A DNA stretch of 64,000 bases. Origin: Planctomycetota bacterium (lineage in GTDB: Bacteria; Planctomycetota; PUPC01; JACPCR01). A program made the position numbers and the translations under genes. This document shows positions 1-64,000 of this stretch, piece after piece (position 1 is the stretch's first letter; each line of letters begins with the position of its first letter). The stretch is taken from NCBI GenBank assembly GCA_016179685.1, contig JACPCR010000062.1, positions 1-64,000 of the forward strand, written 5' to 3'. The notes below the pieces were generated by a model. It made no database searches. It was not told where the DNA came from and saw nothing but the letters and a program-made list of their open reading frames with translations.

Positions 1-236
1 ACGCTCCCGGGCTTGAGCTCTAACTCCGATAGGATTTCCTTCGCTTTCTGAGACAAGACCACCTCTGGCTTCCAGCGGCCCACAAGCAACAAATTGTTAA
101 ACCGACTCCGATGCGGGTGCCTTCTCCCATCCAGATACCGATGAAGGTTAGATATGTTCCGCCGTCCGTGGGCGAACGCTATCAGGAACACCAAGACCTG
201 AAAGTACTGGTGATGTTCCCAACGAAAGTGACTTCT
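1..236 (-). pseudogene. Transposase fragment (DDE-type, IS4/IS701-like)
   Basis: Read on the minus strand from 236 down to the window edge, an uninterrupted frame encodes text such as WEHHQYFQVLVFLIAFAHG, then RSRFNNLLLVGRWKPE. This resembles the N-terminal part of DDE transposases that begin by describing a resolved landing domain. A TAG at 237-239 closes the frame upstream and no plausible start lies inside, so the 5' end is lost; the 3' part lies outside the window. The assignment rests on remembered family texture, not on catalytic residues, which would lie further on. A 75-codon open frame on the plus strand (111-338) overlaps it and looks like its shadow. Confidence 0.4.
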
Positions 237-410
237 CTAGCTCTCGAAAAACGTTACAATACCCGGCGGAAGTTCCTGGACCCTGAACATCTTCGAGCCT
301 TCCTGTTGAAGCTAAAAGGCCGATTTCCATCGGGTTAGACCCCTTTACTTTAACGCAAGGCTCGTTTTATTTCCGCTCCCGCGACTCTCCCTTCTGCCGG
401 CGGCCTGAAA

Positions 411-797
411 AGTCAGTCAACTTGTGTTCTTACCACGCTGGCCGAGGGCAAACAGCGATGGGCCATCCCGTGGCCGTGCGTTCATGAATTTCTAGCGATC
501 TCGACCCATCCCCGGATTTATGTGCCGCCGACTCCTATGGATATCGCCATGGATTGCGTGCAGGCCTGGTTGAAATCGCCTTCCTGCATCTTGATTGGCG
601 AGGGGCCCGGTTATCTACCCGCCCTGTCCGCTCTGGCGCGAAATGGAAAGATCAGCGGCGGCATGGTCCATGACGCCCGCATCGCCGCGATTTGCCTGCA
701 CCACGCAGTTCGTGAACTCTGGACCGCTGACCGTGACTTCTCGAGATTCGAGGGGCTGCGGGTGACCAATCCTCTGGTGGCGCACCAGAATGGGTGA
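411..797 (+). pseudogene. VapC-type PIN-domain toxin, N-terminus missing
   Basis: The frame reads WAIPWPCVHEFLAISTHPRIY near its start and ELWTADRDFSRFEGLRVTNPL at its end, which is the typical core and C-terminus of VapC PIN ribonucleases, including the acidic TADRDF motif. The open frame starts at 354, but the expected first strand with the catalytic Asp (DTNVL-like) is absent; what precedes is unrelated sequence. With one of the three or four metal-binding acidic residues missing, activity is unlikely. No VapB antitoxin is visible upstream. A shorter GTG-initiated reading from 522 exists but would lose still more of the fold. Confidence 0.6.
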
Positions 798-848
798 GGC
801 ATTCCAAGGAGTTTCAATCTTCATCACCTGTCGGGGCACAGCCCAGAA

Positions 849-2297
849 ATGGCCTCTCCTGTTTTGGCGCTCCTGGCGCTCCTGACGTCGGCCATGGCCG
901 AGCCGCCCGAGTATCCCCGGAAAACGGACGGGGCGCGCCCGCCGTTCCTCGAGCGCCTGAAGGCGGAAGTCCCGGCCCTCAAGCACGAACGCGGCAAACG
1001 ATGGCCCATGATCCTCTGGGAATGCGTCTCCTTCGAGCCCCAGCCTCCGGAGGTCTACAAGGTGCTGCTCGACCGCGGCATCGCCCAGCACCTGCGCCTG
1101 GAAGAGGCCATGATCCCGGCCGCTCAGGCCATCCAGAAGGCCGGCTCGCCCGTGATCTTCATGCAGGGCGCCGGCGGCCCATGGCCCTACAACCAGGCCA
1201 ATGCCTGGGCACACCAGTACGAGGAAGGCTACCAGCCGCAATCTCCAAAGGATTGGTGGCCATCCTGGCAGGCCTGCGTGGGCGTCTTCGAAGGCTGGCA
1301 GGTGCAGGCCGACCGCATCCGCGCCCTCATGCGAAAGTGCAGGGAGGCCGGAATCACCGTCGACGCCGTGTGGATGGACTGGGAAGGCGAGCCCTCCAGT
1401 TCAGGCGGCCAGCAGGGCTGGGAGAACGCGCGCCACTGCCGGCGCTGCCGGGCAACCCTCCCTGCGGATGTCCTCCGGGACGCTGCCGCCTGGCCCGCCT
1501 ACTGCGAAAGACTCAGCAACGACCTGATCGGATGTTATCTGGCCGCGCCCGTGCGGGAGGTTTTCCCAGCCTGCTCCGTGACGAACTGGATGGCCGTCGT
1601 TTCCACGCCGGACCGGCCGGTCCGGGGATGGGGCAATCACAAGGTCAGACCTGTCGTGCCGGCGCTGCTGACCGCGACGAATCCGGTCGCCTACGGCAAT
1701 GACGTCTTCTGGCAGTTCTGGAACGCGGAATGGCCGCTGGAACGAAGGTCAGTGGACCATTTCTACCTGCACCTGCTTCTGAGGCAAGTCTCTGACGATG
1801 CTGCGAATAAGCTCCATTATGCCCCGGGCATGGATACCGTCCCCTGGGTCGCCCGGTGGTGTCCCGACCGGGGAGACGAGGGCATTCCCATGATCTCGAG
1901 AGAGGCCTACCGGGAGGCGCTTCGCCACCTCTGGCTTCGTGGCGTTGACGGCATGCAGATTTTCAACGCCACGCGGCAGGGGTACGAGGACATCGTCTTC
2001 GCTGAGGTGGCGGACGCCGTGTCCGTCTTTGATGAAATGCTCGCCTACACGCGGCTGCTCGATGGGGGCAGGCCGCTCTGCTTCGACGTGCCCGGATTGC
2101 AACCGGAGGGTCTCCTCTGGTCCGGCATGGCGACTGAGGAAGAGGCCGTCGTTCGCCTGATTCAGCTTGGCGAGCGAGCGGCAAAGGTCCAAGTCGAGCC
2201 CTGGCCGGGGCTTGCGGTCGAAATGGAGACGACAGCGGATGGTGCTACCTACTGGATGGCACGGAAAGGGGCGGACATCCAGGTGGAACGGAAATGA
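849..2297 (+). CDS. Secreted TIM-barrel-like hypothetical protein
   Basis: A 482-residue protein with a clear Sec signal peptide: a hydrophobic stretch LALLALLTSAMA at residues 6-17 followed by a likely cleavage before EPPEY. The mature part is rich in Trp and aromatic residues. The run TVDAVWMDWEGEPSS near 170-185 and NPVAYGNDVFWQFW near 280-293 look like barrel strands with acidic residues, as in glycoside-hydrolase-like or Armatimonadota/Planctomycetota secreted barrels. A CRRC pair occurs near residue 198. I do not recognise the family, and a glycan-active role is inference from fold texture only. No strong ribosome-binding site precedes the ATG. It converges with the next gene (13 bp gap). 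Confidence 0.6.
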   Translation: MASPVLALLALLTSAMAEPPEYPRKTDGARPPFLERLKAEVPALKHERGKRWPMILWECVSFEPQPPEVYKVLLDRGIAQHLRLEEAMIPAAQAIQKAGSPVIFMQGAGGPWPYNQANAWAHQYEEGYQPQSPKDWWPSWQACVGVFEGWQVQADRIRALMRKCREAGITVDAVWMDWEGEPSSSGGQQGWENARHCRRCRATLPADVLRDAAAWPAYCERLSNDLIGCYLAAPVREVFPACSVTNWMAVVSTPDRPVRGWGNHKVRPVVPALLTATNPVAYGNDVFWQFWNAEWPLERRSVDHFYLHLLLRQVSDDAANKLHYAPGMDTVPWVARWCPDRGDEGIPMISREAYREALRHLWLRGVDGMQIFNATRQGYEDIVFAEVADAVSVFDEMLAYTRLLDGGRPLCFDVPGLQPEGLLWSGMATEEEAVVRLIQLGERAAKVQVEPWPGLAVEMETTADGATYWMARKGADIQVERK

Positions 2298-2310
2298 GGA
2301 CTCCGAAGTA

Positions 2311-3048
2311 TCAGCCTGGATACTCTATTTTCACCGTGTCGAACATGACCAGCCCCTTCGGCAGGGCAGCCATGTCAACCTTGTAATCTCGGGCAGCCCA
2401 CTCGTGATGAATGTCCTTGACCTCGCCTACGGGGACGACCGTCAGCGGAAACAGCACAAAAATGATGTCCACGTTCACGTCGGCCAGCACCTCCTCAATC
2501 TTCCCATAGCCGTACACGTGAGTCATGTCGTGCCGGCCGCCCAAACAGGTCCACTGGGCCGGGTCCGGAACAAGCTGGACCGTTTGCTCGGACCAGTCGG
2601 GCGTAACCTTGAAGGGCTGGCCCGTCAGCACGAAGTTGGGCGTGGTCTTGGGCGGGCCCTGGACCTCGCCCTGAACGAGCAGCACCAGTTGCGCGCCGCC
2701 CAAATCCGGCCGAGGTATCGGCTTATGGTAATTGCACAAAGGCCCGGCAAGATCGAGCGTGCCGCGTAGGCGGACGCTGAGCTTCACGTTCGTCAAGTTG
2801 CTGCTGAAGCCCTGGGCCAGGAATCGATTCTCGCCCCGCGCCTTGGCCTCCGGACTCAATCGCCTGGCCGCGGTGAGCAGATACATCAGCAGGTGCAGGT
2901 AGCCTGCCCCAGGAGGCGCATGGTTCGCATCCAGCGACCACGGACTCACGCAATAGGCCACCCCATCCCAGACGGGGAGGGGGCTGCGCAGATCGGCGAC
3001 CCATCCACCAGGGCCGTCGTCGAAGGTCTCGATATAAGTTCTTCCCAC
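2311..3048 (-). CDS. Conserved hypothetical protein, CBM/LamG-like texture
   Basis: A 245-residue protein. I place the start at GTG 3046-3048 because GGAGAGG lies seven bases upstream and the product then begins MGRTYIETFDDGPGGWV; a start at 3117 would add 23 unconvincing residues. The opening FDDGPGGW motif and alternating beta-like segments resemble carbohydrate-binding or concanavalin-type jelly-roll modules in environmental bacteria. No signal peptide is evident. It converges on the secreted protein gene to its left, so the two may form a functional pair in glycan handling, but this is inference. No catalytic residues can be named. Confidence 0.55.
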   Translation of the reverse strand: MGRTYIETFDDGPGGWVADLRSPLPVWDGVAYCVSPWSLDANHAPPGAGYLHLLMYLLTAARRLSPEAKARGENRFLAQGFSSNLTNVKLSVRLRGTLDLAGPLCNYHKPIPRPDLGGAQLVLLVQGEVQGPPKTTPNFVLTGQPFKVTPDWSEQTVQLVPDPAQWTCLGGRHDMTHVYGYGKIEEVLADVNVDIIFVLFPLTVVPVGEVKDIHHEWAARDYKVDMAALPKGLVMFDTVKIEYPG

Positions 3049-3230
3049 AGGTGCCTCTCCTCTACAATTGAAATCTAAAGTGCCTATTATAGGACAGGGC
3101 CAAAGTGACGAAACCACACCCGTGCATTTTCATATGAGTCCGAACCGGGCCTATGCAAGAGAGCGGTTCAACACGATGTATCTCGTTAAATCCTGCCGCT
3201 TGGGTTAGAATCACATCAGGAGTCTTTGCC

Positions 3231-3440
3231 ATGTCACTGCCTCAACCCACCATCCATCTCACGACTGAACAGGTCAAACACTATCATGAAGAAGGCTACC
3301 TCGCCGTCGAGGCCGCTACCACGCAGGAGGAGAAGCAGACGGCGCGAATGCAGCGCGCCAAAGAGGCGGAAGCCCGCAAGCGCGCCCAGGCCAACCAGGC
3401 CAAGGCCGGCGCCGATGCCCTACCGGCCGCCAAGTCGTGA
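3231..3440 (+). pseudogene. Phytanoyl-CoA dioxygenase (PhyH) N-terminal stub
   Basis: From ATG 3231 the first 33 residues, MSLPQPTIHLTTEQVKHYHE and the following EEGYLAVEAATTQ, match the usual N-terminus of PhyH-family 2-oxoglutarate/iron dioxygenases. The protein then changes to a Lys/Ala/Glu-rich tail and stops after 69 residues, far short of the usual 250-300, without the iron-binding HxD...H triad. It is therefore a broken gene or an N-terminus fused to unrelated DNA. A further in-frame extension upstream to 3153 is not needed. PhyH paralogues are abundant in Planctomycetota-like genomes, which is weak support for the host guess. Confidence 0.5.
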
Positions 3441-3702
3441 CCAGGAATGCCTCGTGTTTCGTTCATGGACGCTCCAGTACCTGCCCGTGAATGATCGTGA
3501 TGCCGCTCGCGAAGTCCTGACCTCCGGCAAGCGCGAATCAAAAGGGTAAGAACTGAGTGAACCTTCGCTGTTCACTATCCTATGGGAGCCCCGAAGCGGG
3601 CGAAATTGAATTGCCCGGTGCAAGCGAAGCGACGCCCTGGGATGACAGGCGAATGTCTCCACAAAGCCCAGTAAGGACGACAGAGGGATGTTCGCTAAGA
3701 AG
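3441..3702. other. Non-coding gap with gene debris
   Basis: About 260 bases between the dioxygenase stub and the end of the ArsR operon. Several short overlapping frames exist on both strands, but none has family texture or a ribosome-binding site. I see no RNA gene, repeat or clear terminator. Confidence 0.4.
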
Positions 3703-4230
3703 TTACCCGCAGCAGGACGCACGGGGGGGCGTTTGCCCTACACGGAGAGTCTTTCGCTCGGCGCAGAGCATCCACCACCAGGCAAGAGCCAGGGAAAGGG
3801 CCGTGACCCCAGCTATGAGCGGCTTGGCCAGCGGGATAAATGCCGCGCCGAAGCAGTTGAGATAGACGATCAGCATGGGAGATCCGCAGCAGCCCACCAG
3901 GTAGCATCCTGCCACGGCCAAAAAACCAGAAAGCGTGATGCCGCCGACGGCCAGATTCCGCGCCTGGCAGAAGCGCCGTTCCCGATACCGTCGGAGCGCG
4001 ATGACGGCGAAGGTGAGCGACATCGCGTAGGAAAGGCCGAGCCAATAGCCTTGCGTTTCGATGTAGCGCGTCCACCAGGAAGTCGTTGGAGATGGGTTCG
4101 CGACCCAGCGCGACTGCGCAGAATCTTCGTCCGGGAAGAACCCCAGGTACACGTAGTGCGCCAGGCCAACTCCATGGAAGACGAATACCGGCAAGATGCT
4201 GCGCCGGAGCAGACGTGTCATGCGGTTCAT
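3703..4230 (-). CDS. Four-helix membrane protein of the ArsR operon
   Basis: The start at 4230 (MNRMTRLLRRS) overlaps the previous stop as ATGA, showing translational coupling. The 175-residue product has about four hydrophobic segments: ILPVFVFHGVGLAHYVYLGF, then LGLSYAMSLTFAVIAL, then a Cys-containing GFLAVAGCYLVGCCGSPMLI, then LIAGVTALSLALAWWW. It ends in CCG. Cys pairs within and after the membrane part, together with the ArsR regulator, suggest a metal- or metalloid-responsive transporter or sensor partner. I do not recognise a named family. It is the last gene of the four-gene leftward operon. Confidence 0.65.
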   Translation of the reverse strand: MNRMTRLLRRSILPVFVFHGVGLAHYVYLGFFPDEDSAQSRWVANPSPTTSWWTRYIETQGYWLGLSYAMSLTFAVIALRRYRERRFCQARNLAVGGITLSGFLAVAGCYLVGCCGSPMLIVYLNCFGAAFIPLAKPLIAGVTALSLALAWWWMLCAERKTLRVGQTPPRASCCG

Positions 4231-4652
4231 CGCGTTCCCTTGGGGTCGAGCCTCTCCACCGAACGGGCCACGAAGATCAACTTGCCGCCGTCCTCTTGTA
4301 TCTCTCCATCGACGCGCACGGCCTCCTTGACGGCAGGCATCGCGCCGGACCACCGGATCGGCAGCATCAGCTCGGCGCACCCGAGCCCACACTTTTCGTA
4401 CTCTCGATCGTCGATGAGCGTCATGGTCCGATCTGGGGAGGAGGCGAGACTCACGACACCTTCGACGCGGATCGGACCGTTCCGGTAGCGATCCACATTC
4501 CGCATGAGGTCGTCAACGCCGATCGGCGCGTGTCGGCCGACATTCTCCGCATGCGGATTCGAGGGATTGCGCGGACCGCTGTTCCAGAGCCAGGCCGCAG
4601 CGCCCAACGCACCGGCCAGGATGAAAGCGGCGATGCAGAGTCCTCGCATCAT
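4227..4652 (-). CDS. Membrane-anchored OB-fold-like small protein
   Basis: A 141-residue protein starting at ATG 4650-4652, which overlaps the previous stop (ATGA). Residues 3-20 form a hydrophobic anchor (LCIAAFILAGALGAAAWLW). The remainder reads like a small beta-barrel: VDRYRNGPIRVEGVVSL, then LIDDREYEKCGLGCAELMLPI, then VRVDGEIQEDGGKLIFVARS. The CGLGC pair sits where a metal or haem ligand could be. The pattern recalls periplasmic OB-fold (tRNA_anti-like/CcmE-like) proteins, but the family is not certain. Position between the MtrA-like and multi-helix genes indicates a shared role in the ArsR-controlled unit. Confidence 0.6.
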   Translation of the reverse strand: MMRGLCIAAFILAGALGAAAWLWNSGPRNPSNPHAENVGRHAPIGVDDLMRNVDRYRNGPIRVEGVVSLASSPDRTMTLIDDREYEKCGLGCAELMLPIRWSGAMPAVKEAVRVDGEIQEDGGKLIFVARSVERLDPKGTR

Positions 4653-5812
4653 GACTTCTCTCCGCAGGCAGGCCCGCAGCCGCACGCCGATTTTGCTTCA
4701 GGCGATTCCGCCCGCTCCGGCGCGCCGTCCTGCACGTAATCCGAATCCTCCTTGAGGGCCGCTTCGGCCTTCGCCAGCTCCCGGCCGAGATAGGCCGCGT
4801 GATCCAGGCGCGACAGGAAAGTGCGCTCGATGGCGGGGGTGTAGAGCTCGGCAGCGGTCCGTCCCTCGATCACGGCGTCCAGCACACCGTCCTTCCGGTA
4901 GTGCTCCAGGGAAAGTCGCTCCTGCCGGCGGTCGACGTACACCACGAAGTAGCCCGCCGGGTCCGGGATCATGTGCTCCGGAAGGCGGCCTGGAATCACC
5001 GCGACTCGATCCGCACCTGGGAACGGCTCAGCCGGACCGGGGTCCCGCTTGCCGCACTGCCTGGCCGTGTCGAGCACCTCGGCTGCGTCCTGGACGCCGA
5101 TCCGGTTGATGACCTCCACGGTCCGCCGGAAATGCTCCACGGCCCCGCGGGGGACGTTTCGCAATACCGGTCGCTTCCCCTGGGCCCCGACAATCCGGGA
5201 CCGCTCATCCAGCCCGGCCTCGGCCAGGGCGAGGAAGGACTGTCCCGGAAGATGGCCGATGCGCTGCTGCGAATCCGTGCCGCAGAGGATCAGGAAACGA
5301 ACGTTCGGGTTCGCGAGCAAGTTCGTGATCACGCGCTCGATGCCGAGGTTCTCGGTCTGGAGCGTTCCGACAATGGCCACCTCGGGTCCGGCGGCCTTCG
5401 AGACGGAGCGGGCAAGACCGTCGTCATGGAGCGCGCATACGGCCGCGGGACCGTGAAACCGAAGGACCGTGTAGTTCCCGGGAAGCGGCGGCCAGCCCCC
5501 ACGCGGCTCGACGGCATCCGCAGGACAACTGTCCTGGATATCGGCGCCTTCCGCGTTCAGCGCGTTCAGAGCAAGCGCGGGGAAGCAGATGGAGCAGCCG
5601 AGGCAGTCGTATCGGACCGCCTCAAGGCGGTCGCGAACGGCGCATATCGTTCGGGCCAGGTCCTCGGGAAGCTCTCCGTCCGGGAATGCCTTCTCGATGG
5701 CGGCAAGCGAAGTGTGGAGGCAGCCGCACGACCAGCACCTTTTTGCGGCTCGGGCTTTCTCGATCTGGCAAGCGACCTCCTGCCAGGCCGACGGCGATAT
5801 CGGTTTGGTCAT
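4649..5812 (-). CDS. MtrA-like (tetrahydromethanopterin methyltransferase subunit A) protein with DUF4346
   Basis: A 387-residue bacterial relative of the corrinoid-binding subunit A of methyltetrahydromethanopterin:CoM methyltransferase. Residues about 27-34 give CWSCGCLHTS and 75-80 CLGCSICF. The MtrA core follows, with VAIVGTLQTENLGIERVITN (about 142-161), FLILCGTDSQQRIGHLPGQS and LDERSRIVGAQGKRPVLRN. From about 280 the DUF4346 part appears (YFVVYVDRRQERLSLEHY). The C-terminus ends CGCGPACG. In archaea MtrA carries cobamide in a membrane complex; here there is no such complex, so the methyl donor and acceptor are unknown. The Cys-rich tails and the ArsR partner suggest metal or metalloid chemistry. 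It lies 18 bp after arsR. Confidence 0.75.
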   Translation of the reverse strand: MTKPISPSAWQEVACQIEKARAAKRCWSCGCLHTSLAAIEKAFPDGELPEDLARTICAVRDRLEAVRYDCLGCSICFPALALNALNAEGADIQDSCPADAVEPRGGWPPLPGNYTVLRFHGPAAVCALHDDGLARSVSKAAGPEVAIVGTLQTENLGIERVITNLLANPNVRFLILCGTDSQQRIGHLPGQSFLALAEAGLDERSRIVGAQGKRPVLRNVPRGAVEHFRRTVEVINRIGVQDAAEVLDTARQCGKRDPGPAEPFPGADRVAVIPGRLPEHMIPDPAGYFVVYVDRRQERLSLEHYRKDGVLDAVIEGRTAAELYTPAIERTFLSRLDHAAYLGRELAKAEAALKEDSDYVQDGAPERAESPEAKSACGCGPACGEKS

Positions 5813-5830
5813 GGAATCACCATCGCAAGC

Positions 5831-6217
5831 CTACGCCCCTGCCGCGCTGCGAGCCTTCGCGTCTTCGAGGAGGCACAGTCCCTGGTCCAGGAGCGCGGGG
5901 ACGCAGGGATCGGCAATGCGATAGAGCAAGTTGTTGCCGTCTCGCCGGCGACGGACGATCCCTCGTTCCGCGAGACGCTGGAGTTGATTCGAAATGGCCT
6001 GGGGTTTCATGCCCACGGCCTCGGCCAGGTCGGTGACCCGGAGTTCGCCCGACCGCACCAGCGCATGGAGCAAGCGCAGGCGCGTCTCGCTCGAGAAGAC
6101 CTTGAAGAGCCCGGCGAGATCGGCGGCCTGACGCGCCATGATGAGCGGCCGCTCGTCCACGGCAGGCTTCGGCGGGCAACAACCGGGATCGGTCCACTTG
6201 GTCTTCCGTTTCGGCAT
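5831..6217 (-). CDS. ArsR/SmtB-family transcriptional regulator
   Basis: A 128-residue winged-helix regulator. The ATG at 6215-6217 is preceded by AAGGAG at normal spacing; a much longer upstream reading to 7057 is not real. Residues 36-60 (LFKVFSSETRLRLLHALVRS) and 62-92 (DLAEAVGMKPQAISNQLQRL, then ERGIVRRRRDG) give the standard HTH and wing. Cys residues at 13-14 (GCCPP) near the N-terminus and at 105 and 115 near the C-terminus could bind metal or metalloid, as in ArsR/CadC types. It is the first gene of the leftward operon and probably represses its own promoter through the palindrome at 6235-6252. Confidence 0.85.
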   Translation of the reverse strand: MPKRKTKWTDPGCCPPKPAVDERPLIMARQAADLAGLFKVFSSETRLRLLHALVRSGELRVTDLAEAVGMKPQAISNQLQRLAERGIVRRRRDGNNLLYRIADPCVPALLDQGLCLLEDAKARSAAGA

Positions 6218-6234
6218 GGAACAATCTCCTTCTA

Positions 6235-6252
6235 TTACACTATACGGTGTAA
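6235..6252 (-). promoter_or_regulatory. Probable ArsR operator
   Basis: TTACAC-N6-GTGTAA, an exact 6-bp inverted repeat just upstream of the arsR start and its ribosome-binding site. Its position, symmetry and sole location in front of the operon fit an autoregulatory ArsR site. Binding is inferred. Confidence 0.6.
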
Positions 6253-6299
6253 CACTGGAAGTCAAGCCGAAGTTGCCGCTCCCAGAAGCTTTTACGCTC

Positions 6300-6820
6300 C
6301 TCTTGTCCGGCGGCTGCCAGGCGCTGCAGCACTCGGCGGTGCTCCTGCCGTGCCACGGGCGGTTCGTGTCCGCGTCGAGCCGCCCGTTCCACGAGTACGC
6401 CAAGCGGCCCGGCGGCCCGGTCGGCCTCCACTGGCGCATCCCGAACGTCCAGGGACGCCGCGCCATCCGGCACGCGCTTTTCGACTCGAATTCCTGGAAG
6501 AGCTTCGTCCACGCGAGGCTGGCCGTGGCGATGGGGAACAAGGGTTGCCTGTCGCTCTTCGGCCGCGATCCGGAGACGCACCGCTGCTGGCCGGGCACTT
6601 GACGAGCGAATACCGCGTGAAGACGGAGGGGCGCGGGCGCGTGGTGGACGAGTGGCGGCTCCGTCCGGAGGCGCAGGACAACCACTGGCTCGCCTGCCTC
6701 GTGGGCTGCGCCGTCGCCGCGTCGATCCTGGTGGCCATTCTCCCCGGCACGGATCAGCATGCCGCACCGAGAGGCAAGCGCGTAAAGCTCTCCGACGTCC
6801 AGAGAGGGTGGCGGCGATGA
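6300..6820 (+). pseudogene. Phage terminase large subunit, C-terminal part, frameshifted
   Basis: The frame ending near 6600 reads VLLPCHGRFVSASSRPFHEY, then SFVHARLAVAMGNKGCLSLF and GRDPETHR. The reading then jumps frame and continues LTSEYRVKTEGRGRVVDEWR, then EAQDNHWLACLVGCAVAAS, ending VKLSDVQRGWRR at 6820. One missing base near 6585 explains the jump. Together these are the nuclease-domain end of a large terminase, which cuts and packages phage DNA. The N-terminal ATPase half is absent here; a terminase N-terminus sits at 28567-28697. The zinc-ribbon gene that follows overlaps its stop (ATGA), as expected in an intact phage. Confidence 0.65.
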
Positions 6821-7077
6821 CGAAACCGATGCACGAAAAACCGAAGCCGGAGGAAAAGCGCGGACTGGAATGCCGCGCCTGCGGTTGCCGCCACTTCCGC
6901 ATGCTCTACACCCGCGAGTAGCAGCGGCGGTGACGCCATGGTCCAGGCCCGCTGCGGGTGCGGGCACTTCCGCATGCTCTACACCCGCGCCAAGTCCGGG
7001 GGAAGCGCGTCCTCCGGCGGCGCGAATGCCGCCACTGCGGGCGAAGGATCTCCACATACGAAGAGGTCGCTGGGTAG
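6817..7077 (+). pseudogene. Phage zinc-ribbon protein with tandem partial duplication and frameshift
   Basis: From ATG 6817 the product reads ECRACGCRHFRMLYTRE and stops at TAG after 34 residues. About 76 bases downstream the same block recurs as CGCGHFRMLYTRAKSGG (near 6954-6990). After a one-base slip in a G run near 7001 it continues RVLRRRECRHCGRRIST, then YEEVAG at a TAG (7075-7077). The combined parts give two CxxC knuckles, an NrdR-like zinc ribbon. So an ancestral gene of about 60 residues was interrupted by duplication of its first knuckle and later shifted. It lies directly after the terminase remnant. Confidence 0.55.
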
Positions 7078-7183
7078 GATGTTCTCGTTTTTATCAAACG
7101 AAGCCTACATGGGCGCAGAATTATCGACATTGGCGCGTTTTTCTCGGATCAAAGGCCGCTTACGGTCAGATGGCGCATTTTTC

Positions 7184-7216
7184 TTGACACTCACGATATT
7201 TGGCGTAAAAATATCG
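7184..7216 (+). promoter_or_regulatory. Promoter with overlapping palindrome before fic
   Basis: TTGACA (7184-7189), a 16-base spacer and TAAAAA (7206-7211) form a sigma70-like promoter 30 bases before the fic start. CGATATTT (7194-7201) and AAATATCG (7209-7216) form an exact inverted repeat across the -10, so an operator is likely. The 100 bases around are AT-rich compared with the neighbourhood. Confidence 0.5.
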
Positions 7217-7244
7217 GGCGATACCTCTTTTCCGGGATCAGGCT

Positions 7245-8777
7245 ATGCCAGAGCGCATTTTGGGGAACGAAGGGACTCGACCAGCGGGTTATCAGGCACT
7301 GATCGCCAAGTTCCAGCTGGGTGTTATTCCAAACTGGCATCAGTCCTATGTTGCGCCCGGAAACTCTCATCGAGTCGATGCGGGTGCCGGTGTCACGGAA
7401 GAAACCTACCCCTCCAGCTACTGGCCCGGAGATGGCTTGGGCGATCACCTCGAATTCGCGCTCAAGTACGACGGGGTCAATCTGGCCACCCTTGCCAGCA
7501 TTTTCAAGGTGGCCCCACGAGAGGAGTTCAAAGTCTACATCGAATCCAAGCCGCGGGGGAAATACGCGCGCCGTCTGTGGTTCTTCTATGAGCTTCTGAC
7601 CGGCTCGCCCCTGCCCATAGACGATCTGAAAACGGGCGGATATGTCGACCTGCTCGATCCGGACGAGTACTTCACGATCACCCAGGCTCACCCAGTCCGC
7701 CGACAGCGAATTAACGACAACCTGCTTGGAGACGTCGGATTCTGTCCGACCATCCGACGGACCGAGACGCTTCGCAAATTCGAGGAAGCGGATCTCACCC
7801 AGCGATGTAAGAAGGTGGTCTCCGCCTACTCGCCCGAACTGCCGAAACGAGCCTTGAGCTACCTCTACACCAAGGAGACGAGATCTTCTTTCGAGATTGA
7901 GCATATCAAGCCGAGCTCGACTCGGACCGAGCGGTTCATCGCGATGCTGCAGCTCGCGGAGAAAGAAGACTTCTGCGACAAGGCGCGATTGATCGACCTG
8001 CAGAACCGGATCGTTGATCCTCGTTTCCAAGACCCTGACTATCGAAAGAGCCAGAACTACGTTGGGGAAACCGTCTCTTGGCAAAAGGAGAAGGTTCACT
8101 TCGTCTGCCCGAAACCGGACGACCTGGCCGGGCTGATGGAGGGTCTGCTCGCCGCTCACCGCCGCATGGACAAAAGTGGCGTTTCGCCCGTGGCGCACGC
8201 CGCCGCGATTGCCTATGGATTCGTCTTCCTCCATCCTTTCGAGGACGGGAACGGACGAATCCACCGATTCCTGATTCACAACATCCTGGCCCGGCGCGAT
8301 TTCACCCCCAAAGGCGTGATGTTCCCGGTATCGGCTTCGATGCTCAAGAATCCCGCTGGGTATGACGCCTCTCTGGAGGCGTTCTCTCGCCCCCTGATGC
8401 CTTTGGTCGAGTACTCGCTCGACGAAAACGGGCGCATGACGGTCGAGAACGATACGGTGAGATGGTACGCCTACATCGACATGACCCCGCAGGCGGAAGC
8501 CTTGTTCCGATTCATCGAATGCACCATCGATACGGAACTGGTCGAGGAGCTGTCCTTCCTGGTCAAGTACGACGAGACCAAGCAAGCCCTTCAGGAAATC
8601 GTGGACATGCCCGACCAGAAGATCGACCTGTTCATTCGGTTCTGCCTTCAGAACAACGGTCGCCTCGCCGCACGGAAGAGGGCCAGTCCATTCGATTCCC
8701 TGTCCGACGACGAAGTCGTGCGCATGGAACAGGCGATCCGGTCCGCCTATGGAAGTGAATTGTCGAAGAACTCATGA
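7245..8777 (+). CDS. Fic-domain protein (class II-type, probable AMP transferase)
   Basis: A 510-residue protein with the canonical Fic motif HPFEDGNGRIHR near residue 330; His and the DGNGR loop bind and position a nucleotide for transfer to a target hydroxyl. An N-terminal inhibitory-helix-like motif, RSSFEIEH near 213, matches the (S/T)xxxE pattern that blocks the active site in class II Fic proteins. The first 150 residues and the last 150 are helical and of unknown function. No separate antitoxin is needed when inhibition is internal. The promoter carries a palindrome. Fic proteins may act as stress or phage-response regulators; the target is unknown. Confidence 0.85.
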   Translation: MPERILGNEGTRPAGYQALIAKFQLGVIPNWHQSYVAPGNSHRVDAGAGVTEETYPSSYWPGDGLGDHLEFALKYDGVNLATLASIFKVAPREEFKVYIESKPRGKYARRLWFFYELLTGSPLPIDDLKTGGYVDLLDPDEYFTITQAHPVRRQRINDNLLGDVGFCPTIRRTETLRKFEEADLTQRCKKVVSAYSPELPKRALSYLYTKETRSSFEIEHIKPSSTRTERFIAMLQLAEKEDFCDKARLIDLQNRIVDPRFQDPDYRKSQNYVGETVSWQKEKVHFVCPKPDDLAGLMEGLLAAHRRMDKSGVSPVAHAAAIAYGFVFLHPFEDGNGRIHRFLIHNILARRDFTPKGVMFPVSASMLKNPAGYDASLEAFSRPLMPLVEYSLDENGRMTVENDTVRWYAYIDMTPQAEALFRFIECTIDTELVEELSFLVKYDETKQALQEIVDMPDQKIDLFIRFCLQNNGRLAARKRASPFDSLSDDEVVRMEQAIRSAYGSELSKNS

Positions 8778-8787
8778 CGAGACATGG

Positions 8788-9320
8788 ATGCGATTCCTGC
8801 TGATCAGCGACACCCACGGCAAACTCGGGATCATCAACGAACTGGCCGCTCGAACCAAAGCCGACGTGGTGATCCATGCCGGGGACTTCGGTTTCTATGA
8901 CGAGGGCAGTTGCGCGCGCTTGGCGGATCGTGAACTGCGCCTCCTGGTAATCCACTCCGATCTGCCGAAGGAGGAGAAGGACCGCATCCTTCTCCTCCGC
9001 AAAGATGATCAGATCGCGGCCGCGAGAGAACACCGTTCACTATCCGCTCCGCCGATGAGGCGGTCGAGGCTTTTCATTCCAGCCTGAAAGCGGCGCGAAC
9101 CGCTTGCAGAGACGCCGCAGGTTCGGACGCCGGACGGGTGAATGAATCATTGGCGTTCATCGGTCATCTGCCAGAGGAAACCGTTCACATGGGTAGAGGC
9201 GTCAAAGCACCCAGATGGTATCGAGCCATGACGCACGTCAACCTCCCCGACGCCGATGTGGGATATGCCGTTCTCGATCTTGCCAACGGACGCGCCAGGC
9301 TTCAGACCTCCCTCCGCTGA
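8788..9320 (+). pseudogene. Calcineurin-like metallophosphoesterase, internally damaged
   Basis: From ATG 8788 the product opens MRFLLISDTHGKL and VVIHAGDFGFYD, the DxH and GD metal-binding motifs of metallophosphoesterases, and continues to about residue 83. The frame then degenerates and stops at 9087. A separate frame (9138-9320) ends THVNLPDADVGYAVLDLANG, which resembles a C-terminal strand of this family. The central GNHD/GHTH motifs are missing, so the gene is broken by deletion. It follows fic by ten bases and was probably co-transcribed. Confidence 0.5.
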
Positions 9321-9373
9321 TTACCACTCCTCGCCCCTTCGTCCGTCCTTCGGTGGCTGTTCTGGCCGCTGAA

Positions 9374-9389
9374 GTTCTACCGGTAGAAC
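9374..9389. repeat. Perfect 16-bp palindrome
   Basis: GTTCTACCGGTAGAAC is a perfect inverted repeat in the 290-base gap before the toxin-antitoxin pair. It is 220 bases upstream of the antitoxin start, further than usual for an operator. Otherwise I see no gene in 9321-9611. Confidence 0.5.
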
Positions 9390-9499
9390 CAATTTCGCCG
9401 TTTCCCCTCCCTCGTCCGTCATCTCGCCGAGCTGCCGGGTAAGAAACGCAGTGACGGAGGCGCTCTCCCGTTCACCGTTGGGGTGCGGAAGAACCCTTT

Positions 9500-9524
9500 G
9501 CGTTGCAGGCAGGCCAAGGCGCTC
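9500..9524. repeat. 25-bp direct repeat, left copy
   Basis: The 25 bases starting GCGTTGCAGGCAGGCC recur exactly at 10285-10309. The two copies bracket the toxin-antitoxin genes at 9612-10085. The core contains the GCAGGCAGG end of the dispersed palindromic elements. Confidence 0.7.
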
Positions 9525-9611
9525 CTCAACCTGCGGGAACGGTTGACCCCGCGACCCTCAGAAGTTAAACTTCGAAGACTTGGGTTACTGATAGGATACA
9601 AAGAGGACGCC

Positions 9612-9821
9612 ATGCAAACGACGCTCAGCATCAAGGTCGGCGCCCGGTTCGCCAAGGAGTTTGAGACGTTTTGTGAAGCTCATGGCTTGCAGGTGGGAAG
9701 ATTCACCGAGAAGGCCCTCCGTGAGATCATGGAAGATTATCACCTCGGGCAGAAGGCCCAAGCCATTCTGAGCCGCAGTGAAGGCAAGACGATCTCCCAT
9801 GGCGCGTTTCTCAGGCGATAG
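9612..9821 (+). CDS. Antitoxin of RelE/ParE-type pair
   Basis: A 69-residue protein starting MQTTLSIKVGARFAKEF at ATG 9612, with AGAGGA upstream. The N-terminal beta strand followed by two helices fits a ribbon-helix-helix-like or helical antitoxin that binds DNA and wraps the toxin through its C-terminus. It lies nine bases before the toxin gene, the normal order for type II systems. Open frame upstream to 9483 is rejected because the conserved-looking part starts at this ATG. Confidence 0.7.
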   Translation: MQTTLSIKVGARFAKEFETFCEAHGLQVGRFTEKALREIMEDYHLGQKAQAILSRSEGKTISHGAFLRR

Positions 9822-9830
9822 GCGTCGCCC

Positions 9831-10085
9831 GTGCGCCTCGTCTACCTCCACGAGTTCGTCTCAGAGTTCACAGACCTCGACCGGCCCATCCAAAGCCATA
9901 TCCGGAAGAAGCTCGACGAGCTGGCGCGCACGGATTTTAAGTCATTCCCGCATCAGCCTCTGAAGGGGAGCCAGTTCAAGGGGCTCTACAAGTACCGCGT
10001 AGGCGACTGGCGACTGATCTATCAGATCCGCGGCGAAGAGGTCTGTTTCATCACCCTGGGCCACCGATCGGACGTCTACCGGTAA
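9831..10085 (+). CDS. RelE/ParE-superfamily toxin
   Basis: An 84-residue GTG-initiated protein. The segments PLKGSQFKGLYKYRVGDWRL and IYQIRGEEVCFITLGHRSDV are typical of the RelE/ParE barrel, with basic residues (K, R) in the places used for mRNA cleavage or gyrase binding. Full length, no frameshift. It forms a pair with the preceding antitoxin and is flanked by 25-bp direct repeats, suggesting the module moved as a unit or was captured by recombination between palindromic elements. Confidence 0.85.
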   Translation: MRLVYLHEFVSEFTDLDRPIQSHIRKKLDELARTDFKSFPHQPLKGSQFKGLYKYRVGDWRLIYQIRGEEVCFITLGHRSDVYR

Positions 10086-10436
10086 CGGCTTGACACATCT
10101 TGGCGTCGGGCACCGCTCTTCGCATCGCCCCGCGCCTTGGCTAGCGCGCTTGGGGCGGGATCATTCAGGGCAAGTCTTGGGACCACTTGTTGGCCTGCCG
10201 GTCCCCTTCGTGGGCTCAGGGCCTTCGCCTTCGGAAGGCATGAGGGTTCGTCCGCCGCCCCTGTCTGCGCCGCGCATCCTCTTGGCGTTGCAGGCAGGCC
10301 AAGGCGCTCTCTCAACCGGAGAATTCCATCGGCATCTCCTTCGACTCCCCCTCGACTCGCTCCGCTCGCTCGGGGTCGCTCAGGACTTACAACAGGAACC
10401 GCGCACAAGCCTATGGGTCCAACGCGTTCGACAAGT
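10086..10436. repeat. Palindrome-rich non-coding cluster
   Basis: About 350 bases packed with hairpins and no credible gene. Members: GCCTTCGCCTTCGGAAGGC within a CTCA...TGAG frame (about 10215-10245); a CCTGTCTGC...GCAGGCAGG element at 10258-10300; the right 25-bp repeat at 10285-10309; and a CTTCGACTC...CTCAGGA block at 10339-10385. A related block with TTCGACAAGTTCAGGGG lies at 10427-10445, at the end of the GIY-YIG remnant. It looks like nested insertions of dispersed palindromic repeats. Confidence 0.6.
10258..10300. mobile_element. Dispersed palindromic element (CTGYCTGC/GCAGGCAG ends)
   Basis: Left end CCTGTCTGCGCCGCGC and right end GCAGGCAGG bracket a GC-rich core. It has the same ends as the in-frame elements at 11004, 18643, 20324, 20495, 27992 and 33331, but lies in non-coding DNA. 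Confidence 0.55.
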
Positions 10437-10747
10437 TCAGGGGAATCGCCGCTTGGAAAGCCTCTTCAGGCTTTCCATGTACCCCGCGATGAGTGCCTCC
10501 TTCTTGGCCCGCGTCCACCGCTTGAACTGCGCTCCCGACGTCTTGCCTCCGCAAACGTTCGAAACGCCTCCCGCTAGACGACCTCGATCGGCGGATCCAG
10601 AGCGGTCGTTCGGCAGGCGCGACCAGAGATATGATCCTGGATGCGTTTCTTCAGATCGGCTGTCGCGTCCGGATACAGGGCCCCGGATTTCAACCTCAGC
10701 ACGTAAAACCATGCCCTTCGGCCGCTATCGAGCACTTCGTCGATCAT
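10437..10747 (-). pseudogene. GIY-YIG nuclease gene, inactivated
   Basis: Read leftward from ATG 10747: AWFYVLRLKSGALYPDATAD, then LKKRIQDHISGRACRTTALD, a GIY-YIG nuclease N-terminus. A TAG at 10574-10576 falls where a Tyr is usual; the frame then resumes REAFRTFAEARRRE. A one-base slip leads into QFKRWTRAKKEALIAGYMES and a stop at 10437. This is the usual C-terminal helix of the small single-domain GIY-YIG proteins. Palindromes flank both ends (10749-10790 and 10427-10445), matching a nuclease-plus-hairpin mobile unit that has died. Confidence 0.65.
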
Positions 10748-10748
10748 G

Positions 10749-10845
10749 GCCCTTCGACTCCGGCGCTTCGCACCTCCGCTCAGGGCCATTCGCCTCGGAT
10801 CGCTTCGAGGGCCGGAGGCCATGAACGAGGGTCGCAGAGCGACCC
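10749..10845. repeat. Palindromes upstream of GIY-YIG remnant
   Basis: GGCCCTTCGACTCC (10749-10762) faces CCGCTCAGGGCC (about 10780-10792), a member of the widespread CTGAGC...GTCGAAGG hairpin family. A second exact hairpin, GGGTCGC-AGA-GCGACCC, lies at 10829-10845, directly before the gene X remnant. Confidence 0.55.
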
Positions 10846-10849
10846 GAGT

Positions 10850-11090
10850 CGAATGGCTCCCCGAATGTTACAATATTAGATCCGGGCGGGGATGGGCCGA
10901 GCCCGAGATCTGGTTCCGCATCGTCCACGTCGCCGTCGGCGGCCCCAACGGCGCGCCCGTGGCCGCCTACCGCGAACAGACGGTCGAGATCGCCCTGGGG
11001 CCCCTGCCTGCTCCGCAAGCCGCGAATGAGGCGCAGCAAGCAGGCAAGGGAGCCTTCGAGAACGGCAACATCGGCACCCTGCCCTGCCTT
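10850..11090 (+). pseudogene. Gene X, copy A: 5' part only, carrying a 42-bp in-frame insert
   Basis: The frame encodes WLPECYNIRSGRGWAEPEIW, then FRIVHVAVGGPNGAPVAAYR and EQTVEIALGP, and later KGAFENGNIGTL. This matches the first half of the intact gene X at 43070-43651 closely. A 14-codon insert separates GP from KGAF (see 11004-11045). After GTL the similarity ends and the sequence runs into the truncated end of the methylase on the other strand, so the HTH half of gene X has been deleted. No clear start codon lies in the shared part; the natural 5' end seems displaced by the palindromes upstream, as also in copy B. Confidence 0.6.
11004..11045 (+). mobile_element. 42-bp palindromic element in frame in gene X copy A
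   Basis: The insert starts CTGCCTGCTCCGC and ends CAGCAAGCAGGC. Aligning gene X copy A with copy B, which reads GGGCCC then AAAGGGGCC at this point, shows exactly 42 extra bases (14 codons, translated LPAPQAANEAQQAG). The flanking code is undisturbed. Confidence 0.8.
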
Positions 11091-12249
11091 ATAGTACCGG
11101 CAGCCTTCTTCCGGCATCACATTTTTGTAAGTACTGCAAGGAAGGGAGGGGGGTCTGCGCCTGGCGCACCGCCTCGTAATCGCGCTCGGTCGGCAGCCGG
11201 TAGTGCCGTCCCGTCTCACCGGGCCTAAGCAGCACCACCGTCAGCATGCGCGCCCCGCCCATGCGCCTCCCCTTGGCATCGAATACCACGTCCGCGCCGC
11301 CCCGCTGCGCGGCAAGCTGCGCGCGCACCCGGTCGGGCGGCAACACCGCACCGCAGCAGATGCATCTCGCCTTCGCGCGCGTCACCGTGCCGCCGGGGAC
11401 GTCCTTCTCCGTCTTTGGCTCGATGACCTCGAACTCCACCCGCGGCGGCTCTCCCCTGGGGCATACTGCCTGGTGTTTGAGCGCCCACTTGCGGTTGGGC
11501 TTCTTGCACAGCCAGAAAGAGCGCGCGAGCGGAATCTCCGCGCCGCAGTTCGGCGCCTCGCAGCGCACGGTGCGCGCCCAGAGGTAGGCGATGGGCGGCG
11601 CGCCGTCCGGGTCCTTCGGATAGAACTCGGCCAGTTCTGTCTCCGCCGCCTTCTTGATTTCACCGCCGACGCGCCGGAGTTCCTCGGCGAGCTCCGGCCC
11701 ATGGCGGGGGATGTCCTCCAGCATGACCTTGAGGATCAGACAGGCGACAGGATTTAGGTCGCTGGCGAAGGCCTCGCAGCCCAGCCGCAAAGCCTCGAGC
11801 GGGATCGACCCACCCCCCGCGAACGGGTCCACGACCAGCGGCGGCTCGTAGGCGCCTCCGTCCACCGGCGCGTGCGCCGCCTTCACCAGCGCGCGGCTCA
11901 CGTCGAGATAGGTCCGGTTCGCCGCGAGGTCCCAGTTGGCGAAATCACCGATGAATCTGAGCAGTGCCTTGCGCAGATCTTCATCCGTGGGGCCGACCCG
12001 GCCTTGAACGGTAGGCAGAAGCTGTCGGGCCTTCTGCTTGAAACCCTCCGGGCAACGCGGGTCACAGGGGTCCGGCCAGAGAAGCCCGAGCAGCATAGCC
12101 CGGCACGCCGCCAGCGGCCGCCGAGCCCACCAGAGGTGCAACGTACTCGGATGCCCGTGCCGGATGGACTTCTCCCGGGCCGAGTGCTTCGACACGACGG
12201 CAATCGGGAAATCCACCTCCGCCAGGCGTCTGCATTCTTTCGGGATCAT
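11089..12249 (-). CDS. DUF1156 adenine-specific DNA methylase, C-terminally truncated (set A)
   Basis: The start at 12249 (MIPKECRRLAEVDFPIAVVS) overlaps the AlbA gene's stop as ATGA. N-terminal DUF1156 features: HLWWARRPLAACRAMLLGLL and DPFAGGGSIPLEALRLGCEA, then DLNPVACLIL (SAM-binding region). Zinc-binding pairs follow: CEAPNCGAEIP and CICCGAVLPP. Family members run to about 900-1,100 residues with a second catalytic block containing DPPY/F; this copy ends at 386 residues after LPTERDYEAVRQAQ, where unrelated residues lead to a stop. The lost part is replaced by the gene X remnant and palindromes. It modified adenine in DNA in the intact system; here it is probably inactive. Confidence 0.75.
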   Translation of the reverse strand: MIPKECRRLAEVDFPIAVVSKHSAREKSIRHGHPSTLHLWWARRPLAACRAMLLGLLWPDPCDPRCPEGFKQKARQLLPTVQGRVGPTDEDLRKALLRFIGDFANWDLAANRTYLDVSRALVKAAHAPVDGGAYEPPLVVDPFAGGGSIPLEALRLGCEAFASDLNPVACLILKVMLEDIPRHGPELAEELRRVGGEIKKAAETELAEFYPKDPDGAPPIAYLWARTVRCEAPNCGAEIPLARSFWLCKKPNRKWALKHQAVCPRGEPPRVEFEVIEPKTEKDVPGGTVTRAKARCICCGAVLPPDRVRAQLAAQRGGADVVFDAKGRRMGGARMLTVVLLRPGETGRHYRLPTERDYEAVRQAQTPLPSLQYLQKCDAGRRLPVL

Positions 12250-13475
12250 GACCGCTTCGGCTCCTTCCAAAGGCGGACGGTGAAGCGGCTCTCCTCGGGG
12301 ATGAACTCCGGTTCCGTTCCGTTGTGGGCACGCATGCCGGGGATGATCTTCTCGCGCACACCCATTCCCCGGAAATCCACGTAGCGGTAGTCGCGCATCA
12401 CGTTGACGAGCGTCTGATTCCGTGCGTAGCGCATGCCCGCCTTCATTCCTTCCAGGGTGACCGTGTTCGGCAGCCTGCCCGGGCTTTGGATCTCGACGCG
12501 ATCCGAATAGATGGCCAGCGTGATGTCCGAGCCTGCCACGCTATAGTCTCTGTGGACGAGAGCGTTCACTATCGCCTCGCGGAGAACGGATGCGGGGTAA
12601 GCGGGCCGATCGACTCTTCGTCCGCCCTCAAGGTGCGCAGTCGGCTCCGTGTTTCGATTCACAAAGTCCAGTGCCTGTTCAACAAGGCCCGATTCGGTGA
12701 TGGAACCATCAGCGGCGCAGAGGGGCACCAAGGGCCCCTTCAGCTCTTCATCCGCGCGGGTGGCATAGTCCGGTGTCGCGCCTGGGTAGCACAACGCACG
12801 AATGCCCGACTGCGGCAGAAAACGCCTCGGCCTCCTTCCGAAGAGCAGCATGCCGTCAATGGTCGGCACAGGCTGGCCCGAGGACACCGTCATGAGGTCC
12901 AGGTTCCGAAGAAGTCTCTCCCATTCTTCGACGGCGGCATCGTCGGGTGCGCCGCCTGCGAGCACCCGGACGAAGTAGTCGCGGAGTCGGCGGCGGTCAA
13001 GATCGTCCAGAGTGCCGCCGGGTACCGGCTTCAGCCCGTACTGAACGCGACCGGAAGCCTGGAACATGCGCTCCAGATCCTCCCGACTGGCCTCCCGGCT
13101 TGTGCTCCCCACGCGGATGAAATAGGTGCGCCGGTTGTTGTGAACCCGGGCGTAGAGCTTGTCCGGTCCTTGGGAGACGCGGACAATCAGCACGTCCTTT
13201 CCGGGCTCGACCGCACGGACCAACGTGAGGTGGGGCACGATGGGCGGCTCGATCTTCACCCTGCAGAGCTCTGCGACCCATTCCTCGAGGTCGGGCCTTG
13301 AGGTGCCCGACACGGTGCCATCGTCCTCAATCCCGAGAAGGACGGCCCCGCCCTCTAGATTCAAGACGGCCACGATCTCCTTTGCGAGTTCGTGATTCTC
13401 AACGTCGTCCCGCTTGAACTCGACGCCGGAGTTCTCGCCGTTCTTCAGGAGCTCCAAAAGTTCGGTCTTGGTCAT
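12246..13475 (-). CDS. AlbA/Schlafen-type ATP-binding protein with winged-helix tail (set A)
   Basis: A 409-residue protein. Residues 14-65 (SGVEFKRDDVENHELAKEIV and GGAVLLGIEDDGTVSG) form the AlbA_2 domain; REAIVNALVHRDYSVAG near 295 and the glycine-rich GMGVREKIIPGM near 375 belong to the HATPase_c_4 part found in this group. Such proteins are common in defence and regulatory loci as RNA/DNA-binding or NTPase effectors. It is 11 bases after the TrlF-like gene and overlaps the methylase start, so it is an integral member of the leftward set A operon. No lesion seen. Confidence 0.75.
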   Translation of the reverse strand: MTKTELLELLKNGENSGVEFKRDDVENHELAKEIVAVLNLEGGAVLLGIEDDGTVSGTSRPDLEEWVAELCRVKIEPPIVPHLTLVRAVEPGKDVLIVRVSQGPDKLYARVHNNRRTYFIRVGSTSREASREDLERMFQASGRVQYGLKPVPGGTLDDLDRRRLRDYFVRVLAGGAPDDAAVEEWERLLRNLDLMTVSSGQPVPTIDGMLLFGRRPRRFLPQSGIRALCYPGATPDYATRADEELKGPLVPLCAADGSITESGLVEQALDFVNRNTEPTAHLEGGRRVDRPAYPASVLREAIVNALVHRDYSVAGSDITLAIYSDRVEIQSPGRLPNTVTLEGMKAGMRYARNQTLVNVMRDYRYVDFRGMGVREKIIPGMRAHNGTEPEFIPEESRFTVRLWKEPKRS

Positions 13476-13486
13476 CGTGTCCCTCC

Positions 13487-16171
13487 CTAGAACCCGTACT
13501 TCAGGCGCCGCATCTCGAATGCTTCCCGTCCACCTTCCAGGACCTCCTCGACGAGCTCTCTGACCGGACGGGCGTCGATGGACCCCATGTGCTCCTTCGG
13601 CATCCGGGCCTTGCCCTCCTGCCCCGCCTCACCGGAGGCGGTCAATCCGACGATGAGTTCGGCGTCTCCGAGCACGGGGATATTCGCGTTGTGCGTCGCA
13701 AAGACGAACTGCCTGCGCCGTTTCTCCTCGCGCATCTTCGGCACTACGCCTTCGGTAATGAATCTGTTGTCGAGGTCATCCTCGGGCTGGTCCACCACGA
13801 GAGGGGCGTCGGATTCAAGAAGTAGGAGGAGGAGAACGGCCGTTGCCTTTTGACCCGTCGACAGATCCTCGAGCCTCTGCCACTGAGCAGGTTGGCCCTC
13901 CGCGGCGACGTTCAATTCGATCTGGGTCGTGGGAGCCAAATCCAGCTCCTCGAGCTGCATGACTACTTCCGAAGGCGCCTGCGCGACCCGGTCTGCTTGC
14001 GCTGAAGGCATATTGTACCTTTGGGCGAGCGCGTCCCTTCCCGCTCGGCAAGCGTCGGAAAGTTCCTTCAGGGAGAGGCTTTCGGCCTGACGAAGGGCTT
14101 CGAGCGCCTCGGAAAGGCGACCACCGACTCGATCCTGGAGGAGCTGAAAGAGAGGCTCCCGATTCCCGGCAAAGGTCACCTGAACGCGCACGCGGTCGGC
14201 GAGTTGCTTGTTGACCTTCTTCCCAGCGCGCTCAAGCCGTCGGAACTCCTCCGCCTTCACGTCCTCCCATTCCGCGAGCAGGTTGCGACGCCGGTCGTCA
14301 TACTCCTTCCGCGAACGCTGGAGGATCGTCTGGCGCTCGCGAAGGGGTCGGAGCTCCTCGATCTGGCGCCGAAGTCGGATGAACTCTTCGCCGTCCACCT
14401 TCGATTTTTGTAGTTCGCGGAGGATCTTCTCGTAGGCGGCTTGAACCCCCTTCTTCCGTTCGTCCCAACGCGATCTCACAGCACCAAGATTACGGTCGGC
14501 GACTTCGAGAACCTCCTGCAGCTGTTTGGCGACGGCCTCGAGTTCGCGGTTTAGGGCGGAAAGTACCGTGTCCACCTCCGCCAAAATCTCCTTGCCGGGC
14601 AACCCATCGAGGGCTTTGTGCGAAACGAAGGCTCGATCAATCGGCAGCGCTCGGCGCAGGTCCTCAAGTAATTGGCGGAACGGACCGAGGCGGTCCGTGG
14701 ACGTCTTCAGGACCTGTTCCTCCCGGACCAAGAGGCTTTGTTCTTTCAGCCGGTCTTCGAGACCCGCTTCCTGAAATCGCTTGAGTGTCTCTTCAAGACC
14801 CGGGAGAGATGCCAGGCGCTCCTCTACCTGGGTCATTTCCTTGTTTGTATCGAGGATCTTGCCCCGAGATTGCTCGACTTGCCGCCGCACGTCTGCCTTG
14901 CGTCGATCCAGAGACGCATCGCGCTCCACGAAGCGTTCGAGTAGGCGGGTCAGTTTTTCTGGACTCTTGGTCAGCTCGGATATCTCGTGTTGCCCGAATA
15001 CCTCGACCTGCGGAACGATGGCCGCTGAAGTTATGTTGAGAACGTTGCCATTCTGGTCTCTCACGACGGGCGGATTAGGAATCGTCCTCTCGACACGGTA
15101 CTCTTGCTTGTTGGGGCGGTGCGAACGCAGAAGCAGTGAGATCTTCGTCCCACTCTTCAAGACGTTCCGGACGATACCCTCGTGCGCTTTGCGAGCTTCT
15201 TCGCCGAGCGGCTCAAGCCCGAGGACGTAGCGTAGGCTTTCAATTACCGTGGACTTGCCGGTTCCTCGACCGCCAACCAGGACGTTGAGGTTTTCGTTCA
15301 GGTGAACGGCCGCTCCATCCAGGAACCCCCCCTGCCAGGCCAGGGTGACGAACTCAGCATGGTCTTCCGGAGGGGCATCGCTGGCCAGGCGAACTCGGGA
15401 CTCCGGGTCGAGAAAGGCCTGACGCAGACCTTCGACGGAAACCTCTGACATCTTGATCCAGCATGATGCCCCCGGCTTTTCGAGGTCGTCTGGACCGGAC
15501 ACGTCTTGCGCGTTGAGGATGGCAAGAGCGCGATCCCTACGGTGCTCCGCGTTCTTGTTCTCCAGGATTGGGCGCAGGTTGTCCGGTGCGTCCGAAACCG
15601 GGCCGGGGAGGGAACATGCAAGGAGATTGTGAGAGGTCCACGCGTTGATCCTGGCCTGTCCAGAGAGCGTCGCCAAAAGCCCTCCTTGACCGGCGACATG
15701 GGCGGCAACACAAGCTGCGCCCCATTTCCTTGATTCCTCCAGCAGTTCGAGGGCGTCGTACTTGCCTGTCGGAGACTTCGCGCCTTGATCGTGAATACCG
15801 CAGTCGCCAACCACCCTCTCGAGCGAGTCCAGGTCCTTCGTAGGATCGAAGAGGCACAGGAAATGGACTCCATCCTTCGTCACGGCCTCGAAACCCGGGA
15901 ATACGTGGATGCCTGCTGCCTTCGCAGACTCGACGAGGCTCCTCGAGCTACGCACGCGGTAGTGGTCGGTGACAGCGACGACCTCAATCTTCCTTTCCTG
16001 GCAAGCCTGGATGATCGCGTTGTTGTAGTCGTTTTCGGTCGTGAACTGAGTCTGCTTCTTGTGCCGGCCGATGTACTCAAACGGGTTGACCTGAAGGGCG
16101 CACCTATAGAAGCGCGCACCGCTGGGAAGTCTAAGGGCGCCCACCAAGGCAGGGTCCGCTTTCGTCGTCAT
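13487..16171 (-). CDS. TrlF-like PHP/AAA ATPase (set A)
   Basis: An 894-residue protein starting at ATG 16171, overlapping the helicase stop. The N-terminus carries a PHP-like part (IEVVAVTDHYRVRSS near 65-80, HVFPGFEAVTKDGVHFLCLF). An SMC/ABC-type ATPase follows: Walker A GGRGTGKSTVIES near 295, a long coiled coil (about 420-680), a signature-like LSTGQKATAVLLLLL near 780, and Walker B VVDQPEDDLDNRF near 796-808. The H-loop is FVFATHNANIPVLGDAE. The layout matches the TrlF family, proposed to couple nucleic-acid sensing by the ATPase to phosphoesterase activity. It is intact and probably the effector of set A. Confidence 0.8.
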   Translation of the reverse strand: MTTKADPALVGALRLPSGARFYRCALQVNPFEYIGRHKKQTQFTTENDYNNAIIQACQERKIEVVAVTDHYRVRSSRSLVESAKAAGIHVFPGFEAVTKDGVHFLCLFDPTKDLDSLERVVGDCGIHDQGAKSPTGKYDALELLEESRKWGAACVAAHVAGQGGLLATLSGQARINAWTSHNLLACSLPGPVSDAPDNLRPILENKNAEHRRDRALAILNAQDVSGPDDLEKPGASCWIKMSEVSVEGLRQAFLDPESRVRLASDAPPEDHAEFVTLAWQGGFLDGAAVHLNENLNVLVGGRGTGKSTVIESLRYVLGLEPLGEEARKAHEGIVRNVLKSGTKISLLLRSHRPNKQEYRVERTIPNPPVVRDQNGNVLNITSAAIVPQVEVFGQHEISELTKSPEKLTRLLERFVERDASLDRRKADVRRQVEQSRGKILDTNKEMTQVEERLASLPGLEETLKRFQEAGLEDRLKEQSLLVREEQVLKTSTDRLGPFRQLLEDLRRALPIDRAFVSHKALDGLPGKEILAEVDTVLSALNRELEAVAKQLQEVLEVADRNLGAVRSRWDERKKGVQAAYEKILRELQKSKVDGEEFIRLRRQIEELRPLRERQTILQRSRKEYDDRRRNLLAEWEDVKAEEFRRLERAGKKVNKQLADRVRVQVTFAGNREPLFQLLQDRVGGRLSEALEALRQAESLSLKELSDACRAGRDALAQRYNMPSAQADRVAQAPSEVVMQLEELDLAPTTQIELNVAAEGQPAQWQRLEDLSTGQKATAVLLLLLLESDAPLVVDQPEDDLDNRFITEGVVPKMREEKRRRQFVFATHNANIPVLGDAELIVGLTASGEAGQEGKARMPKEHMGSIDARPVRELVEEVLEGGREAFEMRRLKYGF

Positions 16172-19100
16172 TGCTGGCCTCCGTACCCCAGAGCTTCTTC
16201 TCTTACCTGCATTGGCCGGGTCATAGCATCCACCGACAGGTAGTAGTGGGCCACCTTAGTGACCTCGTGCCACTCGAAGCGGGCGGGGTCCTTGATCGGC
16301 TTCTGCGTCTGTGGTTTCGTGCCACAGTCCGTGACGACGTACAGCCAGTAGCAGTCGCGGCGGTCTTCGGCCACGCGGCGCTCGTTCGGGGTGAGGAGAA
16401 TGGTGCCCGTCGGGTCGGCGAGCCCCTTCACCTCGATCAGCCGCAGCTGACCCGAATTGACGTCCAGGCTGGTGACATCGTACCCGAGGTTCTTCTCGTG
16501 CACGTCGTAGACTTGCCGACCTTGGGATCGCTCGTAGTCCATGACCACCCGCATGGCCGTGGCCTCGGTCTCAGGGTTGGGCTGCAACCGCTGGACATCG
16601 GGCGTCTCGCGTTCGGGATGGGGCAGAACCAGGACACTTGCCATGCGTTCCACGGCCTGAAGGGTGAGAGCACGTTGCTGATCGAGCTCCTTCCGCCTCC
16701 GTTCCCGCCGCTGGAGCAACTCGGCATGCCGGCCCTCGGCCTGGGCGAGACGGCCTTCCGCGCCAGCGATCTTCTGTTCGACCTCGGCCGCCGCGCGTCC
16801 GATTTCCTCGTCCGCCCGCTGGAGGAGCTCCGTGAGCGACAGTTCGATGTGCGCCGAGATCCGTTCGACCTCCGCGAGGCGATCCTTGCGGGTCTCTTCG
16901 AGAAATGGCGTGAGCGCCTGCTCATTGAGCCAGGCCGTTGCTTCGGGAATCGTAGCGACCGGGGGACTCGTGCCCGGCGGGGCCGCCGGCGTGAAGTTTC
17001 CAAGTAGACTCGGCTCACGTAGGCGGGTCTCCCCGTGTTCCGCGACCTCGACCGCGAACAACCGCTCATGGATCACCTGGCCGAGGCCATCGACGACCCG
17101 AGCCCGGTAGAAGTCGAGTCGCGTAGGCCCCTCATGCTGGAGCGAGTAGAAGGTCGCGCCCTTACCGAAAACGTCGAGAGCCTGCGCGTGGGTGTGCCGC
17201 CGGATCGCCTCGAACAGAGGATGGCCCGGCGTGACCCACTCCAGGTTGCTCGTTTCCGCCGTCTCGCGATCAGTCGAACAACGAGGGTACCTGGCCGCCA
17301 GTTCAGGGAGCTTCCAGCTCGGGTCGCTCTCGTAGCGGCGCAGCACGGACGGAGTCCTTCCCGGCTCGAACGTGTGGGGAAGGCGCGGAAAGGTCTTGAG
17401 GGTGAGCGGCACGAACTCGGCCGCGTCCCGAATGAACCGCGCGATGGTCTCGGGCACGACGCGCCGTTCCTGTGCCCGCGCGCGTCGCTCGATCAACATC
17501 TCCAGGTTGAGCTTCTTCGATGCCAGCCCCTCCAGGGCGTTCTGGCAGATCGCCCGAAACTGGCCCTCGTCCACGTTCCTGAGCAGCCGCTCCTCGAGAG
17601 CGGCGTCGCCGAGCCGCCCGGCGTAGTAGTCCCGGAGCACCCGTTCAACGTGGGCGGAGGGAAGGACCTCACCGACGACGTTGAAGACGGCATCGTCATC
17701 GAGGGCATCGCGGATCTCCTGGAGCTTCTCCAGCAACCGCTGCAGCACCCGGCCCTCGATGGTGTTCGTCGCGACGAAGTTGAAGATCAGGCAGTCTTTT
17801 CGCTGGCCGTAACGGTGGATGCGGCCCATGCGCTGCTCAAGGCGGTTCGGGTTCCACGGGATGTCGTAGTTGAAGAGGATGTTGCAGACCTGCAGGTTGA
17901 TGCCTTCCCCAGCCGCCTCGGTCGCCACAAGAACCTGGATGGTCCCTTCCCGAAACTGCTGCTCGGTGTGGAGCCGGGTCCCACGCTCGTCACGCGATCC
18001 CGGCTTCATGCCGCCGTGGATACACCCAACCCGGAAGCCCCAGGACTTCAGCCGGTCCAAGAGGTAGTCCAGGGTGTCCTTGAACTCCGTGAAGATGAGC
18101 AGCCACTTCTCCGGGTGGTCGAAGAACCCTTCTTGCTGTAGCAGTTCCTTCAATTCCGAGAGCTTGGCCTCCGTACCCGAGTCCTCGACGGCTTGGGCCT
18201 GGCCGGCCAGCTGCATGAGCTCCTGGACTTCTTCGCGGACCTGCTGGGCGTTGCCCGCGAGCGTGATCGCCTCCAACGTCTCTTCGAGCCGCTCGCGCTC
18301 GCTCTCCTCCATTTCCTCCATCTCTTCCGGGTCGGGAAGGTCCGGCGGGGCCAGTCGCGCGAGGTCCTGCGCACGCTTCAATCCCTCTTCGAGGCGCTTG
18401 GCCCGGTTCTGAAGGGAGTGCCGCATCGCGTAGGTGCTTGAAGCCAGCCGTCGCTGGTAGAGGGACATCAAGAAGCCGACGGCACGAGCGCGCGGGTCGT
18501 CGCCTTGCGCGGCGGCCTTGGTGCTCTGCTGCTTCACGAAACGGGTGATGTCGCGGTAGAGGTCGAACTCCGCCCCGTCGATCTGAAATTCCACAGTGTG
18601 CGGAATGCGCTTCGTGAAGATCTTCTCCGCAACCCAGGTTCCGCCTGCCTGCCGCGCCGCGAGTCGGCCCGCTTCGTACTCGCGTTTGATCCATTGTCTC
18701 CCGAACCCGGTTTTCAATTCTTGTTCCCTCGCCACGGCCTGCTCCCGTGTGCTGAACTACTCCCAATGGATGACTTGGACAGGTCGGCGAGATTTCGTCC
18801 AACTTACCTCACCGTGTTCATGCTCGGATAACCGGCGCGGAATACTGTCCGTCTGGCCGATGTAGAACGACTCATCTGAACACTTCAGGACGTAAACAAA
18901 AAATGTGTCGCGCCGCGGCGCAGGCAGGTCCGTCCGGCGCTCCGGGAAGTAGACCATCGCCTCCTTGGTGCGCCGGAGGTAGAAGGGCGCACGGCGGCGG
19001 TCCATGGCCTCGCGGATGGATCGGACGTCCGCATAGGCATCCGCGTCGAGGAGTTGGAGGAACAGGCTGAAGTTCAGCGGATCGCCCTTGTGCGGCGTGG

Positions 19101-19887
19101 CCGTCAAGAGGAACATGTGGTCCGCCGTGTCCCTCAGGAGCTCGCCCAGCTTATAGCGCAGGCTCTTGTGGGTCTCGTCGGCCGCCGACATGCGGTGCGC
19201 CTCATCGACGATGACGAAGTCCCAGTGGACCTGGCGCAGCCCGGGGAGAATCTCCTTCCGCTTGGCGAGGTCCAGGGACGTGATGATCTTCTTCTGTTCG
19301 AGCCACTGGTTGACGCCGAACTGGTCCCGGATGTCGCCGCCTTTGAGGACGAGGAACTTGGCGTCGAACTTCTCCTTCAGCTCGCGTTGCCATTGGAAGG
19401 ATAGGTTGGCGGGGCAGACGTTCAGAATGCGTTCGGCGAGGCCGCGCAGTTCGAGTTCGCGGATGAGCAGGCCGGCCATGATCGTCTTGCCGGCACCGGC
19501 ATCGTCGGCCAGGAGGAACCGAACGCGGGCGAGCTTGAGGAGGTAGTCGTAGATGGCCTCAAGCTGATGAGGCAGCGGGTCCACACGGGAAATGGAGAGG
19601 CCGAAGTAGGGGTCGAACTCGTAGGCGATCCCGAGGGAGTACGCTTGCAGCCCGAGCCGGAGGAGGCGTCCGTCGCCGTCGTAGGAGTGCCGCGCATCCA
19701 GGATGGTGAGGGCATCGAGATCGCGGGTCGTCAGGGTGACCTTGCGGAACCGCTCCGATTGCGTGCCGACCAACCCGGCCACCCACGTGTCGGGGCCATT
19801 TGCGCGCACCGTCTCCACTCGCATCGGCTCGCTGAACAACGAGCCGGTGAGAATCTGTCCTTCCCGTAGGAGTTGCTTCTCACTCAT
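16168..19887 (-). pseudogene. SNF2 helicase with DUF3883, interrupted by an in-frame GIY-YIG element (set A)
   Basis: One continuous leftward frame of 1,240 codons broken only by a TAG at 18757-18759. Helicase lobe 1: DDAGAGKTIMAG near 130, DEAHRMSA near 227, LLTATPHKGD near 264. Lobe 2: EGINLQVCNILFNYDIPWNP and GRIHRYGQ near 690. A DUF3883 nuclease-like C-terminus ends the protein: NLGYDVTSLDVNSGQLRLIE near 1,140. Codons 321-415 encode a GIY-YIG nuclease domain inserted between FPERRTD and GTWVAEKIF; the set B helicase has no insert at the matching place. Restart at GTG 18735 could give a separate C-terminal protein. The start (19887) overlaps the Xre stop. DrmD of DISARM is a similar SNF2 protein, but drmA, drmB and drmC are absent. 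Confidence 0.8.
18643..18927 (-). mobile_element. 285-bp GIY-YIG-encoding palindromic element inside the helicase
   Basis: On the coding (minus) strand the element starts CTGCCTGCGCCGCGGCGCGA and ends CGGCGCGGCAGGCAGGC, forming terminal inverted repeats. Its length is exactly 95 codons. Inside it encodes FFVYVLKCSDESFYIGQTDS, then IPRRLSEHEHGEVSWTKSRR, HWE, a TAG, and FSTREQAVAREQELKTGFGR, a complete small GIY-YIG nuclease: GIY-YIG-type VYV and YIG strands, catalytic-type Arg, and Glu in REQELK. Its first and last codons translate LPAPRR and LAARQAG, the same residues made by the short palindromic elements elsewhere. Confidence 0.85.
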
Positions 19888-20108
19888 CTTGGCGACTTCT
19901 TCTTTGGGGGCCGCTTGTCCTTTGAGTCCAGTTCTTCCTTCATCTCCACGAGCCGCTTTACAAGGAACGGTAAGGGCATCCGCTTGCCGTTCTCCCAGTG
20001 GTTCACGGTGCTGTAGGTGACGCCGACCTTCTGGGCAAACTGCTCCTGGGTAAGATCGAGCCGTTGTCGAAGCTCTCGGATGAGCGCTGGAATGTCTTCA
20101 CTCTTCAT
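19884..20108 (-). CDS. Xre-family HTH regulator heading set A
   Basis: A 74-residue protein with a Cro/CI-type HTH: LDLTQEQFAQKVGVTYSTVN and HWENGKRMPLPFLVKRL. A basic tail (KDKRPPKKKSPR) ends it. Its stop overlaps the helicase start (ATGA). A good promoter and an inverted repeat lie upstream, so it probably represses the whole set A operon and prevents needless expression. It starts 168 bases beyond the end of a phage gene. Confidence 0.85.
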   Translation of the reverse strand: MKSEDIPALIRELRQRLDLTQEQFAQKVGVTYSTVNHWENGKRMPLPFLVKRLVEMKEELDSKDKRPPKKKSPR

Positions 20109-20149
20109 GGCGGCACCTCGAACTCTCCTCTGCGAATGCGCTGGGGAAC

Positions 20150-20191
20150 ATGTAGGGCGATATGGTAGCCTACATGGCAGGGCGCTGTCAA
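20150..20191 (-). promoter_or_regulatory. Set A promoter and operator
   Basis: On the minus strand TTGACA (20186-20191), 18 bases, then TACCAT (20162-20167). ATGTAGG (20150-20156) and CCTACAT (20169-20175) form an exact 7-bp inverted repeat with a 12-base spacer over the -10 region, well placed for the Xre protein encoded 42 bases downstream. Confidence 0.65.
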
Positions 20192-20230
20192 CGTTTCGTC
20201 AGGTCCTGCCGCGTCCGGCTGGGTCCTGCC

Positions 20231-20263
20231 GAAGAAAGGCCCGGTCAGTCCGTCGACCGGGCC
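20231..20263 (-). terminator. Rho-independent terminator of phage cassette A
   Basis: GGCCCGGTC (20238-20246) pairs exactly with GACCGGGCC (20255-20263); on the minus strand the stem is followed by TTTCTTC. It lies 13 bases beyond the stop of the Lys/Ala-rich phage gene and isolates it from set A. Confidence 0.65.
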
Positions 20264-20275
20264 TGGAGAGGCGGA

Positions 20276-20914
20276 TTAGGCGTTGAGGACCGCGCACAGG
20301 CGGTTCGAGAGGCTCCCGCCCTTGCCTGCCCGCCGCAGCCCGAAGGGCGAAGGAGGGTTGCCGACCTCCTCCTTCGGGCCGACGTGCTTGTCCGTGTATC
20401 CGTAGGCGGCCTTGTTGATCGACTCCTTGAGGGCGGCGAGGGGGATCACATCCTCGGTCTTCGGCTGGCCCTTGACCATCACGCGCACGCCCTTGCCTGC
20501 CCGCGTGCGTGCGGGGCATGCACGCGCAGGCGGGTCGGTCTTCTCCACCAGGAAGGAGACCTTCCCGGAGACGTTCGCGCTCCGGCCGCCCTCGTACTCG
20601 CACTCGACGCCGGCCTTCTGGCAAGCCTCCCGGTAGGGAGCGAGCGCGGTCCGGTAGGCGTCCTTCGCCTCCGCGACCCCGGCGTTGGCCTTCTCGGCAA
20701 GCGCCTTCGCCTCGGCCTGGGCATTCTCGAGCCCGCCCTTCGCCGCCTCGACCGGCTTGCGCAGGGCGTCGAGCTCGGCCTGGGAGACCTTCGGCTCGAC
20801 GGCCTTCGGGGCCTTGGGCTCCTTCGCCTCCGCCGCCTCGGCCTTCGCGGCCTTAGCGCCGGCGCCCTTTCCGCTGGCGGCCGCCTTGCCGCCCTTCGTC
20901 TTCTTCTTGCTCAT
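20276..20914 (-). CDS. Lys/Ala-rich phage protein, copy A, with two in-frame inserts
   Basis: Starts MSKKKTKGGKAAASGKG at ATG 20912-20914. A basic, Ala-rich N-terminus and a coiled coil (VEAAKGGLENAQAEAKALAE) precede a conserved C-terminal part (CEYEGGRSANVS, VMVKGQPKTEDVIPLAALKE, KHVGPKEEVGN, GGSLSNRL). The copy at 58417-58965 matches throughout, except that copy A has 13 extra residues after LVEKTD and 11 extra after EEVGN, both encoded by palindromic elements. Function unknown; the basic tail suggests nucleic-acid or envelope binding. It is the last gene of the lysis cassette. Confidence 0.75.
   Translation of the reverse strand: MSKKKTKGGKAAASGKGAGAKAAKAEAAEAKEPKAPKAVEPKVSQAELDALRKPVEAAKGGLENAQAEAKALAEKANAGVAEAKDAYRTALAPYREACQKAGVECEYEGGRSANVSGKVSFLVEKTDPPARACPARTRAGKGVRVMVKGQPKTEDVIPLAALKESINKAAYGYTDKHVGPKEEVGNPPSPFGLRRAGKGGSLSNRLCAVLNA
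20324..20356 (-). mobile_element. 33-bp in-frame palindromic element
   Basis: Extra relative to copy B, which reads CCCTTGTTGCC here. On the coding strand it starts CCTCCTTCGCCC and ends GGCGGGCAGGC, next to AAGGGCGG. It adds 11 codons (PPSPFGLRRAG). A GCCCGAAGGGC hairpin forms its core. Confidence 0.85.
20495..20533 (-). mobile_element. 39-bp in-frame palindromic element
   Basis: Extra relative to copy B, which reads GCCCTTGTCGGTC here. On the coding strand it starts CCGCCTGCGCGTGC and ends GCGGGCAGGC, between GAC and AAGGGCGTG. It adds 13 codons (PPARACPARTRAG). GCGTGC/GCACGC arms make the hairpin. Confidence 0.85.
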
Positions 20915-21218
20915 GGTCTCGTTCTCCTTTCGTCTTCGATTCCTGCACGACCTCCGGCACATTGCCGAAGGTCACCCGTTCCACCACGTCCCGCAACCGG
21001 CACTCCGGGCAGAGCCGCTCCTTCACCGCCTCCAACAACGCGGCCGTCCGTTCCAGGGAGTGCGCGAGCCCGGTCAGGTCCCGGTGCTCCACGGCTCCCG
21101 GCTCGGTATCCCGGCACGCGATGCCGGCCAGCGCCACGCCGTCGTTCCGCAGGCGGCTGGCGAGGCCGGCGAGCAGCGTCGCCACGTCCGTCTGCTCCGT
21201 CTCGATGCTGTCGTGCAA
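20853..21218 (-). CDS. Small phage protein of lysis cassette, copy A
   Basis: I choose TTG 21216-21218 as start because GGAGG sits seven bases upstream and the same TTG start with GGAGG is conserved in copy B. The 121-residue product has helical text (LLAGLASRLRNDGVALAGIA, GLAHSLERTAALLEAVKERL), a CPEC pair and a basic tail. Its last 62 bases overlap the start of the next gene in another frame, and the same 62-base overlap exists in copy B. Function unknown; a spanin, regulator or chaperone role in lysis cannot be distinguished. Confidence 0.6.
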   Translation of the reverse strand: MHDSIETEQTDVATLLAGLASRLRNDGVALAGIACRDTEPGAVEHRDLTGLAHSLERTAALLEAVKERLCPECRLRDVVERVTFGNVPEVVQESKTKGERDHEQEEDEGRQGGRQRKGRRR

Positions 21219-21417
21219 GCCATCACCTCCTTTCGGTGGTTCAGGAGGCGGCCCCATGCCGCCCCTTTCAGGGGTGACATGAGGGCGGGCTATCCGACAT
21301 AACTCAAGTCATTCCAGGGGCTTACGCGCTGAGTTCGACCGGGCAGAAAGCGGCGCGGACAGCGCGGAAGGGCTACGAGGCTGCGACCCGGGCGGCGGGC
21401 GCGCGCGCCGGCCCGGG

Positions 21418-21893
21418 TCAGAAGCTCATGCTCAGGCCGACTCCGAAGGCCGGGTCGAACCGGCCCTGGAAGAGGTCCGAGTAGTCCTGCGTGACGTAGG
21501 CCACCAGGTCCACCTCGAGGCCCGCTCCTTTATAGAGGTCCTTGGCGACCCCGAGCCCGCCGCGGGTCGGCGTGGTCACGGCGTCGAGGCTCCACCCCGA
21601 GGTGAGCCAGTTGTCGGTCCGGGTCTCCAGCAGCTCGAAGGCGAGCGACGCCTCGGGCTTGCCCTCGGTGACGAGGATGCCCTGCTTGCGGTCGAGCCCG
21701 AGAAGCGCGCCGGCCTTCTCGATGAGTTCGGGGACGAGGGATGCTATGCCGCCTTCGCCTCGCCCCTCGACCCTTTTTTTTCCACCTTCAGCTTTCCGAC
21801 CACGGCCTCGACCACGACGCCGAGGACGTCCTGGCCGACCTCGATCCCTTCGCGCTTGAGAAGCTCGAGGGACTGCTCCACGGTCCGCCGGGA
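21418..21893 (-). pseudogene. Holin-like / -1 frame extension gene, copy A, 5' truncated
   Basis: The last about 35 holin codons (EGIEVGQDVLGVVVEAVVGK) remain before a stop near 21745. Overlapping them in the -1 frame is a reading that continues GEGGIASLVPELIEKAGALL to VGLSMSF at 21418, conserved with copy B. The slippery run is A_AAA_AAA at 21774-21780. After a 7-base spacer, GGGGCGAGG (21758-21766) can pair with CCTCGTCCCC (21730-21739). The holin N-terminus is missing because at about 21893 the sequence switches to a phage replication gene on the other strand, a recombination junction. Confidence 0.6.
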
Positions 21894-22921
21894 AGTATCG
21901 GCCGCGCAAGATCAACACGGAGGTCCTGCACCAGATCGGGCTGTCGAGTCAGGTCGGCGGGCGCTTGGCATCCGGCGAGGGCGTCCAGGATGCGCTCTTC
22001 GGCGATCCCTGCATGTTGCTACAGACCGACGAGATCGACGGGATGCTCCAGTCGATCAACAAGGCGAAGGACGCCCGGCACGAGCAGATGATGGCGACGC
22101 TCCTGACCATGTACTCGTCAGCGAACTCCTCATTTGCGATCCGGCGCAAGGCGGGCAAGGAATCGCCTGGCTCCATCGATCAGCCCTGCCTCGTGGTCTT
22201 CGGAACGGCGATCCCCAACCATTACTACCAGGCGCTCTCGGAGCGAATGCTCACGAACGGCTTCTTCGCGCGCATGGTGATCCTGGAGTGCGAGAAGCGC
22301 GCGCCAGGGCAAGAGCCCAAAATCGAGCCGATCCCCGCGCGGGTGCTGGAGACGGCTAAGTGGTGGGCGGAGTTCCGGCCCGGCACGGGCAACCTCGAGA
22401 ACTGGCATCCCGTGCCCGAGATCGTGCCGCACACCGAAGAGGCCAAGCGCGCTCTCGTCGAGATGCGCCTGGAGGCCGAGGCCGAGTACGGCAAGGCGGA
22501 GGACGCGCGCGATCCGGTGGGCACCACCGTGTGGGGCCGCGTCAGCGAACATGTCCGCAAGCTCGCCCTGATCTACGCCGCCAGCGAGAACCACAAGAAC
22601 CCGATCATCGGCCCGGCCGCCGTCGAGTGGGCTCGGCGCTTCGTCACGCACCAGGCCAGGAGGATGCTTTTCATGGCCCAGTCACATGTCGCGGACAACC
22701 CCTTCCACGCCGAGTGCCTGAAGTTCCTGCAGAAGCTGCGGGACGCGCCGGATCGGACGCTCCCGCACAGCGTGCTCCTCAAGCGCATGAAGACGGACGC
22801 GAAGAACTTCCTCGTCCTCGTGACCACGCTCGAACAGCGCGGGGACATCGAGATTCGGACGCAGTCCAGCTCCGGCAGGCCGGGTCGCTTCTACCGGCTG
22901 ACCGAAGGAGGTGAAAGATGA
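21894..22921 (+). pseudogene. DUF3987-type phage primase/helicase, 5' truncated
   Basis: The frame enters from the junction as RKINTEVLHQIGLSSQVGGR, then LLQTDEIDGMLQSINKAKDA, IRRKAGKESPGSIDQPCLVV, FGTAIPNHYYQALSERMLTN and GFFARMVILECE. This is the C-terminal ATPase half of DUF3987 (YfjI-like) proteins of phages and islands: a Walker B-like TDEIDG, sensor GTAIP and arginine-finger GFFARM. The N-terminal Walker A half is missing. A C-terminal winged-helix-like part (LKRMKTDAKNFLVLVTTLEQ) is intact. A TTG start at 21965 could still give a 318-residue protein, but the loss of Walker A makes activity unlikely. Confidence 0.7.
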
Positions 22922-23115
22922 TCGGGAAAAAATGGGTGAGGGGTGAAAGAAGGCGAACGAGGTTGGCCGCATTTGGGGTGAAGGATGGGGAAAGAAGGGT
23001 GAAGAAAGAAGTGTTCGTAAGTCCTTATATATCAACACTCTATCTCCTTCTTTCTCCCTTTCACCCCATGCCCGTGCGCGCGCGTATAGCCGCCCCTCTA
23101 CCCGCGTGTGTGTGA
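22918..23115 (+). CDS. Possible small basic protein after DUF3987 gene
   Basis: ATG 22918 overlaps the preceding stop and is preceded by AAGGAGGTG at five to seven bases, one of the best ribosome-binding sites in the window. The 65-residue product is basic at first (KKWVRGERRRTRLAAFG) and hydrophobic later (SPYISTLYLLLSPF). The region is poorer in GC and repeats GGGTGAAAG-like units, so it could instead be a control region. Unknown function. Confidence 0.35.
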   Translation: MIGKKWVRGERRRTRLAAFGVKDGERRVKKEVFVSPYISTLYLLLSPFHPMPVRARIAAPLPACV

Positions 23116-23159
23116 GGGGGGGTGAAAGGGGAAAGATGGGAAGGATGCTCCTGGTTCGA

Positions 23160-24380
23160 TCAGGCGAAGTAGCTGAGGGCCTCGGCCGCACCGGCCACCA
23201 ACACCTGAGAGTCCCCGAAATTGTTGACCTTCCACTCGGGGTGGCAAACGATCTGCAGGCCGCGCTTGCAGGGAAGCATGGGCTGGAATCTTTTCCAATT
23301 CGGCGACAGGTCGGTATCGGACAGCTTGACCTCGACCGGAAGCCAAGGCTCACCGTCGCGGACGATAAGAAAGTCAATCTCGTGCTTCTCCTTGTCGCGG
23401 AGAAAAAAGAGAGCGAAATCGTCCTCACCCGTGTCCGTCCAGTAGTGGCAGGTTTTAAGCAGGTGATGGGCGACGAGGTTTTCGAAGCGCGCGGCCTTGT
23501 CCGAGACGGCACTGTAATCCCACAGATAGATCTTTCCCTCACGGCGAAGCGAACGGGCAATGCGCTTGCTGTAGGGCTTGATCTCGAAAAGGTAGTAGAG
23601 ATCCTTCAGATATGTTGCCCATCGCTTGATCGTAGGAATGCTGGCCTCCAGGTCACGGCCGAGGGAGGCAAGGCTGAAGAGAGACCCCACTCGCTCCGGC
23701 AAGAGCGAGGTCATCATCTCAATCCGGTCCAGTTCAGGAAGGCGGCTGAAGTCTCGCAGGTCGTCCCGAATGACCAGTTCTTCCCGACTGCGCCTCCAAA
23801 GTTTCAGCTTCCGAACACTTCGATCCAGGAGCGGCTTTGGGAACGGACCGAAGGTCATCAGCGCGGTCAGATTCTCGTCGGCCGACTTCGGCGGCTCTTC
23901 ACCCCGGGCGAAGATCGCTTGCAGCATCTTGTCCGGGGCCAGGACATCGGGCCGCTCCATTTCCCGGAGCGAAAAGGGATGCAAGCGAAACGGAAAGTGC
24001 CTTCCCAGGAGGCTGTCGCTTCCCTTTCGGTAAACGTTCAAACGGGCGCTGCCCGTGACGAGGAAGTCGCACGGCGATTCCAGAGTGTCGTAGATGCCCT
24101 TCAGGTTTCGCTTCCATCGACGCTCTTTGTGAATCTCGTCCAGCACGACGAGCGGAACCTCCTTCCCTTGTGCTGGGGGGACGACGGAAGATGGATTCTG
24201 CGCCCACTCGCGGCGAAAGACCAACTGGTCCCAATTGCGATACACGCCGACTTTGCGCTGATCGAGCAGCATCTTGGCCAAGGTGGTCTTGCCGCATTGG
24301 CGAGGACCCGACACAAGCGCGATCTTGTGGTCGGCGAAGCAGAACTCTTCGATGGCTTGCGTCAGAGATCGATCCTTCAT
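23160..24380 (-). CDS. ATP-binding protein, AAA_14 plus DUF4143
   Basis: A 406-residue protein from ATG 24378-24380 (MKDRSLTQAIEEF). Walker A VSGPRQCGKTTLAKML at residues about 24-39, Walker B VVLDEIHK near 76, sensor FLVTGSARLNVYRKGSDSLL near 112-131. The DUF4143 C-terminal part ends with a PD-(D/E)xK-like core, EIDFLIVRDGEPWLPVEVKL near 340-360, typical of the archaeal-type ATPase/nuclease fusions scattered in bacterial islands. Such genes are usually solitary, self-maintaining accessory units. Hairpins lie in its upstream region. It separates two phage fragments. Confidence 0.8.
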   Translation of the reverse strand: MKDRSLTQAIEEFCFADHKIALVSGPRQCGKTTLAKMLLDQRKVGVYRNWDQLVFRREWAQNPSSVVPPAQGKEVPLVVLDEIHKERRWKRNLKGIYDTLESPCDFLVTGSARLNVYRKGSDSLLGRHFPFRLHPFSLREMERPDVLAPDKMLQAIFARGEEPPKSADENLTALMTFGPFPKPLLDRSVRKLKLWRRSREELVIRDDLRDFSRLPELDRIEMMTSLLPERVGSLFSLASLGRDLEASIPTIKRWATYLKDLYYLFEIKPYSKRIARSLRREGKIYLWDYSAVSDKAARFENLVAHHLLKTCHYWTDTGEDDFALFFLRDKEKHEIDFLIVRDGEPWLPVEVKLSDTDLSPNWKRFQPMLPCKRGLQIVCHPEWKVNNFGDSQVLVAGAAEALSYFA

Positions 24381-24422
24381 TCTGACCAATCTAACGACTT
24401 TCGTTCGTTTGGTCAAGCCTAT

Positions 24423-24480
24423 GGCCGTTCTAATGCGTGTCGTTAGAACGGCCAAAACCTGACCAAACTATGGTCTGACC
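24423..24480 (-). promoter_or_regulatory. Inverted repeats upstream of the DUF4143 gene
   Basis: GGCCGTTCTAA (24423-24433) and TTAGAACGGCC (24443-24453) are exact 11-bp arms with a 9-base loop. GACCA-AACTA-TGGTC (24461-24475) follows, and further GGTCA/TGACC units lie on both sides. They are probably operator sites for the gene starting at 24380, or for the divergent methylase gene. Confidence 0.5.
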
Positions 24481-24706
24481 GCAGTATGGTCAGGTCGGCC
24501 ACGGGTCCTACCCGGCCAGGCTCGAAGCCGACGCCGCGCGGAACGCTCGCCATTTTGACCAGAGTTTGTTTCGGGTGTCCGGTTTCGCCCACGTCTCGCC
24601 CGGGGCGCGAGGGCTACCTGGACGCCAACCCGTACCCACCGGCGCGCCCTGGGCGTTCCGGGGCGCGAACGGGGGCCAACCCAACGCCAAGAAGGAGGCA
24701 GATGCC

Positions 24707-26054
24707 ATGAAGATCGAAGAACGGAAGGTTTCGGACATCAGGCCCTACGAGGCCAACCCGCGCATGAACGACCAGGCGGTGGACGCCGTGGCCCGGTCGA
24801 TCCGGGAGTTCGGATTCCGCCAGCCCTTCGTGGTCGATGAGGCGGGCGTCATCATCGTGGGGCACACCCGCTGGAAGGCCGCCAAGACGCTGGGCCTGGC
24901 CGAGGTGCCGGTGCATGTGGCCGCAGGGCTCCCTCCGGAGAAGGTGAAGGCGTACCGCATCGCCGACAACAAGCTCCACGAGTTGTCCGAGTGGGACTAC
25001 GACCCTCTGCCCGTCGAGTTGTCCGACCTGCGCGGGATGGACATCGATCTCGACATGCTCGGCTTCTCGTCCGAGGAAGTGGATAAGATGCTCGGGGCGG
25101 GGATCGGCGGCAACCCGGGGCTGACCGATCCCGACGCCGTGCCCGAACCGCCGAATGATCCGGTCACCCAGCGCGGCGACATCTGGGTGCTGGGCGAACG
25201 CCGCCTGATGTGGGACGACAGCGGTTCGCCCGAGGATCTCGACCGTCTGCTCTCCGGCGCGGTCATCCACCTCGTGAACACCGACCCGCCGTACAACGTG
25301 AAGGTCGAGCCGCGCTCGAACAACGCCATCGCGGCGGGGCTGTCTGTCGTTCGGCTCCGCCGACGCGGTCGCGGCCTCCGATGCGCGCGGCATGCATCAT
25401 CAGGGCTTCGATCTGGCGCGGGACAAGTCCAAGGCAGCGCCGACGACGAGGAAGCTCCGCCCGAAGGACCGCCCCCTCGAGAACGACCTCGTCTCGGACG
25501 AGGCCTTCGACGGAATGCTCCGGGCGTGGTTCGGGAACATCGCGCGCGTGCTGGAGCCTGGCCGGGGCTTCTACATCTGGGGCGGCTACGCCAACGGCGC
25601 GAACTACCCCAGCGCGCTCAAGGAGTGCGAGCTCTACTTCGCGCAGGCCGTCATCTGGGTGAAGGAGCACCCGGTCCTCACGCGCAAGGACTTCATGGGC
25701 AACCACGAGTGGTGCTTTTACGGCTGGCGCGAGGGCGCGGCGCACTACTTCAACCCGGAGATCAATAACGCCACCGACGTCTGGTCGATCAAGAAGGTCA
25801 ACCCGCAGTCGATGGTGCACTTGACCGAGAAGCCCGTGGAACTCGCCGTCCGCGCTATGACCTACTCGTCGCGCCCGGGCGAGAACGTCCTCGATCTCTT
25901 CGGCGGTTCGGGAAGTACGCTCATCGCGGCGGAGAAGACCGGGCGGAGGGCATACCTCATGGAACTCGATCAGCTCTACGCGGACGTCATCGTCCGCAGG
26001 TGGGAAGAGTACACCGGCAAGAAAGCCACGCGGCAGGAGGGAGTTCGGGCATGA
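24707..26054 (+). pseudogene. ParB-domain/DNA methylase fusion, one-base frameshift
   Basis: ATG 24707 follows GGAGG. Residues 1-90 form a ParB/Srx-like domain (DIRPYEANPRMNDQAVDAVA and VDEAGVIIVGHTRWKAAKTL). The methylase part has NTDPPYNVKVE near 190 and, after the shift, GENVLDLFGGSGSTLIAAEK near the C-terminus. At about 25345 an extra T changes the frame; removing it restores LSSFGSADAVAASDARGMHH and the normal continuation to VRRWEEYTGKKATRQ. Such proteins are typical phage-encoded N4-cytosine or N6-adenine methylases that protect phage DNA. A sequencing error cannot be excluded. Confidence 0.75.
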
Positions 26055-26056
26055 AG

Positions 26057-27226
26057 TCAGCCACGCGTGATGCCCGTGTCCTTGGCCAGCAGGTCGAGGT
26101 ACGTCTTGTAGGCATAGACCCGATCACGTCGTTTGCCTGTGATCTCATGCAGAACTTCCATCTGACGCAAAATGTCGATGGCCTTGACGGCGGTCGGCTT
26201 GCTCGTCTTGAGAAGCTCGATACTGCGCCCGAGCGTGACCATGGGATGCGTGGGCAGGAGGTCGAACAGTCGCACGGCCATCAACGTCGATGCTGTGTGC
26301 TCCGCTACTTTGCGCCGGTCGCCGCCGACCAGCGAGAAGAGCCCGCGCGCCGTGGCGACGCCGTCGTCGGCCGACTCGCGCACGCATTCGAGAAAGAAGG
26401 AGGTCCAACCTTCCCAGTCGCCGCTGGCGCGCACCGCATTCAGGCGCTCGTAGTACTCCTGCCGGTGCCGCTTGAATCCGAGGCTGACGTAGAGGAGCGG
26501 CGACGACAGCAGCTTCCAGTGTTCGACCAAGAGCGCGATCAGCAAACGGCCGATGCGGCCGTTGCCGTCGAGGAAGGGATGGATAGTTTCGAACTGGACA
26601 TGCGCCAGACCGGCCTTCGCAAGCGGCGGCAGCGGGTCGTCGCCGTGCAGCCACTTCTCCAAAGCGGCGAGCGCCTCCGGCACGGCCTCCGGTGGCGGAG
26701 GCACGAAGCGCGCGGTGCCCGGACGCGTTCCGCCGATCCAGTTCTGCGACGTGCGGACCGTGCCCGGATGCTTGTCGCTGCCGCGCACGCCTTTCATCAG
26801 GCGTTTGTGGACGGCGGACAGGAGACGCACGCAAAGCGGAAGCCCTTTCGGGTTGGCCAGCTCCTTCCTGGCGTAGGCCATCGCGTCGACGTAGTTGCAG
26901 ACCTCCTCCACGTCGGCTGGGCGATCCGACTGGCGCGTGGCCTCGTAGGCCACCACGTCTTGGAGCGTCGCCTGGGTGCCTTCGATCTGCGAAGAGACGA
27001 CGGCTTCCTTGCGGACGAATCCGTACAGGAACCAATCCGGGCTGGGCACCATGGCCCCGGCTACCTCGAGCCGCCCCACGGCCGCGACCGCCTCGGCATG
27101 GAGCTTGGCGAGATTCCCCTCGATGACGAGCGGCGGTCCCTCGGGCGGCAAGGGCCGTGGAATGAAGGCCTGGACCTTCTCTCCCGCCACTGTGCTGACG
27201 CTGTAGGTTCCCGTCGTGCGTGCCAT
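26057..27226 (-). CDS. Fic-family protein (Fic_N class II)
   Basis: A 389-residue full-length Fic protein. Residues 78-83 (SSQIEG) are the inhibitory helix motif; 216-227 (HPFLDGNGRIGR) are the catalytic loop. The N-terminal Fic_N part (FIPRPLPPEG) and a C-terminal winged helix (IELLKTSKPTAVKAIDILRQ) frame it. It probably AMPylates an unknown protein and autoregulates through DNA binding. It converges on the phage methylase gene (2-base gap) and is divergent from the DUF1937 gene, with inverted repeats between. Confidence 0.85.
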   Translation of the reverse strand: MARTTGTYSVSTVAGEKVQAFIPRPLPPEGPPLVIEGNLAKLHAEAVAAVGRLEVAGAMVPSPDWFLYGFVRKEAVVSSQIEGTQATLQDVVAYEATRQSDRPADVEEVCNYVDAMAYARKELANPKGLPLCVRLLSAVHKRLMKGVRGSDKHPGTVRTSQNWIGGTRPGTARFVPPPPEAVPEALAALEKWLHGDDPLPPLAKAGLAHVQFETIHPFLDGNGRIGRLLIALLVEHWKLLSSPLLYVSLGFKRHRQEYYERLNAVRASGDWEGWTSFFLECVRESADDGVATARGLFSLVGGDRRKVAEHTASTLMAVRLFDLLPTHPMVTLGRSIELLKTSKPTAVKAIDILRQMEVLHEITGKRRDRVYAYKTYLDLLAKDTGITRG

Positions 27227-27257
27227 CGCTGGTTAAGGCTCCTTGACCAAGGTCATC

Positions 27258-27314
27258 CGCTAGTAAAGGAATCTTACCTAACGCGCAACGCTAGTCAAGA
27301 AATCTTTACTAGCG
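27258..27314. promoter_or_regulatory. Operator-like inverted repeat between fic and DUF1937 genes
   Basis: CGCTAGTAAAG (27258-27268) and CTTTACTAGCG (27304-27314) are exact 11-bp arms. Between them AATCTTACC and AATCTTTAC repeat directly. The 98-base divergent gap is AT-rich, and the arms lie where an autoregulator of fic would bind. Confidence 0.6.
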
Positions 27315-27324
27315 TTTGGGCCCT

Positions 27325-27774
27325 ATGGGAGGCAGCGTGATCTACCTCGCGAGCCCCTACTCGCACCCAGACCCGTCCGTCCGTGAGGCGCGCTTCCAGG
27401 CAGCCTGCAGCCAGGCGGCCGAGATGCTGCGCTGCGGCATCCCGGTCTTCTCGCCCATTGCGCACACGCATCCCATCGCCGCCTACGGCCTCCCGCTGGA
27501 GTGGGCGAGCTGGGAAAAGTACGACCGCGTCTTTCTGGAGATGTGCTCGGAGGTCTGGATCCTGATGCTCGACGGCTGGCGGGAATCGAAAGGCGTCCAG
27601 GCGGAGATGGAGTTGGCGCGGGAACTCGGGAAGCCGGTGGTGCTCGTGGAACCGGGAGACGCCCTGAACGACCAAACCCCAGTCGCGGCGTCCCTGTCTG
27701 CGCCGCGCGCGTCGCGGCAGGCAGGCCGCGCTGGGGTGGTCGAGGCGGAGGTGGAAGATGACCCTACGCCTTGA
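27325..27774 (+). CDS. Phage DUF1937-like nucleoside deoxyribosyltransferase-fold protein
   Basis: Start at ATG 27325 ([16 protein letters not shown]). The text [35 protein letters not shown] and [17 protein letters not shown] is typical of DUF1937, related to nucleoside 2-deoxyribosyltransferases, found in tailed phages. The enzyme core ends near VEPGDAL. The C-terminus then carries a palindromic element (about 27692-27725), translated [12 protein letters not shown], followed by an acidic tail. It overlaps the convergent HARE-HTH gene by 11 bases. Confidence 0.7.
27692..27725 (+). mobile_element. Palindromic element in the DUF1937 C-terminus
   Basis: Starts CCTGTCTGCGCCGCGC and ends GCGGCAGGCAGG; same ends as the other elements. 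It keeps the reading frame open to the stop 50 bases later. No uninserted sister copy is in the window. Confidence 0.65.
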
Positions 27775-28087
27775 TCGTGAACATGCCTCGCTCGGCCTTC
27801 TGAAACCGCGACTCGCCGCCCTTCTTGGCGATCTCGCGGATGATCGCGGCGTAGACCGTCGCGCTGGGCGTCTTGCCGCCCGTCTTCCAGAGGCCCTTCT
27901 CCAGGGTGCGCTCGACGATGACCTTGCAGTTGAGCGCCTCCCCGGCGTCCCCGAGGACCTTGGCGGCCGCGTCGAGCCCGCTCATGGTCCCGCATGCCTG
28001 CCGCGCCGCTTCGCTCTGCGGCGCAGACAGGTCCTTGCGTTCAGCCTTCTTGCGCGCCTTGGGCACGACCGCCTTGGATGCGGCCAT
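27764..28087 (-). CDS. HARE-HTH domain phage protein with in-frame insert
   Basis: Start ATG 28085-28087 ([18 protein letters not shown]). The C-terminal part ([56 protein letters not shown]) is a HARE-HTH winged helix, found in phage and chromatin-linked proteins that bind DNA. Between ERKD and GTMSG lie 13 codons of palindromic element (27992-28030). The gene is divergent from the next gene, the two starts overlapping by two bases. Confidence 0.7.
27992..28030 (-). mobile_element. 39-bp in-frame palindromic element in the HARE-HTH gene
   Basis: On the coding strand it follows GAC, starts CTGTCTGCGCCGC and ends GCGCGGCAGGCATGC before GGGACC. It adds 13 codons ([13 protein letters not shown]). 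The left neighbour GAC is the same as at 18927, 20533 and 33330. Confidence 0.7.
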
Positions 28088-28313
28088 GTCGGATAGACGC
28101 GACGGGCAAAACCAGGCCCTGAAAGTGACCGCCCTTTCGGCCGAGGACATGGCGATCCTGCTGTCCAAGAGTGGCGGCAAAACCGTCAGCGCGGAGACCA
28201 TCCGCTCCCATCTGGAAGCGGCCGCGCCCGCGAACGCCGGCGACACGCTGAACCTGGTCCTGGTCCATTACGCCACCTGGCTGGTGAAGGATCTGTCCGG
28301 CCGTGGCGATTGA
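28086..28313 (+). CDS. Small phage protein before terminase (75 aa)
   Basis: ATG 28086; product [20 protein letters not shown], then [20 protein letters not shown] and [15 protein letters not shown] short helical, probably DNA-binding protein. It directly precedes a second small gene and the terminase start, an order typical for small packaging or regulatory proteins in phages. Family not recognised. Confidence 0.6.
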
Positions 28314-28566
28314 TCCCCGCAACCTCAAGCCTTCCGACTTGGCGCGGCTTCTCAACTCGATGCCGCCGGGGGCCGTCGTCGACGAGCGCCAGCTCTACCG
28401 ACACCGCATGCGAGCGGGCTACCGGATCGGCGGCGGCCGCCGGGTAGACCTCTTCCGCTACGTCGCCTGGCTCGTCGAGGAACGCGACCGGTCCAGGCCG
28501 GAGAAGGCCCGCGACTACGAGGCGATCAAGGAGGCGGCCGCCCAGCGCAACCGGGTGCTGTCGTAG
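28303..28566 (+). CDS. Small phage protein before terminase (87 aa)
   Basis: GTG 28303 overlaps the previous stop by 11 bases. Product: [20 protein letters not shown], then PPGAVVDERQLYRHRMRAGY and VDLFRYVAWLVEER. It looks like a small HTH-type DNA-binding protein, perhaps the terminase small subunit or a partner, since the large-subunit reading begins right after its stop. Family not recognised. Confidence 0.6.
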   Translation: MAIDPRNLKPSDLARLLNSMPPGAVVDERQLYRHRMRAGYRIGGGRRVDLFRYVAWLVEERDRSRPEKARDYEAIKEAAAQRNRVLS

Positions 28567-28697
28567 GCCGGACGCGACATCGGAGAACTCCCCGCCGTCG
28601 TGGACGCCGAACGGAAGGCGCGGGCCGGAGACGACTTCCGCTTCTTCTGCGAGGCCTACTTCCCGCAGACCTTCCACCTGCCCTGGTCGCCGGTGTC
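28567..28697 (+). pseudogene. Terminase large subunit, N-terminal stub
   Basis: Immediately after the preceding stop the frame reads GRDIGELPAVVDAERKARAG, then DDFRFFCEAYFPQTFHLPWS, the standard opening of this phage's large terminase. After about 43 residues it runs into a palindromic block and stops matching; the Walker A region is absent. The C-terminal part of a similar terminase lies at 6300-6820, so rearrangement has separated the two ends. Confidence 0.65.
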
Positions 28698-28708
28698 CAA
28701 AATGGGGG

Positions 28709-28796
28709 CGGGATCGGGATCGCTACCTGTCTCCCGCAGGGAGCCCGTTGGGATGCGCCGCGCACGGCGCGGCAGGCGGGCCCCGATCCCGATCCC
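28709..28796. mobile_element. Large palindromic insert breaking the terminase
   Basis: GGGATCGGGATCG (about 28709-28721) and CGATCCCGATCCC (28784-28796) are outer arms. Inside lie CCTGTCTCCCGCAGGGAG and GCGCCGCGCACGGCGCGGC ending GGCAGGCGGGC, the usual element ends. It looks like one dispersed element nested in another hairpin. Confidence 0.55.
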
Positions 28797-29009
28797 GACG
28801 GGCGTTGGAACGCAAAGCGCCAGGAGTTTCCAGAGATCAGCCTCTTTTTCGAGGAAGAAGATCGCGGATTCGCGATGACCCGAATAGAGATTTCACTAAG
28901 TAGTTACCTCGCCGACATCTCGTTGCGTCTCGTTCGCTTGGAAAGCAATACCTCTGAACAACTCGAACTCATCGATCACCCCGACCGTCCTCGGTATCGG
29001 GCTGCTTGA
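28797..29009 (+). pseudogene. Unrecognised C-terminal protein fragment
   Basis: An open frame of 71 codons (DGRWNAKRQEFPEISLFFEE, then EDRGFAMTRIEISLSSYLAD) ending at TGA 29007-29009, with no start of its own because it emerges from the palindromic block. The composition is protein-like, less GC-biased than its neighbours. It may be the tail of a gene whose front was lost in the rearrangement that broke the terminase. Confidence 0.35.
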
Positions 29010-29163
29010 ACGAGGGATGAGAAGCGAGGCTTCGCCCGCATCCAATCCTCGGCTGGTTAGCGGCGGATTTCGTCATCGAAAGGGGCCGAGTGCGCAACGC
29101 AAGGCAGAGCCGCCGCAATTCGCTCGTCTTCTTGAGACGTTCCGTGACTGCCTTGGAACTCAT
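28969..29163 (-). CDS. Small partner of the AbiEii-like nucleotidyltransferase
   Basis: ATG 29161-29163 lies just beyond the nucleotidyltransferase stop. The product opens MSSKAVTERLKKTSELRRLC, a pattern I associate with small basic proteins following AbiEii/MNT-like genes. The second half is less convincing and overlaps the tail of the fragment on the plus strand, so its 3' end may be eroded. Confidence 0.45.
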   Translation of the reverse strand: MSSKAVTERLKKTSELRRLCLALRTRPLSMTKSAANQPRIGCGRSLASHPSFKQPDTEDGRGDR

Positions 29164-29164
29164 G

Positions 29165-29629
29165 TCAGTCTTCATCGATGATTTCCTTTAAATGCTTGAT
29201 GTCGTCCTGATCTTGACCGCTTCCCCTCAGAGTCTTGAGCTCGATAAGGCCATCCGGGGAAATCACTGTCAGCTCCCCTCTCTCCCACTGAACGCGTTGA
29301 CGCCCGTTCCAGACACGTTCAATCATTGGCGTTACAAGAAGCAAGTCAAGAGGCAGCGAATCTGGAGAGTCGGGAAAGACTTTGGCCAACCGATAGATTT
29401 GAATGCCACCCTTCTTGAACTTCATCAACCCGGCATCAATATCAAATCCGAGTTCCTTGGCAACATCCTTTGCGACATCCAGAGATGTACTCTCGATCAT
29501 GATGTCGATGTCCAGCGTGGACCGGGGGAAAGCATATACCGCCATCGCCAAGCCGCCGCAGAGCGCGAAATCGACACCTCTTCGGTTCAACTCGGAGCAC
29601 AATTCAGAAAGTTCATCAAGCAAATCCAT
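29165..29629 (-). CDS. AbiEii/MNT-like nucleotidyltransferase
   Basis: A 154-residue protein from ATG 29627-29629 (MDLLDELSELCSELNRRGVD). The nucleotidyltransferase core is LCGGLAMAVYAFPRSTLDID and IMIES, with the GG-A and the DxD-type DIDIM motif needed for metal-bound NTP transfer. DLLLVTPMIERVWNGRQRV follows. Such proteins act in AbiE-like or MNT toxin-antitoxin modules, modifying a toxin or tRNA. The small downstream gene overlaps its end and may be its partner. No HEPN gene is adjacent here, unlike the MNT at 32219. Confidence 0.7.
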   Translation of the reverse strand: MDLLDELSELCSELNRRGVDFALCGGLAMAVYAFPRSTLDIDIMIESTSLDVAKDVAKELGFDIDAGLMKFKKGGIQIYRLAKVFPDSPDSLPLDLLLVTPMIERVWNGRQRVQWERGELTVISPDGLIELKTLRGSGQDQDDIKHLKEIIDED

Positions 29630-30015
29630 GTCTGGACCCATCGCGCGAACGACCCAAAATCAGCGACTGAAACGGCGCTGCCCAACGTCAGGTCGGCAAG
29701 AATGTCCGGAGCACCTCGAAGAGTCAAATCGCGCCACCGTTTCAGTTCGCTGCATTTTTCTGGTTCAATGAAGCCGCTTCGCGGCAGAGCTGAGCGGTCA
29801 TCGCATCCTTTCCTGCCTGAGCGGCCGCGCGATACCGGATGGGAATCTGAAGGTTTTGACGCACGGTATGCGAGGGATGACGGAAAGGTCCATCAGGTTG
29901 CGTGCGAATTCTGAGGACAGGGTTAGGTTCAGGGTCACCCTCACAGGGCTTGACGAAAGCCCCGTGAGTTTTTTTTTATCTCCATTTTCCCGGGCAGGAG
30001 AAAGGGGAAAGACCC
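29630..30015. other. Non-coding stretch before IS remnant
   Basis: About 390 bases without a convincing gene. The right part holds a strong hairpin with a T run (29940-29977); the left part (29650-29800) has no family texture on either strand. Confidence 0.4.
29940..29977 (+). terminator. Strong hairpin with T run
   Basis: CTCAC-A-GGGCTT, a short loop, then AAGCCC-C-GTGAG followed by nine T residues (29969-29977). It has the form of an intrinsic terminator and lies 38 bases before the IS remnant; such a hairpin could shield the transposase from outside transcription. Confidence 0.6.
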
Positions 30016-30160
30016 ATGAACGATAAACTTCTTCAGGATCGAAGATTATACACATTTCTGGAGCGCGTCGACAACGATATGGCCGAGGAGGCCCGGATGG
30101 AAGAGTGCGGGTGTGGAGGAGGCTTCATAGCGCCCGGTCTAAGCGCAAGCCGCGAGGAGT
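30016..30160 (+). pseudogene. IS-associated small gene, N-terminal remnant with frameshift
   Basis: ATG 30016 after GAAAGGGGAAAG; product MNDKLLQDRRLYTFLERVDN and DMAEEARMEECGCGGGF. After a slip it continues in another frame as LHSARSKRKPRGV. This matches the start of the small zinc-binding proteins that accompany certain transposons (CxxCGG then LHxAxYPRKPRG). It is cut off after about 48 codons. Confidence 0.5.
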
Positions 30161-30365
30161 CATAGAGCGACAGCCATACCTCCACGGCTTCCTTCTGCGC
30201 CAAGAGTCGCTTATTAGGCTTGATCCTCCGAAGGTCCGCAAGCGTGGTCCCCACGTCCTGCAAATGGACGTGCGAGCCGAAGCGCCGGGGCTGCTCCAGC
30301 GGAATGGGGTAGAAGCGCAGCCTCGGGAAGTACGGCGCGAGCTGGTCAAGGTTGAAAGACCGCAT
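30153..30365 (-). pseudogene. Unrecognised protein fragment
   Basis: A leftward frame from ATG 30365, MRSFNLDQLAPYFPRLRFYP, then RFGSHVHLQDVGTTLADLRR and KEAVEVWLSLYDSSRLALR, has natural composition, but its 3' end runs into the IS remnant. The family is not recognised. Confidence 0.3.
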
Positions 30366-30757
30366 AGCCTGGGTTCACGCCAGTTGGCCCGGTCTTCATG
30401 TCGCGTTCTAGTTTACGCTCTGTCATCTCGACACCAGAAAATTGGCTCCCCAAAGGCGACCCTCTTCGGAACTATCGCACGTGCCTGCGCCGCGATGCCT
30501 CGCGTCGCGGCAGGCAGGCGTCCCGTCCCGGCTGTCAAACAATCCAGCCGAGCCGTGGCCGACCATGCAAGACGTGTGGTATGGCCACGTCTCGCAGATC
30601 ATCGTCGTGAGGAATATCCTTCGGTGTACCGGGGTCGGTTCAGGGAACAAGATTTTCTTCTTGGCAACAACCGCCAATTATAGATAATAGTTGCTCTTGG
30701 TGAGAAGGCGTGTGTCCTCGTACTTCTTGTGTACAATGTCGAATGGCAGGAGACCGG
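30366..30757. other. Gap with a palindromic element, no firm gene
   Basis: About 390 bases. It contains the element at 30481-30521 and an 84-codon minus-strand frame (30423-30677) that reads through it, but this has no recognisable domain. AT-rich sequence near 30640-30740 probably holds the promoter of the following fic operon. Confidence 0.4.
30481..30521. mobile_element. Dispersed palindromic element
   Basis: GTGCCTGCGCCGCGATG...CGTCGCGGCAGGCAGGC; arms CCTGC/GCAGG and GCCGCGA/TCGCGGC pair. Same ends as the in-frame elements; here the context is probably non-coding. Confidence 0.6.
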
Positions 30758-31912
30758 ATGAGCCGAATGCCTTCCGCTTGGAAGCCTGTTTACACGATTA
30801 CGCCGAAGGTAGCTCGTCTCCTGATGGAGATTGAGACTAGCCGCGCCGAGGTGGAGCATACGCCCCTGCCGCCTACCGTGGAAGCGGAACTTCGGCGGCA
30901 GGCTCGTATCCGGTCCACGCACTACTCCACCCGCATCGAGGGCAACCGCCTAACCTTGGCGGAGGCGGAGAAAGTCATCCGCGAGGCCAAGACGGACTTT
31001 CATGGCCGCGAGCGCGACGTGCGTGAGGTCAAGAACTATTGGAACGCGCTACTCCGGGTGGAGGAATGGGCTGAGGCCAAGCGGCCGGTAGGCGAAGACC
31101 TCATCAGGCGTCTCCATGCGCTGGTCGAGCACGGGCCCCGTGCCAAGCCCACGCCGTACCGGGACGGCCAGAACGTGATCCGCGATTCCGCCTCGGGTGC
31201 TGTCGTTTACATGCCACCAGAGGCCAAGGATGTTCCCGGTCTCATGTCGGCCATGGTGCGCTGGATTGTCGAGGCGGAAAAGACGGACCTGCCCATCCCG
31301 CTCCTTGCCGGGCTCGCCCATTACCAGTTCGTCACCATCCATCCGTATTACGACGGCAACGGCAGGACGGCGCGATTGCTCGCCACGTTTCTCCTGCATC
31401 GCGGCGGGTACGGCCTGCACGGCTTCATCTCCGTAGAGGAACACCATGCCCGCGACTTGGCCGCCTACTACCGGGCGCTCGCGGTTCATTCGCATCACAA
31501 CTACTACGGGGGCCGGGCGAACGCCGACCTGACGCCGTGGGTGGAATACTTCGTTACGACGCTGGCCGGGACGTTTGAGGCCGTGCGCAAGGAAGCCAAA
31601 CGTCTGGCCAAGGAAGGCGTGCCGGTCGAACCCGAGGAACTGCGCCATCTGGATCGCCGCGCCCGAATCGTTCTCGGTCTCTTCGCCAAGGCCGACCGCA
31701 TCGCCGCGCCGGACGTGGCCCGCGCCCTAGGCCTCTCCGAGCGCATGGTCCGCGTGCTTCTCCAGCAGTGGGTCAAGGACGGCTGGCTGGCCGTGGCCGA
31801 CCCGTCGCGGCGGAAACGCTCCTACGAATTAACGGCAATCTATCGGCAATACGTGGGCAAGTTATCGGCAATACCGGGGTGGAAAACCGAGTGGCTTGGA
31901 ACAAGGAGATGA
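30758..31912 (+). CDS. Fic-family protein with C-terminal winged helix
   Basis: ATG 30758 follows GCAGGAG. A 384-residue protein: inhibitory motif STRIEGN at 57-63, catalytic HPYYDGNGRTAR near 194-205, C-terminal HTH (APDVARALGLSERMVRVLLQ near 310-330). All catalytic positions are intact. It heads a rightward series of closely spaced genes (HTH, MNT, HEPN, AlbA, pRiA4b-like, SWIM), suggesting a co-regulated stress or defence operon. The third Fic gene in the window, of a different subfamily from those at 7245 and 26057. Confidence 0.85.
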   Translation: MSRMPSAWKPVYTITPKVARLLMEIETSRAEVEHTPLPPTVEAELRRQARIRSTHYSTRIEGNRLTLAEAEKVIREAKTDFHGRERDVREVKNYWNALLRVEEWAEAKRPVGEDLIRRLHALVEHGPRAKPTPYRDGQNVIRDSASGAVVYMPPEAKDVPGLMSAMVRWIVEAEKTDLPIPLLAGLAHYQFVTIHPYYDGNGRTARLLATFLLHRGGYGLHGFISVEEHHARDLAAYYRALAVHSHHNYYGGRANADLTPWVEYFVTTLAGTFEAVRKEAKRLAKEGVPVEPEELRHLDRRARIVLGLFAKADRIAAPDVARALGLSERMVRVLLQQWVKDGWLAVADPSRRKRSYELTAIYRQYVGKLSAIPGWKTEWLGTRR

Positions 31913-31978
31913 TCCCCATGAGCCGCAGGCACACGAGTCCAGTCTCTTCATCTTACGCCCCTCGCGGAGGAGCGCGCA

Positions 31979-32200
31979 ATGCCTACTGATTCAAGCAGTG
32001 TTTTCACCATCGAGGACTTGGCCGAATACCTTAAGATTTCCAAGTCCACGCTTTACAAGTTGGCGCAGAGCGGGGCTCTCCCCGGAATCAAGGTCGGCAG
32101 GCACTGGCGTTTCCACAGGGACGCCGTGGACGAATGGCTGAAAAGCCATCCCTTGGACAAGAAAGAAACGAAACAGGGAGAGCAGGAGACGCAGAAGTGA
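31979..32200 (+). CDS. Excisionase-type HTH protein
   Basis: A 73-residue MerR/excisionase-like HTH: FTIEDLAEYLKISKSTLYKL, then AQSGALPGIKVGRHWRFHRD and AVDEWL. A Lys/Glu-rich tail follows. Such single-domain proteins act as transcriptional regulators or recombination directionality factors. Between fic and the MNT gene it more likely regulates the operon. Confidence 0.8.
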   Translation: MPTDSSSVFTIEDLAEYLKISKSTLYKLAQSGALPGIKVGRHWRFHRDAVDEWLKSHPLDKKETKQGEQETQK

Positions 32201-32218
32201 CGCCTGAGGAGCGGACCA

Positions 32219-32745
32219 TGAACGCGAAGAAGAAGCCGAAGAAAACGACCAAATTTCTTGGTCGAACGACCAAGAATCTTGGTGATAGGGGCTGGGCCGG
32301 GCTGTTCGCATCTCCGACGATGGCCCGACTGCTCACCCTATTTCTCACGCATGCCGAGAAGGACTTCTACCAGAAGGAGTTGGCCCAGGCGACCGGTGCC
32401 GGACTCTACACTGTGCAGCGCGAGCTCGCTCGCCTGGGGAAGGCTGGTCTTGTGACTCGAATGCCGCGCGGGAACCGGGTGTACTATCAAGCTAATCGAA
32501 CGCACCCTGCGTTCGAGGATTTGAAGCGGGCCATTCTGAAGACCACGGGACTGGGCGAGACCCTTCGCGCGGCACTGGCCTCCTTGGCCGACCGTGTGCG
32601 GGTCGCCTTCATCTACGGTTCCTTCGCCCGCGGCGAGGAGGCGGCGGGGAGCGATATCGATGTCCTTCTCGTGGGCGACCTGTCCCTTCGTGAGGCATCT
32701 ACCGTTCTCGGCCCCGCCGGTCGGGAACTGGGACGCCAAGACATC
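32219..32745 (+). pseudogene. HTH-MNT nucleotidyltransferase antitoxin, C-terminus lost
   Basis: From ATG 32219: a winged helix (FYQKELAQATGAGLYTVQRE, LARLGKAGLVTRMPRG) fused to an MNT core (VAFIYGSFARGEEAAGSDID, VLLVGDLSLREAS), with the GSFARG and DxD motifs. The natural text ends at RELGRQ near 32745; the same frame then reads shadow sequence without a stop and runs all the way into the AlbA gene. The usual last 50-60 residues are absent, and the HEPN partner begins immediately in another frame, so a deletion has joined the two genes. Confidence 0.65.
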
Positions 32746-33148
32746 CGCCAGGGAAGTGGCGGACCTCCTGCGCGTCGTGGATCGCGATCTGGCGGACGCG
32801 GCCCTTTCCCAACTCTCGACGGACCGCCGTTTCGCCACGGCCTACAACGCCGCGCTGCAGCTGGCCACCATCGCGCTTCACGCGTCCGGCTACCGGGCCG
32901 CGGGAGCGGGGCATCACTGGGCCACCTTCCACGTGCTGCCGGAAATCATGGGACCGCAGACACAGGCGCGAGCCGACTACTTCGACAACTGCCGCTCCAA
33001 GCGGAACGTCACGGATTACGACCGCGCCGGGGAGATATCCGAACGCGACGCCGAGGAGATTCTTGCCGAGGCCAAGACGTTCCGCAAGGAACTGCTCGCC
33101 TGGCTCACGAAAAATCATCCGCCGCTTGTTCCAAGAGGCGCTCAATGA
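32743..33148 (+). pseudogene. HEPN-domain toxin partner, N-terminus lost
   Basis: The frame reads TSAREVADLLRVVDRDLADA, then LSTDRRFATAYNAALQLATI and ALHASGYRAAGAGHHWATFH, ending LAWLTKNHPPLVPRG. The helical texture and YNAALQLATIAL are typical of HEPN partners of MNT proteins (SAV_6107-like). No start codon lies at its true beginning; it emerges from the fusion point with the MNT gene. Its stop overlaps the AlbA start (ATGA), so it still couples translation if expressed. Confidence 0.65.
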
Positions 33149-34632
33149 CAACGACCAAGGGAACGAAACGCGCATGCCGTACCATCACCGCCGACCATGT
33201 GAAGCTCCGCATCCGCGAGGGCGAGGGCCTCACCGTGGAGTTCAAGGAGCGCTACACCCCGCGCATCGCCGAGGACATTGTGGCTTTCGCCAACGTCAAG
33301 GGCGGAACGCTCCTCCTCGGCGTGCGGGACCTGCCTGCCGCGTCGCGGGACGCAGCGCAGGCAGGCGGCGGGACCGTCGTCGGCGAGCGCCTGACCAACG
33401 ACCTGAAGGCCAGGATCAACAGCTTGGCCCGGAACTGCAAACCGACCATTTCCGTCGAGCTTGCTCAGGTCGGCGAGGTCGTGGCTGTCGTCGTGCCGGA
33501 GGGCACGGAGGAGCCGTACTCCTGCGGCTCGGGTTACTACCGGCGGCTCGATGGCAACACGCAGAAGATGAACCACGATGAGTTGCGCATCATGTTCGCG
33601 GAGAATGACCCAACGCCGTTCGAGGAACGGACGGTCCGGGACTTCACGTTCGACGACATCTCCAAGGCCAAAATACGCGCCTTCACCAGAGCGGCGGGCA
33701 TTCGCGTCGGTCGAACCCCCTTGCCGGATTTCCTTCGCAGCCTCAACGCGGCGGACGAGGCACGGGTCAAGAACGCGGGCATCCTCTTTTTCGCCAGGGA
33801 CATCGAGAAGCACTTCCACCATGCAGAGGTCACGCTGCGGGCGTTCAAGGGGAAAGAACGCCAGCACATCTACGACCGGCGCGACGTGCGGGACGACCTC
33901 CTCACCCAGTTCATAGAGGCCGTCGCTTTCCTCAAGAAGCACCTGAACATTCGCACCGAGATCAAGGGACTCGACCGCAAAGACATCTACGAGATCCCGC
34001 TGGAGGTCCTGCGCGAGGCCGTCGTCAACGCCATCATGCACCGCGACTACAGCATCAGGGGGACGCAGGTGTTCGTGGAGGTCTACGACGACCGGGTGGA
34101 GGTGGCGAACCCCGGTAGCCTGCCCAAGGGCCTGTCGATCCGGGAGCTCGGCGCGGTTTCGATCCGCAGGAACGCGATCATTGCGGATATCTTTTCCCGA
34201 ATGCACATGGTCGAGCGGAGCGGGATGGGCATCCGGAAGATGAAGGATGTGATGGCGGCTACCGGGCTCCAGGAGCCGAAGTTCGAGGTGAACAGCTTTT
34301 TCCGGGCGACCTTCCAGCGATCGCCGGAGTTCTCATTGAAAGAGAAAGCGCTGTCGGCGAAAGAAGGTAAGGCGACCAAACCCGCACAGACAGAAGACAG
34401 GGTGTCTGCACTGAAAGTTGCACTGAAAACTTCAGTGAAAAGTGCACTGAAAACTGCATCGGCGATTATGGACGCCATGAAGGAAGATCCCAAGAGCACC
34501 GTTCCCGAAATCGCCAAGGCAATCTCGGTCAGTACGCGCACGGTCAACAATTACATCCGTCGTCTGAAAGAAACGGGCTTCATCCGCCGCGTCGGCCCGG
34601 ACAAGGGCGGCTACTGGGAGGTGGTGCGATGA
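33145..34632 (+). CDS. AlbA/Schlafen-type ATP-binding protein with in-frame insert
   Basis: ATG 33145, a 495-residue protein. AlbA_2 domain: GLTVEFKERYTPRIAEDIVA and FANVKGGTLLLGVRD. A palindromic element then adds about 12 codons before GGTVVGERLTNDLKARINSL. The homologous set A protein (12246-13475) has GIEDDGTVSG at this loop without an insert. The HATPase-type part has REAVVNAIMHRDYSIRG near 290 and SGMGIRKM near 360, followed by a winged-helix tail (STVPEIAKAISVSTRTVNNY). Probably a nucleic-acid-binding regulator or effector. Confidence 0.75.
   Translation: MTTTKGTKRACRTITADHVKLRIREGEGLTVEFKERYTPRIAEDIVAFANVKGGTLLLGVRDLPAASRDAAQAGGGTVVGERLTNDLKARINSLARNCKPTISVELAQVGEVVAVVVPEGTEEPYSCGSGYYRRLDGNTQKMNHDELRIMFAENDPTPFEERTVRDFTFDDISKAKIRAFTRAAGIRVGRTPLPDFLRSLNAADEARVKNAGILFFARDIEKHFHHAEVTLRAFKGKERQHIYDRRDVRDDLLTQFIEAVAFLKKHLNIRTEIKGLDRKDIYEIPLEVLREAVVNAIMHRDYSIRGTQVFVEVYDDRVEVANPGSLPKGLSIRELGAVSIRRNAIIADIFSRMHMVERSGMGIRKMKDVMAATGLQEPKFEVNSFFRATFQRSPEFSLKEKALSAKEGKATKPAQTEDRVSALKVALKTSVKSALKTASAIMDAMKEDPKSTVPEIAKAISVSTRTVNNYIRRLKETGFIRRVGPDKGGYWEVVR
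33331..33366 (+). mobile_element. 36-bp in-frame palindromic element in the AlbA gene
   Basis: After GGGAC it starts CTGCCTGCCGCGTCGC and ends GCGCAGGCAGGC before GGCGGGACC. It adds 12 codons (LPAASRDAAQAG). The boundary may shift by one codon because GGC repeats. It sits in a surface loop, judged by the set A paralogue. Confidence 0.75.
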
Positions 34633-35168
34633 ACAAGGGAGCCGCCCGCAAGGCGTCGAGAATGAAGATCGTACCTGGCGGTAGCGACGCCCGGCTATTC
34701 ACGCTGGAGGTCGCGATCATCGACGGGCCCATCACCGAGAAGTTCGCCAAGAAGAACAAGGTGCTCTCGCGGACGATCCAGATTCGCGGGAACCAGACGC
34801 TGGAGGACCTGCATCACGCGATCTTCGACGCCTTCGACCGCGAGGACGAGCACATGTACGAATTTCAGATCGGCGGCAAGGGCCCAATGGACCCAAAGGC
34901 ACGACGATACGTCTTGCCCATGGCGATGGAAGAGCCGATACCCGACCCGGAGAAACCGGCAGGCGACGTAACCCGCACTACCATCGGATCGCTGGGCCTG
35001 AAAATGGATGATCCATTCGGCTACTGGTTTGACTTTGGCGACGACTGGTGGCATCAGATTGATCTGGTGGCCATCGAGGACGCCGCGCCTGGCGGAAAGT
35101 TCCCGCGGGTGACGAAGCGCGTCGGGGAAAGCCCGCCGCAATACATCGATTGGGACGAAGAGGAATGA
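34629..35168 (+). CDS. Plasmid pRiA4b ORF-3-like protein
   Basis: The start overlaps the previous stop (ATGA). The 179-residue product has the family's features: LEVAIIDGPITEKFAKKNKV, RTIQIRGNQTLEDLHHAIFD, AFDREDEHMYEFQIGGK and FGYWFDFGDDWWHQIDLVAI. The aromatic/acidic FDFGDDW motif is conserved in this family, found on plasmids and islands; its molecular role is unknown. It is translationally coupled on both sides. Confidence 0.8.
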   Translation: MNKGAARKASRMKIVPGGSDARLFTLEVAIIDGPITEKFAKKNKVLSRTIQIRGNQTLEDLHHAIFDAFDREDEHMYEFQIGGKGPMDPKARRYVLPMAMEEPIPDPEKPAGDVTRTTIGSLGLKMDDPFGYWFDFGDDWWHQIDLVAIEDAAPGGKFPRVTKRVGESPPQYIDWDEEE

Positions 35169-35509
35169 CCGACGAAATCCAGCGCGTCGAATACCGGCAG
35201 GGCATGATCGAGACCCGCACGCAGGCCGACGCGCTTCCGGTTCGGGTTTGGAGCGGCGCGGGAATGCCAGAGGAGATCCGCGAAGCCATCCGCACCGAGC
35301 GCCTGACGGAATTGGGCGGCGTCTACGGCGACCGGGAGGCGGGCGACCCGATCCAGTACGACCACCTGACACTGGAGTCTCAAGGTGGCGTCGTAAAGAT
35401 CGAGGTTTTCAACCGCGCGATTCTATTGTTCTTGGGGGACGACGAACGCATCCGGCAGATTCATCGCGTGCTGTGTAAGCTCGACAAGGGGGCGGCAACC
35501 ACCGCATGA
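35165..35509 (+). CDS. Conserved hypothetical protein in SWIM/pRiA4b operon
   Basis: ATG 35165 overlaps the preceding stop (ATGA). The 114-residue product, MTDEIQRVEYRQGMIETRTQ, then YDHLTLESQGGVVKIEVFNR and AILLFLGDDERIRQIHRVLC, is of mixed alpha/beta texture with no domain I recognise. Coupled translation with the pRiA4b-like gene suggests a shared complex. Confidence 0.55.
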   Translation: MTDEIQRVEYRQGMIETRTQADALPVRVWSGAGMPEEIREAIRTERLTELGGVYGDREAGDPIQYDHLTLESQGGVVKIEVFNRAILLFLGDDERIRQIHRVLCKLDKGAATTA

Positions 35510-35513
35510 ACAG

Positions 35514-36122
35514 GTGAGCGAGGCGACCCGAATGGCCCATCGAGGCAAGGCAAAGCCAGCGGTCCCGCGACTACGCTTCCCTCTCACCGAGAAGGAACTG
35601 CGGCGCCTGTTTGACCCGAAGACGTGGAGCCGCGCCCGAGACTACGTGGGAGCCTTCGAAAGCCCGGAGATGGCCCCCCGCGAAATCAGGGGCGACGTCA
35701 CGGGCAACTACGGAACGTATACCGCCATTCTCAGGCGAGTGGGAAACGAGTTGGAGTGCGCGTGCAGCTGCCCGGCGGCCAATGATATGGATTGCAAACA
35801 TGCCGCCGCGTTAGGATTGACCTACCTGCACGACCCAGGTTCCTTCAAGGACATCCCGAAAACGAACCGCACGGAGGTACGCGCGCTGGCGGACGTGTCC
35901 AAGTTCCTGAAGGGCACGTCGCTTGACGCTCTCGTGGAGGAGCTGCGGGCCCGGGGCATCACCCAGAAACAGGTCGTCGAAATCCTGGGGATCAACAGCG
36001 GGCTGTTCGGTTCGGCCAAGCGCCTGGAAAAGCGCGGCCGACGCTACGGCTTCCTGAATGCATGCAAGCTCGCCTGCGCCTACCTGCTTGAAGTCGTCGA
36101 GCAAGAAGGGCGTCCCGACTGA
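35514..36122 (+). CDS. SWIM zinc-finger protein
   Basis: A GTG start at 35514 directly follows the previous stop; ATG 35532 is an alternative. Residues 82-96 (CACSCPAANDMDCKH) are a SWIM motif, CxC...CxH, which binds zinc and usually DNA or protein partners. The C-terminus (GITQKQVVEILGINSGLFGS) looks like an HTH. It ends the rightward operon and overlaps the convergent recombinase-cassette gene by 42 bases, a sign that the cassette was inserted against its 3' end. Confidence 0.75.
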   Translation: MSEATRMAHRGKAKPAVPRLRFPLTEKELRRLFDPKTWSRARDYVGAFESPEMAPREIRGDVTGNYGTYTAILRRVGNELECACSCPAANDMDCKHAAALGLTYLHDPGSFKDIPKTNRTEVRALADVSKFLKGTSLDALVEELRARGITQKQVVEILGINSGLFGSAKRLEKRGRRYGFLNACKLACAYLLEVVEQEGRPD

Positions 36123-36520
36123 GCCCCCTTGATCTCCTCCCACATTCGCCGCTGCTTTCTCCAGTCGGCCACAGCGGTGATGGGCCGGACCAACTTTTCG
36201 CGGATGGGGTCGCGGCCGCCGTTCGAGCGGGGCAGGCGCAGGAGTTCCTCCTGGATATCCGTGGCGAGGTGCAGGAGGTTCATGATCTGGGTGATGCGGG
36301 CCCGGCTCACGTGGGACAGGCGCGCCACTTCGGCGTAATCCGCCACATCCCGTTGGCGCACCAGGTCCTCCATGTGGATCGCCAGCGCCCTGAGACGCGA
36401 GACGCGGGGCACGCTACCGGGGTCCGGGGCATGCACAGCGTGACCTTCGGCGATCACTTTCCGGCCTCGCTTGGCGCAGCGGAAATGGACCTGCTTGGTG
36501 ACGGTCAGCCCTCTGGTCAT
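36080..36520 (-). CDS. HTH protein of the serine-recombinase cassette
   Basis: ATG 36518-36520 overlaps the recombinase stop. The 146-residue product has a ParB/KorB-like HTH: YAEVARLSHVSRARITQIMN, then LLHLATDIQEELLRLP. Gene X at 43070 has a clearly related C-terminal HTH (ITRARVTQVMGMFRLAPEIQ). Such small proteins regularly follow large serine recombinases in mobile cassettes and may direct site choice or expression. The last about 15 residues (QSGRPSCSTTSSR) overlap the SWIM gene and are probably not original. Confidence 0.75.
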   Translation of the reverse strand: MTRGLTVTKQVHFRCAKRGRKVIAEGHAVHAPDPGSVPRVSRLRALAIHMEDLVRQRDVADYAEVARLSHVSRARITQIMNLLHLATDIQEELLRLPRSNGGRDPIREKLVRPITAVADWRKQRRMWEEIKGAQSGRPSCSTTSSR

Positions 36521-38073
36521 GCGCTCACCTCCGCAAGTTCGTTGGACAGCATCTTGATCCCGGCTGGGTGGAAGGTCACCGAGACCGTGCCCTTCTCCCC
36601 GTCGTAGTCCACCCGCTGTACGAGAAGCCGAATCACCCGCACCTGTTCGCGCGGCGCGAGCGTCTCCCACACCGGGTCGAAGAGTGCCAGGACCCGCGCG
36701 ACTTCCTTCTCATCCAGAAGCTCGCGCCCGAGGGCGATCAGCTCCTCGCGGACCTGGGTGCCGCGCTGCTCGGCGGCGCGGATTCGGTCCTGGAGGTCGG
36801 TCACGCGGTCGGTGGCCGTGCCGTTCGTGGCCAAGCGTCCGGCGAGTTTGCGCATCTCGGCGTTGTGGCGGACGAGATCGCGCTCCAGGCCGCGCCTCTC
36901 GGCTTCGAGTTCCGTGATCCGCGCTTGGCCCTGGGCGCGCGTCTCCTTCAACGTCTCGGCCAAGAGCGTTCGGTCCTTCCCGATGCCGCGCACCTGGTCG
37001 ATCACGAATTTCTCGATCTCCTGCGGGGGGATCGACTTCGAGGGGCAATCGTGCCAGCCCCGTTTCTGGGCGTAGGTGCAGACGTAGTACCGGTATCGCT
37101 TGTTACCGTTCTTGAGCGTATGGGTGTGGACCATCGCACAACCGCAGGGCACGCAATGGAGAAGCCCCTTCAGGAGTGCGCCGAAGCGATTTCGCACGTG
37201 CCTGCCGCCCGTGGTGCCGTTGCGCTTGAGGAGCTGCTGAACGCGTTGGAAGACTCCGCCGTCCACGATGGCCGGTTGCTCGCCATCGTGGACCTCGTCT
37301 TTGTAGGTGATCTTGCCCGTGTAGAGGACGTTGGTGAGGAGGTTGAAGAGGCCGTGCTTGTTGAAGGGTCGTCCGCCCGCCGTGTGGCCCTTCTTCGTGA
37401 CCCAGCCCTTGTTGGTCCAGCCCCGGGCGTCGAGATCCTTGATCGTGGGAATGAGGGCCTCGTGTTCCAGGTAGAGATCGAAGATGGAGCGCGCCCGCGC
37501 GGCCTCTTCTTCGTTCACCATCAGGCGGCCGCCACGCGGGTCCACGTCGAAGCCCAGGATGGGCCGTCCCCCGGACCACTTGCCCTTGCGCCGGGCGGCG
37601 GCGAACTTGTCCCGCGTCCGCTCGGAGATGATCTCCCGCTCGAACTGGGCGAAGGAAAGCAGGATGTTCAAGGTCAGACGACCCATGGAACTGGTGGTGT
37701 TGAACTGCTGCGTGACCGAGACGAAGGAGACGTTGTGCTTCTCCAGCTTCTCCATGATCCGGGCGAAGTCGAGGAGGCTCCTCGGCAGGCGGTCCACCTT
37801 GTAGGCCACGATGCAGTCCACGCGCCCGGCCTCGATGTCGGCCATGAGGCGCTTGAGCGCGGGGCGGTCCATGTTCCCGCCGGTGTAGCCGCCATCGTCG
37901 TAGCGGTCTGAGAGGCAGGTCCAGCCCACGCCGCGCTGGCTGGCGATGTAGGCCTCGGCCGCCTCCCGCTGGGCATCGAGGCTGTTGAACTCCTGGTCCA
38001 ACCCCTCCTCCGTGCTCTTGCGGGTGTAGACCGCGCAGCGGACGGCGGGGGCATCATTCTTCCTGTTTGCCAT
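36517..38073 (-). CDS. Large serine recombinase
   Basis: ATG 38071-38073; 518 residues. The resolvase domain has nucleophile Ser20 in VYTRKSTEEG, then YDDGGYTGGNMDRPALKRLM and VAYKVDRLPRSLLDFARIME with the conserved Arg residues. The recombinase domain follows (GGRPFNKHGLFNLLTNVLYT), then a zinc ribbon (CVPCGCAM ... CTYAQ ... CPS) and a coiled coil near 350-430. This type integrates mobile elements at att sites without accessory ATP. All motifs are intact. The DUF2924 gene upstream and HTH gene downstream complete a common three-gene cassette. Confidence 0.9.
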   Translation of the reverse strand: MANRKNDAPAVRCAVYTRKSTEEGLDQEFNSLDAQREAAEAYIASQRGVGWTCLSDRYDDGGYTGGNMDRPALKRLMADIEAGRVDCIVAYKVDRLPRSLLDFARIMEKLEKHNVSFVSVTQQFNTTSSMGRLTLNILLSFAQFEREIISERTRDKFAAARRKGKWSGGRPILGFDVDPRGGRLMVNEEEAARARSIFDLYLEHEALIPTIKDLDARGWTNKGWVTKKGHTAGGRPFNKHGLFNLLTNVLYTGKITYKDEVHDGEQPAIVDGGVFQRVQQLLKRNGTTGGRHVRNRFGALLKGLLHCVPCGCAMVHTHTLKNGNKRYRYYVCTYAQKRGWHDCPSKSIPPQEIEKFVIDQVRGIGKDRTLLAETLKETRAQGQARITELEAERRGLERDLVRHNAEMRKLAGRLATNGTATDRVTDLQDRIRAAEQRGTQVREELIALGRELLDEKEVARVLALFDPVWETLAPREQVRVIRLLVQRVDYDGEKGTVSVTFHPAGIKMLSNELAEVSA

Positions 38074-38563
38074 TTCCGTTTCCTTTCGTTCCAAGCCTGA
38101 AGAAGTGGTAGCCGTTCCAGTGCGTGCCCGTGACCTTCTTGGCCACGGCGCTCAAGGTCCGGTAGACCTCGCCCTCGAACTCGAAGCCGTCGGGGAGGAC
38201 CCGGACTTCGACGCTCTGCCCCTTGTACTGGCGGGCGATCACCGCGCCGGGCATGGGCAGGCGGCCGTCCTGCGACAGGTGGATCGCGGCAACCTTCGTG
38301 TGGCCGTTGGTGGGCAATGCCACTTTCTTCGACGCGGTCAGGCGGACGTCTGAATCGGCGGCCAGCTCCTGGGCGAACCGGCGGGGCCGTTCCGAAAGGC
38401 CGCCTTCCGCGTTGGCCTGGAGCCGCCACGCGATGCGACGGACCAGGAACTCCTTGTGCCGGGACGTCGTGCTTTCGCCAAAGACCTCGGCGTACTTCCG
38501 GCGGAGATCGGCCACCTCCATCTGCTTCAGGGCGGCGATCTCCTTGCCTACGTTGAGCGCCAT
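38054..38563 (-). CDS. DUF2924 protein
   Basis: ATG 38561-38563 after GGAGGAGGTGA, a strong ribosome-binding site. The 169-residue product has the DUF2924 pattern: MEVADLRRKYAEVFGE, HKEFLVRRIAWRLQANAEGG and YKGQSVEVRVLPDGFEFEGE, then RTLSAVAKKVTGTHWNGYHF. Regularly found just upstream of serine recombinases, which it overlaps by 20 bases. Its role is probably accessory DNA binding. Intact. Confidence 0.85.
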   Translation of the reverse strand: MALNVGKEIAALKQMEVADLRRKYAEVFGESTTSRHKEFLVRRIAWRLQANAEGGLSERPRRFAQELAADSDVRLTASKKVALPTNGHTKVAAIHLSQDGRLPMPGAVIARQYKGQSVEVRVLPDGFEFEGEVYRTLSAVAKKVTGTHWNGYHFFRLGTKGNGNGKQEE

Positions 38564-38573
38564 GCGTCACCTC

Positions 38574-38650
38574 CTCCTTGCCCGCCGAAGCCCGCAGGGC
38601 GTAGGCGGGTCGCGATCCCCACCTTCGCCAAGGCTTCGGTGGGCAGGTCG
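38574..38650. repeat. Two dispersed palindromes upstream of DUF2924
   Basis: CTTGCCCGCCGAAGCCCGC followed by AGGGCGTAGGCGGG (38578-38611) is a member of the GCCCGCC-type elements; GCCCGCAGGGC forms the core. Next, CCCACC...GGTGGG (38618-38645) encloses TTCGCCAAGGCTTCG. Both lie between the broken cassette gene and DUF2924. Confidence 0.6.
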
Positions 38651-38656
38651 GTTGCG

Positions 38657-38913
38657 TTAACCTCTGGTCGCATGAGGGCTCGGGGGCGCGGACACCTCAA
38701 GGGCTTTCTGGCGAGATTTCGAGGAATTGCTCGCAGAAGGCGCGGAATCGGCCGATTCCGGCGGAAGTTGGGCCGAACTGCATAGGCGCAGGATGCCCTT
38801 GGCCAGAATGGCGGGACTTGGCGGCGACGCTCGTCGGGCGTCAGGTGGGCGTGGCTGTCAGCTTCGGAGCTGGCGTCGGCAGGAAGGTCGGGCGGAAGCG
38901 GCATGGTGGGCAT
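38657..38913 (-). pseudogene. Small serine-recombinase cassette protein, frameshifted
   Basis: From ATG 38911-38913 the product reads MPTMPLPPDLPADASSEADS, then HAHLTPDERRRQV. The natural continuation PAILAKGILRLCSSAQLPPE, then SKSRQKALEVSAPPSP and HATRG, with a stop at 38657, lies in another frame, so one base is lost or gained near 38816. The family regularly precedes DUF2924 and the recombinase. Without the lesion it would be about 85 residues; function unknown. Confidence 0.6.
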
Positions 38914-39015
38914 CCTCTCGGATGCGCCCACAACGGCCTCCGCTGCGCGGCCAGCACGATGTCCGGCGAAATCTCTCTCCTGGATACTTACCCGGCGGAA
39001 GTTCGAAATGACGGA

Positions 39016-39046
39016 CTGGGGTGCGGTCGTAACGCGGTTGTTAACC
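39016..39046. repeat. 31-bp direct repeat, left copy (possible att site)
   Basis: CTGGGGTGCGGTCG then TAACGCGGTTGTTAACC. It recurs at 42463-42493 with one mismatch in 31. The pair brackets exactly one gene (39118-42420), as expected for a single-gene cargo inserted or excised by recombination at this core. Confidence 0.75.
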
Positions 39047-39117
39047 TGGCGGGAGTTTGAAACGGTGGACTGGGTGCGTGAGCCGAAACCAAAAGTGACG
39101 GTTCGGCCCGGCAAGTT

Positions 39118-42100
39118 CTACGCTACTGGGGGTGCCAACTTTAAGCTATCGATCCAGTTTGCCAGGGATTCGCCTTTCTCCCACACCGACACAGGCACGC
39201 CATATCTGAGCGCCTTGTCGTTCCGTATTCCGACTTCACAATCTTTGGCCTCATCCACGAGCGTATGCGGATCAAGAACCAGATCTCCGATGCCAACGAC
39301 GACCTTGGCCTTGGGCTCGACATCCGTAACTTTCCATTCAGCCGCCATCCGGTCTGGGCCAATCCCTCGCAGGTCAACAACGCAAAGGACAAACTTCTCG
39401 TTGTTCTCTGATGCCTTCTGGGCTTGTGCTGGCGTCAAGCGGACTTCCCCCGTTGTGGTTGCCTTTACCTCGAGGAAGTAGTCGGCCAATCGAAAGTGGT
39501 GTGTGCCCGCGTCGATGGGCGGCGCGTCGTCCAGAAACAGGTCGTAGTCGTACCCGCAGTCGATGAAATCTGGGTGCAGCTCTCGCTGGTCCAGGTACTT
39601 CTCGATGGCAAACTGGACGCCCAATCCAAACTGCCGATTCCGTTCTTTTTCGGCTTCACGCTGCTGTCGTGATGCCAAATCGGCCGCCAGATCGCTGTAC
39701 TTGGACGGGTCGCTACCCAGCGCCTGGACAATGTTGGCCAACCCATTCTCAACTTGCCCTCGTGCCTCCTGCGATGGCACCGTGCTGAGCAGTCGCAGTT
39801 CCAGGGCGTTGAAGCCGAAGTGCCTGCTAAGCAGGTCGACCCCGGCATCGTTCCCGGACAGCCACGTCGGGTCAAGCAACGGCCTCAGATTTCCAGCGTT
39901 GGCCATTACCGGCTCGACGCCTTTCTCGCCTTGAACAGGCACCCAGGCCTTGGTCTTAAGGTCGCCCAGCCACAGCGCTGGACGAACCTTGATGTGTACG
40001 TCAGCACGATCCATGCGACCCACGATTTCACGGGTTTCCCGCCATGAGGGGTCATGCGGGGCGGCGTGCTTCAGTACCAGTCCCAACAGGAGCTTGGCTA
40101 TCTCCACGTCGCTCTGGCACCGCTGGATCAGTTCATTGGGCAGAAGGGCGATCTGGGACAGATCGATGTCAGCGACCGTCACATTGGTGCAGTCTTCCCC
40201 TTCCACTGCAAGCGCTTTCAGCCGTTCATCCCGCAAATCACGAGGGGCATCGCTACAGAGGGGGTCGATGAAGGCTATTTTCCATGTAACGAGTGCATCG
40301 ACCAACGCTCGCTCGCCGCCGAGCCGGGTCAGATATTCTTCCGACAGGATACGATCTTCCTTGTACAGCTTGGCGAATGGTTTGGCGTCGGCGTGCCACA
40401 CCGTCACTGGCGACATGATCTTGCGGTTGCTCGCCCAGCGGGCGGCGGTGCTGTCCGACACAACCAAGGGGCATCGCTGCGCAAGGGCCGCGGCTTCAGC
40501 CGCACGAGTATCCCAGAGGTATTTGAGGAGATCGACGCTCGTCTCGCGGTAACACTGCTTCTCGACTGATATGGGCTTATTGTCGGGAAGGTGTTTGGCG
40601 AGCTCCTCCAGACACTCCGTGATGATCGCCTCCTCGCCTAGGGACTTGGCCACCTGTTCGGTGAGAAGGGCCTTCATGTGCGAGAAGTTGCCGTCGGCCG
40701 AACATTGGAAAAGCTCATCAAGAACGAGGCGCCCCCGAACATCCAGGCGGATGGATTGTGCGATATCCTTCAACACCGCCTTGATCCCTTCATCTCGATA
40801 CAGATCGCCAGGCGACTTGAGAACCTTGTTCTGATCGGGGAGCAGATTATGCATGATCGTGCCGCAGTTGTGCTTGCCAGCGACCTTCCCGAGAAGGTCC
40901 AGGAAGCGTGCGAGCCACCCCAAGGGATCGTCCACCTTCAGGTCGTCCAGCTTCGCCGCTCCGTTGCGGACGGTCTCAGCCATCTCCGTGAGCGTGATTC
41001 GCCGCACGAGGACGTCCAGCCCAGCCCACTCGAAGGCGATAGCTGTCCAATCCGGGCCAACCTGTAGCGCTGGCGGATGGGTATCCCTCAGATCGCTGAC
41101 CAAGCCGCACATCTGGTCGAACGACAGTTCGTCAGAACGTTGCACAAGATCGAATCTCGGGACCACGAAGACCGCCGTGGGCGAGATCCCGGTGGCACTG
41201 AGCATCCCTCCCGCAGTCTGAACAATCGGCATTGCGGCCAGCGCTCGGGCCGCAGCGCTTAGCTTGGCTCGCCACCAGATCCGCAGCGGCTCGTCCAGTT
41301 TTTCCCCGAAGGCTCGATCAGGCATGCCGACGCGCGCCAGCCTATGACCATCGCGCCATGCTTCCTTTGTTGCCAAGTCGACCAGGGTCGGCAGGAGCCC
41401 CAAAGCCTCGGCAATCTGCTCCTTGTCTGACTCCTTCATCAGCACGCGGTCGCGTTCCTGCCGCAGGTCGAAGCGGCCATCGATCACGGCATTGATCGGG
41501 ACAAAATCCGACGCCCGAATCGGGAATCGACAGAACAGCCGGGCCGCATCGTCGCTTGGCACACAAACGCGCCATTGGCGGTCAACCTGTTCGAGGGTCA
41601 CAACGAGGCTCGACGACGAGTCGGTCCGAAGCCGCAGGCGGACAGTCTTCATGATCTTCGGCGCACCACCATCGACGACGATGCTGAACTGCCGCTCCCG
41701 GACGTGAGTCCTACTGAATCCGCGCTCGACGGCGGCCTGGGGCGAAAAGGCGATTGACGCGCCAGATTCGTCGCAGATGTTCACCGTCCCGAGGTGATCG
41801 CAGGTTCCATACAGGTACGGCAAAGTTGCGTGGAAAGCGGACACGCCGACCTGGGCGGCCTCGACGTTGTCGGTCTGGTACTCGAACCGTGCCGTCCTGT
41901 GACCGTTGATCGCCGCGAGTTTCTTGGCGTCCTTGATGCCCTGATAGCAGTGCGTAGTATTGTCGAAGATGCCTTCCTCGTCCCCATCGCGGTCCAGCCG
42001 AATGGAGACCTCTTCGTGCCCGGTATCGGCGACAAGCAAGCCCCGGAACCCGATTTGCAGGGACAGGACATGCGTTACGAGGAAGCCCGTGCCGAACCGG

Positions 42101-42420
42101 CCGGTCGTTTCAGTGGACTCGAATTCCTTGTTGGACCCACCCGACAGCAAGGCCGCCAAGTCTTGCATGGTGAACGGTTTGCCGTCATGCTCATATGCAA
42201 CGGTATGGCCATCGAAGGTGACCCATATATTGACCCCGTCAATACCGTCACGAGCTCCTGGGTCGTGAGCGTTCTGTGTCAGCTCAAACGGCCATCGAGC
42301 TCCAGCCCCATGGATGTCGCCCCGTGCTTGGTTCACCAGCGTGCGCATACGGCGCGCTTCATTCCGGTCTAACTGGGCCCTGCGAGCCTGCTCAAATTGC
42401 TGTAGTGCGGCATCGGACAT
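39118..42420 (-). CDS. Hsp90/sacsin-like ATPase with DUF3883 nuclease-like C-terminus
   Basis: A 1,100-residue protein. The N-terminal GHKL ATP-binding domain has FELTQNAHDPGARDGIDGVN near 48-67 (N box), TVAYEHDGKPFTMQDLAALL near 75-95 and GRFGTGFLVTHVLSL near 108-122 (lid). A long helical middle follows. The C-terminal DUF3883 has DYFLEVKATTTGEVRLTPAQ near 975-995, with the E-V-K pattern of PD-(D/E)xK nucleases. This sensor-plus-nuclease layout is typical of anti-phage proteins of the sacsin-like group, where phage signals would trigger DNA cutting. It is full length and stands alone between 31-bp direct repeats, beside the recombinase cassette. Confidence 0.75.
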   Translation of the reverse strand: MSDAALQQFEQARRAQLDRNEARRMRTLVNQARGDIHGAGARWPFELTQNAHDPGARDGIDGVNIWVTFDGHTVAYEHDGKPFTMQDLAALLSGGSNKEFESTETTGRFGTGFLVTHVLSLQIGFRGLLVADTGHEEVSIRLDRDGDEEGIFDNTTHCYQGIKDAKKLAAINGHRTARFEYQTDNVEAAQVGVSAFHATLPYLYGTCDHLGTVNICDESGASIAFSPQAAVERGFSRTHVRERQFSIVVDGGAPKIMKTVRLRLRTDSSSSLVVTLEQVDRQWRVCVPSDDAARLFCRFPIRASDFVPINAVIDGRFDLRQERDRVLMKESDKEQIAEALGLLPTLVDLATKEAWRDGHRLARVGMPDRAFGEKLDEPLRIWWRAKLSAAARALAAMPIVQTAGGMLSATGISPTAVFVVPRFDLVQRSDELSFDQMCGLVSDLRDTHPPALQVGPDWTAIAFEWAGLDVLVRRITLTEMAETVRNGAAKLDDLKVDDPLGWLARFLDLLGKVAGKHNCGTIMHNLLPDQNKVLKSPGDLYRDEGIKAVLKDIAQSIRLDVRGRLVLDELFQCSADGNFSHMKALLTEQVAKSLGEEAIITECLEELAKHLPDNKPISVEKQCYRETSVDLLKYLWDTRAAEAAALAQRCPLVVSDSTAARWASNRKIMSPVTVWHADAKPFAKLYKEDRILSEEYLTRLGGERALVDALVTWKIAFIDPLCSDAPRDLRDERLKALAVEGEDCTNVTVADIDLSQIALLPNELIQRCQSDVEIAKLLLGLVLKHAAPHDPSWRETREIVGRMDRADVHIKVRPALWLGDLKTKAWVPVQGEKGVEPVMANAGNLRPLLDPTWLSGNDAGVDLLSRHFGFNALELRLLSTVPSQEARGQVENGLANIVQALGSDPSKYSDLAADLASRQQREAEKERNRQFGLGVQFAIEKYLDQRELHPDFIDCGYDYDLFLDDAPPIDAGTHHFRLADYFLEVKATTTGEVRLTPAQAQKASENNEKFVLCVVDLRGIGPDRMAAEWKVTDVEPKAKVVVGIGDLVLDPHTLVDEAKDCEVGIRNDKALRYGVPVSVWEKGESLANWIDSLKLAPPVA

Positions 42421-42701
42421 GCCCTACCTCGTCAACCGCACGACGGTTCGAAAGGGTTCCGTCTGGGGTCCGGTCGTAACGCGGTTGTTAACCCAGAGAG
42501 GATCGGTAAACAGAGAATCGGAGAGTTTGAGGGGGTTTTTTCGGGGTGCAGCTCGCCACCATGATGGTTCGATTCGCCGCCCCAAACTCTCGGACTCGAA
42601 CCCAAGGATCTTAATCGTCCGGTTTCCGCGCACCCAATTCTTTCTAAGTCGTACATAAAGAAGAAGTCCCGGTGGTCCTCGCGGCCGGTTCTCTCCGCAA
42701 G
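42421..42701. other. Upstream region of the ATPase gene, no gene seen
   Basis: About 280 bases. It holds the right 31-bp repeat (42463-42493), a GGGGGTTTTTTCGGGG run near 42531-42545, and a stretch resembling a tRNA T-arm that does not fold into a tRNA. The promoter for the leftward ATPase gene must lie here. Confidence 0.4.
42463..42493. repeat. 31-bp direct repeat, right copy (possible att site)
   Basis: Thirty of 31 bases equal those at 39016-39046. It lies 43 bases upstream of the ATPase start, so it may also carry part of the promoter. Confidence 0.75.
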
Positions 42702-42944
42702 CTACCAGAAATGTCGGCTAGCGAAAGCTTGTCCCGAGCCGGATTTCAAGTAACGCTCGAATTCCAAGGCCCTCCGGTCATCCTCGAACGCTATCGCCAC
42801 GACCAGCCACCAAGGCGCGTACTTGCTCGTATGAACGCTTTTTCCGGCGTTGTGTTCAGCCAACCGGCGCTTCAGATCATCCGTCTTGCCCACATACCGC
42901 TGCGTGGGAGCAGAAATACTGCGCAGCAGGTACACATAAGTCAT
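42702..42944 (-). CDS. GIY-YIG nuclease, intact
   Basis: An 80-residue single-domain GIY-YIG protein from ATG 42944: MTYVYLLRSI, RYVGKTDDLKRRLAEHNAGK and RALEFERYLKSGSGQAFA. The YVYL...YVG strands, the catalytic-type Arg in LKRR and the Glu in EFERYLK are all present. It is the only undamaged member of the three GIY-YIG readings in the window. A run of palindromes lies directly upstream (43020-43088). Possible role: mobilising or maintaining the palindromic repeats; alternatively an ordinary UPF0213-like nuclease. Confidence 0.8.
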   Translation of the reverse strand: MTYVYLLRSISAPTQRYVGKTDDLKRRLAEHNAGKSVHTSKYAPWWLVVAIAFEDDRRALEFERYLKSGSGQAFASRHFW

Positions 42945-43019
42945 GACGCCCCTGGTTCATCCAGAATGGCCTGCCATCCGTAGCTCGACCGCACGGGCCA
43001 ACATCCAAAAAGGCTATCC

Positions 43020-43088
43020 GTCCTCCTTCGCACCGCGCGCTACGGAGGACATCCTTCGCCCGTCCGCTGGTGCGGTCGATCGAAGGAT
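43020..43088. repeat. Two palindromes between GIY-YIG gene and gene X
   Basis: GTCCTCC (43020-43026) pairs with GGAGGAC (43044-43050), enclosing TTCGCACCGCGCGCTAC. ATCCTTCG (43051-43058) pairs exactly with CGAAGGAT (43081-43088). They abut the first shared bases of gene X, just as a different hairpin does in copy A at 10829-10845. Confidence 0.65.
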
Positions 43089-43651
43089 GGCTCCCCGAAT
43101 GTAACAGTGCTCGACGCCGCCCGGGCGCGGCCGAGCCCGAGATCTACTTCCGCATCCTCCACGTCGCCGTGGATGGCCCCAACGGCGCGCCCGTGGCCGC
43201 CTACCGCGAACAAACGGTCGAGATCGCCCTCGGGCCCAAAGGGGCCTTCGAAAACGGCAACATCGGCACCCTGACGCGCCAGGTGCCGGCCGATCGGGGT
43301 ATCAACGCCCTGCCGCCAAGGGTCCGAAACCGGAAGCCGCCCAAGGGCCCCCGGACGCCCCGGGTTGTCGAGCTCCTCCGCAAGGCCCTGGAGTGGCAGG
43401 CCCTCCTCGCCTCCGGCGCCGCAGCCAGCCAGGCGGCCATCGCCGAGCGTGAGGGCATCACCCGCGCCCGGGTCACACAGGTCATGGGCATGTTCCGCCT
43501 CGCGCCCGAAATCCAGCAGCACATCCTGTCCCTGCCTGATGCCGTCCGCCGCCCACCGATCACGGAGCGTGCCCTCCGGCCCATTGCCCAGTTGGACAGC
43601 AATGCGGATCAGAAGGCTCGGTTCCAAGAACTGGTCGAGCAGACCCAATAG
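43070..43651 (+). CDS. Gene X: unknown N-terminal domain plus HTH
   Basis: A 193-residue reading. The first half (EPEIYFRILHVAVDGPNGAP, VAAYREQTVEIALGPKGAFE, NGNIGTLTRQVP) is unrecognised but conserved with copy A at 10850. The second half (LLASGAAASQAAIAEREGIT, RARVTQVMGMFRLAPEIQQH, ILSLP) is an HTH related to the recombinase-cassette protein at 36080. The GTG at 43070 lies in a palindrome, so the true start is uncertain and the 5' end may have been displaced. It faces the last gene of set B tail to tail (13 bases), and the equivalent remnant borders set A. Confidence 0.6.
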   Translation: MRSIEGWLPECNSARRRPGAAEPEIYFRILHVAVDGPNGAPVAAYREQTVEIALGPKGAFENGNIGTLTRQVPADRGINALPPRVRNRKPPKGPRTPRVVELLRKALEWQALLASGAAASQAAIAEREGITRARVTQVMGMFRLAPEIQQHILSLPDAVRRPPITERALRPIAQLDSNADQKARFQELVEQTQ

Positions 43652-43664
43652 GTCCACGAGGGCT

Positions 43665-44390
43665 TCATACTTCCAGCAGGTGCCCCTTGGGCATCTCGTC
43701 CCACGTCCGGCCGTCGAGGACCCGGCCGTTTCTTTTCTTCTGCACGCCACCCCACTGCTTGAAGAAGAAGGGCACACCTTCAGCGCGACACTGCTTGCGA
43801 ATCTCCCGGACCCAGTTCGCTTCCATGGGCCGAGCACCGGGTCCGCTCTCCCCACCGACGATGGCCCAATGGATACCCGAAAGGTCGATGGTACCAAGTG
43901 GTCCCAGTAGCGGCTCCAACGACAGGAACCTTACTGCAGCGGGCACCGCTCGAAGATGGTCCGCCCGCCAGAGGTACTTGTCGGTCTCAATCGACACGCC
44001 CATCCAGACGTTGGAAGGCCAGTCCAGCTCAGGGGCAAGTGCCGCCAGCCTCTCCGACCGCTTGGTGAGAATCTGGAATGTATGCCACGAGGCCCTCTGC
44101 ATCGTGTGGAACACCTTCTGGATGAATGCAAGTGGCACCTTCTCGTGGAAGAGGTCGCTCATGCTGTTCACGAAAATCGTTCGGGGCTTTTTCCACGTTA
44201 GGGGGAGGTCAAGGCGGTCAGGCCAGAGGCGCAGATCAAAGCCTTGCGCATAAGGATGCCCGGGGATTCCGCGCCACCGTTCGGCGAACGTCTCGGCGTA
44301 GCAGTGCTTGCACCCGGGGCTGATCTTGACGCAACCGGTCACCGGGTTCCAAGTCGAGTTCGTCCATTCGATTGCGGACGTTTCACTCAT
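43665..44390 (-). CDS. Three-Cys-motif protein (phage Gp37/Gp68, DUF5131)
   Basis: A 241-residue protein with the radical-SAM-like cluster motif at Cys20, Cys27 and Cys30 (GCVKISPGCKHCYAE), followed by the DUF5131 core: FVNSMSDLFHEKVPLAFIQK, TFQILTKRSERLAAL, NVWMGVSIE, FLSLEPLLGPL, WAIVGGESGPGARPM and FFFKQWGG. The family was first seen in phages and is regularly paired with TcmP. It presumably binds an iron-sulfur cluster; the substrate is unknown. It is the last gene of set B, 120 bases after TcmP. Confidence 0.85.
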   Translation of the reverse strand: MSETSAIEWTNSTWNPVTGCVKISPGCKHCYAETFAERWRGIPGHPYAQGFDLRLWPDRLDLPLTWKKPRTIFVNSMSDLFHEKVPLAFIQKVFHTMQRASWHTFQILTKRSERLAALAPELDWPSNVWMGVSIETDKYLWRADHLRAVPAAVRFLSLEPLLGPLGTIDLSGIHWAIVGGESGPGARPMEANWVREIRKQCRAEGVPFFFKQWGGVQKKRNGRVLDGRTWDEMPKGHLLEV

Positions 44391-44510
44391 CCGGACATCA
44401 CTCCCCTTTCCTAGCTGGCCTCCTAAGGGAAAAGGCCCATCTCACAGTTGGAGCGGGACACCTCCCGCCCCCAGGTGATTATCGGCTGAAACACTTCTCG
44501 ACCATGACCT

Positions 44511-45617
44511 CTACCCAGGAAAGATAATCCGAACGCTCTCTGGGAGGCTGGGCCTCCCCTTATAGCGACGACGATTGGCCGCAGGCGGATTCATCGTGAT
44601 TTGGCCCCGCTCCTCGAGATCAAGCAGAACTCCTCGATAGTCAGGTGCTGTCCCTTTGGTGAGGGGATAGGAATCGTAGATCAGCTCCTCGAAGGTCATC
44701 TGCCTGCCCTTATAACGATCCAAGAAGAACTGGGCCAAATCCTCCATCGCGGTTTTGAATAGAAACAACTGGCTGCGATCTTCCGGCCCAAGGTACGCAT
44801 ACTCGCCCGCTGATCCCTCGCCCGCCATGACCTCCTTCATGATTCTCATCCCGAGAGGATGGTTCGTGCAGTGAAGGAGATAGTAGGCGGTCGCCTTCCG
44901 ATCATCCCGGTTCACTCGAAAGGGCAGAACCCACTTCGCTCCGCCCCTTTCCTGTAGAGCTCGCACGAAGTGGTCACGAATGACGTCCTCTCGTCTCTCT
45001 CCTGGCTTCAGCTTCTTCAACGCCTCCAGGACGGCGCCGTCTTCGAAGAGCCCCATCACGTGCTCCTCGACCTTGTCGACTTCGATGAAACGGTTGATCG
45101 AGTTGTAGCTGAGGTTGAAGTACACCTCGCACTTCGGCATCCCGAGTATCTTTCGAATGGTCGTAAGCCGAACACCGGAGAAGCCGAACGGATCGATGAA
45201 AAAGAGAGACGGATGCAACTGCTTGTTCTCCCGAGCCAGCCGGTCGAGCTCGGGCCCTATCACTTGCTCGAACTCGCCGTGGATAATCATCGGCCTTCGG
45301 ACCGTCGGATTGTCTCGGAGGTATGCCTCAACCTTCTCCACCAAGTTCTTGTACCGATCCTCCCTTGCTTCGATGAAGACGCACAGGGCCTGTTTCTCTC
45401 GATGTGAGTTCTTGAAGGTCTGCAAGGCACGAATGGGTGAGCCGGGGACTCCTTTGTCGTACTCCCCAGGCCCCGCAAACCCGTCGAAGTAGTTGATCTG
45501 TGGATTCTTGGAGAGGAGAACCCTTCCGAAGGCGGCCAGGTACTTCCCGAGGATCGACAGTTTTATTCGGGTGTGCTCCTCGAACTCCCAGACCGTCGGA
45601 TACGAGTCAGTTACCAT
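44511..45617 (-). CDS. tcmP: Three-Cys-motif partner protein TcmP
   Basis: ATG 45615-45617; a longer upstream reading to 45782 is not supported. The 368-residue protein opens WEFEEHTRIKLSILGKYLAA with NYFDGFAGPGEYDKGVPGSP near 45-64, a SAM-methyltransferase-like glycine-rich loop, then FIDPFGFSGVRLTTIRKILG and NLSYNSINRF. A C-terminal winged helix follows (GVLLDLEERGQITMNPP). This is the usual partner of the three-Cys protein encoded next. The pair probably modifies a nucleic acid or protein; the reaction is not established here. Intact. Confidence 0.85.
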   Translation of the reverse strand: MVTDSYPTVWEFEEHTRIKLSILGKYLAAFGRVLLSKNPQINYFDGFAGPGEYDKGVPGSPIRALQTFKNSHREKQALCVFIEAREDRYKNLVEKVEAYLRDNPTVRRPMIIHGEFEQVIGPELDRLARENKQLHPSLFFIDPFGFSGVRLTTIRKILGMPKCEVYFNLSYNSINRFIEVDKVEEHVMGLFEDGAVLEALKKLKPGERREDVIRDHFVRALQERGGAKWVLPFRVNRDDRKATAYYLLHCTNHPLGMRIMKEVMAGEGSAGEYAYLGPEDRSQLFLFKTAMEDLAQFFLDRYKGRQMTFEELIYDSYPLTKGTAPDYRGVLLDLEERGQITMNPPAANRRRYKGRPSLPESVRIIFPG

Positions 45618-45663
45618 GTAAAGCCTTCTCGCATCCGCAGGATGACGCGACGACTCCCGATTC

Positions 45664-46362
45664 CTAACCAAGCTGCCATGCCGGATCGTCCTCCAGATGG
45701 ATGTTGTTGACCTGCAGCCAGTGCCGACGCTCGGTGTCGCCAGGTTTCTGCCACGGCCTCGCCAGACCCACAGCGACCACAACGCCTACGCCTTTCTTGA
45801 TCCGCGTCGCGATGCGCTCCACGAGCTTTCGGCGCGGGGTCTTCTGGTCATCCTCGTAGAGCCGGAGATCCGTGACGGACAGATTCGGCGTCAGGGTCCC
45901 GTCCGTCAGCTCGATGCGGATCTTGTCCCACCCGTCCACCCAGATCTCGGGGGCGGATGCAGGGATCAGGCATCCCAGTGAGGCGTTGCCCTGCCCGAGG
46001 TCTACAGCGCAGCCCGGCGTCCGCGCCTCCAACGCTGGGCCGAAGATCCCCGCGAGAGTGGGCTTTCCTATCTTCATCAAGAGCTTCCAGAACTTGTCGG
46101 CCGCCACGACCTTCGCCTGCGTCGCTCCCTTCGGATCGAAGACGTGATCCTCCGTCTCCGGGGGCTTGCCGACATGTCGAGTCGCGCCGAGGTCCGCCAC
46201 CGATGCAATGTCGAAGGGGCCCCCTGAACGGACCAGCATATCCCGGCCCAGCTGCGTTGTCTCGAGTACCGGACGGACGTGCTCCCCCGTGGAAACGTCG
46301 ATGCCTGCAACGCATATTCGACCAGGCCGCATCCGCGTGAGGTGGTTTACCACGATCCTCAT
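45664..46362 (-). CDS. Dual OB-domain protein (set B)
   Basis: A 232-residue protein. Two OB-like halves can be seen: MRIVVNHLTRMRPGRICVAG, then GEHVRPVLETTQLGRDMLVR, and later IRIELTDGTLTPNLSVTDLR and LVERIATRIKKGVGVVVAVG. The last residues (RRHWLQVNNIHLEDDPAWQL) fit the family end. Dual OB proteins occur in defence islands beside DUF488 and helicase genes and may bind single-stranded nucleic acid. It lies nine bases after the DUF488 gene. Confidence 0.7.
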   Translation of the reverse strand: MRIVVNHLTRMRPGRICVAGIDVSTGEHVRPVLETTQLGRDMLVRSGGPFDIASVADLGATRHVGKPPETEDHVFDPKGATQAKVVAADKFWKLLMKIGKPTLAGIFGPALEARTPGCAVDLGQGNASLGCLIPASAPEIWVDGWDKIRIELTDGTLTPNLSVTDLRLYEDDQKTPRRKLVERIATRIKKGVGVVVAVGLARPWQKPGDTERRHWLQVNNIHLEDDPAWQLG

Positions 46363-46371
46363 GTTCGCAAC

Positions 46372-46809
46372 CTAAAGATGCGTCACCTTGATGTCACCCC
46401 ACTTCGATTGGAGGTGCTCGACGACGAGGCGGCGGTGGCAACGATCGGCGGTGACCTCGGTGCAGAGGAGCGCCATCGGTACGGAGAAGAGGCTCCGGTC
46501 GATCTTCTCTTCGACCTTCCGTTCCGTCATGAGCTGCCGGAACTTGTCCTCGTAGACTTGCCAGGTGATCTTCTTCTTCCGGTAGCCGCTCAGGATGTCC
46601 TGGGTGGGTGCCAACAGGGGCTCGTGGACGTATTCGGCGCCGCAGATCTCCTTGAGGAAGAACGGAAGGTCTTCGCGCTTGGTGAAGCCGGCCAACTGCG
46701 ACGAGTTGTTCAGGCGTACGTCGAGCACGCGCTTGATGCCGGCGCGCCTCAGCGCTCCGAAGAACTCGGCCGCGGTTTTCTTGGTGAAACCGACCGTATA
46801 GACTTCCAT
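46372..46809 (-). CDS. DUF488 protein (set B)
   Basis: A 145-residue DUF488 protein: YTVGFTKKTAAEFFGALRRA, RVLDVRLNNSSQLAGFTKRE, GYRKKKITWQVYEDKFRQLM, LLCTEVTADRCHRRLVVEHL. The conserved VDVR-like strand and the CxE...CHR motif are present. The start overlaps the end of the helicase gene by 61 bases. The helicase itself ends in a second DUF488 domain, so set B makes two, one fused and one free. Bioch role unknown; related domains suggest nucleic-acid processing. Confidence 0.8.
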   Translation of the reverse strand: MEVYTVGFTKKTAAEFFGALRRAGIKRVLDVRLNNSSQLAGFTKREDLPFFLKEICGAEYVHEPLLAPTQDILSGYRKKKITWQVYEDKFRQLMTERKVEEKIDRSLFSVPMALLCTEVTADRCHRRLVVEHLQSKWGDIKVTHL

Positions 46810-49800
46810 GTGTTCTCCTCGGCCTGTGGAAACAGCGACGTTCCCCTTCTGGCCTCCTCCTCCTTCACTAGATCTGCCTCGGGCTGCAGGCGGCCATCGC
46901 CACGAATGTGGTCCAAGACGATCCCACGGCTGGCGAGGACTCGCCCGACGAGTAGGCGCCTGTGGCAGCCGGCGGGGTCCTCCTCACTGCAGAGAAGCAC
47001 GACGCGGTACTTCTGCGCCCCGTTCTCAAGGCGTCGAATGCCCTCGAGGAACAGTGAGGATTCGGCCAGACGCGAGTAGAGAACGTGGCCCTCCGTATCG
47101 TAGAACTCGGCCGAGTCAGGGCGGCCTCCCAGCTCTCTGCCGAGGAAAAGGTACTTGAACCCAGCTTTCCCGAGGGCCTCCCTGAGCGGGTCCGTATCGA
47201 ATTGAGAAGCGTACTTGGAATAGGGCCGAGACCGCGTGTCGACGACGACCTCCACGTTGTACTGCTTCAGCAGGCCCAGGAATGTGTCCAGGGGGTGGTT
47301 CGAATGCCCGATCGAGAACATCCGTCGCACGGCTTGCGGCACACCGGTACTTACCGTCGCATCGCTTTTGTTGGAGCCGTTCGTCGGCACCAACCACACG
47401 AGTGCGACCAGGCGCGAGCTGAAGGACGCCTCTTCTGTCAGAGAGCCCGAATGCGCCAGGTCTCGGCGAAGCATGTCCATCGCCGCGCCGTTCAGCAGCG
47501 TTGCGATTCGAGAGCGATCGATCGCGGGTTCCGACGTCCCCTGGAGACTGAGAACGTCTGCGCCGGTGCGCTCGATCTGCGTAGCCCGCTCCCCGGCCGA
47601 CGTGATCCCCAGGCGAGCGATCCGCTGCGACGTGTGCCCTCCTCGGCCTTGGATCTGGACCGCCCAGACCGTCAGGGCCCCTCCTTGTGCCGGCGCGTCG
47701 CCCAGCGTGCCCCAGAGGGCCCGCTCACGAGCGGGCAGAGCCCGACACTGCTCCAACCACTGCTTGACGATCGGATGGTCCAGTCCCAGAAGGTCCACGC
47801 CTTCCGACTGGAGGGCTCTCTCCCGGTCAAGCGTGCAGAGAAGAGCTTCGCGACCGCGTAGCAGCAGCTCCCACAAGCCGTCCTCGCGTTCTCGCAGAGT
47901 GGCGTCCTGCTGCCGCGCTGCGCGCTTGATGAACGCAGCCAATCGCTGAAGCCCCGCCCCCTGATCGTCAACTCGCGTGTACTCGCCCAGGTTGAAGCCT
48001 TCGAGGTCCTGAAACAACTCGAAGACGACCTGCCGTGCGAGCGCCGCGTTCGACATAGCTACTTCGAGTTCTTGGTGCGTGCGCTTCAGGGATGGGTCCC
48101 GGACTGCTTCCTGATAGAGCCGGTCGTAGCTCAACCTGGTTCCCAGCTGCCCGAGGATCTGTGACCGCAGGTCTTCTGCTACTTGTCCGTGCTCGTCAAG
48201 TTTGCCGAGGGTCTTGGCGATGTGCTTGAGTTTCTCCTCGAGCAGCAGGAAGATCGCGCCCTCGATCGTATCGGTGGCGACGAGATTGTACACCTGGGCC
48301 GTGTCCCGTTGGCCGTACCGGTGAATCCTCCCGATGCGCTGCTCGACGTCCATCGGATTCCAGGGTAGGTCGTGGTTGAAGAGAATCCGAGCGAACTGCA
48401 GATTGATCCCTTCACGGCCCGCTGCGGTGCAGATCAGGACCTGGGGACCGTCCTTGCGCCGGAATCTCTTCTGGGCCGCGGTCTTCGCCCCGTGGTCGCC
48501 GCCCTTCAAGACCTCGACCCCCTTGTTCGGGAATGTCTGAGTGAGAACGTCGCGCAGGTTGTCCACGCTGCCCAAGTACGTCGTAAAGACGACCACCTTC
48601 TCTCCTGGATTTGCCTGCCAAATCTGCCGCAGAGCCTCCACCAAGACCTGAGCCTTGCTCTCCTGGCCGTTGGGGAACTTCGCGAGCAATTCCCGGATGC
48701 GCCTGCGTTCTTCGGGAAGGGCGACCGAAACCATGGCGGTTGCCGACTCCTCGCGGCCGGCGGCGGCAACCTCCGTGTCGTCGTAGGATTCCGCCGCCGT
48801 GACCAGCTCCTGCGCCTCCTTGCGCTTCTTCAGGATCTGGACCTTGGCCTCAGCCAAGATCTGGTCCACTTGGGCGCGCCCGACCGCGTCTTCTCCTAGC
48901 CGGTACATCTCCCGGATGAGATCGCGCGCCTCGCCGAAGGAACGGTCCCGGCCATCGACGTCCAGAGCCTCGTCGCGTTCGATGGCCTCCTGAATCGTGA
49001 GCATCAACATGCGCCTTCGCAGCGTCGCCTTGACGGCGGCGAAACTCGATGCGGCGATCTTCTGGAAGATCGTCATGACGAAGCCCAGTGCGCGTCCCTT
49101 GTTCCCCTGGGCTTCGGCCAGGTTGTAGCCATCCCGAAGGTACTCCTGGAGGGCGCTGTAGAAGACCTTCTCCGACTCACCCAGCGTAAAGGCTTCGGTG
49201 TGGACGACTCTCCGGGCGAAGAGCGGTCCGCCGTCTGGCGCGCACGCGTCTGCCTTGGTACGGCGGATCACCACGGCATTCAAGCGATGCCGATTCTCCA
49301 CCATGTCCTTGTCATCCTGGAAGAGGCCAGGATCGAGGAGTCGGATGAGCATCCAGAAGCGGAAATGGTCTCCCTGGTGCGGCGTTGCTGACAGCAGGAG
49401 AAGGTCTCGGCAATGGCCGCGGAGAGCCTCCGCCAACTTGAAGTTCTCGGTCTTCCGGATCTTCCGACCTGTCCTGTAGGCGCTCAAGTGATGCGCCTCG
49501 TCGAAGACGACGAAGTCCCAGCGCGGCGCCTCGAGCAGCCGCTTCATCCGGGCCGAACGCTTCAACGTGTCGACGGACGCGATCAGCCTGTTGTGCTTGG
49601 CGAAGGCGTTGGTCTTGCGGTCGGTGACGTCGCCTTCGGAGCCGAACACTTCGAAGTCGAGGTGGAAGACGTCGTTAAGCTCACGCCTCCAGTTCTCCAC
49701 GAGGCCGGCAGGGACCACCATGAGCGCGCGAGTCAGCTCGCCACGCGAGGCAAGCTCGCGGAGAATCAACGCGGTCTCGATCGTCTTACCAAGGCCAACT

Positions 49801-50171
49801 TCGTCCGCGACAAGGAACCGGCGCGGAAAGGCATTCGCCATTCTGTGGACAAGCACGATCTGGTGGGGCAGAAGGTCAACGCGGGCCGCCGTGAGGGCGG
49901 TCGCGCCTTCGAGCAGAGGAAGTTCCTGGGCTTCGAGCGCGAGCCAGAGACGTTCCACCGCCTGCGGGTCGGCGGCCCGAAGGCCCTCGATGACCTGCTC
50001 GTCCCAGCCACGCGCGCCATGGATTGTGGGGAGGGGAACTCGCCGCTCGCCGTGCGTACGGAAGAAGACGCGGGCGTAGCCCGAGCTTTCGACGGCGAGG
50101 ATGACTCCCTCGCCGAGCTCGGAATGCTCGACGTTCTGGCCCACCCGGAGTTCAGGAGAGACGTCGGACAT
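46749..50171 (-). CDS. SNF2 helicase fused to DUF488 (set B)
   Basis: A 1,140-residue protein. Lobe 1: DEVGLGKTIETALILREL near 122-140, FDEAHHLSAYR near 222, LLLLSATPHQGDHFRFWM near 262. Lobe 2: VVVFTTYLGSVDNLRDVL, TAAGREGINLQFARILFNHD near 590, and GRIHRYGQRDTAQVYNLVAT near 617. From about 948 a DUF488 domain follows (MFSIGHSNHPLDTFLGLLKQ, VVDTRSRPYSKYASQFDTDP, LCSEEDPAGCHRRLLVG). Helicases of this SNF2 type act in BREX- and DISARM-like systems, translocating on DNA. All motifs are intact. The start overlaps the 164-residue gene by 20 bases. Confidence 0.85.
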   Translation of the reverse strand: MSDVSPELRVGQNVEHSELGEGVILAVESSGYARVFFRTHGERRVPLPTIHGARGWDEQVIEGLRAADPQAVERLWLALEAQELPLLEGATALTAARVDLLPHQIVLVHRMANAFPRRFLVADEVGLGKTIETALILRELASRGELTRALMVVPAGLVENWRRELNDVFHLDFEVFGSEGDVTDRKTNAFAKHNRLIASVDTLKRSARMKRLLEAPRWDFVVFDEAHHLSAYRTGRKIRKTENFKLAEALRGHCRDLLLLSATPHQGDHFRFWMLIRLLDPGLFQDDKDMVENRHRLNAVVIRRTKADACAPDGGPLFARRVVHTEAFTLGESEKVFYSALQEYLRDGYNLAEAQGNKGRALGFVMTIFQKIAASSFAAVKATLRRRMLMLTIQEAIERDEALDVDGRDRSFGEARDLIREMYRLGEDAVGRAQVDQILAEAKVQILKKRKEAQELVTAAESYDDTEVAAAGREESATAMVSVALPEERRRIRELLAKFPNGQESKAQVLVEALRQIWQANPGEKVVVFTTYLGSVDNLRDVLTQTFPNKGVEVLKGGDHGAKTAAQKRFRRKDGPQVLICTAAGREGINLQFARILFNHDLPWNPMDVEQRIGRIHRYGQRDTAQVYNLVATDTIEGAIFLLLEEKLKHIAKTLGKLDEHGQVAEDLRSQILGQLGTRLSYDRLYQEAVRDPSLKRTHQELEVAMSNAALARQVVFELFQDLEGFNLGEYTRVDDQGAGLQRLAAFIKRAARQQDATLREREDGLWELLLRGREALLCTLDRERALQSEGVDLLGLDHPIVKQWLEQCRALPARERALWGTLGDAPAQGGALTVWAVQIQGRGGHTSQRIARLGITSAGERATQIERTGADVLSLQGTSEPAIDRSRIATLLNGAAMDMLRRDLAHSGSLTEEASFSSRLVALVWLVPTNGSNKSDATVSTGVPQAVRRMFSIGHSNHPLDTFLGLLKQYNVEVVVDTRSRPYSKYASQFDTDPLREALGKAGFKYLFLGRELGGRPDSAEFYDTEGHVLYSRLAESSLFLEGIRRLENGAQKYRVVLLCSEEDPAGCHRRLLVGRVLASRGIVLDHIRGDGRLQPEADLVKEEEARRGTSLFPQAEENTWKSIRSVSPRKPRPSSSER

Positions 50172-50646
50172 GGAATCCCCCCGGGACGTCGCGCTTGGTG
50201 TCCGGATCGTTCACGACGAGCCGCAACAACTCGTCCTTTGCGGCGCCGTTCCATAGCGACTCGGACAGTCGAACGACACCGCCCGAGCAGCTGAAGTTCA
50301 CCTGGTCCTGCGCATCAAGACGGAATCGTCGTTCAGAGCATCCGAACCCGAAGACCAACCCGCGTTGATCCCAGTGATGCTGGAACTCCAGGATGAGCGG
50401 CTTCACCCGCGTACGCAGAAACTGCTCGCCCTCATCGGGAGCCAGCACCTCCAGACACGCCTCGAGTCCGCCGACGAGGACGGTCGCCCCACGTCCCGGC
50501 GGCTCTGCAGGCCAGTGATTCAACCAGCTCAGGGCATCCCGCAACGACACCAGGTGCCCTTCAACGATCAACGGGCCGAGCATCGCCTTGTGGAAGATGA
50601 TGCTCGATCCGCGCCGCTGCCAGCTGGAGGAGGACATGTCTTCCAT
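50152..50646 (-). CDS. Unrecognised 164-residue protein of set B
   Basis: Lies between the methylase (3-base gap) and helicase (20-base overlap), so it belongs to the set B operon. Text: MLGPLIVEGHLVSLRDALSW, LVGGLEACLEVLAPDEGEQF, VKPLILEFQHHWDQRGLVFG and CSERRFRLDAQDQVNF. Alpha/beta, no P-loop, so it is not BrxF. The run VKPLILEFQHHWDQRGLVFG looks like a helix and strand with a possible active-site Trp/Asp. I see no named family; a small dedicated subunit of the methylase or helicase is a reasonable inference. Confidence 0.6.
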   Translation of the reverse strand: MEDMSSSSWQRRGSSIIFHKAMLGPLIVEGHLVSLRDALSWLNHWPAEPPGRGATVLVGGLEACLEVLAPDEGEQFLRTRVKPLILEFQHHWDQRGLVFGFGCSERRFRLDAQDQVNFSCSGGVVRLSESLWNGAAKDELLRLVVNDPDTKRDVPGGFHVRRLS

Positions 50647-50649
50647 ACG

Positions 50650-53600
50650 CTATTCCTCCGCCTCCAACTTCTCGAACAGCGTCATCTGTGCGGGTGCGGA
50701 AGCGGCCTTCGTCTTCGCCTGGGTGCGCCAGTGGTCCACCAGGTTCCCGGCGATGGTGGCCGCTTGGCGCGTCTTGGCATCGAGGTCGGTCAGCGCGTAC
50801 CACTTGAGGATCGCGTCCACGGATCGCTTCAGCTTGAGAGTCGCGCGATCCAGCTCCTCGCCGATGTTGATGCCGCTGTTCGGGGTCGCCGCTCCGATCA
50901 GGAAGTGAGCCTGGTCAAGGTCGGTCTTGAGGATCTTGCGGTTCCGCCCCGGCGCGGTGAAAAACTGGAACCGCTCTGCGATCGGCAGGGCGTGGATCGT
51001 AGTCCCCACCGCGCGAATCCAGCCCTTGGCCTCCAGCTCACCCGGAGACACACCTGTGCCACGCAGGTATTTCCCGAGCTCGTCACGCGGCATGGATGGC
51101 CGTCCCGTGAAGAGCCGGAGGAAGAGCCGAGAGGTAGGCTCCGCATCGTCGGGAGGTCGCTTGGCGGACGGATCATCTTCGTCGTCAAGAAGCTGATTGA
51201 TTCCGAGGAGCGCATCGCGCACACTCAAAATGTCGCCGTCCCCAGTCATGACCTGCCCGTAGTGGCGACTGTAGAACTCGAGCGCCTTGCCGCGGAGGAT
51301 CACCCGGATGTCCGAAAGCGGCAGAGCGGCGAGACGATACAGCTCTAGGAGGTTCCGCAGGCGAATTACCTCCTCTTTCACCCAGCGACGCATCCGGGCC
51401 CAGCTCACGGGCGCTGGCGCGTCGACGCGCTTGCGGCACACATGGATGATGTCGTATTCGATCTTGCGCGAGCCGAACGCGCCGCCCGCGCCCTTCGTTT
51501 CGTCGCTGCGGATCGGGTAGGTCGCGACGAGGATGTACCCCGCGTTGAAGAGCGACTCGAGGACATCCATCCAGGGCTCGTCTGCGCTGTGGTGGAAGGT
51601 GAACGCGAGAAGGCCACCCGGCCGGAGAATTCGTGCAGCCTCGGACCAACAGGCCGTGAGAGTCTCCTTGTAGAACTCGGACGCGGGCTCACGAACGCCG
51701 GCCTCAACTTCCTCGGGTGTACGGTGGTCGGGGTGTTCGGCGCGGTTGCGGATCGCTTCCAGCGTCTTCGGTGTGAACGGTGGCTCGAAGTACTTCCGTT
51801 CCTGCGCTCCCTCGTACCACTTGAGGAGCGGGATGCGCAGCCAAACGTAAAAGAAGTCCGCGCAGTCCCCGTAGAAGAGATTGTCACCAAAGGGCGGATC
51901 AGTGATGGCGAGGTCGAACGGGCCATCCAAGGCCGAAAGATCGGTGGCTGAACCACAGATTACGGTGGCCGAGCCGGGCGGGACACTATCCCCGGGCCCA
52001 ACTTTCGTGCTTTTCTTCTTTGCCCCCTCATCGCTGGGGAAGAACGCGTCCCAGGGTTCACGGGTCCACGCCAGACCTTCGAGAATGGTCTGACAGCATG
52101 AGGGCCAACGACCGTATCCCAGCCGACCGAAGACGTTCGTTTCCACCACAAGCTGCTTCGGGTGAAAGTTCGCGTTGGAGAGGTGCGGGGCGAGCTTGTC
52201 GTAGGTGTGGTGCCAGAATGAGAACATGCACAGCATGCGAAGGTACTGCTGCAATGCACCCAGGGCTTGTTCACGAACGTCGAGCGGCCACTTGGACTCG
52301 TCGCCCTCCTGAATCGCCCGCAGCAGATGAGTGTGGACGAGAAGCTGACGCGTGTTGAACATCTTCCACCAGTGCGTGTATCCCCAGTTCGGGATGCCCC
52401 CATTCAGGTGGTGCGTCATCCAAGCGTAGGGCAACTCCTCCTTGGGCCAGTAGGTGGCGAGATCTCCGCCAGAGCGCGCCTCCCATTCCCGGTCGGCCAT
52501 CACGAGGCGCTCGACGTCGGACTGCTCAGGCACCTTGAAGTATCGGCCGCTGTAGTTGAAGCCCTCGGCATCGCAGGTCGGGCAGTAGCACTGCAGTGCG
52601 TAGGGCATCACCGGCGCCGTGTGCCCTGACGCCTTCACAGCTTCGAGGAGATCCTGTTGCCGGCCGCATGCGCCGCAGGTGAACGTCGACCTCTTGGGAA
52701 CCGTCCCCTGGTGTGGCAAGAGGCGAGTCCCGTCAGCCAGCGAGATCTCTCGGGGCAGCCCGTACTTCTTCCGCTCGGCTGCTTCGTCGAGAACCTCTGG
52801 TTCGGCCGCCTCTTCCTCGACCTCAGCTTCCTCTTCGTCTGCCGTTGGCGAGGCATCCTCCTCCGAAAGCTTGATCCGCCCCCGTACTTCGACGAACTTC
52901 AAGTCCGTCAATCGCAGGTGATACCAATCCGCGGTGAGATCCACGGGAGCACCTGCGTAGCCGCCGAGTTCCGCCTCACCTTTCACGCCTCGAGAGCCAC
53001 GAAGCCACTCAGGCCCGACGAGCAGGTACAGGTAGACGTGTCGCGACTGGATGCCGAATTCCTTTTTCCGTAGCTCGGACACCTTCGCCGCCGGTCGAGC
53101 GTGCCGGTCAAGGATGTTCTTGAGCCGCGCGCCTGCGAATCGTGCGCACTTTGGGCACTTCAGCCCCGGCTCCCGATCTACGAGCCCGAGGAGTTCGACC
53201 GCGCGCGCTTTCTTCTCCCCGCTACTTCCCTTGCTGTAGTCGTTCAAGAGCCGGCCGAACGCCTGCGACAGCTCGGTGAAGCTGGGTTCGTTGGGAAGGA
53301 TGACTCGCTGGGCGCCGGGCGCCATCCTCGTCTCACCAAGCTCGGCGTCGAATGCGTGCCCACATCCAGGGCACGTCACCGGGATGAACTCGGCCGTCAG
53401 TCGCTTCTCAGCGACCACGGGCGTCCGGAACACTGGCGTGCGATGACCGCACCCCTTGGCTTGGCAAGGGCCGTGCTTCGCCCAGAAGGTGTAGATGACT
53501 TCCGGTCCGTCCCAGCGGTAGTTCTTCCGCTCTGCCGGAGCGAGTTGGGTCGGATCGACCTTCGCGGAATGCTCCGTGCGGACGTCGACCCACCGTCCGG

Positions 53601-54231
53601 CGTGACCGCGCGGACAGGAGGTCACGTAGAAAGGCTGGATAAGCGGTTTGACTTCACGCTCGATTTCATTGAAGAACGAGCGAACGAGCTCCGGATCGCT
53701 ACAGGCCAGCTCGTTCTTCGTTACGAACCATGCAACGGGGTTGAGATCGACGCCCACCATCTGGAATCCGAGGCGCGCGCCCTCGACCAGCGTTGTGCCG
53801 CCGCCCATGAAGCAGTCGAGCACGCGCAGGGACTTGAAGTGTCCGGCCTTCTCGTGATTGGCGTAGTGGTGGTCCCAGACGAGCTTGGCCACCTGCGTCG
53901 GGTCCTTGGGCGCTTCGACGCCGGCCGCGATCAAGAGGCTCCGGAAGACCGACGACCTCCGACGGGCCCACCACTTCGACATCTGGTAGATCGGCTTCCC
54001 CGCATTCCCTTCGAGGTTCGAGAGCGCGTTGATCGGCGCGATGGGGAAGTCGACCTCGAGACAGGTGGGCGGCCGATCCGGTTTGGCGAAGTCTGGAACG
54101 AACAGCCTGATCGCCTTCCCCAAGTTGGGGGGTTCGAAACCGTTCTTCTTGGCGGTCTTCGCCTTCTTCCGGGCCTCTTCCACCACGCTCTCGAAGCCTG
54201 GGAACAGGGACTTTTCGCCGTTCGGATTCAT
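50650..54231 (-). CDS. DUF1156-type adenine DNA methylase (set B)
   Basis: A 1,193-residue methylase. DUF1156-like N-terminus: CLEVDFPIAPINALSNLEGN, YQMSKWWARRRSSVFRSLLI. SAM site: VLDCFMGGGTTLVEGARLGF near 132-151 and VGVDLNPVAWFVTKNE. Zinc knuckles: CPGCGHAF, CPKC, CGACGRQQ, CPTCDAEG. Catalytic motif: LAITDPPFGDNLFYGDCADF near 777-796. A SAM-methylase tail, ARILRPGGLLAFTFHHSADE, follows. In BREX type 3 and related DUF499/DUF1156 loci this protein marks host DNA. It is complete, unlike the set A copy. It starts four bases after the PglZ gene. Confidence 0.85.
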   Translation of the reverse strand: MNPNGEKSLFPGFESVVEEARKKAKTAKKNGFEPPNLGKAIRLFVPDFAKPDRPPTCLEVDFPIAPINALSNLEGNAGKPIYQMSKWWARRRSSVFRSLLIAAGVEAPKDPTQVAKLVWDHHYANHEKAGHFKSLRVLDCFMGGGTTLVEGARLGFQMVGVDLNPVAWFVTKNELACSDPELVRSFFNEIEREVKPLIQPFYVTSCPRGHAGRWVDVRTEHSAKVDPTQLAPAERKNYRWDGPEVIYTFWAKHGPCQAKGCGHRTPVFRTPVVAEKRLTAEFIPVTCPGCGHAFDAELGETRMAPGAQRVILPNEPSFTELSQAFGRLLNDYSKGSSGEKKARAVELLGLVDREPGLKCPKCARFAGARLKNILDRHARPAAKVSELRKKEFGIQSRHVYLYLLVGPEWLRGSRGVKGEAELGGYAGAPVDLTADWYHLRLTDLKFVEVRGRIKLSEEDASPTADEEEAEVEEEAAEPEVLDEAAERKKYGLPREISLADGTRLLPHQGTVPKRSTFTCGACGRQQDLLEAVKASGHTAPVMPYALQCYCPTCDAEGFNYSGRYFKVPEQSDVERLVMADREWEARSGGDLATYWPKEELPYAWMTHHLNGGIPNWGYTHWWKMFNTRQLLVHTHLLRAIQEGDESKWPLDVREQALGALQQYLRMLCMFSFWHHTYDKLAPHLSNANFHPKQLVVETNVFGRLGYGRWPSCCQTILEGLAWTREPWDAFFPSDEGAKKKSTKVGPGDSVPPGSATVICGSATDLSALDGPFDLAITDPPFGDNLFYGDCADFFYVWLRIPLLKWYEGAQERKYFEPPFTPKTLEAIRNRAEHPDHRTPEEVEAGVREPASEFYKETLTACWSEAARILRPGGLLAFTFHHSADEPWMDVLESLFNAGYILVATYPIRSDETKGAGGAFGSRKIEYDIIHVCRKRVDAPAPVSWARMRRWVKEEVIRLRNLLELYRLAALPLSDIRVILRGKALEFYSRHYGQVMTGDGDILSVRDALLGINQLLDDEDDPSAKRPPDDAEPTSRLFLRLFTGRPSMPRDELGKYLRGTGVSPGELEAKGWIRAVGTTIHALPIAERFQFFTAPGRNRKILKTDLDQAHFLIGAATPNSGINIGEELDRATLKLKRSVDAILKWYALTDLDAKTRQAATIAGNLVDHWRTQAKTKAASAPAQMTLFEKLEAEE

Positions 54232-54235
54232 CTCA

Positions 54236-55216
54236 TCATCCGTTCAGAGGCGGCAGTTCCACGAAGGGAACCGCGACCTCAAGGAGGCTCAAGCCGCCAT
54301 GACAGGCCTGGGGGAACCCGCCCTGCACCTTCCACTTTCTTTGCCCCACGACGACGTGATGCCCACCCGAGGTCATGGCGAGGGGCGGCATGAATCGGCG
54401 CTCCCAAGGACGAGCGGCGGGCTTGCATCGCGAAGCACCGAACGTCTCCCGCAGGACGCTGATGACCTCCTCATCCTTCTCCTCGGTCGAGAACAGCTTG
54501 CTGACGGCGTATCCATGGTCGGCCGTGATGAGCACACGCCGTCCCTGCCGCAGCCGGTTGACGAGCGACCAGAACCCTTCACCCTGCAGAACTTCGCCGG
54601 TGATCCTGTAAATCTGGTCGGGCAGCTTCTGATGGACGTGGATGAGGTCGTCGAGCCACGTGTGCCAGAAGAAGACGTTCGGATCGTTGGGCACGCTGCC
54701 CAGACAGTCCTGGAACGGGAGGTTCAGCACATCCGTGAAGACAGGCCCGCTGGACTTCAGAGCGAAACCTCCCGGCGCACCATTGTTTTCGAGCTTGCTC
54801 CGTGTCTGGGCGCCTAGCGCACCGGCGAACGCATTCGTTTCGGAGGGGGCCTCCGAGCCGGTGACCCGTACCGAGGTGGGCTCGATCTTCCTCGTGCGAG
54901 CTCCGGCGAGAAGCGCGGGCAGCTCCCGGAGGGAGAGGGCATCCAGAACGAGAACGGCTCGTCCTGAAACGGAGGGCTTGCTCCACCACTCAATGAGCGC
55001 TGGGGCGGTTCGCGGAGCTTCGTCGGAGTATCGCTCCCAGAGTTCCCAGGCCGTTTCGGCCAGAAGACGATCGACGGGGACGGTCTGGTTGTGGAGCTCG
55101 ACCGGAGATGCCGCATCCTGCGCGAGAGCGAGGAGGCGCTCGAAGATTGCCGACCACGTCTCGCGCGGCGAGCGATCGGCCAGAATCTGATCCACCCACT
55201 CGGTCGCGCTCCCCAT
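54236..55216 (-). CDS. PglZ-like phosphatase-fold protein (set B)
   Basis: ATG 55214-55216, two bases after the DUF499 stop; a start at 55366 is rejected because it would overlap DUF499. The 326-residue protein has the alkaline-phosphatase-superfamily marks of PglZ: AVLVLDALSLRELPALLAGA near 86-105, RVLITADHGYAVSKLF near 228-243, and GGHHVVVGQRKWKVQGGFPQ near 284-303, then ACHGGLSLLEVAVPFVEL. Asp and His residues at these places would bind two metals. It is shorter than BREX PglZ (about 800), representing the catalytic core only. Confidence 0.75.
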   Translation of the reverse strand: MGSATEWVDQILADRSPRETWSAIFERLLALAQDAASPVELHNQTVPVDRLLAETAWELWERYSDEAPRTAPALIEWWSKPSVSGRAVLVLDALSLRELPALLAGARTRKIEPTSVRVTGSEAPSETNAFAGALGAQTRSKLENNGAPGGFALKSSGPVFTDVLNLPFQDCLGSVPNDPNVFFWHTWLDDLIHVHQKLPDQIYRITGEVLQGEGFWSLVNRLRQGRRVLITADHGYAVSKLFSTEEKDEEVISVLRETFGASRCKPAARPWERRFMPPLAMTSGGHHVVVGQRKWKVQGGFPQACHGGLSLLEVAVPFVELPPLNG

Positions 55217-55218
55217 GG

Positions 55219-57996
55219 CTACTTGTTCTCCTCGGGGTAGGTGATCTCCATGGAGGCGCGAAACGCGGATGGCAGGCGCTGGAGGATCTGCTTCAGTTGC
55301 TGCGCCGTCAGATCCGCGAACTCGATCTTGGCCGAGCTGAGCTGCGTCGCAGGCGACACACCCCATTTCTCGAGCATGCCCGACAGATTGATGCCCGTCT
55401 GCGGTTCCGCGGTCTTCTCGACCTTCGCCACTGGCGCCGTGACAACGCCGCCGTCTGGTGCCGGAGCCGGAATGGTAGTCGGCCCCGCGGGCGATGTTGC
55501 CGTTCCCTGCCCCGTACCAGCCGAGATAGGCGGCGGTGCGAGAACCGTGCCGCCCGTGGGCTGAAGCACCGCCCTCGGGCCAGTCACGGTCGTTCCACCG
55601 ACCGCTCCAGGCAAACCGAGCTGGACACGCCGCATCTCTTGTCCAGAGCGGAATGCCCGCTGGAGGTGTCGCAGCGCCTCCTCCTCGTCCGAATGCTCGG
55701 GCAGGCGGCCATACCAGGTGCCGCCCACATTGAGGAACACGGTCCCCTTCGCTGCTACGCGGATGATCTGCTCGTAGATGGCTGTGTCGCCGAGGAATGG
55801 TATGGCGTCGTCTGTGCTCTTCGCCGGAGGCTCTGCGAGCTCGTCGAGTAAGTCTCCGACGATCTCCGATCGGGAGGCGTACTGGACGAGAAGCGTTTGA
55901 AACTCGCTCGGATCAAAGAGCTCGGCCAGGATGCGCTGCTCGATTTCGGAGGCGATGTCGCCACCCAACTTGCCGTGCTGGACCACCTCGAACAGGCAGC
56001 TATCGGGCTGCTGGAAGTCCCAGCGATGCAGGATCGCGAAGCGATCGAACCGCGACTTCAGGCCGTCGCGGTAGGGCTTGTCGAATTCCTCCTTCAGGCC
56101 GCGGTAACGAGGATCGTCCTTCCACGCGATTGCGGTCAGGTACGAACAGCGCGCCTGGAGAATCAGGTCAGGATCTCTGAACAACGGCACGCTCGCCGCC
56201 GTCGGTATCAGGAAGCGGACGCTGTTTCTCTTGACGGGCACGTGCTTGGCGAGCCACCGGCCGAGATCTGGAATGCTGCCCGACGAATTCGCGCCGCAGG
56301 GCTCCGGGAGCACGAGGAGGACGGGCCGGTCCCACTTATCGGGGCGATCGAGTTCGTCCACCTCTGCCCAGGGGTCCGTCTGCCACTTCGGACCCAGGAC
56401 GATCACGCGGGAGACCGCCTGTTTTGTGTCGGGCGTCAGGATGTGCCGAATGGTGTTCCGTATGTGCAGCAGGTCATGTTCGGGATAGACGGCCTGTCCG
56501 ACGACCTGTTCCGAAGCCCCAGGCTGCCAGATCTTGTCGTTGCGCGCCGTCGCGCGCACACGGGAGCGCGGATTCTCGCCGAGCTGGAAATGGAGCCGTC
56601 CGTCCGCACTCTCCTCCCCGTGGATGTTGACGCTGTTCTCGATCAACAGGACCAGCTCATTCTGAAACGCGTTGTCATCGATCGGCTTGTCGCGCGTGAT
56701 GTCCAGGTGGAGCTCGGGGCGTGTTCCACCGACGGTGCGGGTCGGGGACATCGACCGCATCCAGAGCGCGCTGACGATCTCCCGTGCCCGCGGGATCGCG
56801 GCACCTGAGGTCCGGATGGCTTCGAGGTTCCTCTGCGCGACCTCGCGGAGCTTCTCCTGCTCCCCGACGGTCGCGATGGAGTCAAGCAGCGACTGGACGC
56901 CGCATGAGTCGTCGTCGACCGAGAAATCTGCGGGAGTGATGACCGGAATCTGCGCACCTCGTGACCGGAAGACCTGGGCCAGAATCCGGATCAGATCGCG
57001 CGTCTCCTGGGCTGCGTCCGCCATGAGGATGTGGTCGTCGAGGAGCTCCAGGAGCTCCGGTGCGAAGGGCCACACCTCGGCCACCTCCGAGACGATGCGG
57101 GCCCTCTCGGCTCCGGACAGGTGTGAGAACCGAAGCCGGAAGCGTTCGCTGGCGTAGGCGTCGACGAGAGTGCGGATGTCGGCCGCGGGGACGTTCTCGC
57201 GGTTCTTGAAGAGGCGATGGAGGAGCAGGCGCTTCCGGTCCTGCTTTGCGGTCGGCCCCCGGAAGTCGATGATCACCGGACCGTTCCTGTGGACTTGGCG
57301 GAACGCCTCGGTGTTGCTGTTCAGGACCGAGATGATGAAGAGCAGGATGTCGGGCCGGTCCTTCGAGATCTCCGACAGGTTCTGGACGAAGTTCGAGGCT
57401 GCCTCGCGCCACTTTCGGCCCGTGGGCGTGGGGTCGTCGTGCAGGCCATCGAACCACTTCTGGAACTCGTCGAGGATGAGGGCCGTCGGGTGCGATTCGA
57501 ACATCTCCTCGAGCAGGGAACGAGGAGGATAGGGTTGCTTCAGCGCCTGGAACCTTCCCTTGAAAAGCTGGCCCTTCGGATGCCGCTCAAACAGCAGTTC
57601 CCACAAGAGCGGGTACTCGTGGTTATGGACAGGCTCCGAGATGGCGATGAGGCCGCGCTCCGGCGTGAGCTGCTGCAGGGCCGGCGATCCGAGTTGCGAC
57701 CCCCAACCTCGTGCCCAGTTCTCCACGAAGTCCGGCGCTTGGATCGCATGGTGCATCACTGCCATGATGTGGGACTTGCCGCGCCCGCGGTCGCCCATGA
57801 GCACGATCGGTCGCCGCTCGCGGTTCTTACTCAACGCGCGAAGCGCCGTCTGGATGTCCGCCGTGGGGTACGTGATCGAGAAGATCTGGTCCGGCGGCTG
57901 CTGCGTGGCGCCGGTGCCATCCCCTCGGCGCAGCGTGATGGCCGTTCCCGGCATCTGGGAGCCCAGGAACTCGTCGCGCAGCTGAAGGTTCAGCAT
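55219..57996 (-). CDS. DUF499 AAA-type ATPase (BrxC-related; set B)
   Basis: A 925-residue protein. Walker A GDRGRGKSHIMAVMHHAI near 67-84; Walker B ALILDEFQKWFDGLHD near 170-185; sensor-type IISVLNSNTEAFRQVHR near 222-238. DUF499 continues through HLDITRDKPIDDNAFQNE and VIVLGPKWQTDPWAEVDELD. A Pro/Ala/Gly-rich linker (about 780-840) precedes a C-terminal helical domain. DUF499 ATPases are core components of BREX-like and DUF1156 defence loci, probably acting as the large ring or sensor. It is the first large gene after the regulator, 27 bases downstream. Stop codon TAG. Confidence 0.85.
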   Translation of the reverse strand: MLNLQLRDEFLGSQMPGTAITLRRGDGTGATQQPPDQIFSITYPTADIQTALRALSKNRERRPIVLMGDRGRGKSHIMAVMHHAIQAPDFVENWARGWGSQLGSPALQQLTPERGLIAISEPVHNHEYPLLWELLFERHPKGQLFKGRFQALKQPYPPRSLLEEMFESHPTALILDEFQKWFDGLHDDPTPTGRKWREAASNFVQNLSEISKDRPDILLFIISVLNSNTEAFRQVHRNGPVIIDFRGPTAKQDRKRLLLHRLFKNRENVPAADIRTLVDAYASERFRLRFSHLSGAERARIVSEVAEVWPFAPELLELLDDHILMADAAQETRDLIRILAQVFRSRGAQIPVITPADFSVDDDSCGVQSLLDSIATVGEQEKLREVAQRNLEAIRTSGAAIPRAREIVSALWMRSMSPTRTVGGTRPELHLDITRDKPIDDNAFQNELVLLIENSVNIHGEESADGRLHFQLGENPRSRVRATARNDKIWQPGASEQVVGQAVYPEHDLLHIRNTIRHILTPDTKQAVSRVIVLGPKWQTDPWAEVDELDRPDKWDRPVLLVLPEPCGANSSGSIPDLGRWLAKHVPVKRNSVRFLIPTAASVPLFRDPDLILQARCSYLTAIAWKDDPRYRGLKEEFDKPYRDGLKSRFDRFAILHRWDFQQPDSCLFEVVQHGKLGGDIASEIEQRILAELFDPSEFQTLLVQYASRSEIVGDLLDELAEPPAKSTDDAIPFLGDTAIYEQIIRVAAKGTVFLNVGGTWYGRLPEHSDEEEALRHLQRAFRSGQEMRRVQLGLPGAVGGTTVTGPRAVLQPTGGTVLAPPPISAGTGQGTATSPAGPTTIPAPAPDGGVVTAPVAKVEKTAEPQTGINLSGMLEKWGVSPATQLSSAKIEFADLTAQQLKQILQRLPSAFRASMEITYPEENK

Positions 57997-58023
57997 CCGG
58001 ACATCCTCCCAGGTACCCTGCGG

Positions 58024-58278
58024 TCACTCATCACGGGCGTTTCCTTCGTTGTTCGGTCGGTTCGTTTTGAGGTAGGCGAGGAGATCTTCTCTCGTGAATC
58101 GACGCTCGCCCCGGTCTCCGACGTAGTAGCACTTCAATTTTCCCGCGTCGGCCCATCGGCGGATCGAGGCCTCGCTCACACGCAAGAAGTCGGCTGCCTC
58201 CTTCGTGGTGAGGAGGGGGCTACTCGGCTGCGTTGCCTCGCTCCGGACCCGGTCCGCTCCCCTGCCGGTGGGTATCAT
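58024..58278 (-). CDS. Excisionase-type HTH regulator heading set B
   Basis: An 84-residue protein with a MerR/excisionase HTH: LLTTKEAADFLRVSEASIRR, WADAGKLKCYYVGDRGERRF and TREDLLAYLKTN. The ATG at 58276-58278 is 11 bases after an exact TATAAT, which would give a leaderless or nearly leaderless mRNA. It plays the same positional role as the Xre protein of set A but belongs to another family, so each cargo brought its own regulator. Confidence 0.8.
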   Translation of the reverse strand: MIPTGRGADRVRSEATQPSSPLLTTKEAADFLRVSEASIRRWADAGKLKCYYVGDRGERRFTREDLLAYLKTNRPNNEGNARDE

Positions 58279-58289
58279 GAATGGACGAG

Positions 58290-58317
58290 ATTATACTTTG
58301 ATGAACTTTGCCGTCAA
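58290..58317 (-). promoter_or_regulatory. Set B promoter
   Basis: On the minus strand TTGACG (58312-58317), 16 bases, TATAAT (58290-58295). CAAAG is repeated directly within the spacer (CAAAGTTCATCAAAG), a possible operator. The start codon begins 11 bases after the -10. Confidence 0.7.
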
Positions 58318-58416
58318 CGGAATCCCCCCTCTGCACGCTGCTGCTCCCGCCTCGAAGTGACACCGCCGCGGCCGGTGGGGTCGCGGCGGCGGGGCCGTCG
58401 AAGGGATGACGAATGT

Positions 58417-58965
58417 CTATCCGAGTACGGCCCGCAGGCGGTTCGAAAGGGACCCGCCCTTGTTGCCGACCTCCTCCTTCGGGCCGACGTGCTTGTCCGT
58501 GAACGCGTAGGCGGCCTTGTTGATGGACTCCTTGAGGACGGCCAGGGGGATCACCTCCTCGGTCTTCGGCTGCCCCTTGACCATCACGCGCACGCCCTTG
58601 TCGGTCTTCTCCACGAGGAAGGAGACCTTCTCGGAGACGTTGGCGCTCCGGCCGCCCTCATACTCGCACTCGGTCCCGGCCTTGTTGCAGGCCTCCCGAT
58701 ACGGAGCGAGCGCGGCCCGGTAGGCATCCTTCGCCTCGGCGACCAGGCCCCGGGCCTTCTCGGCGAGCGTCTTCGCCTCGGCCTGGGCTTTCTCCAACTT
58801 GCCCTTTGCCTCCTCGATCGGCTTGCGCAGGGCGTCGAGCTCGGCCTGGGGAACCTTCGGCTCGATAGCCTTCTCGGCCTTCGACGCCTTGGCCTTCGCG
58901 GCCTTATCGCCGGCGGCCTTTTCGGCGGCCGCCACCTTTCCGTTCTTGCCCTTCTTCTTGCTCAT
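58417..58965 (-). CDS. Lys/Ala-rich phage protein, copy B (no inserts)
   Basis: A 182-residue homologue of the copy A gene at 20276: MSKKKGKNGKVAAAEKAAGD, AELDALRKPIEEAKGKLEKA, CEYEGGRSANVSEKVSFLVE, then KTDKGVRVMVKGQPKTEEVI and GPKEEVGNKGGSLSNRLRAV. At the two places where copy A has 13 and 11 extra residues this copy joins directly (KTD-KGV and VGN-KGG). It is thus the reference uninserted form. It ends the lysis cassette 140 bases before the set B regulator. Function unknown. Confidence 0.75.
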   Translation of the reverse strand: MSKKKGKNGKVAAAEKAAGDKAAKAKASKAEKAIEPKVPQAELDALRKPIEEAKGKLEKAQAEAKTLAEKARGLVAEAKDAYRAALAPYREACNKAGTECEYEGGRSANVSEKVSFLVEKTDKGVRVMVKGQPKTEEVIPLAVLKESINKAAYAFTDKHVGPKEEVGNKGGSLSNRLRAVLG

Positions 58966-59269
58966 CGTCGCGTTCTCCTTTCGTTTTCCGTTCCGGTCTG
59001 ACCTTCGGCGACTTGCCGAAGGTCACGTGCTCCGAGACATCCAGCAACCGGCACTCCGCGCACAGGCGGTCCATAACCGCCTGGAGGACCTTGGCCGTTC
59101 GCTCCAGCGATCCGGCCAGACCGTGCAGGTCCTCGTGTTCCGCCGTCCCAGGGCGGGATTCCCGCCATGCCAGCCCGGTCAGCGCCAGGGCGTCGTTCCT
59201 CAGGCGGCTGGCCAGTTCACCGAGCAGCGTGGCGAGATCCGTCTGTTCCGTCTCGATCCGGCCTCCCAA
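58904..59269 (-). CDS. Small phage protein of lysis cassette, copy B
   Basis: TTG start at 59267-59269 with GGAGG eight bases upstream, the same arrangement as copy A. The 121-residue product has TDLATLLGELASRLRNDALA, GLAGSLERTAKVLQAVMDRL and a CAEC pair. The final 62 bases overlap the next gene out of frame, again as in copy A, so the overlap is conserved and probably functional. Role in lysis or regulation unknown. Confidence 0.65.
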   Translation of the reverse strand: MGGRIETEQTDLATLLGELASRLRNDALALTGLAWRESRPGTAEHEDLHGLAGSLERTAKVLQAVMDRLCAECRLLDVSEHVTFGKSPKVRPERKTKGERDDEQEEGQERKGGGRRKGRRR

Positions 59270-59561
59270 GTTCAGCACCTCCTTCCGTGGATCAGGAGGC
59301 GGCCCCCATGCCGCCCCCAGCGGGGTGACATGAGGGCGTGCTGTCGGCCACAGATCAAGTCAATCCTGCGGCTTGGAGGTGCGATTTCGCCCGGGCTCGA
59401 AAGCGACGCGGACAGGCGATTGGCGGGCAGCCGGGACCGGGCGGGGGCGTTTTGTCGCCCCCCACCCGCGTCCACGGCCATTCCTTGGGCAGGCCTCGCC
59501 GGTCGGAGACCATGAGGGCAACCGCGCGGCCCCCGATCAAGCGATTCCCGCACCGGCAGCA
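59270..59561. other. Conserved non-coding stretch in lysis cassette B
   Basis: About 290 bases without a firm gene. A GGGGTGACATGAGGGCG segment (near 59321-59338) recurs in copy A near 21265-21280, so part of it may be a promoter or operator for the small gene. Confidence 0.4.
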
Positions 59562-59918
59562 TCAGAAGCTGATGTTGAGGCCCACGCCGACCTCGGGACC
59601 GAATTTGCCCTGGAAGAGGTCCCCGTAGTCCTGGGTGACGTAGGCTCCCAGGTCCACCTCGAGCCCCTTTCCTTTATAGAGGTCCTTGGCGATCCCGAGC
59701 CCGCCCCACGATGGCGTCGTGATCGCGTCCAGGCTCCACCCGGACGTGAGCCAGTTGTCGGTCTTGGTCTCCAGGATCTCGAAGGCCAGGGACGCCTCTG
59801 GCTTCCCCTCGGTGAGGAGGATGCCCTGCTTGCGTTCCAGACCGAGGAGGTCCCCGGCCTTCTCGACGAGTTCGGGGACGAGGGAGGCTACGCCGCCTTC
59901 GCCTCGCCCCTCGACACG
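59562..59918 (-). CDS. -1 frame extension of the holin-like gene (beta-barrel-like tail)
   Basis: A 118-codon frame without any ATG, GTG or TTG before its conserved part. It follows the slippery site in the holin gene and reads GEGGVASLVPELVEKAGDLL, GLERKQGILLTEGKPEASLA, FEILETKTDNWLTSGWSLDA, ITTPSWGGLGIAKDLYKG and GVGLNISF. Copy A conserves it. The alternating pattern and terminal Phe resemble a small beta-barrel or membrane-interacting domain. It would be made as the C-terminal part of a 252-residue fusion when ribosomes shift -1. Confidence 0.6.
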   Translation of the reverse strand, partial: RVEGRGEGGVASLVPELVEKAGDLLGLERKQGILLTEGKPEASLAFEILETKTDNWLTSGWSLDAITTPSWGGLGIAKDLYKGKGLEVDLGAYVTQDYGDLFQGKFGPEVGVGLNISF

Positions 59919-59924
59919 TTTTTT
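59874..59924 (-). promoter_or_regulatory. Predicted programmed -1 ribosomal frameshift site
   Basis: Minus strand: slippery heptamer A_AAA_AAC in the holin frame (59918-59924), a 7-base spacer GTGTCGA, then GGGGCGAGG (59902-59910) able to pair with CCTCGTCCCC (59874-59883) with one bulge. Copy A keeps heptamer type, spacer length and stem. Confidence 0.65.
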
Positions 59925-60319
59925 TCCACCTTGAGCTTTCCGACCACGGCTTCGACCGTCAGGCCGAGGACGTCCTTGCCGACTTCGATCCCTTCGTGCT
60001 TGAGGAGCTCCAGAGCCTGGTCCACGGTCCGCTGGAAGGCCTCGGCGGCCTCTTCCTTGGTCAGCTTGCCGTCGGCATTGCGAGACTTCACGTTGTCGAC
60101 GTAGGTCTGCATGGTCGCCCGGGCGACCAGCGTCACGGTGTCGACGATCTTGCTCTTGATCGCCTCCTTCCGCTGGAGCTCGCCCGCTTCATCCAGAACC
60201 TTGGTCTTCTCGTCCAGGTAGTTCATGCCCTTGCGGGCGAGCCACCCGAAGAGAGCCGTGATCACGGAGCCAAGGGCGGTGATCACCGCCACGATGATGG
60301 TCGCCGTCGTCTCGCTCAT
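59888..60319 (-). CDS. Holin-like phage membrane protein
   Basis: A 143-residue protein with one N-terminal membrane segment, IIVAVITALGSVITALFGWL (residues 8-27), followed by a soluble helical domain (KEAIKSKIVDTVTLVARATM, EEAAEAFQRTVDQALELLKH). This fits LLH-type holins with a single span. It would make membrane lesions or control lysis timing. The zero-frame stop is 30 bases after the slippery site, so shifted ribosomes add 118 residues instead of ten. It lies 16 bases after the coiled-coil gene. Confidence 0.65.
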   Translation of the reverse strand: MSETTATIIVAVITALGSVITALFGWLARKGMNYLDEKTKVLDEAGELQRKEAIKSKIVDTVTLVARATMQTYVDNVKSRNADGKLTKEEAAEAFQRTVDQALELLKHEGIEVGKDVLGLTVEAVVGKLKVEKNVSRGEAKAA

Positions 60320-60335
60320 GGGATTCCCCCTCCTT

Positions 60336-60749
60336 TCAATTCAGAAGTTTCGAGAGCAGCAGGCCGACCACAGCGGTCAGCATGCCGTAGAAGAAAAGCC
60401 TCAAGGCCAGCCACAGCCGGCCGTGCTCCTCGCGATTCGTCTCGCCGTCCGCCTTCTTGCCCACCTGCTCGCGCAGCGTCCCGATCTCCCGCTCGTGGAC
60501 CTGGACCTTCTCGAAGTACTCGCGCTCGACCTCCTGGCGGCCGTCGAGCTGATTGATCACGCGATCGACCTTCTCCTCGATCCGGGGCAGCGAGCCGTTG
60601 ATTTCGCCACGGAGCCGCTGGAATCCTTCGCGCGCCTCGGAGACGGACTCCGTATTCTTCTCCACGGCCTGGCGCAGGTCGCGGACCTCCACTTGGAGGC
60701 CGGCGACCTCGGGGTCGATCTTGCGTTCGCTGCGCTCGGGCACGGTCAT
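60336..60749 (-). CDS. Coiled-coil, tail-anchored phage protein
   Basis: A 137-residue protein. A long coiled coil (VAGLQVEVRDLRQAVEKNTE, LPRIEEKVDRVINQLDGRQE) ends in one C-terminal membrane helix (LRLFFYGMLTAVVGLLLSKL). Proteins of this shape sit beside holins in tailed phages (XhlA-like). It lies four bases from the next gene, so it belongs to the lysis/tail operon. Charge and topology suggest insertion by its tail into the host membrane. Confidence 0.65.
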   Translation of the reverse strand: MTVPERSERKIDPEVAGLQVEVRDLRQAVEKNTESVSEAREGFQRLRGEINGSLPRIEEKVDRVINQLDGRQEVEREYFEKVQVHEREIGTLREQVGKKADGETNREEHGRLWLALRLFFYGMLTAVVGLLLSKLLN

Positions 60750-60753
60750 CCTC

Positions 60754-61455
60754 CTACGCGAACTGGATCTGGATCGCGCCTTCCTCGAGCGCGCCGCTCG
60801 GGTCGAAGGCGCGCACCGGCGTGATCACGGTGTCCGTGGCGCTCGTGAGGACGACCTCGGCGTAGCCGTTCACAAGGTTCATCTGCACGGCGGAGAGCTT
60901 CCCGGCCTGGGTGGCGATCTGGATGAGGTTGTTGTCCTCGGGGGCGGTCATGTTCGCCCCGGTCCGGCCGTTCACCTTCTGGATCATGATCCGGCAGGTG
61001 GAGACGCCGTTGGCCGGGATGTCCGGGTAGCCGTCCGGCGGGTTGTCGTCGGTCGCGTCCGTGGTCACCCGCAGGAAGTCCTTCGGCGGAGGCACGTTCG
61101 AAAGGCGCGTCACGTCGCGGACGAAGCCTGACGCGTCGGTCACGAGCTCGTAGCGGCCCGGATCGCAGTGGACCTCGGCGGGCGTGATGTCATAGTCGGT
61201 GAAGACGTCGGCCACGACGAGGGGCGTGTGGGCGATGCCTTGGACGACGAGCGGCCCGTAGTCCGCGCCGGCCTCCACGCCGCCCGCCGGAGCAGGGCCC
61301 GTGGGCGTCGTGACGGCCTTGGCGGCGAGCACGGTCGCCGTCTCGATCACGCCGTAGCGCGGCCCGACGTTGGCGATGAGGTCCTGCGCCTGCGCCGGGT
61401 CCGTGAGCTCGGCGATCACGCATTTCTGTAAGAGGTCCACGTAGTAGTTGGGCAC
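60754..61455 (-). CDS. Phage tail/host-interaction protein
   Basis: The GTG at 61453-61455 is preceded by AAGGAGG; a much longer upstream reading is not real. The 233-residue product (MPNYYVDLLQKCVIAELTDP, ANVGPRYGVIETATVLAAKA, FLRVTTDATDDNPPDGYPDI, NGRTGANMTAPEDNNLIQIA, VVLTSATDTVITPVRAF) has beta-rich text like domains appended to tail fibres. It lies 11 bases after the tail fibre gene and may be a fibre-tip or assembly protein. Family not certain. Confidence 0.6.
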   Translation of the reverse strand: MPNYYVDLLQKCVIAELTDPAQAQDLIANVGPRYGVIETATVLAAKAVTTPTGPAPAGGVEAGADYGPLVVQGIAHTPLVVADVFTDYDITPAEVHCDPGRYELVTDASGFVRDVTRLSNVPPPKDFLRVTTDATDDNPPDGYPDIPANGVSTCRIMIQKVNGRTGANMTAPEDNNLIQIATQAGKLSAVQMNLVNGYAEVVLTSATDTVITPVRAFDPSGALEEGAIQIQFA

Positions 61456-61466
61456 TGGATTCCTCC

Positions 61467-63278
61467 TTACACCTGGGGCACCCGGTAGTAGGTGAAGTAG
61501 ATGTTCCCACTGGCATACGCGGGGCCGCTTCCCCAGTACGTGTAGCCCGTCGGCCCGCGGAACGTGTAGTTCACGAAGAGGTCCCATCGACGCGACGTGA
61601 GCTGCTTGGTGTAGTCCCCGTTGATGCCGGTGAGGTCGAAATCCGTGACCTCGTCGGACGGCACGAGCTGGAGCCAGTTGACGCGGAAGGCCCACCACGT
61701 CGGGGCGTCGATCTGGTAGATGCCGAAGAAGGAGACGTAGAAGTCCCTGATCCAGTCGGGGTTCGGGATGTAGTCGAAGTCCCAGTCGGCCAGGAGCGTC
61801 CCTCCCGAATAGAGGGTCCCGCTTTCGCCGCCATCTCGCTCGAGGTGGATGCGGGCCGTCCGCGTTCCGAAGAAGGCGGTCGTGTTCAGGATGAAGTAGA
61901 GGCGGAATGACCCGGCGAACTGGATGCCGCTGCGCTCGCCGAGTTGCTGGGTCTTCCACAGCCCGTTGGCGAGGATGTTGTTCTGCTTCGTGCTCAGGTG
62001 GTAGTACGAGCTTGCTCCGAAGAGGCCCGCGAGGAGATTGTGGTTGATCGTAGATGGGTCGGCGGTGAGCTCGTTGGCGTGCTTCCCGTCCACGGTGTCG
62101 GCATCGAGACCGCTCCCCGGCCCGTCCACGGTCTTGATCGCCGCGAGGATCTCGGAGGGCGTCTGGTCCGCAGTGGCTCCGGGCTCGATCCCATCGAGCT
62201 TGGACTTATCCGACGCCGACATGAACCCGGGGTCCGCCGGCGTGACGAGGGCGTGCTCGCCGCCTCCGAGGCCCCGGTGCTGGGAGCCGTCGAGGAGGTC
62301 GGCGTCGAGGCCCGACCCCGCTCCGTCCACCGTCTTGAGCGCGTCGAGAATCTCCTGCGCCGTCTGGTCGGCGGTCGCGCCCGGCTCGATCCCGTCGAGC
62401 TTGAGCTTGTCAGCGGCGCTCATGGCCCCGCGCACCGTGGGTGTGGCGTCGCTGATGCCCACGGGAACATCCCCGGCGGTGCCGCCGCCGGTGAGCGGCG
62501 CGGCGGGCGTGATCTTGGTGATGCCCTTGAACGACCCGTCGTCGTTCAGCATCACGTCGAGGCGCGCGTCGAGCGTCGGCTTGGTGCCGCGCGCGGTCAC
62601 CACCTCGCTGCGGACCGGAGCCACGATGCTGTCGGCCTTCGAGACCGTCGTGATGGGATTCGAGGCGCTCGGGTTCTCCATCCCGTTGAAGGCGTCCGCC
62701 TCCGCGGGGTCCACGTCGGAGAGGTCGCGCAGCGCGAGGACCTCCTTGCCCGAATGCTTCACCTGCCGGAGGTCGATCTCGTTCAGGGCCGGATTGTTCG
62801 GGTCGGCGGCGTTACGGATCTGGGTCGCGCCCGCGCCGAGCCGGAACCGCGCCAGTTCCAGCGCCGGGGCCGCCGGTGCCTGGGTGGTGGCCTCCAGGAC
62901 GAAGCTGTCCTGGACGTACTTGTTCTGGCTCGCGCCGATCTCGTCGACGAAGTAGGGCTCCGCCTCGAGGGTGTTGTAGCGGAGCGTGATGTAGACGGTG
63001 ACTTCGCCGGAGGCCGGTACGAGGGCCGCGCAGTCGAGATCCTGGGGCGACTCGACCTCTGGGTCGTTCCCCTCAGTGTCGAGCGCGCGCCCGGCGGCCA
63101 CCTGGACGGTGAGCGACGGGGGATTGGTCTCGGTCACCCCCAGGTCCCGGACGACGCCCTCCGAGTGCTCGTGGGCGAGGTGCTTCTTCCGCTTCTCGTT
63201 CCAGTACGTCTGCTCGGTCTCCGCCTCCACGCGGTTCACGAACAGGTACTTTCTCCAGAGCAGTTTCTTCAGGGCCAC
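61467..63278 (-). CDS. Phage tail fibre protein
   Basis: A 603-residue protein. The N-terminal part (YLFVNRVEAETEQTYWNEKR, VTETNPPSLTVQVAAGRALD) attaches to the baseplate. The middle holds two copies of a fibre repeat, MSAADKLKLDGIEPGATADQ near 287 and MSASDKSKLDGIEPGATADQ near 354, each followed by ILxAxKTVDGxGSGLDAD. The C-terminus is aromatic and beta-rich (YYRVPQV), the likely receptor-binding head. The repeat pair could recombine to change length or host range. It ends a P2/Mu-like tail module. Confidence 0.85.
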   Translation of the reverse strand: MALKKLLWRKYLFVNRVEAETEQTYWNEKRKKHLAHEHSEGVVRDLGVTETNPPSLTVQVAAGRALDTEGNDPEVESPQDLDCAALVPASGEVTVYITLRYNTLEAEPYFVDEIGASQNKYVQDSFVLEATTQAPAAPALELARFRLGAGATQIRNAADPNNPALNEIDLRQVKHSGKEVLALRDLSDVDPAEADAFNGMENPSASNPITTVSKADSIVAPVRSEVVTARGTKPTLDARLDVMLNDDGSFKGITKITPAAPLTGGGTAGDVPVGISDATPTVRGAMSAADKLKLDGIEPGATADQTAQEILDALKTVDGAGSGLDADLLDGSQHRGLGGGEHALVTPADPGFMSASDKSKLDGIEPGATADQTPSEILAAIKTVDGPGSGLDADTVDGKHANELTADPSTINHNLLAGLFGASSYYHLSTKQNNILANGLWKTQQLGERSGIQFAGSFRLYFILNTTAFFGTRTARIHLERDGGESGTLYSGGTLLADWDFDYIPNPDWIRDFYVSFFGIYQIDAPTWWAFRVNWLQLVPSDEVTDFDLTGINGDYTKQLTSRRWDLFVNYTFRGPTGYTYWGSGPAYASGNIYFTYYRVPQV

Positions 63279-63279
63279 G

Positions 63280-63900
63280 TTAGCCTCCTACCTTCGTGTC
63301 CACGCCCGTGGTGGAGCGCACGCCGATCTTCCAGAAGGACGCGAACCAGCCCACATGGACGAGCTGCGTGTGCGCCGGCTTCTCGATGAGCACGCGCTCG
63401 CGGACCTTCTCCTTGGGCACCGACTCGAACTCCTCGAAGGTCGCCACGAGCACGCTGAAGCGGTGGGCGTTCTCCTCCCAGGTGCCGTAGACTCTCGTGT
63501 CCACTTCGACCGTGGAGTGGACGCCGATCCGCCAGCCCGCGCCGTACTCCTCGACGATCTCCGGCTTGATGCCGGTGTAGATCTCGACGAACTGCCGGAT
63601 GCCCTCGACGGTCCCGCGGATGGTGTAGAGCTGGACAATCCGGCGGATGAGCTCCCGGCGCTTGGACTCCTCCCACGTCTCGTCGAGGAGGAGCGCGACC
63701 CACGAGGCGAGCCAGGGAAGGAACCGCGCGTCGGCCCGCTGGGCGTTGAGCTGGCGGTGGAGTCCGTAGACCTCGTCTTCGATGCCCACGAGGACTTCCG
63801 CGAAGAGGCCGAGGAGCCGGTACGTGAGCCCATCCTTTCCCTCTCGGCGGTAGGTGCCGGGGAGGGATCGGAAGAGGGTGTCCTGCACGGTTTCGGGCAT
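63280..63900 (-). CDS. Phage tail protein I-like (P2 gpI family)
   Basis: A 206-residue protein: TLFRSLPGTYRREGKDGLTY, RLLGLFAEVLVGIEDEVYGL, RADARFLPWLASWVALLLDE, RELIRRIVQLYTIRGTVEGI, RQFVEIYTG. The FLPWLASWVAL and IVQLYTIRGT motifs are typical of tail protein I, a wedge component of contractile-tail baseplates. It lies between the baseplate J-like gene and the fibre gene in the expected order. Intact. Confidence 0.8.
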   Translation of the reverse strand: MPETVQDTLFRSLPGTYRREGKDGLTYRLLGLFAEVLVGIEDEVYGLHRQLNAQRADARFLPWLASWVALLLDETWEESKRRELIRRIVQLYTIRGTVEGIRQFVEIYTGIKPEIVEEYGAGWRIGVHSTVEVDTRVYGTWEENAHRFSVLVATFEEFESVPKEKVRERVLIEKPAHTQLVHVGWFASFWKIGVRSTTGVDTKVGG

Positions 63901-63910
63901 CCGTTCATCC

Positions 63911-64000
63911 TCAAGCCGCCACGTTCACGATCAGGTCCTGGACCCGCGGAAGTTGGAACTCCTCGATGGGCACGGTGCCCACAGGCACGGCGATGCCTTC
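63911..64000 (-). CDS. Baseplate J-like protein, C-terminal end (partial)
   Basis: Only the last 29 residues are in the window: EGIAVPVGTVPIEEFQLPRV, then QDLIVNVAA and a TGA (63911-63913). Position directly before tail protein I and the text fit the C-terminus of a P2 gpJ/Mu gp47-type baseplate protein. The rest lies beyond the right edge. Confidence 0.55.
   Translation of the reverse strand, partial: EGIAVPVGTVPIEEFQLPRVQDLIVNVAA

Follow-up and report, generated by a model that had tools for sequence, protein, structure and literature searches.

A likely mobile GIY-YIG nuclease element residing in frame within restriction and defence-type genes of bacteria

Results

The window carries a GIY-YIG nuclease element in frame within a helicase gene

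The window, by which we mean the whole stretch of 64,000 nucleotides of a Planctomycetota bacterium that was analysed, contains on its reverse strand a SNF2 helicase frame of 1,240 codons whose sole interruption is one TAG. Pfam searches of this frame identified a GIY-YIG domain (35.7 bits, positions 18760-18927), flanked by SNF2-rel_dom on one side and by Helicase_C and NOV_C/DUF3883 on the other, and the nearest match of the host protein in PADLOC was HmaA. The features of the locus are the following:

16168-19887, reverse strand: host gene, a SNF2 helicase with C-terminal NOV_C/DUF3883, HmaA-like, present as two open frames divided by the TAG
18644-18928, reverse strand: full in-frame element of 285 bp (95 codons), consisting of inverted ends and a GIY-YIG nuclease
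18920-18928, reverse strand: 5' end of the element (CCTGCCTGC, then GCCGCG), conserved as DNA across the family
18644-18652, reverse strand: 3' end of the element (GCAGGCAGG, with CGCG before it), part of the inverted ends
18757-18759, reverse strand: TAG, the sole stop of the combined frame

The inverted ends comprise 18 nt and are 83% complementary. At the DNA level the full element is present as a single copy in the genome of the window. Scans revealed no tRNA genes in the window, and Rfam gave no match with E of 1 or below in positions 18400-19200, only the window copy being searched.

To find homologues of the host, its upstream part was searched in 294 genomes of the phylum. Besides the window's own locus, 11 homologous loci were obtained, and none of them (0/11) carries the insert at the site. 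Seven are close homologues, six from other genomes (80-89% identical over the searched part) and one a paralogue from the window's own genome (85%), and all run uninterrupted over the site as FPER-x-x-D^G-x-W (the caret marks the insertion point). The other four, more distant (51-54% identical), read FPDP-x-TG..., are shorter at the site, and also lack the insert. Deleting exactly 285 bp from the window helicase joins FPERRTD to GTWVAEKIF, which is the join of the close homologues. By reading the junctions by eye, target duplication at the window copy could be limited to 0-1 bp. A duplication derived from the flanking CGGA repeat was considered and rejected, only two placements of the 285 bp yielding the same join.

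An earlier note, made from the DNA of the window alone, had described a 285-bp, 95-codon GIY-YIG insert in frame in a SNF2 helicase, and this held on the evidence of Pfam, the reading frame, and the homologues. Its statements that removal joins FPERRTD to GTWVAEKIF, that the TAG is the only break in the frame, and that the ends are inverted were all confirmed. So was its claim that the helicase it called set B has no equivalent: no counterpart of the 95 residues was found there, although the alignment is loose at that place. The coordinates it gave, 18643-18927, preserve the join, and the 1-bp shift to 18644-18928 is preferred from 16 further copies. Two observations would have refuted it, related helicases sharing the 95 residues as an ancestral domain and the absence of any other locus with the nuclease and the same ends. 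Neither was made, since no homologue carries the residues and the 16 further copies lie at 9 other sites.

The TAG of the window copy is likely to be either very recent or an error, because dN/dS relative to the nearest homologue, L037, is low on either side of the stop (0.09 for the upstream half of the helicase and 0.07 for the downstream half), and because the element is as well conserved beyond the stop as before it (amino-acid identity to the copy L081 of 79% and 73% for the parts after and before the TAG, respectively).

The element belongs to a family found in restriction and defence-type genes

A scan of named genomes produced two end-to-end matches, one in a Nitrospira bin (75% identical, L081) and one in a Thermodesulfobacteriota bin (65% identical, L082). 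L081 lies in frame and without a stop in a 1,146-residue DUF1156 methylase, and L082 occupies the same site of a related gene. Full copies were found in 7/175 genomes of the family of L081 (Nitrospiraceae), and profile searches detected them in 6/395 genomes of the phylum of L082 and in 4/392 genomes of the phylum of the window, each with one additional variant. The profile searches scored no more than 13 first-look candidates in each genome, and copies may thus have been missed. Altogether the family consists of 17 full copies at 10 sites, of 279-297 bp, every length being a multiple of 3. All 17 are in sense orientation and keep the host frame at both ends. This in-frame state was not created by the search, because six frames were read and an ORF was not demanded; only the best candidates per genome were scored. 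Thirteen of the 17 copies are intact, with neither stop nor frameshift. The broken ones (by TAG, TAA, TGA, or frameshift) are the window copy, L082, and L226, with one stop each, and L204, which has a frameshift in mid-element. The 10 sites, with the uninserted (empty) joins of named plasmid homologues where these were compared, are the following:

HmaA-like SNF2 helicase, RRTD^G: window copy
DUF1156 methylase, DPD^G: L081, L082; exact empty join for L081 in Planktothrix
DUF1156 methylase, MTG^P: L195
HsdM, VPD^A: L162, L226; exact empty join for L162 in Salipiger and Marinobacter
HsdM, DD^G: L204, L224, L225; exact empty join for L224/L225 in Acetobacter, and also in the Nitrospiraceae HsdM L293
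HsdR or HsdR-like, GG^K: L163, L164; approximate empty join for L164 in Pusillibacter
HsdR or HsdR-like, KD^G: L167; exact empty join in Croceicoccus
HsdR or HsdR-like, FH^G: L197, L198; exact empty join for both in Deinococcus aquaticus
DrmD-like SNF2 helicase, TD(D/H)^G: L165, L166; exact empty join for L166 in Deinococcus sp.
PD-(D/E)XK nuclease frame, QD^N: L194

The hosts are restriction-modification or defence-type genes at all 10 sites, a bias stated without a gene-by-gene measurement of the background. Host families were assigned from scans of nine representative proteins and that of the window, and the remaining copies by their shared site. The calls rest on named Pfam matches above cut-off, most NCBIfam matches being below theirs; the names DrmD and HmaA are based on below-cut-off NCBIfam matches and PADLOC. 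Although the hosts are unrelated, the elements are 47-76% identical to L081. No end-to-end match was seen among the plasmid and phage records that were inspected, and viral contigs contained one distant relative with one query and none with the other.

Uninserted homologues were compared at 8 of the 10 sites, those of L194 and L195 not being among them. Apart from the window, 7/9 sites were checked, and six joins were exact and one approximate. Alignment at the site was unclean for some second homologues (L082 against L192/L193, L081 against L193, L167 against L186, and L165 against L191). The helicase that hosts L165 and L166 had matches in 24/175 Nitrospiraceae genomes, from which 28 loci were fetched. 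Nine of these, distant paralogues that could not be read by the site motif, were left out, and of the 19 readable loci, from 18 genomes, 17 are empty and only L165 and L166 are filled. The reading of the insert as an ancestral domain was rejected, uninserted homologues existing at eight of the ten sites (that of L164 being approximate). These comparisons show sense, in-frame insertion of the same element into unrelated hosts.

The ends are conserved as DNA and the interior as protein

The family ends, CCTGCCTGCGCCG...CGGCAGGCAGG, are conserved as DNA, even in the choice between synonymous codons. Across 15 copies there is hardly any synonymous variation in the opening four codons or in three of the closing four (CTG CCT GCG CCG ... 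CGG CAG GCA), whereas the choice is free in between, mean codon entropy being 0.48 bits at the ends vs 1.58 bits inside. The contrast is significant for codons with four or more synonyms (P 3e-5). The frameshifted L204 was excluded from the tree and the codon counts, and L164, a near copy of L163, from the codon counts. The base that precedes the first codon is C in 17/17 copies and the base that follows GCAGG is C, T, or G; the boundaries 18644-18928, with CCTGCCTGC and GCAGGCAGG as the terminal sequences, are favoured because the former is constant and the latter variable. Target sites are GA^CGG-like, the consensus bases being present at 9 (G), 8 (A), 8 (C), 7 (G), and 6 (G) of the 10 sites.

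The interior is kept as protein. Element dN/dS was 0.07-0.25 where computable, with the nearly identical pair L163/L164 set aside; these values are rough, synonymous change being high (pS 0.22-0.74). The Tyr, Arg, and Glu columns, which we take to be the catalytic residues of the GIY-YIG nuclease, are invariant in 13/13 aligned rows, the variant L199 included. Thus, the ends are maintained as DNA, the interior is under purifying selection, and the nuclease residues are conserved.

The nuclease is likely translated as part of the host protein

Pfam found nothing besides GIY-YIG inside the element in the window and in representative copies. The AlphaFold model of the element is confident (mean pLDDT 91) and confines helices and strands to residues 9-85, with none in residues 1-8 or 86-95. 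The nearest structures are GIY-YIG folds, namely UPF0213 proteins and Slx1. ATG, GTG, and TTG are absent from the first 30 codons in 8/17 copies, and in another 6/17 the only start codon lies within the domain; a candidate ahead of the domain exists in 3 (L082, L162, and L195). Because 14/17 copies have no start codon ahead of the domain, we infer that the nuclease is likely made as a part of the host protein. That it is active is also an inference, since no activity was shown.

Short palindromes built of the element's ends

Miniature forms of 20-48 bp that consist of the element's ends were also detected. One lies in the window, together with a possible second:

33330-33365, forward strand: in-frame miniature of 36 bp (LPAASRDAAQAG), located at GGGA^CGG within the AlbA_2 domain of an 832-aa ORF (32134-34632)
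20496-20534, reverse strand: possible degenerate miniature of 39 bp, in frame (PPARACPARTRAG), in the ORF 20276-20962

A plasmid search gave no match and hence no uninserted homologue for the former. The latter is proposed on sequence and translation only, is too diverged for the exact patterns, and has no homologue comparison behind it. The genome of the window contains 20 forward matches to CTGCCTGC-N(0-30)-GCAGGCAG and none to the reversed control, and the longer form, CCTGCCTGC...GCAGGCAGG, occurs as a miniature in 17/175 genomes of the family of L081. Miniatures are present in only 1/7 Nitrospiraceae genomes with a full copy and absent from G294 and G295, so that the idea that they simply follow the full element is unsupported genome by genome.

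Miniature length is divisible by 3 in 26/32 distinct contexts (P 3.5e-8 under random lengths, the copies being non-independent). The 32 contexts are distinct 25-bp surroundings among the fetched loci rather than all matches, and are related by descent. In-frame miniatures occur in restriction or defence-type genes, namely HsdR (L285), HsdM (L293, with L294 alike), an N6_N4 methylase (L066), and the AlbA_2 gene of the window, and were assigned without comparison with any uninserted homologue. Many miniatures lie outside any recognisable gene, and two (L065 and L077) mark places where gene fragments are fused. A preference of the miniatures for GA^CGG targets was not significant (4/32, P 0.08). 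From the shared ends, we infer that miniatures are internally deleted forms of the element, and their movement is likewise inferred.

The restriction or defence type of the hosts and the existence of miniature forms, one of them in the window, go beyond what the earlier note had claimed.

Descent of the family and signs of independent movement

In a tree of 71 GIY-YIG rows, based on few columns, a single clade (support 98/89) holds the 16 in-frame rows together with two variants and a stand-alone row. The variants, L199 and L227, lie in methylases like that of L081 and adjoin solo palindromes. Pairs at the same site are sisters at five sites, among them L162 and L226, which come from different clades and pair with 99/94 support; L081 and L082 share a site, yet are not sisters.

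The elements of L165 and L166 differ at 5/45 fourfold sites and the adjacent host windows at 20/52 and 16/43. The contrast is modest, because host windows further upstream differ at 0.23-0.39 of fourfold sites, and no co-conversion tract was found adjoining the element in the flanks of this pair. The only tract-like pair is L163 and L164, which hardly differ in the element and downstream of it but do differ upstream, where the contig has 187 bp. Among same-site copies, the element is not always closer than the host (L165/L166, L197/L198, and the L204 pairs). The L165/L166 and L163/L164 patterns could fit independent movement of the element, and homing remains unproven. By comparison of copies and sites, mobility of the element is well supported and likely, its mechanism being inferred; the claim that this is a mobile element tolerating life inside proteins is supported to that extent.

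Stand-alone GIY-YIG genes were analyzed at 87 loci, hand-listed from those available with full flanks. A repeat common to both flanks was present in 34/87 loci vs 7/557 shifted controls, and the repeats are different in each genome. It is possible that the in-frame family derives from such flank-repeat genes. CGTC-tagged REPs as a general partner of stand-alone GIY-YIG genes were unsupported (2/87 vs 1/559).

Discussion

A proposed mechanism and its rivals

The reading that we favour, with moderate confidence, is that of a non-splicing, protein-resident, homing-type mobile element. Inferred in it are the activity of the nuclease, homing, the cause of the host bias, and how the miniatures arise and move. 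In this view, production of the nuclease would depend on insertion into a host gene in the sense direction and in its frame, since the majority of copies lack a start codon ahead of the domain. The GIY-YIG domain would loop out of a turn of the host, often Asp-Gly, on short linkers, leaving the host protein continuous. The nuclease would most likely cut uninserted host alleles, which repair from the inserted copy would then fill (homing). From time to time the element may also enter another GA^CGG-like site and so start a new lineage, which would stay active only if inserted in sense and in frame. Restriction and defence genes may be favoured because they are dispensable, tolerant of change, and widely exchanged between bacteria, and the short end-only palindromes would be internally deleted, non-autonomous forms. 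A bolder reading, on which we find the evidence evenly balanced, would give these elements a class of mobile DNA to themselves: homing elements that reside in proteins without splicing, have inverted ends conserved as DNA, and exist in nuclease-coding and miniature forms, having specialised on the pool of restriction and phage-defence genes and crossing bacterial phyla inside immune proteins.

The rival with the most in its favour is a REP/MITE-like passenger. A Y1 (HUH) transposase would move its palindromic ends in trans, in single-stranded form and without target duplication, and the GIY-YIG nuclease would be cargo or a retention factor. The palindromic ends, the lack of a visible target duplication, and the many solo end-only copies agree with it; REP-type palindromes inside genes have precedent (PMC3733652), and Y1_Tnp matches occur anywhere in the genome in 17/19 genomes with the element or a variant vs 5/14 controls. 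However, purifying selection shows that the nuclease matters, and two of the 19 genomes, G569 and G818, have no Y1_Tnp match, although both are small assemblies (2.0 and 1.3 Mb) and the gene could have arrived together with its element; a strict requirement for the Y1 transposase is unsupported. We consider this passenger model unlikely. Less likely still is domain recruitment, in which GIY-YIG was added to restriction or defence proteins as an improvement and inherited with the gene. The identified hosts are indeed DNA-acting and mostly defence genes, the nuclease residues are conserved, and element dN/dS is low. Recruitment does not account for ends kept as DNA codons, ten unrelated sites, the presence of the element in only 2/18 Nitrospiraceae genomes with a readable copy of one host gene, the existence of end-only miniatures, or copies decayed by stops.

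An intein or intron whose splicing signals escaped recognition would explain in-frame insertion with exact uninserted homologues, and the inverted ends could pair in RNA. Nevertheless, the element is one GIY-YIG domain with short ends, its frame is open in 13/17 copies, and no Rfam match was obtained around the window copy. Inteins have Cys or Ser and Asn at their junctions; the element starts with Leu and ends with Gly. Splicing can hence be all but ruled out. Practically the same holds for an assembly artefact or a dead fragment in one metagenome bin, to which the TAG of the window copy and the 137-contig assembly could point: sixteen more copies with the same boundaries in other genomes refute it for the family, and dN/dS is low in each half of the helicase in the window.

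Relation to known elements

A homing-type nuclease within a gene is a known kind of arrangement, and the feature set described here is matched by no single known class that we compared. The closest published case is the HsdR protein MCA0838 of Methylococcus capsulatus, in which an inserted GIY-YIG domain, absent from an 80% identical homologue, was described as "very recently inserted" (PMC1564403, 2006). Like our family it has a GIY-YIG inside HsdR, and it may be a member, although its sequence was not compared. It was reported as a single isolated domain insertion; no ends, mobile element, or miniature appear in the relevant sections, and 'palindrom' and 'in-frame' occur nowhere in the text. 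An actinophage methylase with a LAGLIDADG endonuclease outside an intein and with 'ShiLan' insertions (PMC9957025, 2023) shares a homing-type endonuclease in a methylase frame, different conserved sites, and patchy presence. It differs in the nuclease family and in having a single family of host genes, in phages, without miniatures in the relevant sections, and 'palindrom', 'in-frame', and 'GIY-YIG' are absent from that text. The earlier note regarded the combination as undescribed, which holds in part: one HsdR case was printed in 2006, and no description of the family was found in the open-access literature searched (subscription papers and preprints were outside its scope).

Like inteins, the element is in frame, carries a nuclease, forms site-tied lineages, and has uninserted homologues. 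Unlike them, it has no splicing (Hint) domain, only about 95 residues, DNA-conserved inverted ends, and defence-type hosts; inteins generally prefer housekeeping genes. The description of the insert as intein-like without splicing domains therefore stands, one GIY-YIG domain being its only Pfam match. A ribozyme like that of group I and II introns is not indicated in an element of 279-297 bp that is open throughout in 13/17 copies. As in homing endonuclease elements, the encoded nuclease belongs to a homing family and its presumed active-site residues are conserved; free-standing homing endonuclease genes have a start of their own, whereas most copies of the element do not. Terminal inverted repeats and end-only short forms, whose origin by deletion is inferred, are shared with insertion sequences and MITEs. 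Unlike insertion sequences, the element encodes only GIY-YIG and no transposase, and target duplication is 0-1 bp in the window.

Palindromes inside genes were reviewed in PMC3733652 (2013). Rickettsia palindromic elements and intragenic REPs are palindromic units in frame in proteins, which the miniatures may resemble, but no nuclease form is described in the relevant sections of that review, whereas the end-only and nuclease forms of our element share their ends. In REP/RAYT systems, too, the ends are palindromic and a genome has numerous solo copies beside one that bears a gene; the gene there is a Y1 transposase and here a GIY-YIG nuclease. No paper in the open-access literature searched contains both 'GIY-YIG' and 'repetitive extragenic palindromic'. 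Small stand-alone GIY-YIG nucleases of the UPF0213 type (PDB 1zg2, 1ywl) have the same domain and are nearest in sequence and fold. The stand-alone rows are genes in their own right, most of them some 100 codons long, whereas the in-frame copies form a clade of their own with one stand-alone row.

Selfish elements that reside in genes and carry a nuclease are usually expected to splice out, as inteins and introns do. This family appears to persist otherwise, apparently by occupying turns that can carry a small nuclease domain, in genes that defend against mobile DNA. The pattern suggests that a kind of mobile DNA resident in bacterial immune genes has been overlooked, and raises the questions of whether a homing nuclease can spread while fused to a host protein, why defence genes are used, whether the carriers retain defence activity, and whether short genomic palindromes are remains of such elements. 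As regards annotation, some restriction and methylase proteins listed with a 'GIY-YIG domain' may harbour a parasite rather than a functional part.

Repeats flank many stand-alone GIY-YIG genes

A sample of 87 stand-alone GIY-YIG loci belonging to many groups (among loci L007-L181) was analyzed for repeats common to both flanks of the nuclease gene. Such a repeat was found at 34 of the 87 loci, compared with 7 of 557 shifted controls taken within the same loci. This excess suggests that stand-alone GIY-YIG nucleases and palindromic repeats may be general partners. A Nitrospira GIY-YIG gene (L083:2891-3341) is flanked by direct repeats of about 90 bp, which resemble part of a tRNA gene, a likeness judged by eye.

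GIY-YIG variants and genes of the window

Two variants occupy in-frame positions within methylases that resemble the L081 protein, the DUF1156 methylase carrying a full in-frame element, and are accompanied by solo palindromes (two element ends without the nuclease). They could tentatively be read as a link between the stand-alone and in-frame forms. The genome contains 4 GIY-YIG matches, 3 of them inside the 64-kb window: the in-frame element and two stand-alone matches. The paralogous flanks beside both stand-alone window matches end in CGGGGAGCCAT.

GIY-YIG variants and stand-alone genes
L199:1456-1803, variant in frame in an L081-like methylase, solo palindromes on both sides
L227:1-1400, variant in frame in an L081-like methylase, solo palindrome on the left
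Window 10526-10711, stand-alone, TAG present, palindrome-like repeats around
Window 42735-42941, stand-alone, adjoining a flank paralogous to that of the 10526-10711 copy

The window also contains a second defence cluster (39118-57996) encoding HmaA-like, HmaB-like, and TmtA-like proteins, and an HmaC-like protein of weak likeness.

Solo palindromes at apparent gene fusions

Solo palindromes were also observed where an SNF2 helicase fragment seems fused to another C terminus (L065, about 3072-3113) and at a seeming fusion of a DUF1016-like end with an HsdR-like part (L077, about 3030-3062). The names given to the second partners are tentative. Both palindromes are positioned as if at deletions or assembly joins, which remains a possible reading.
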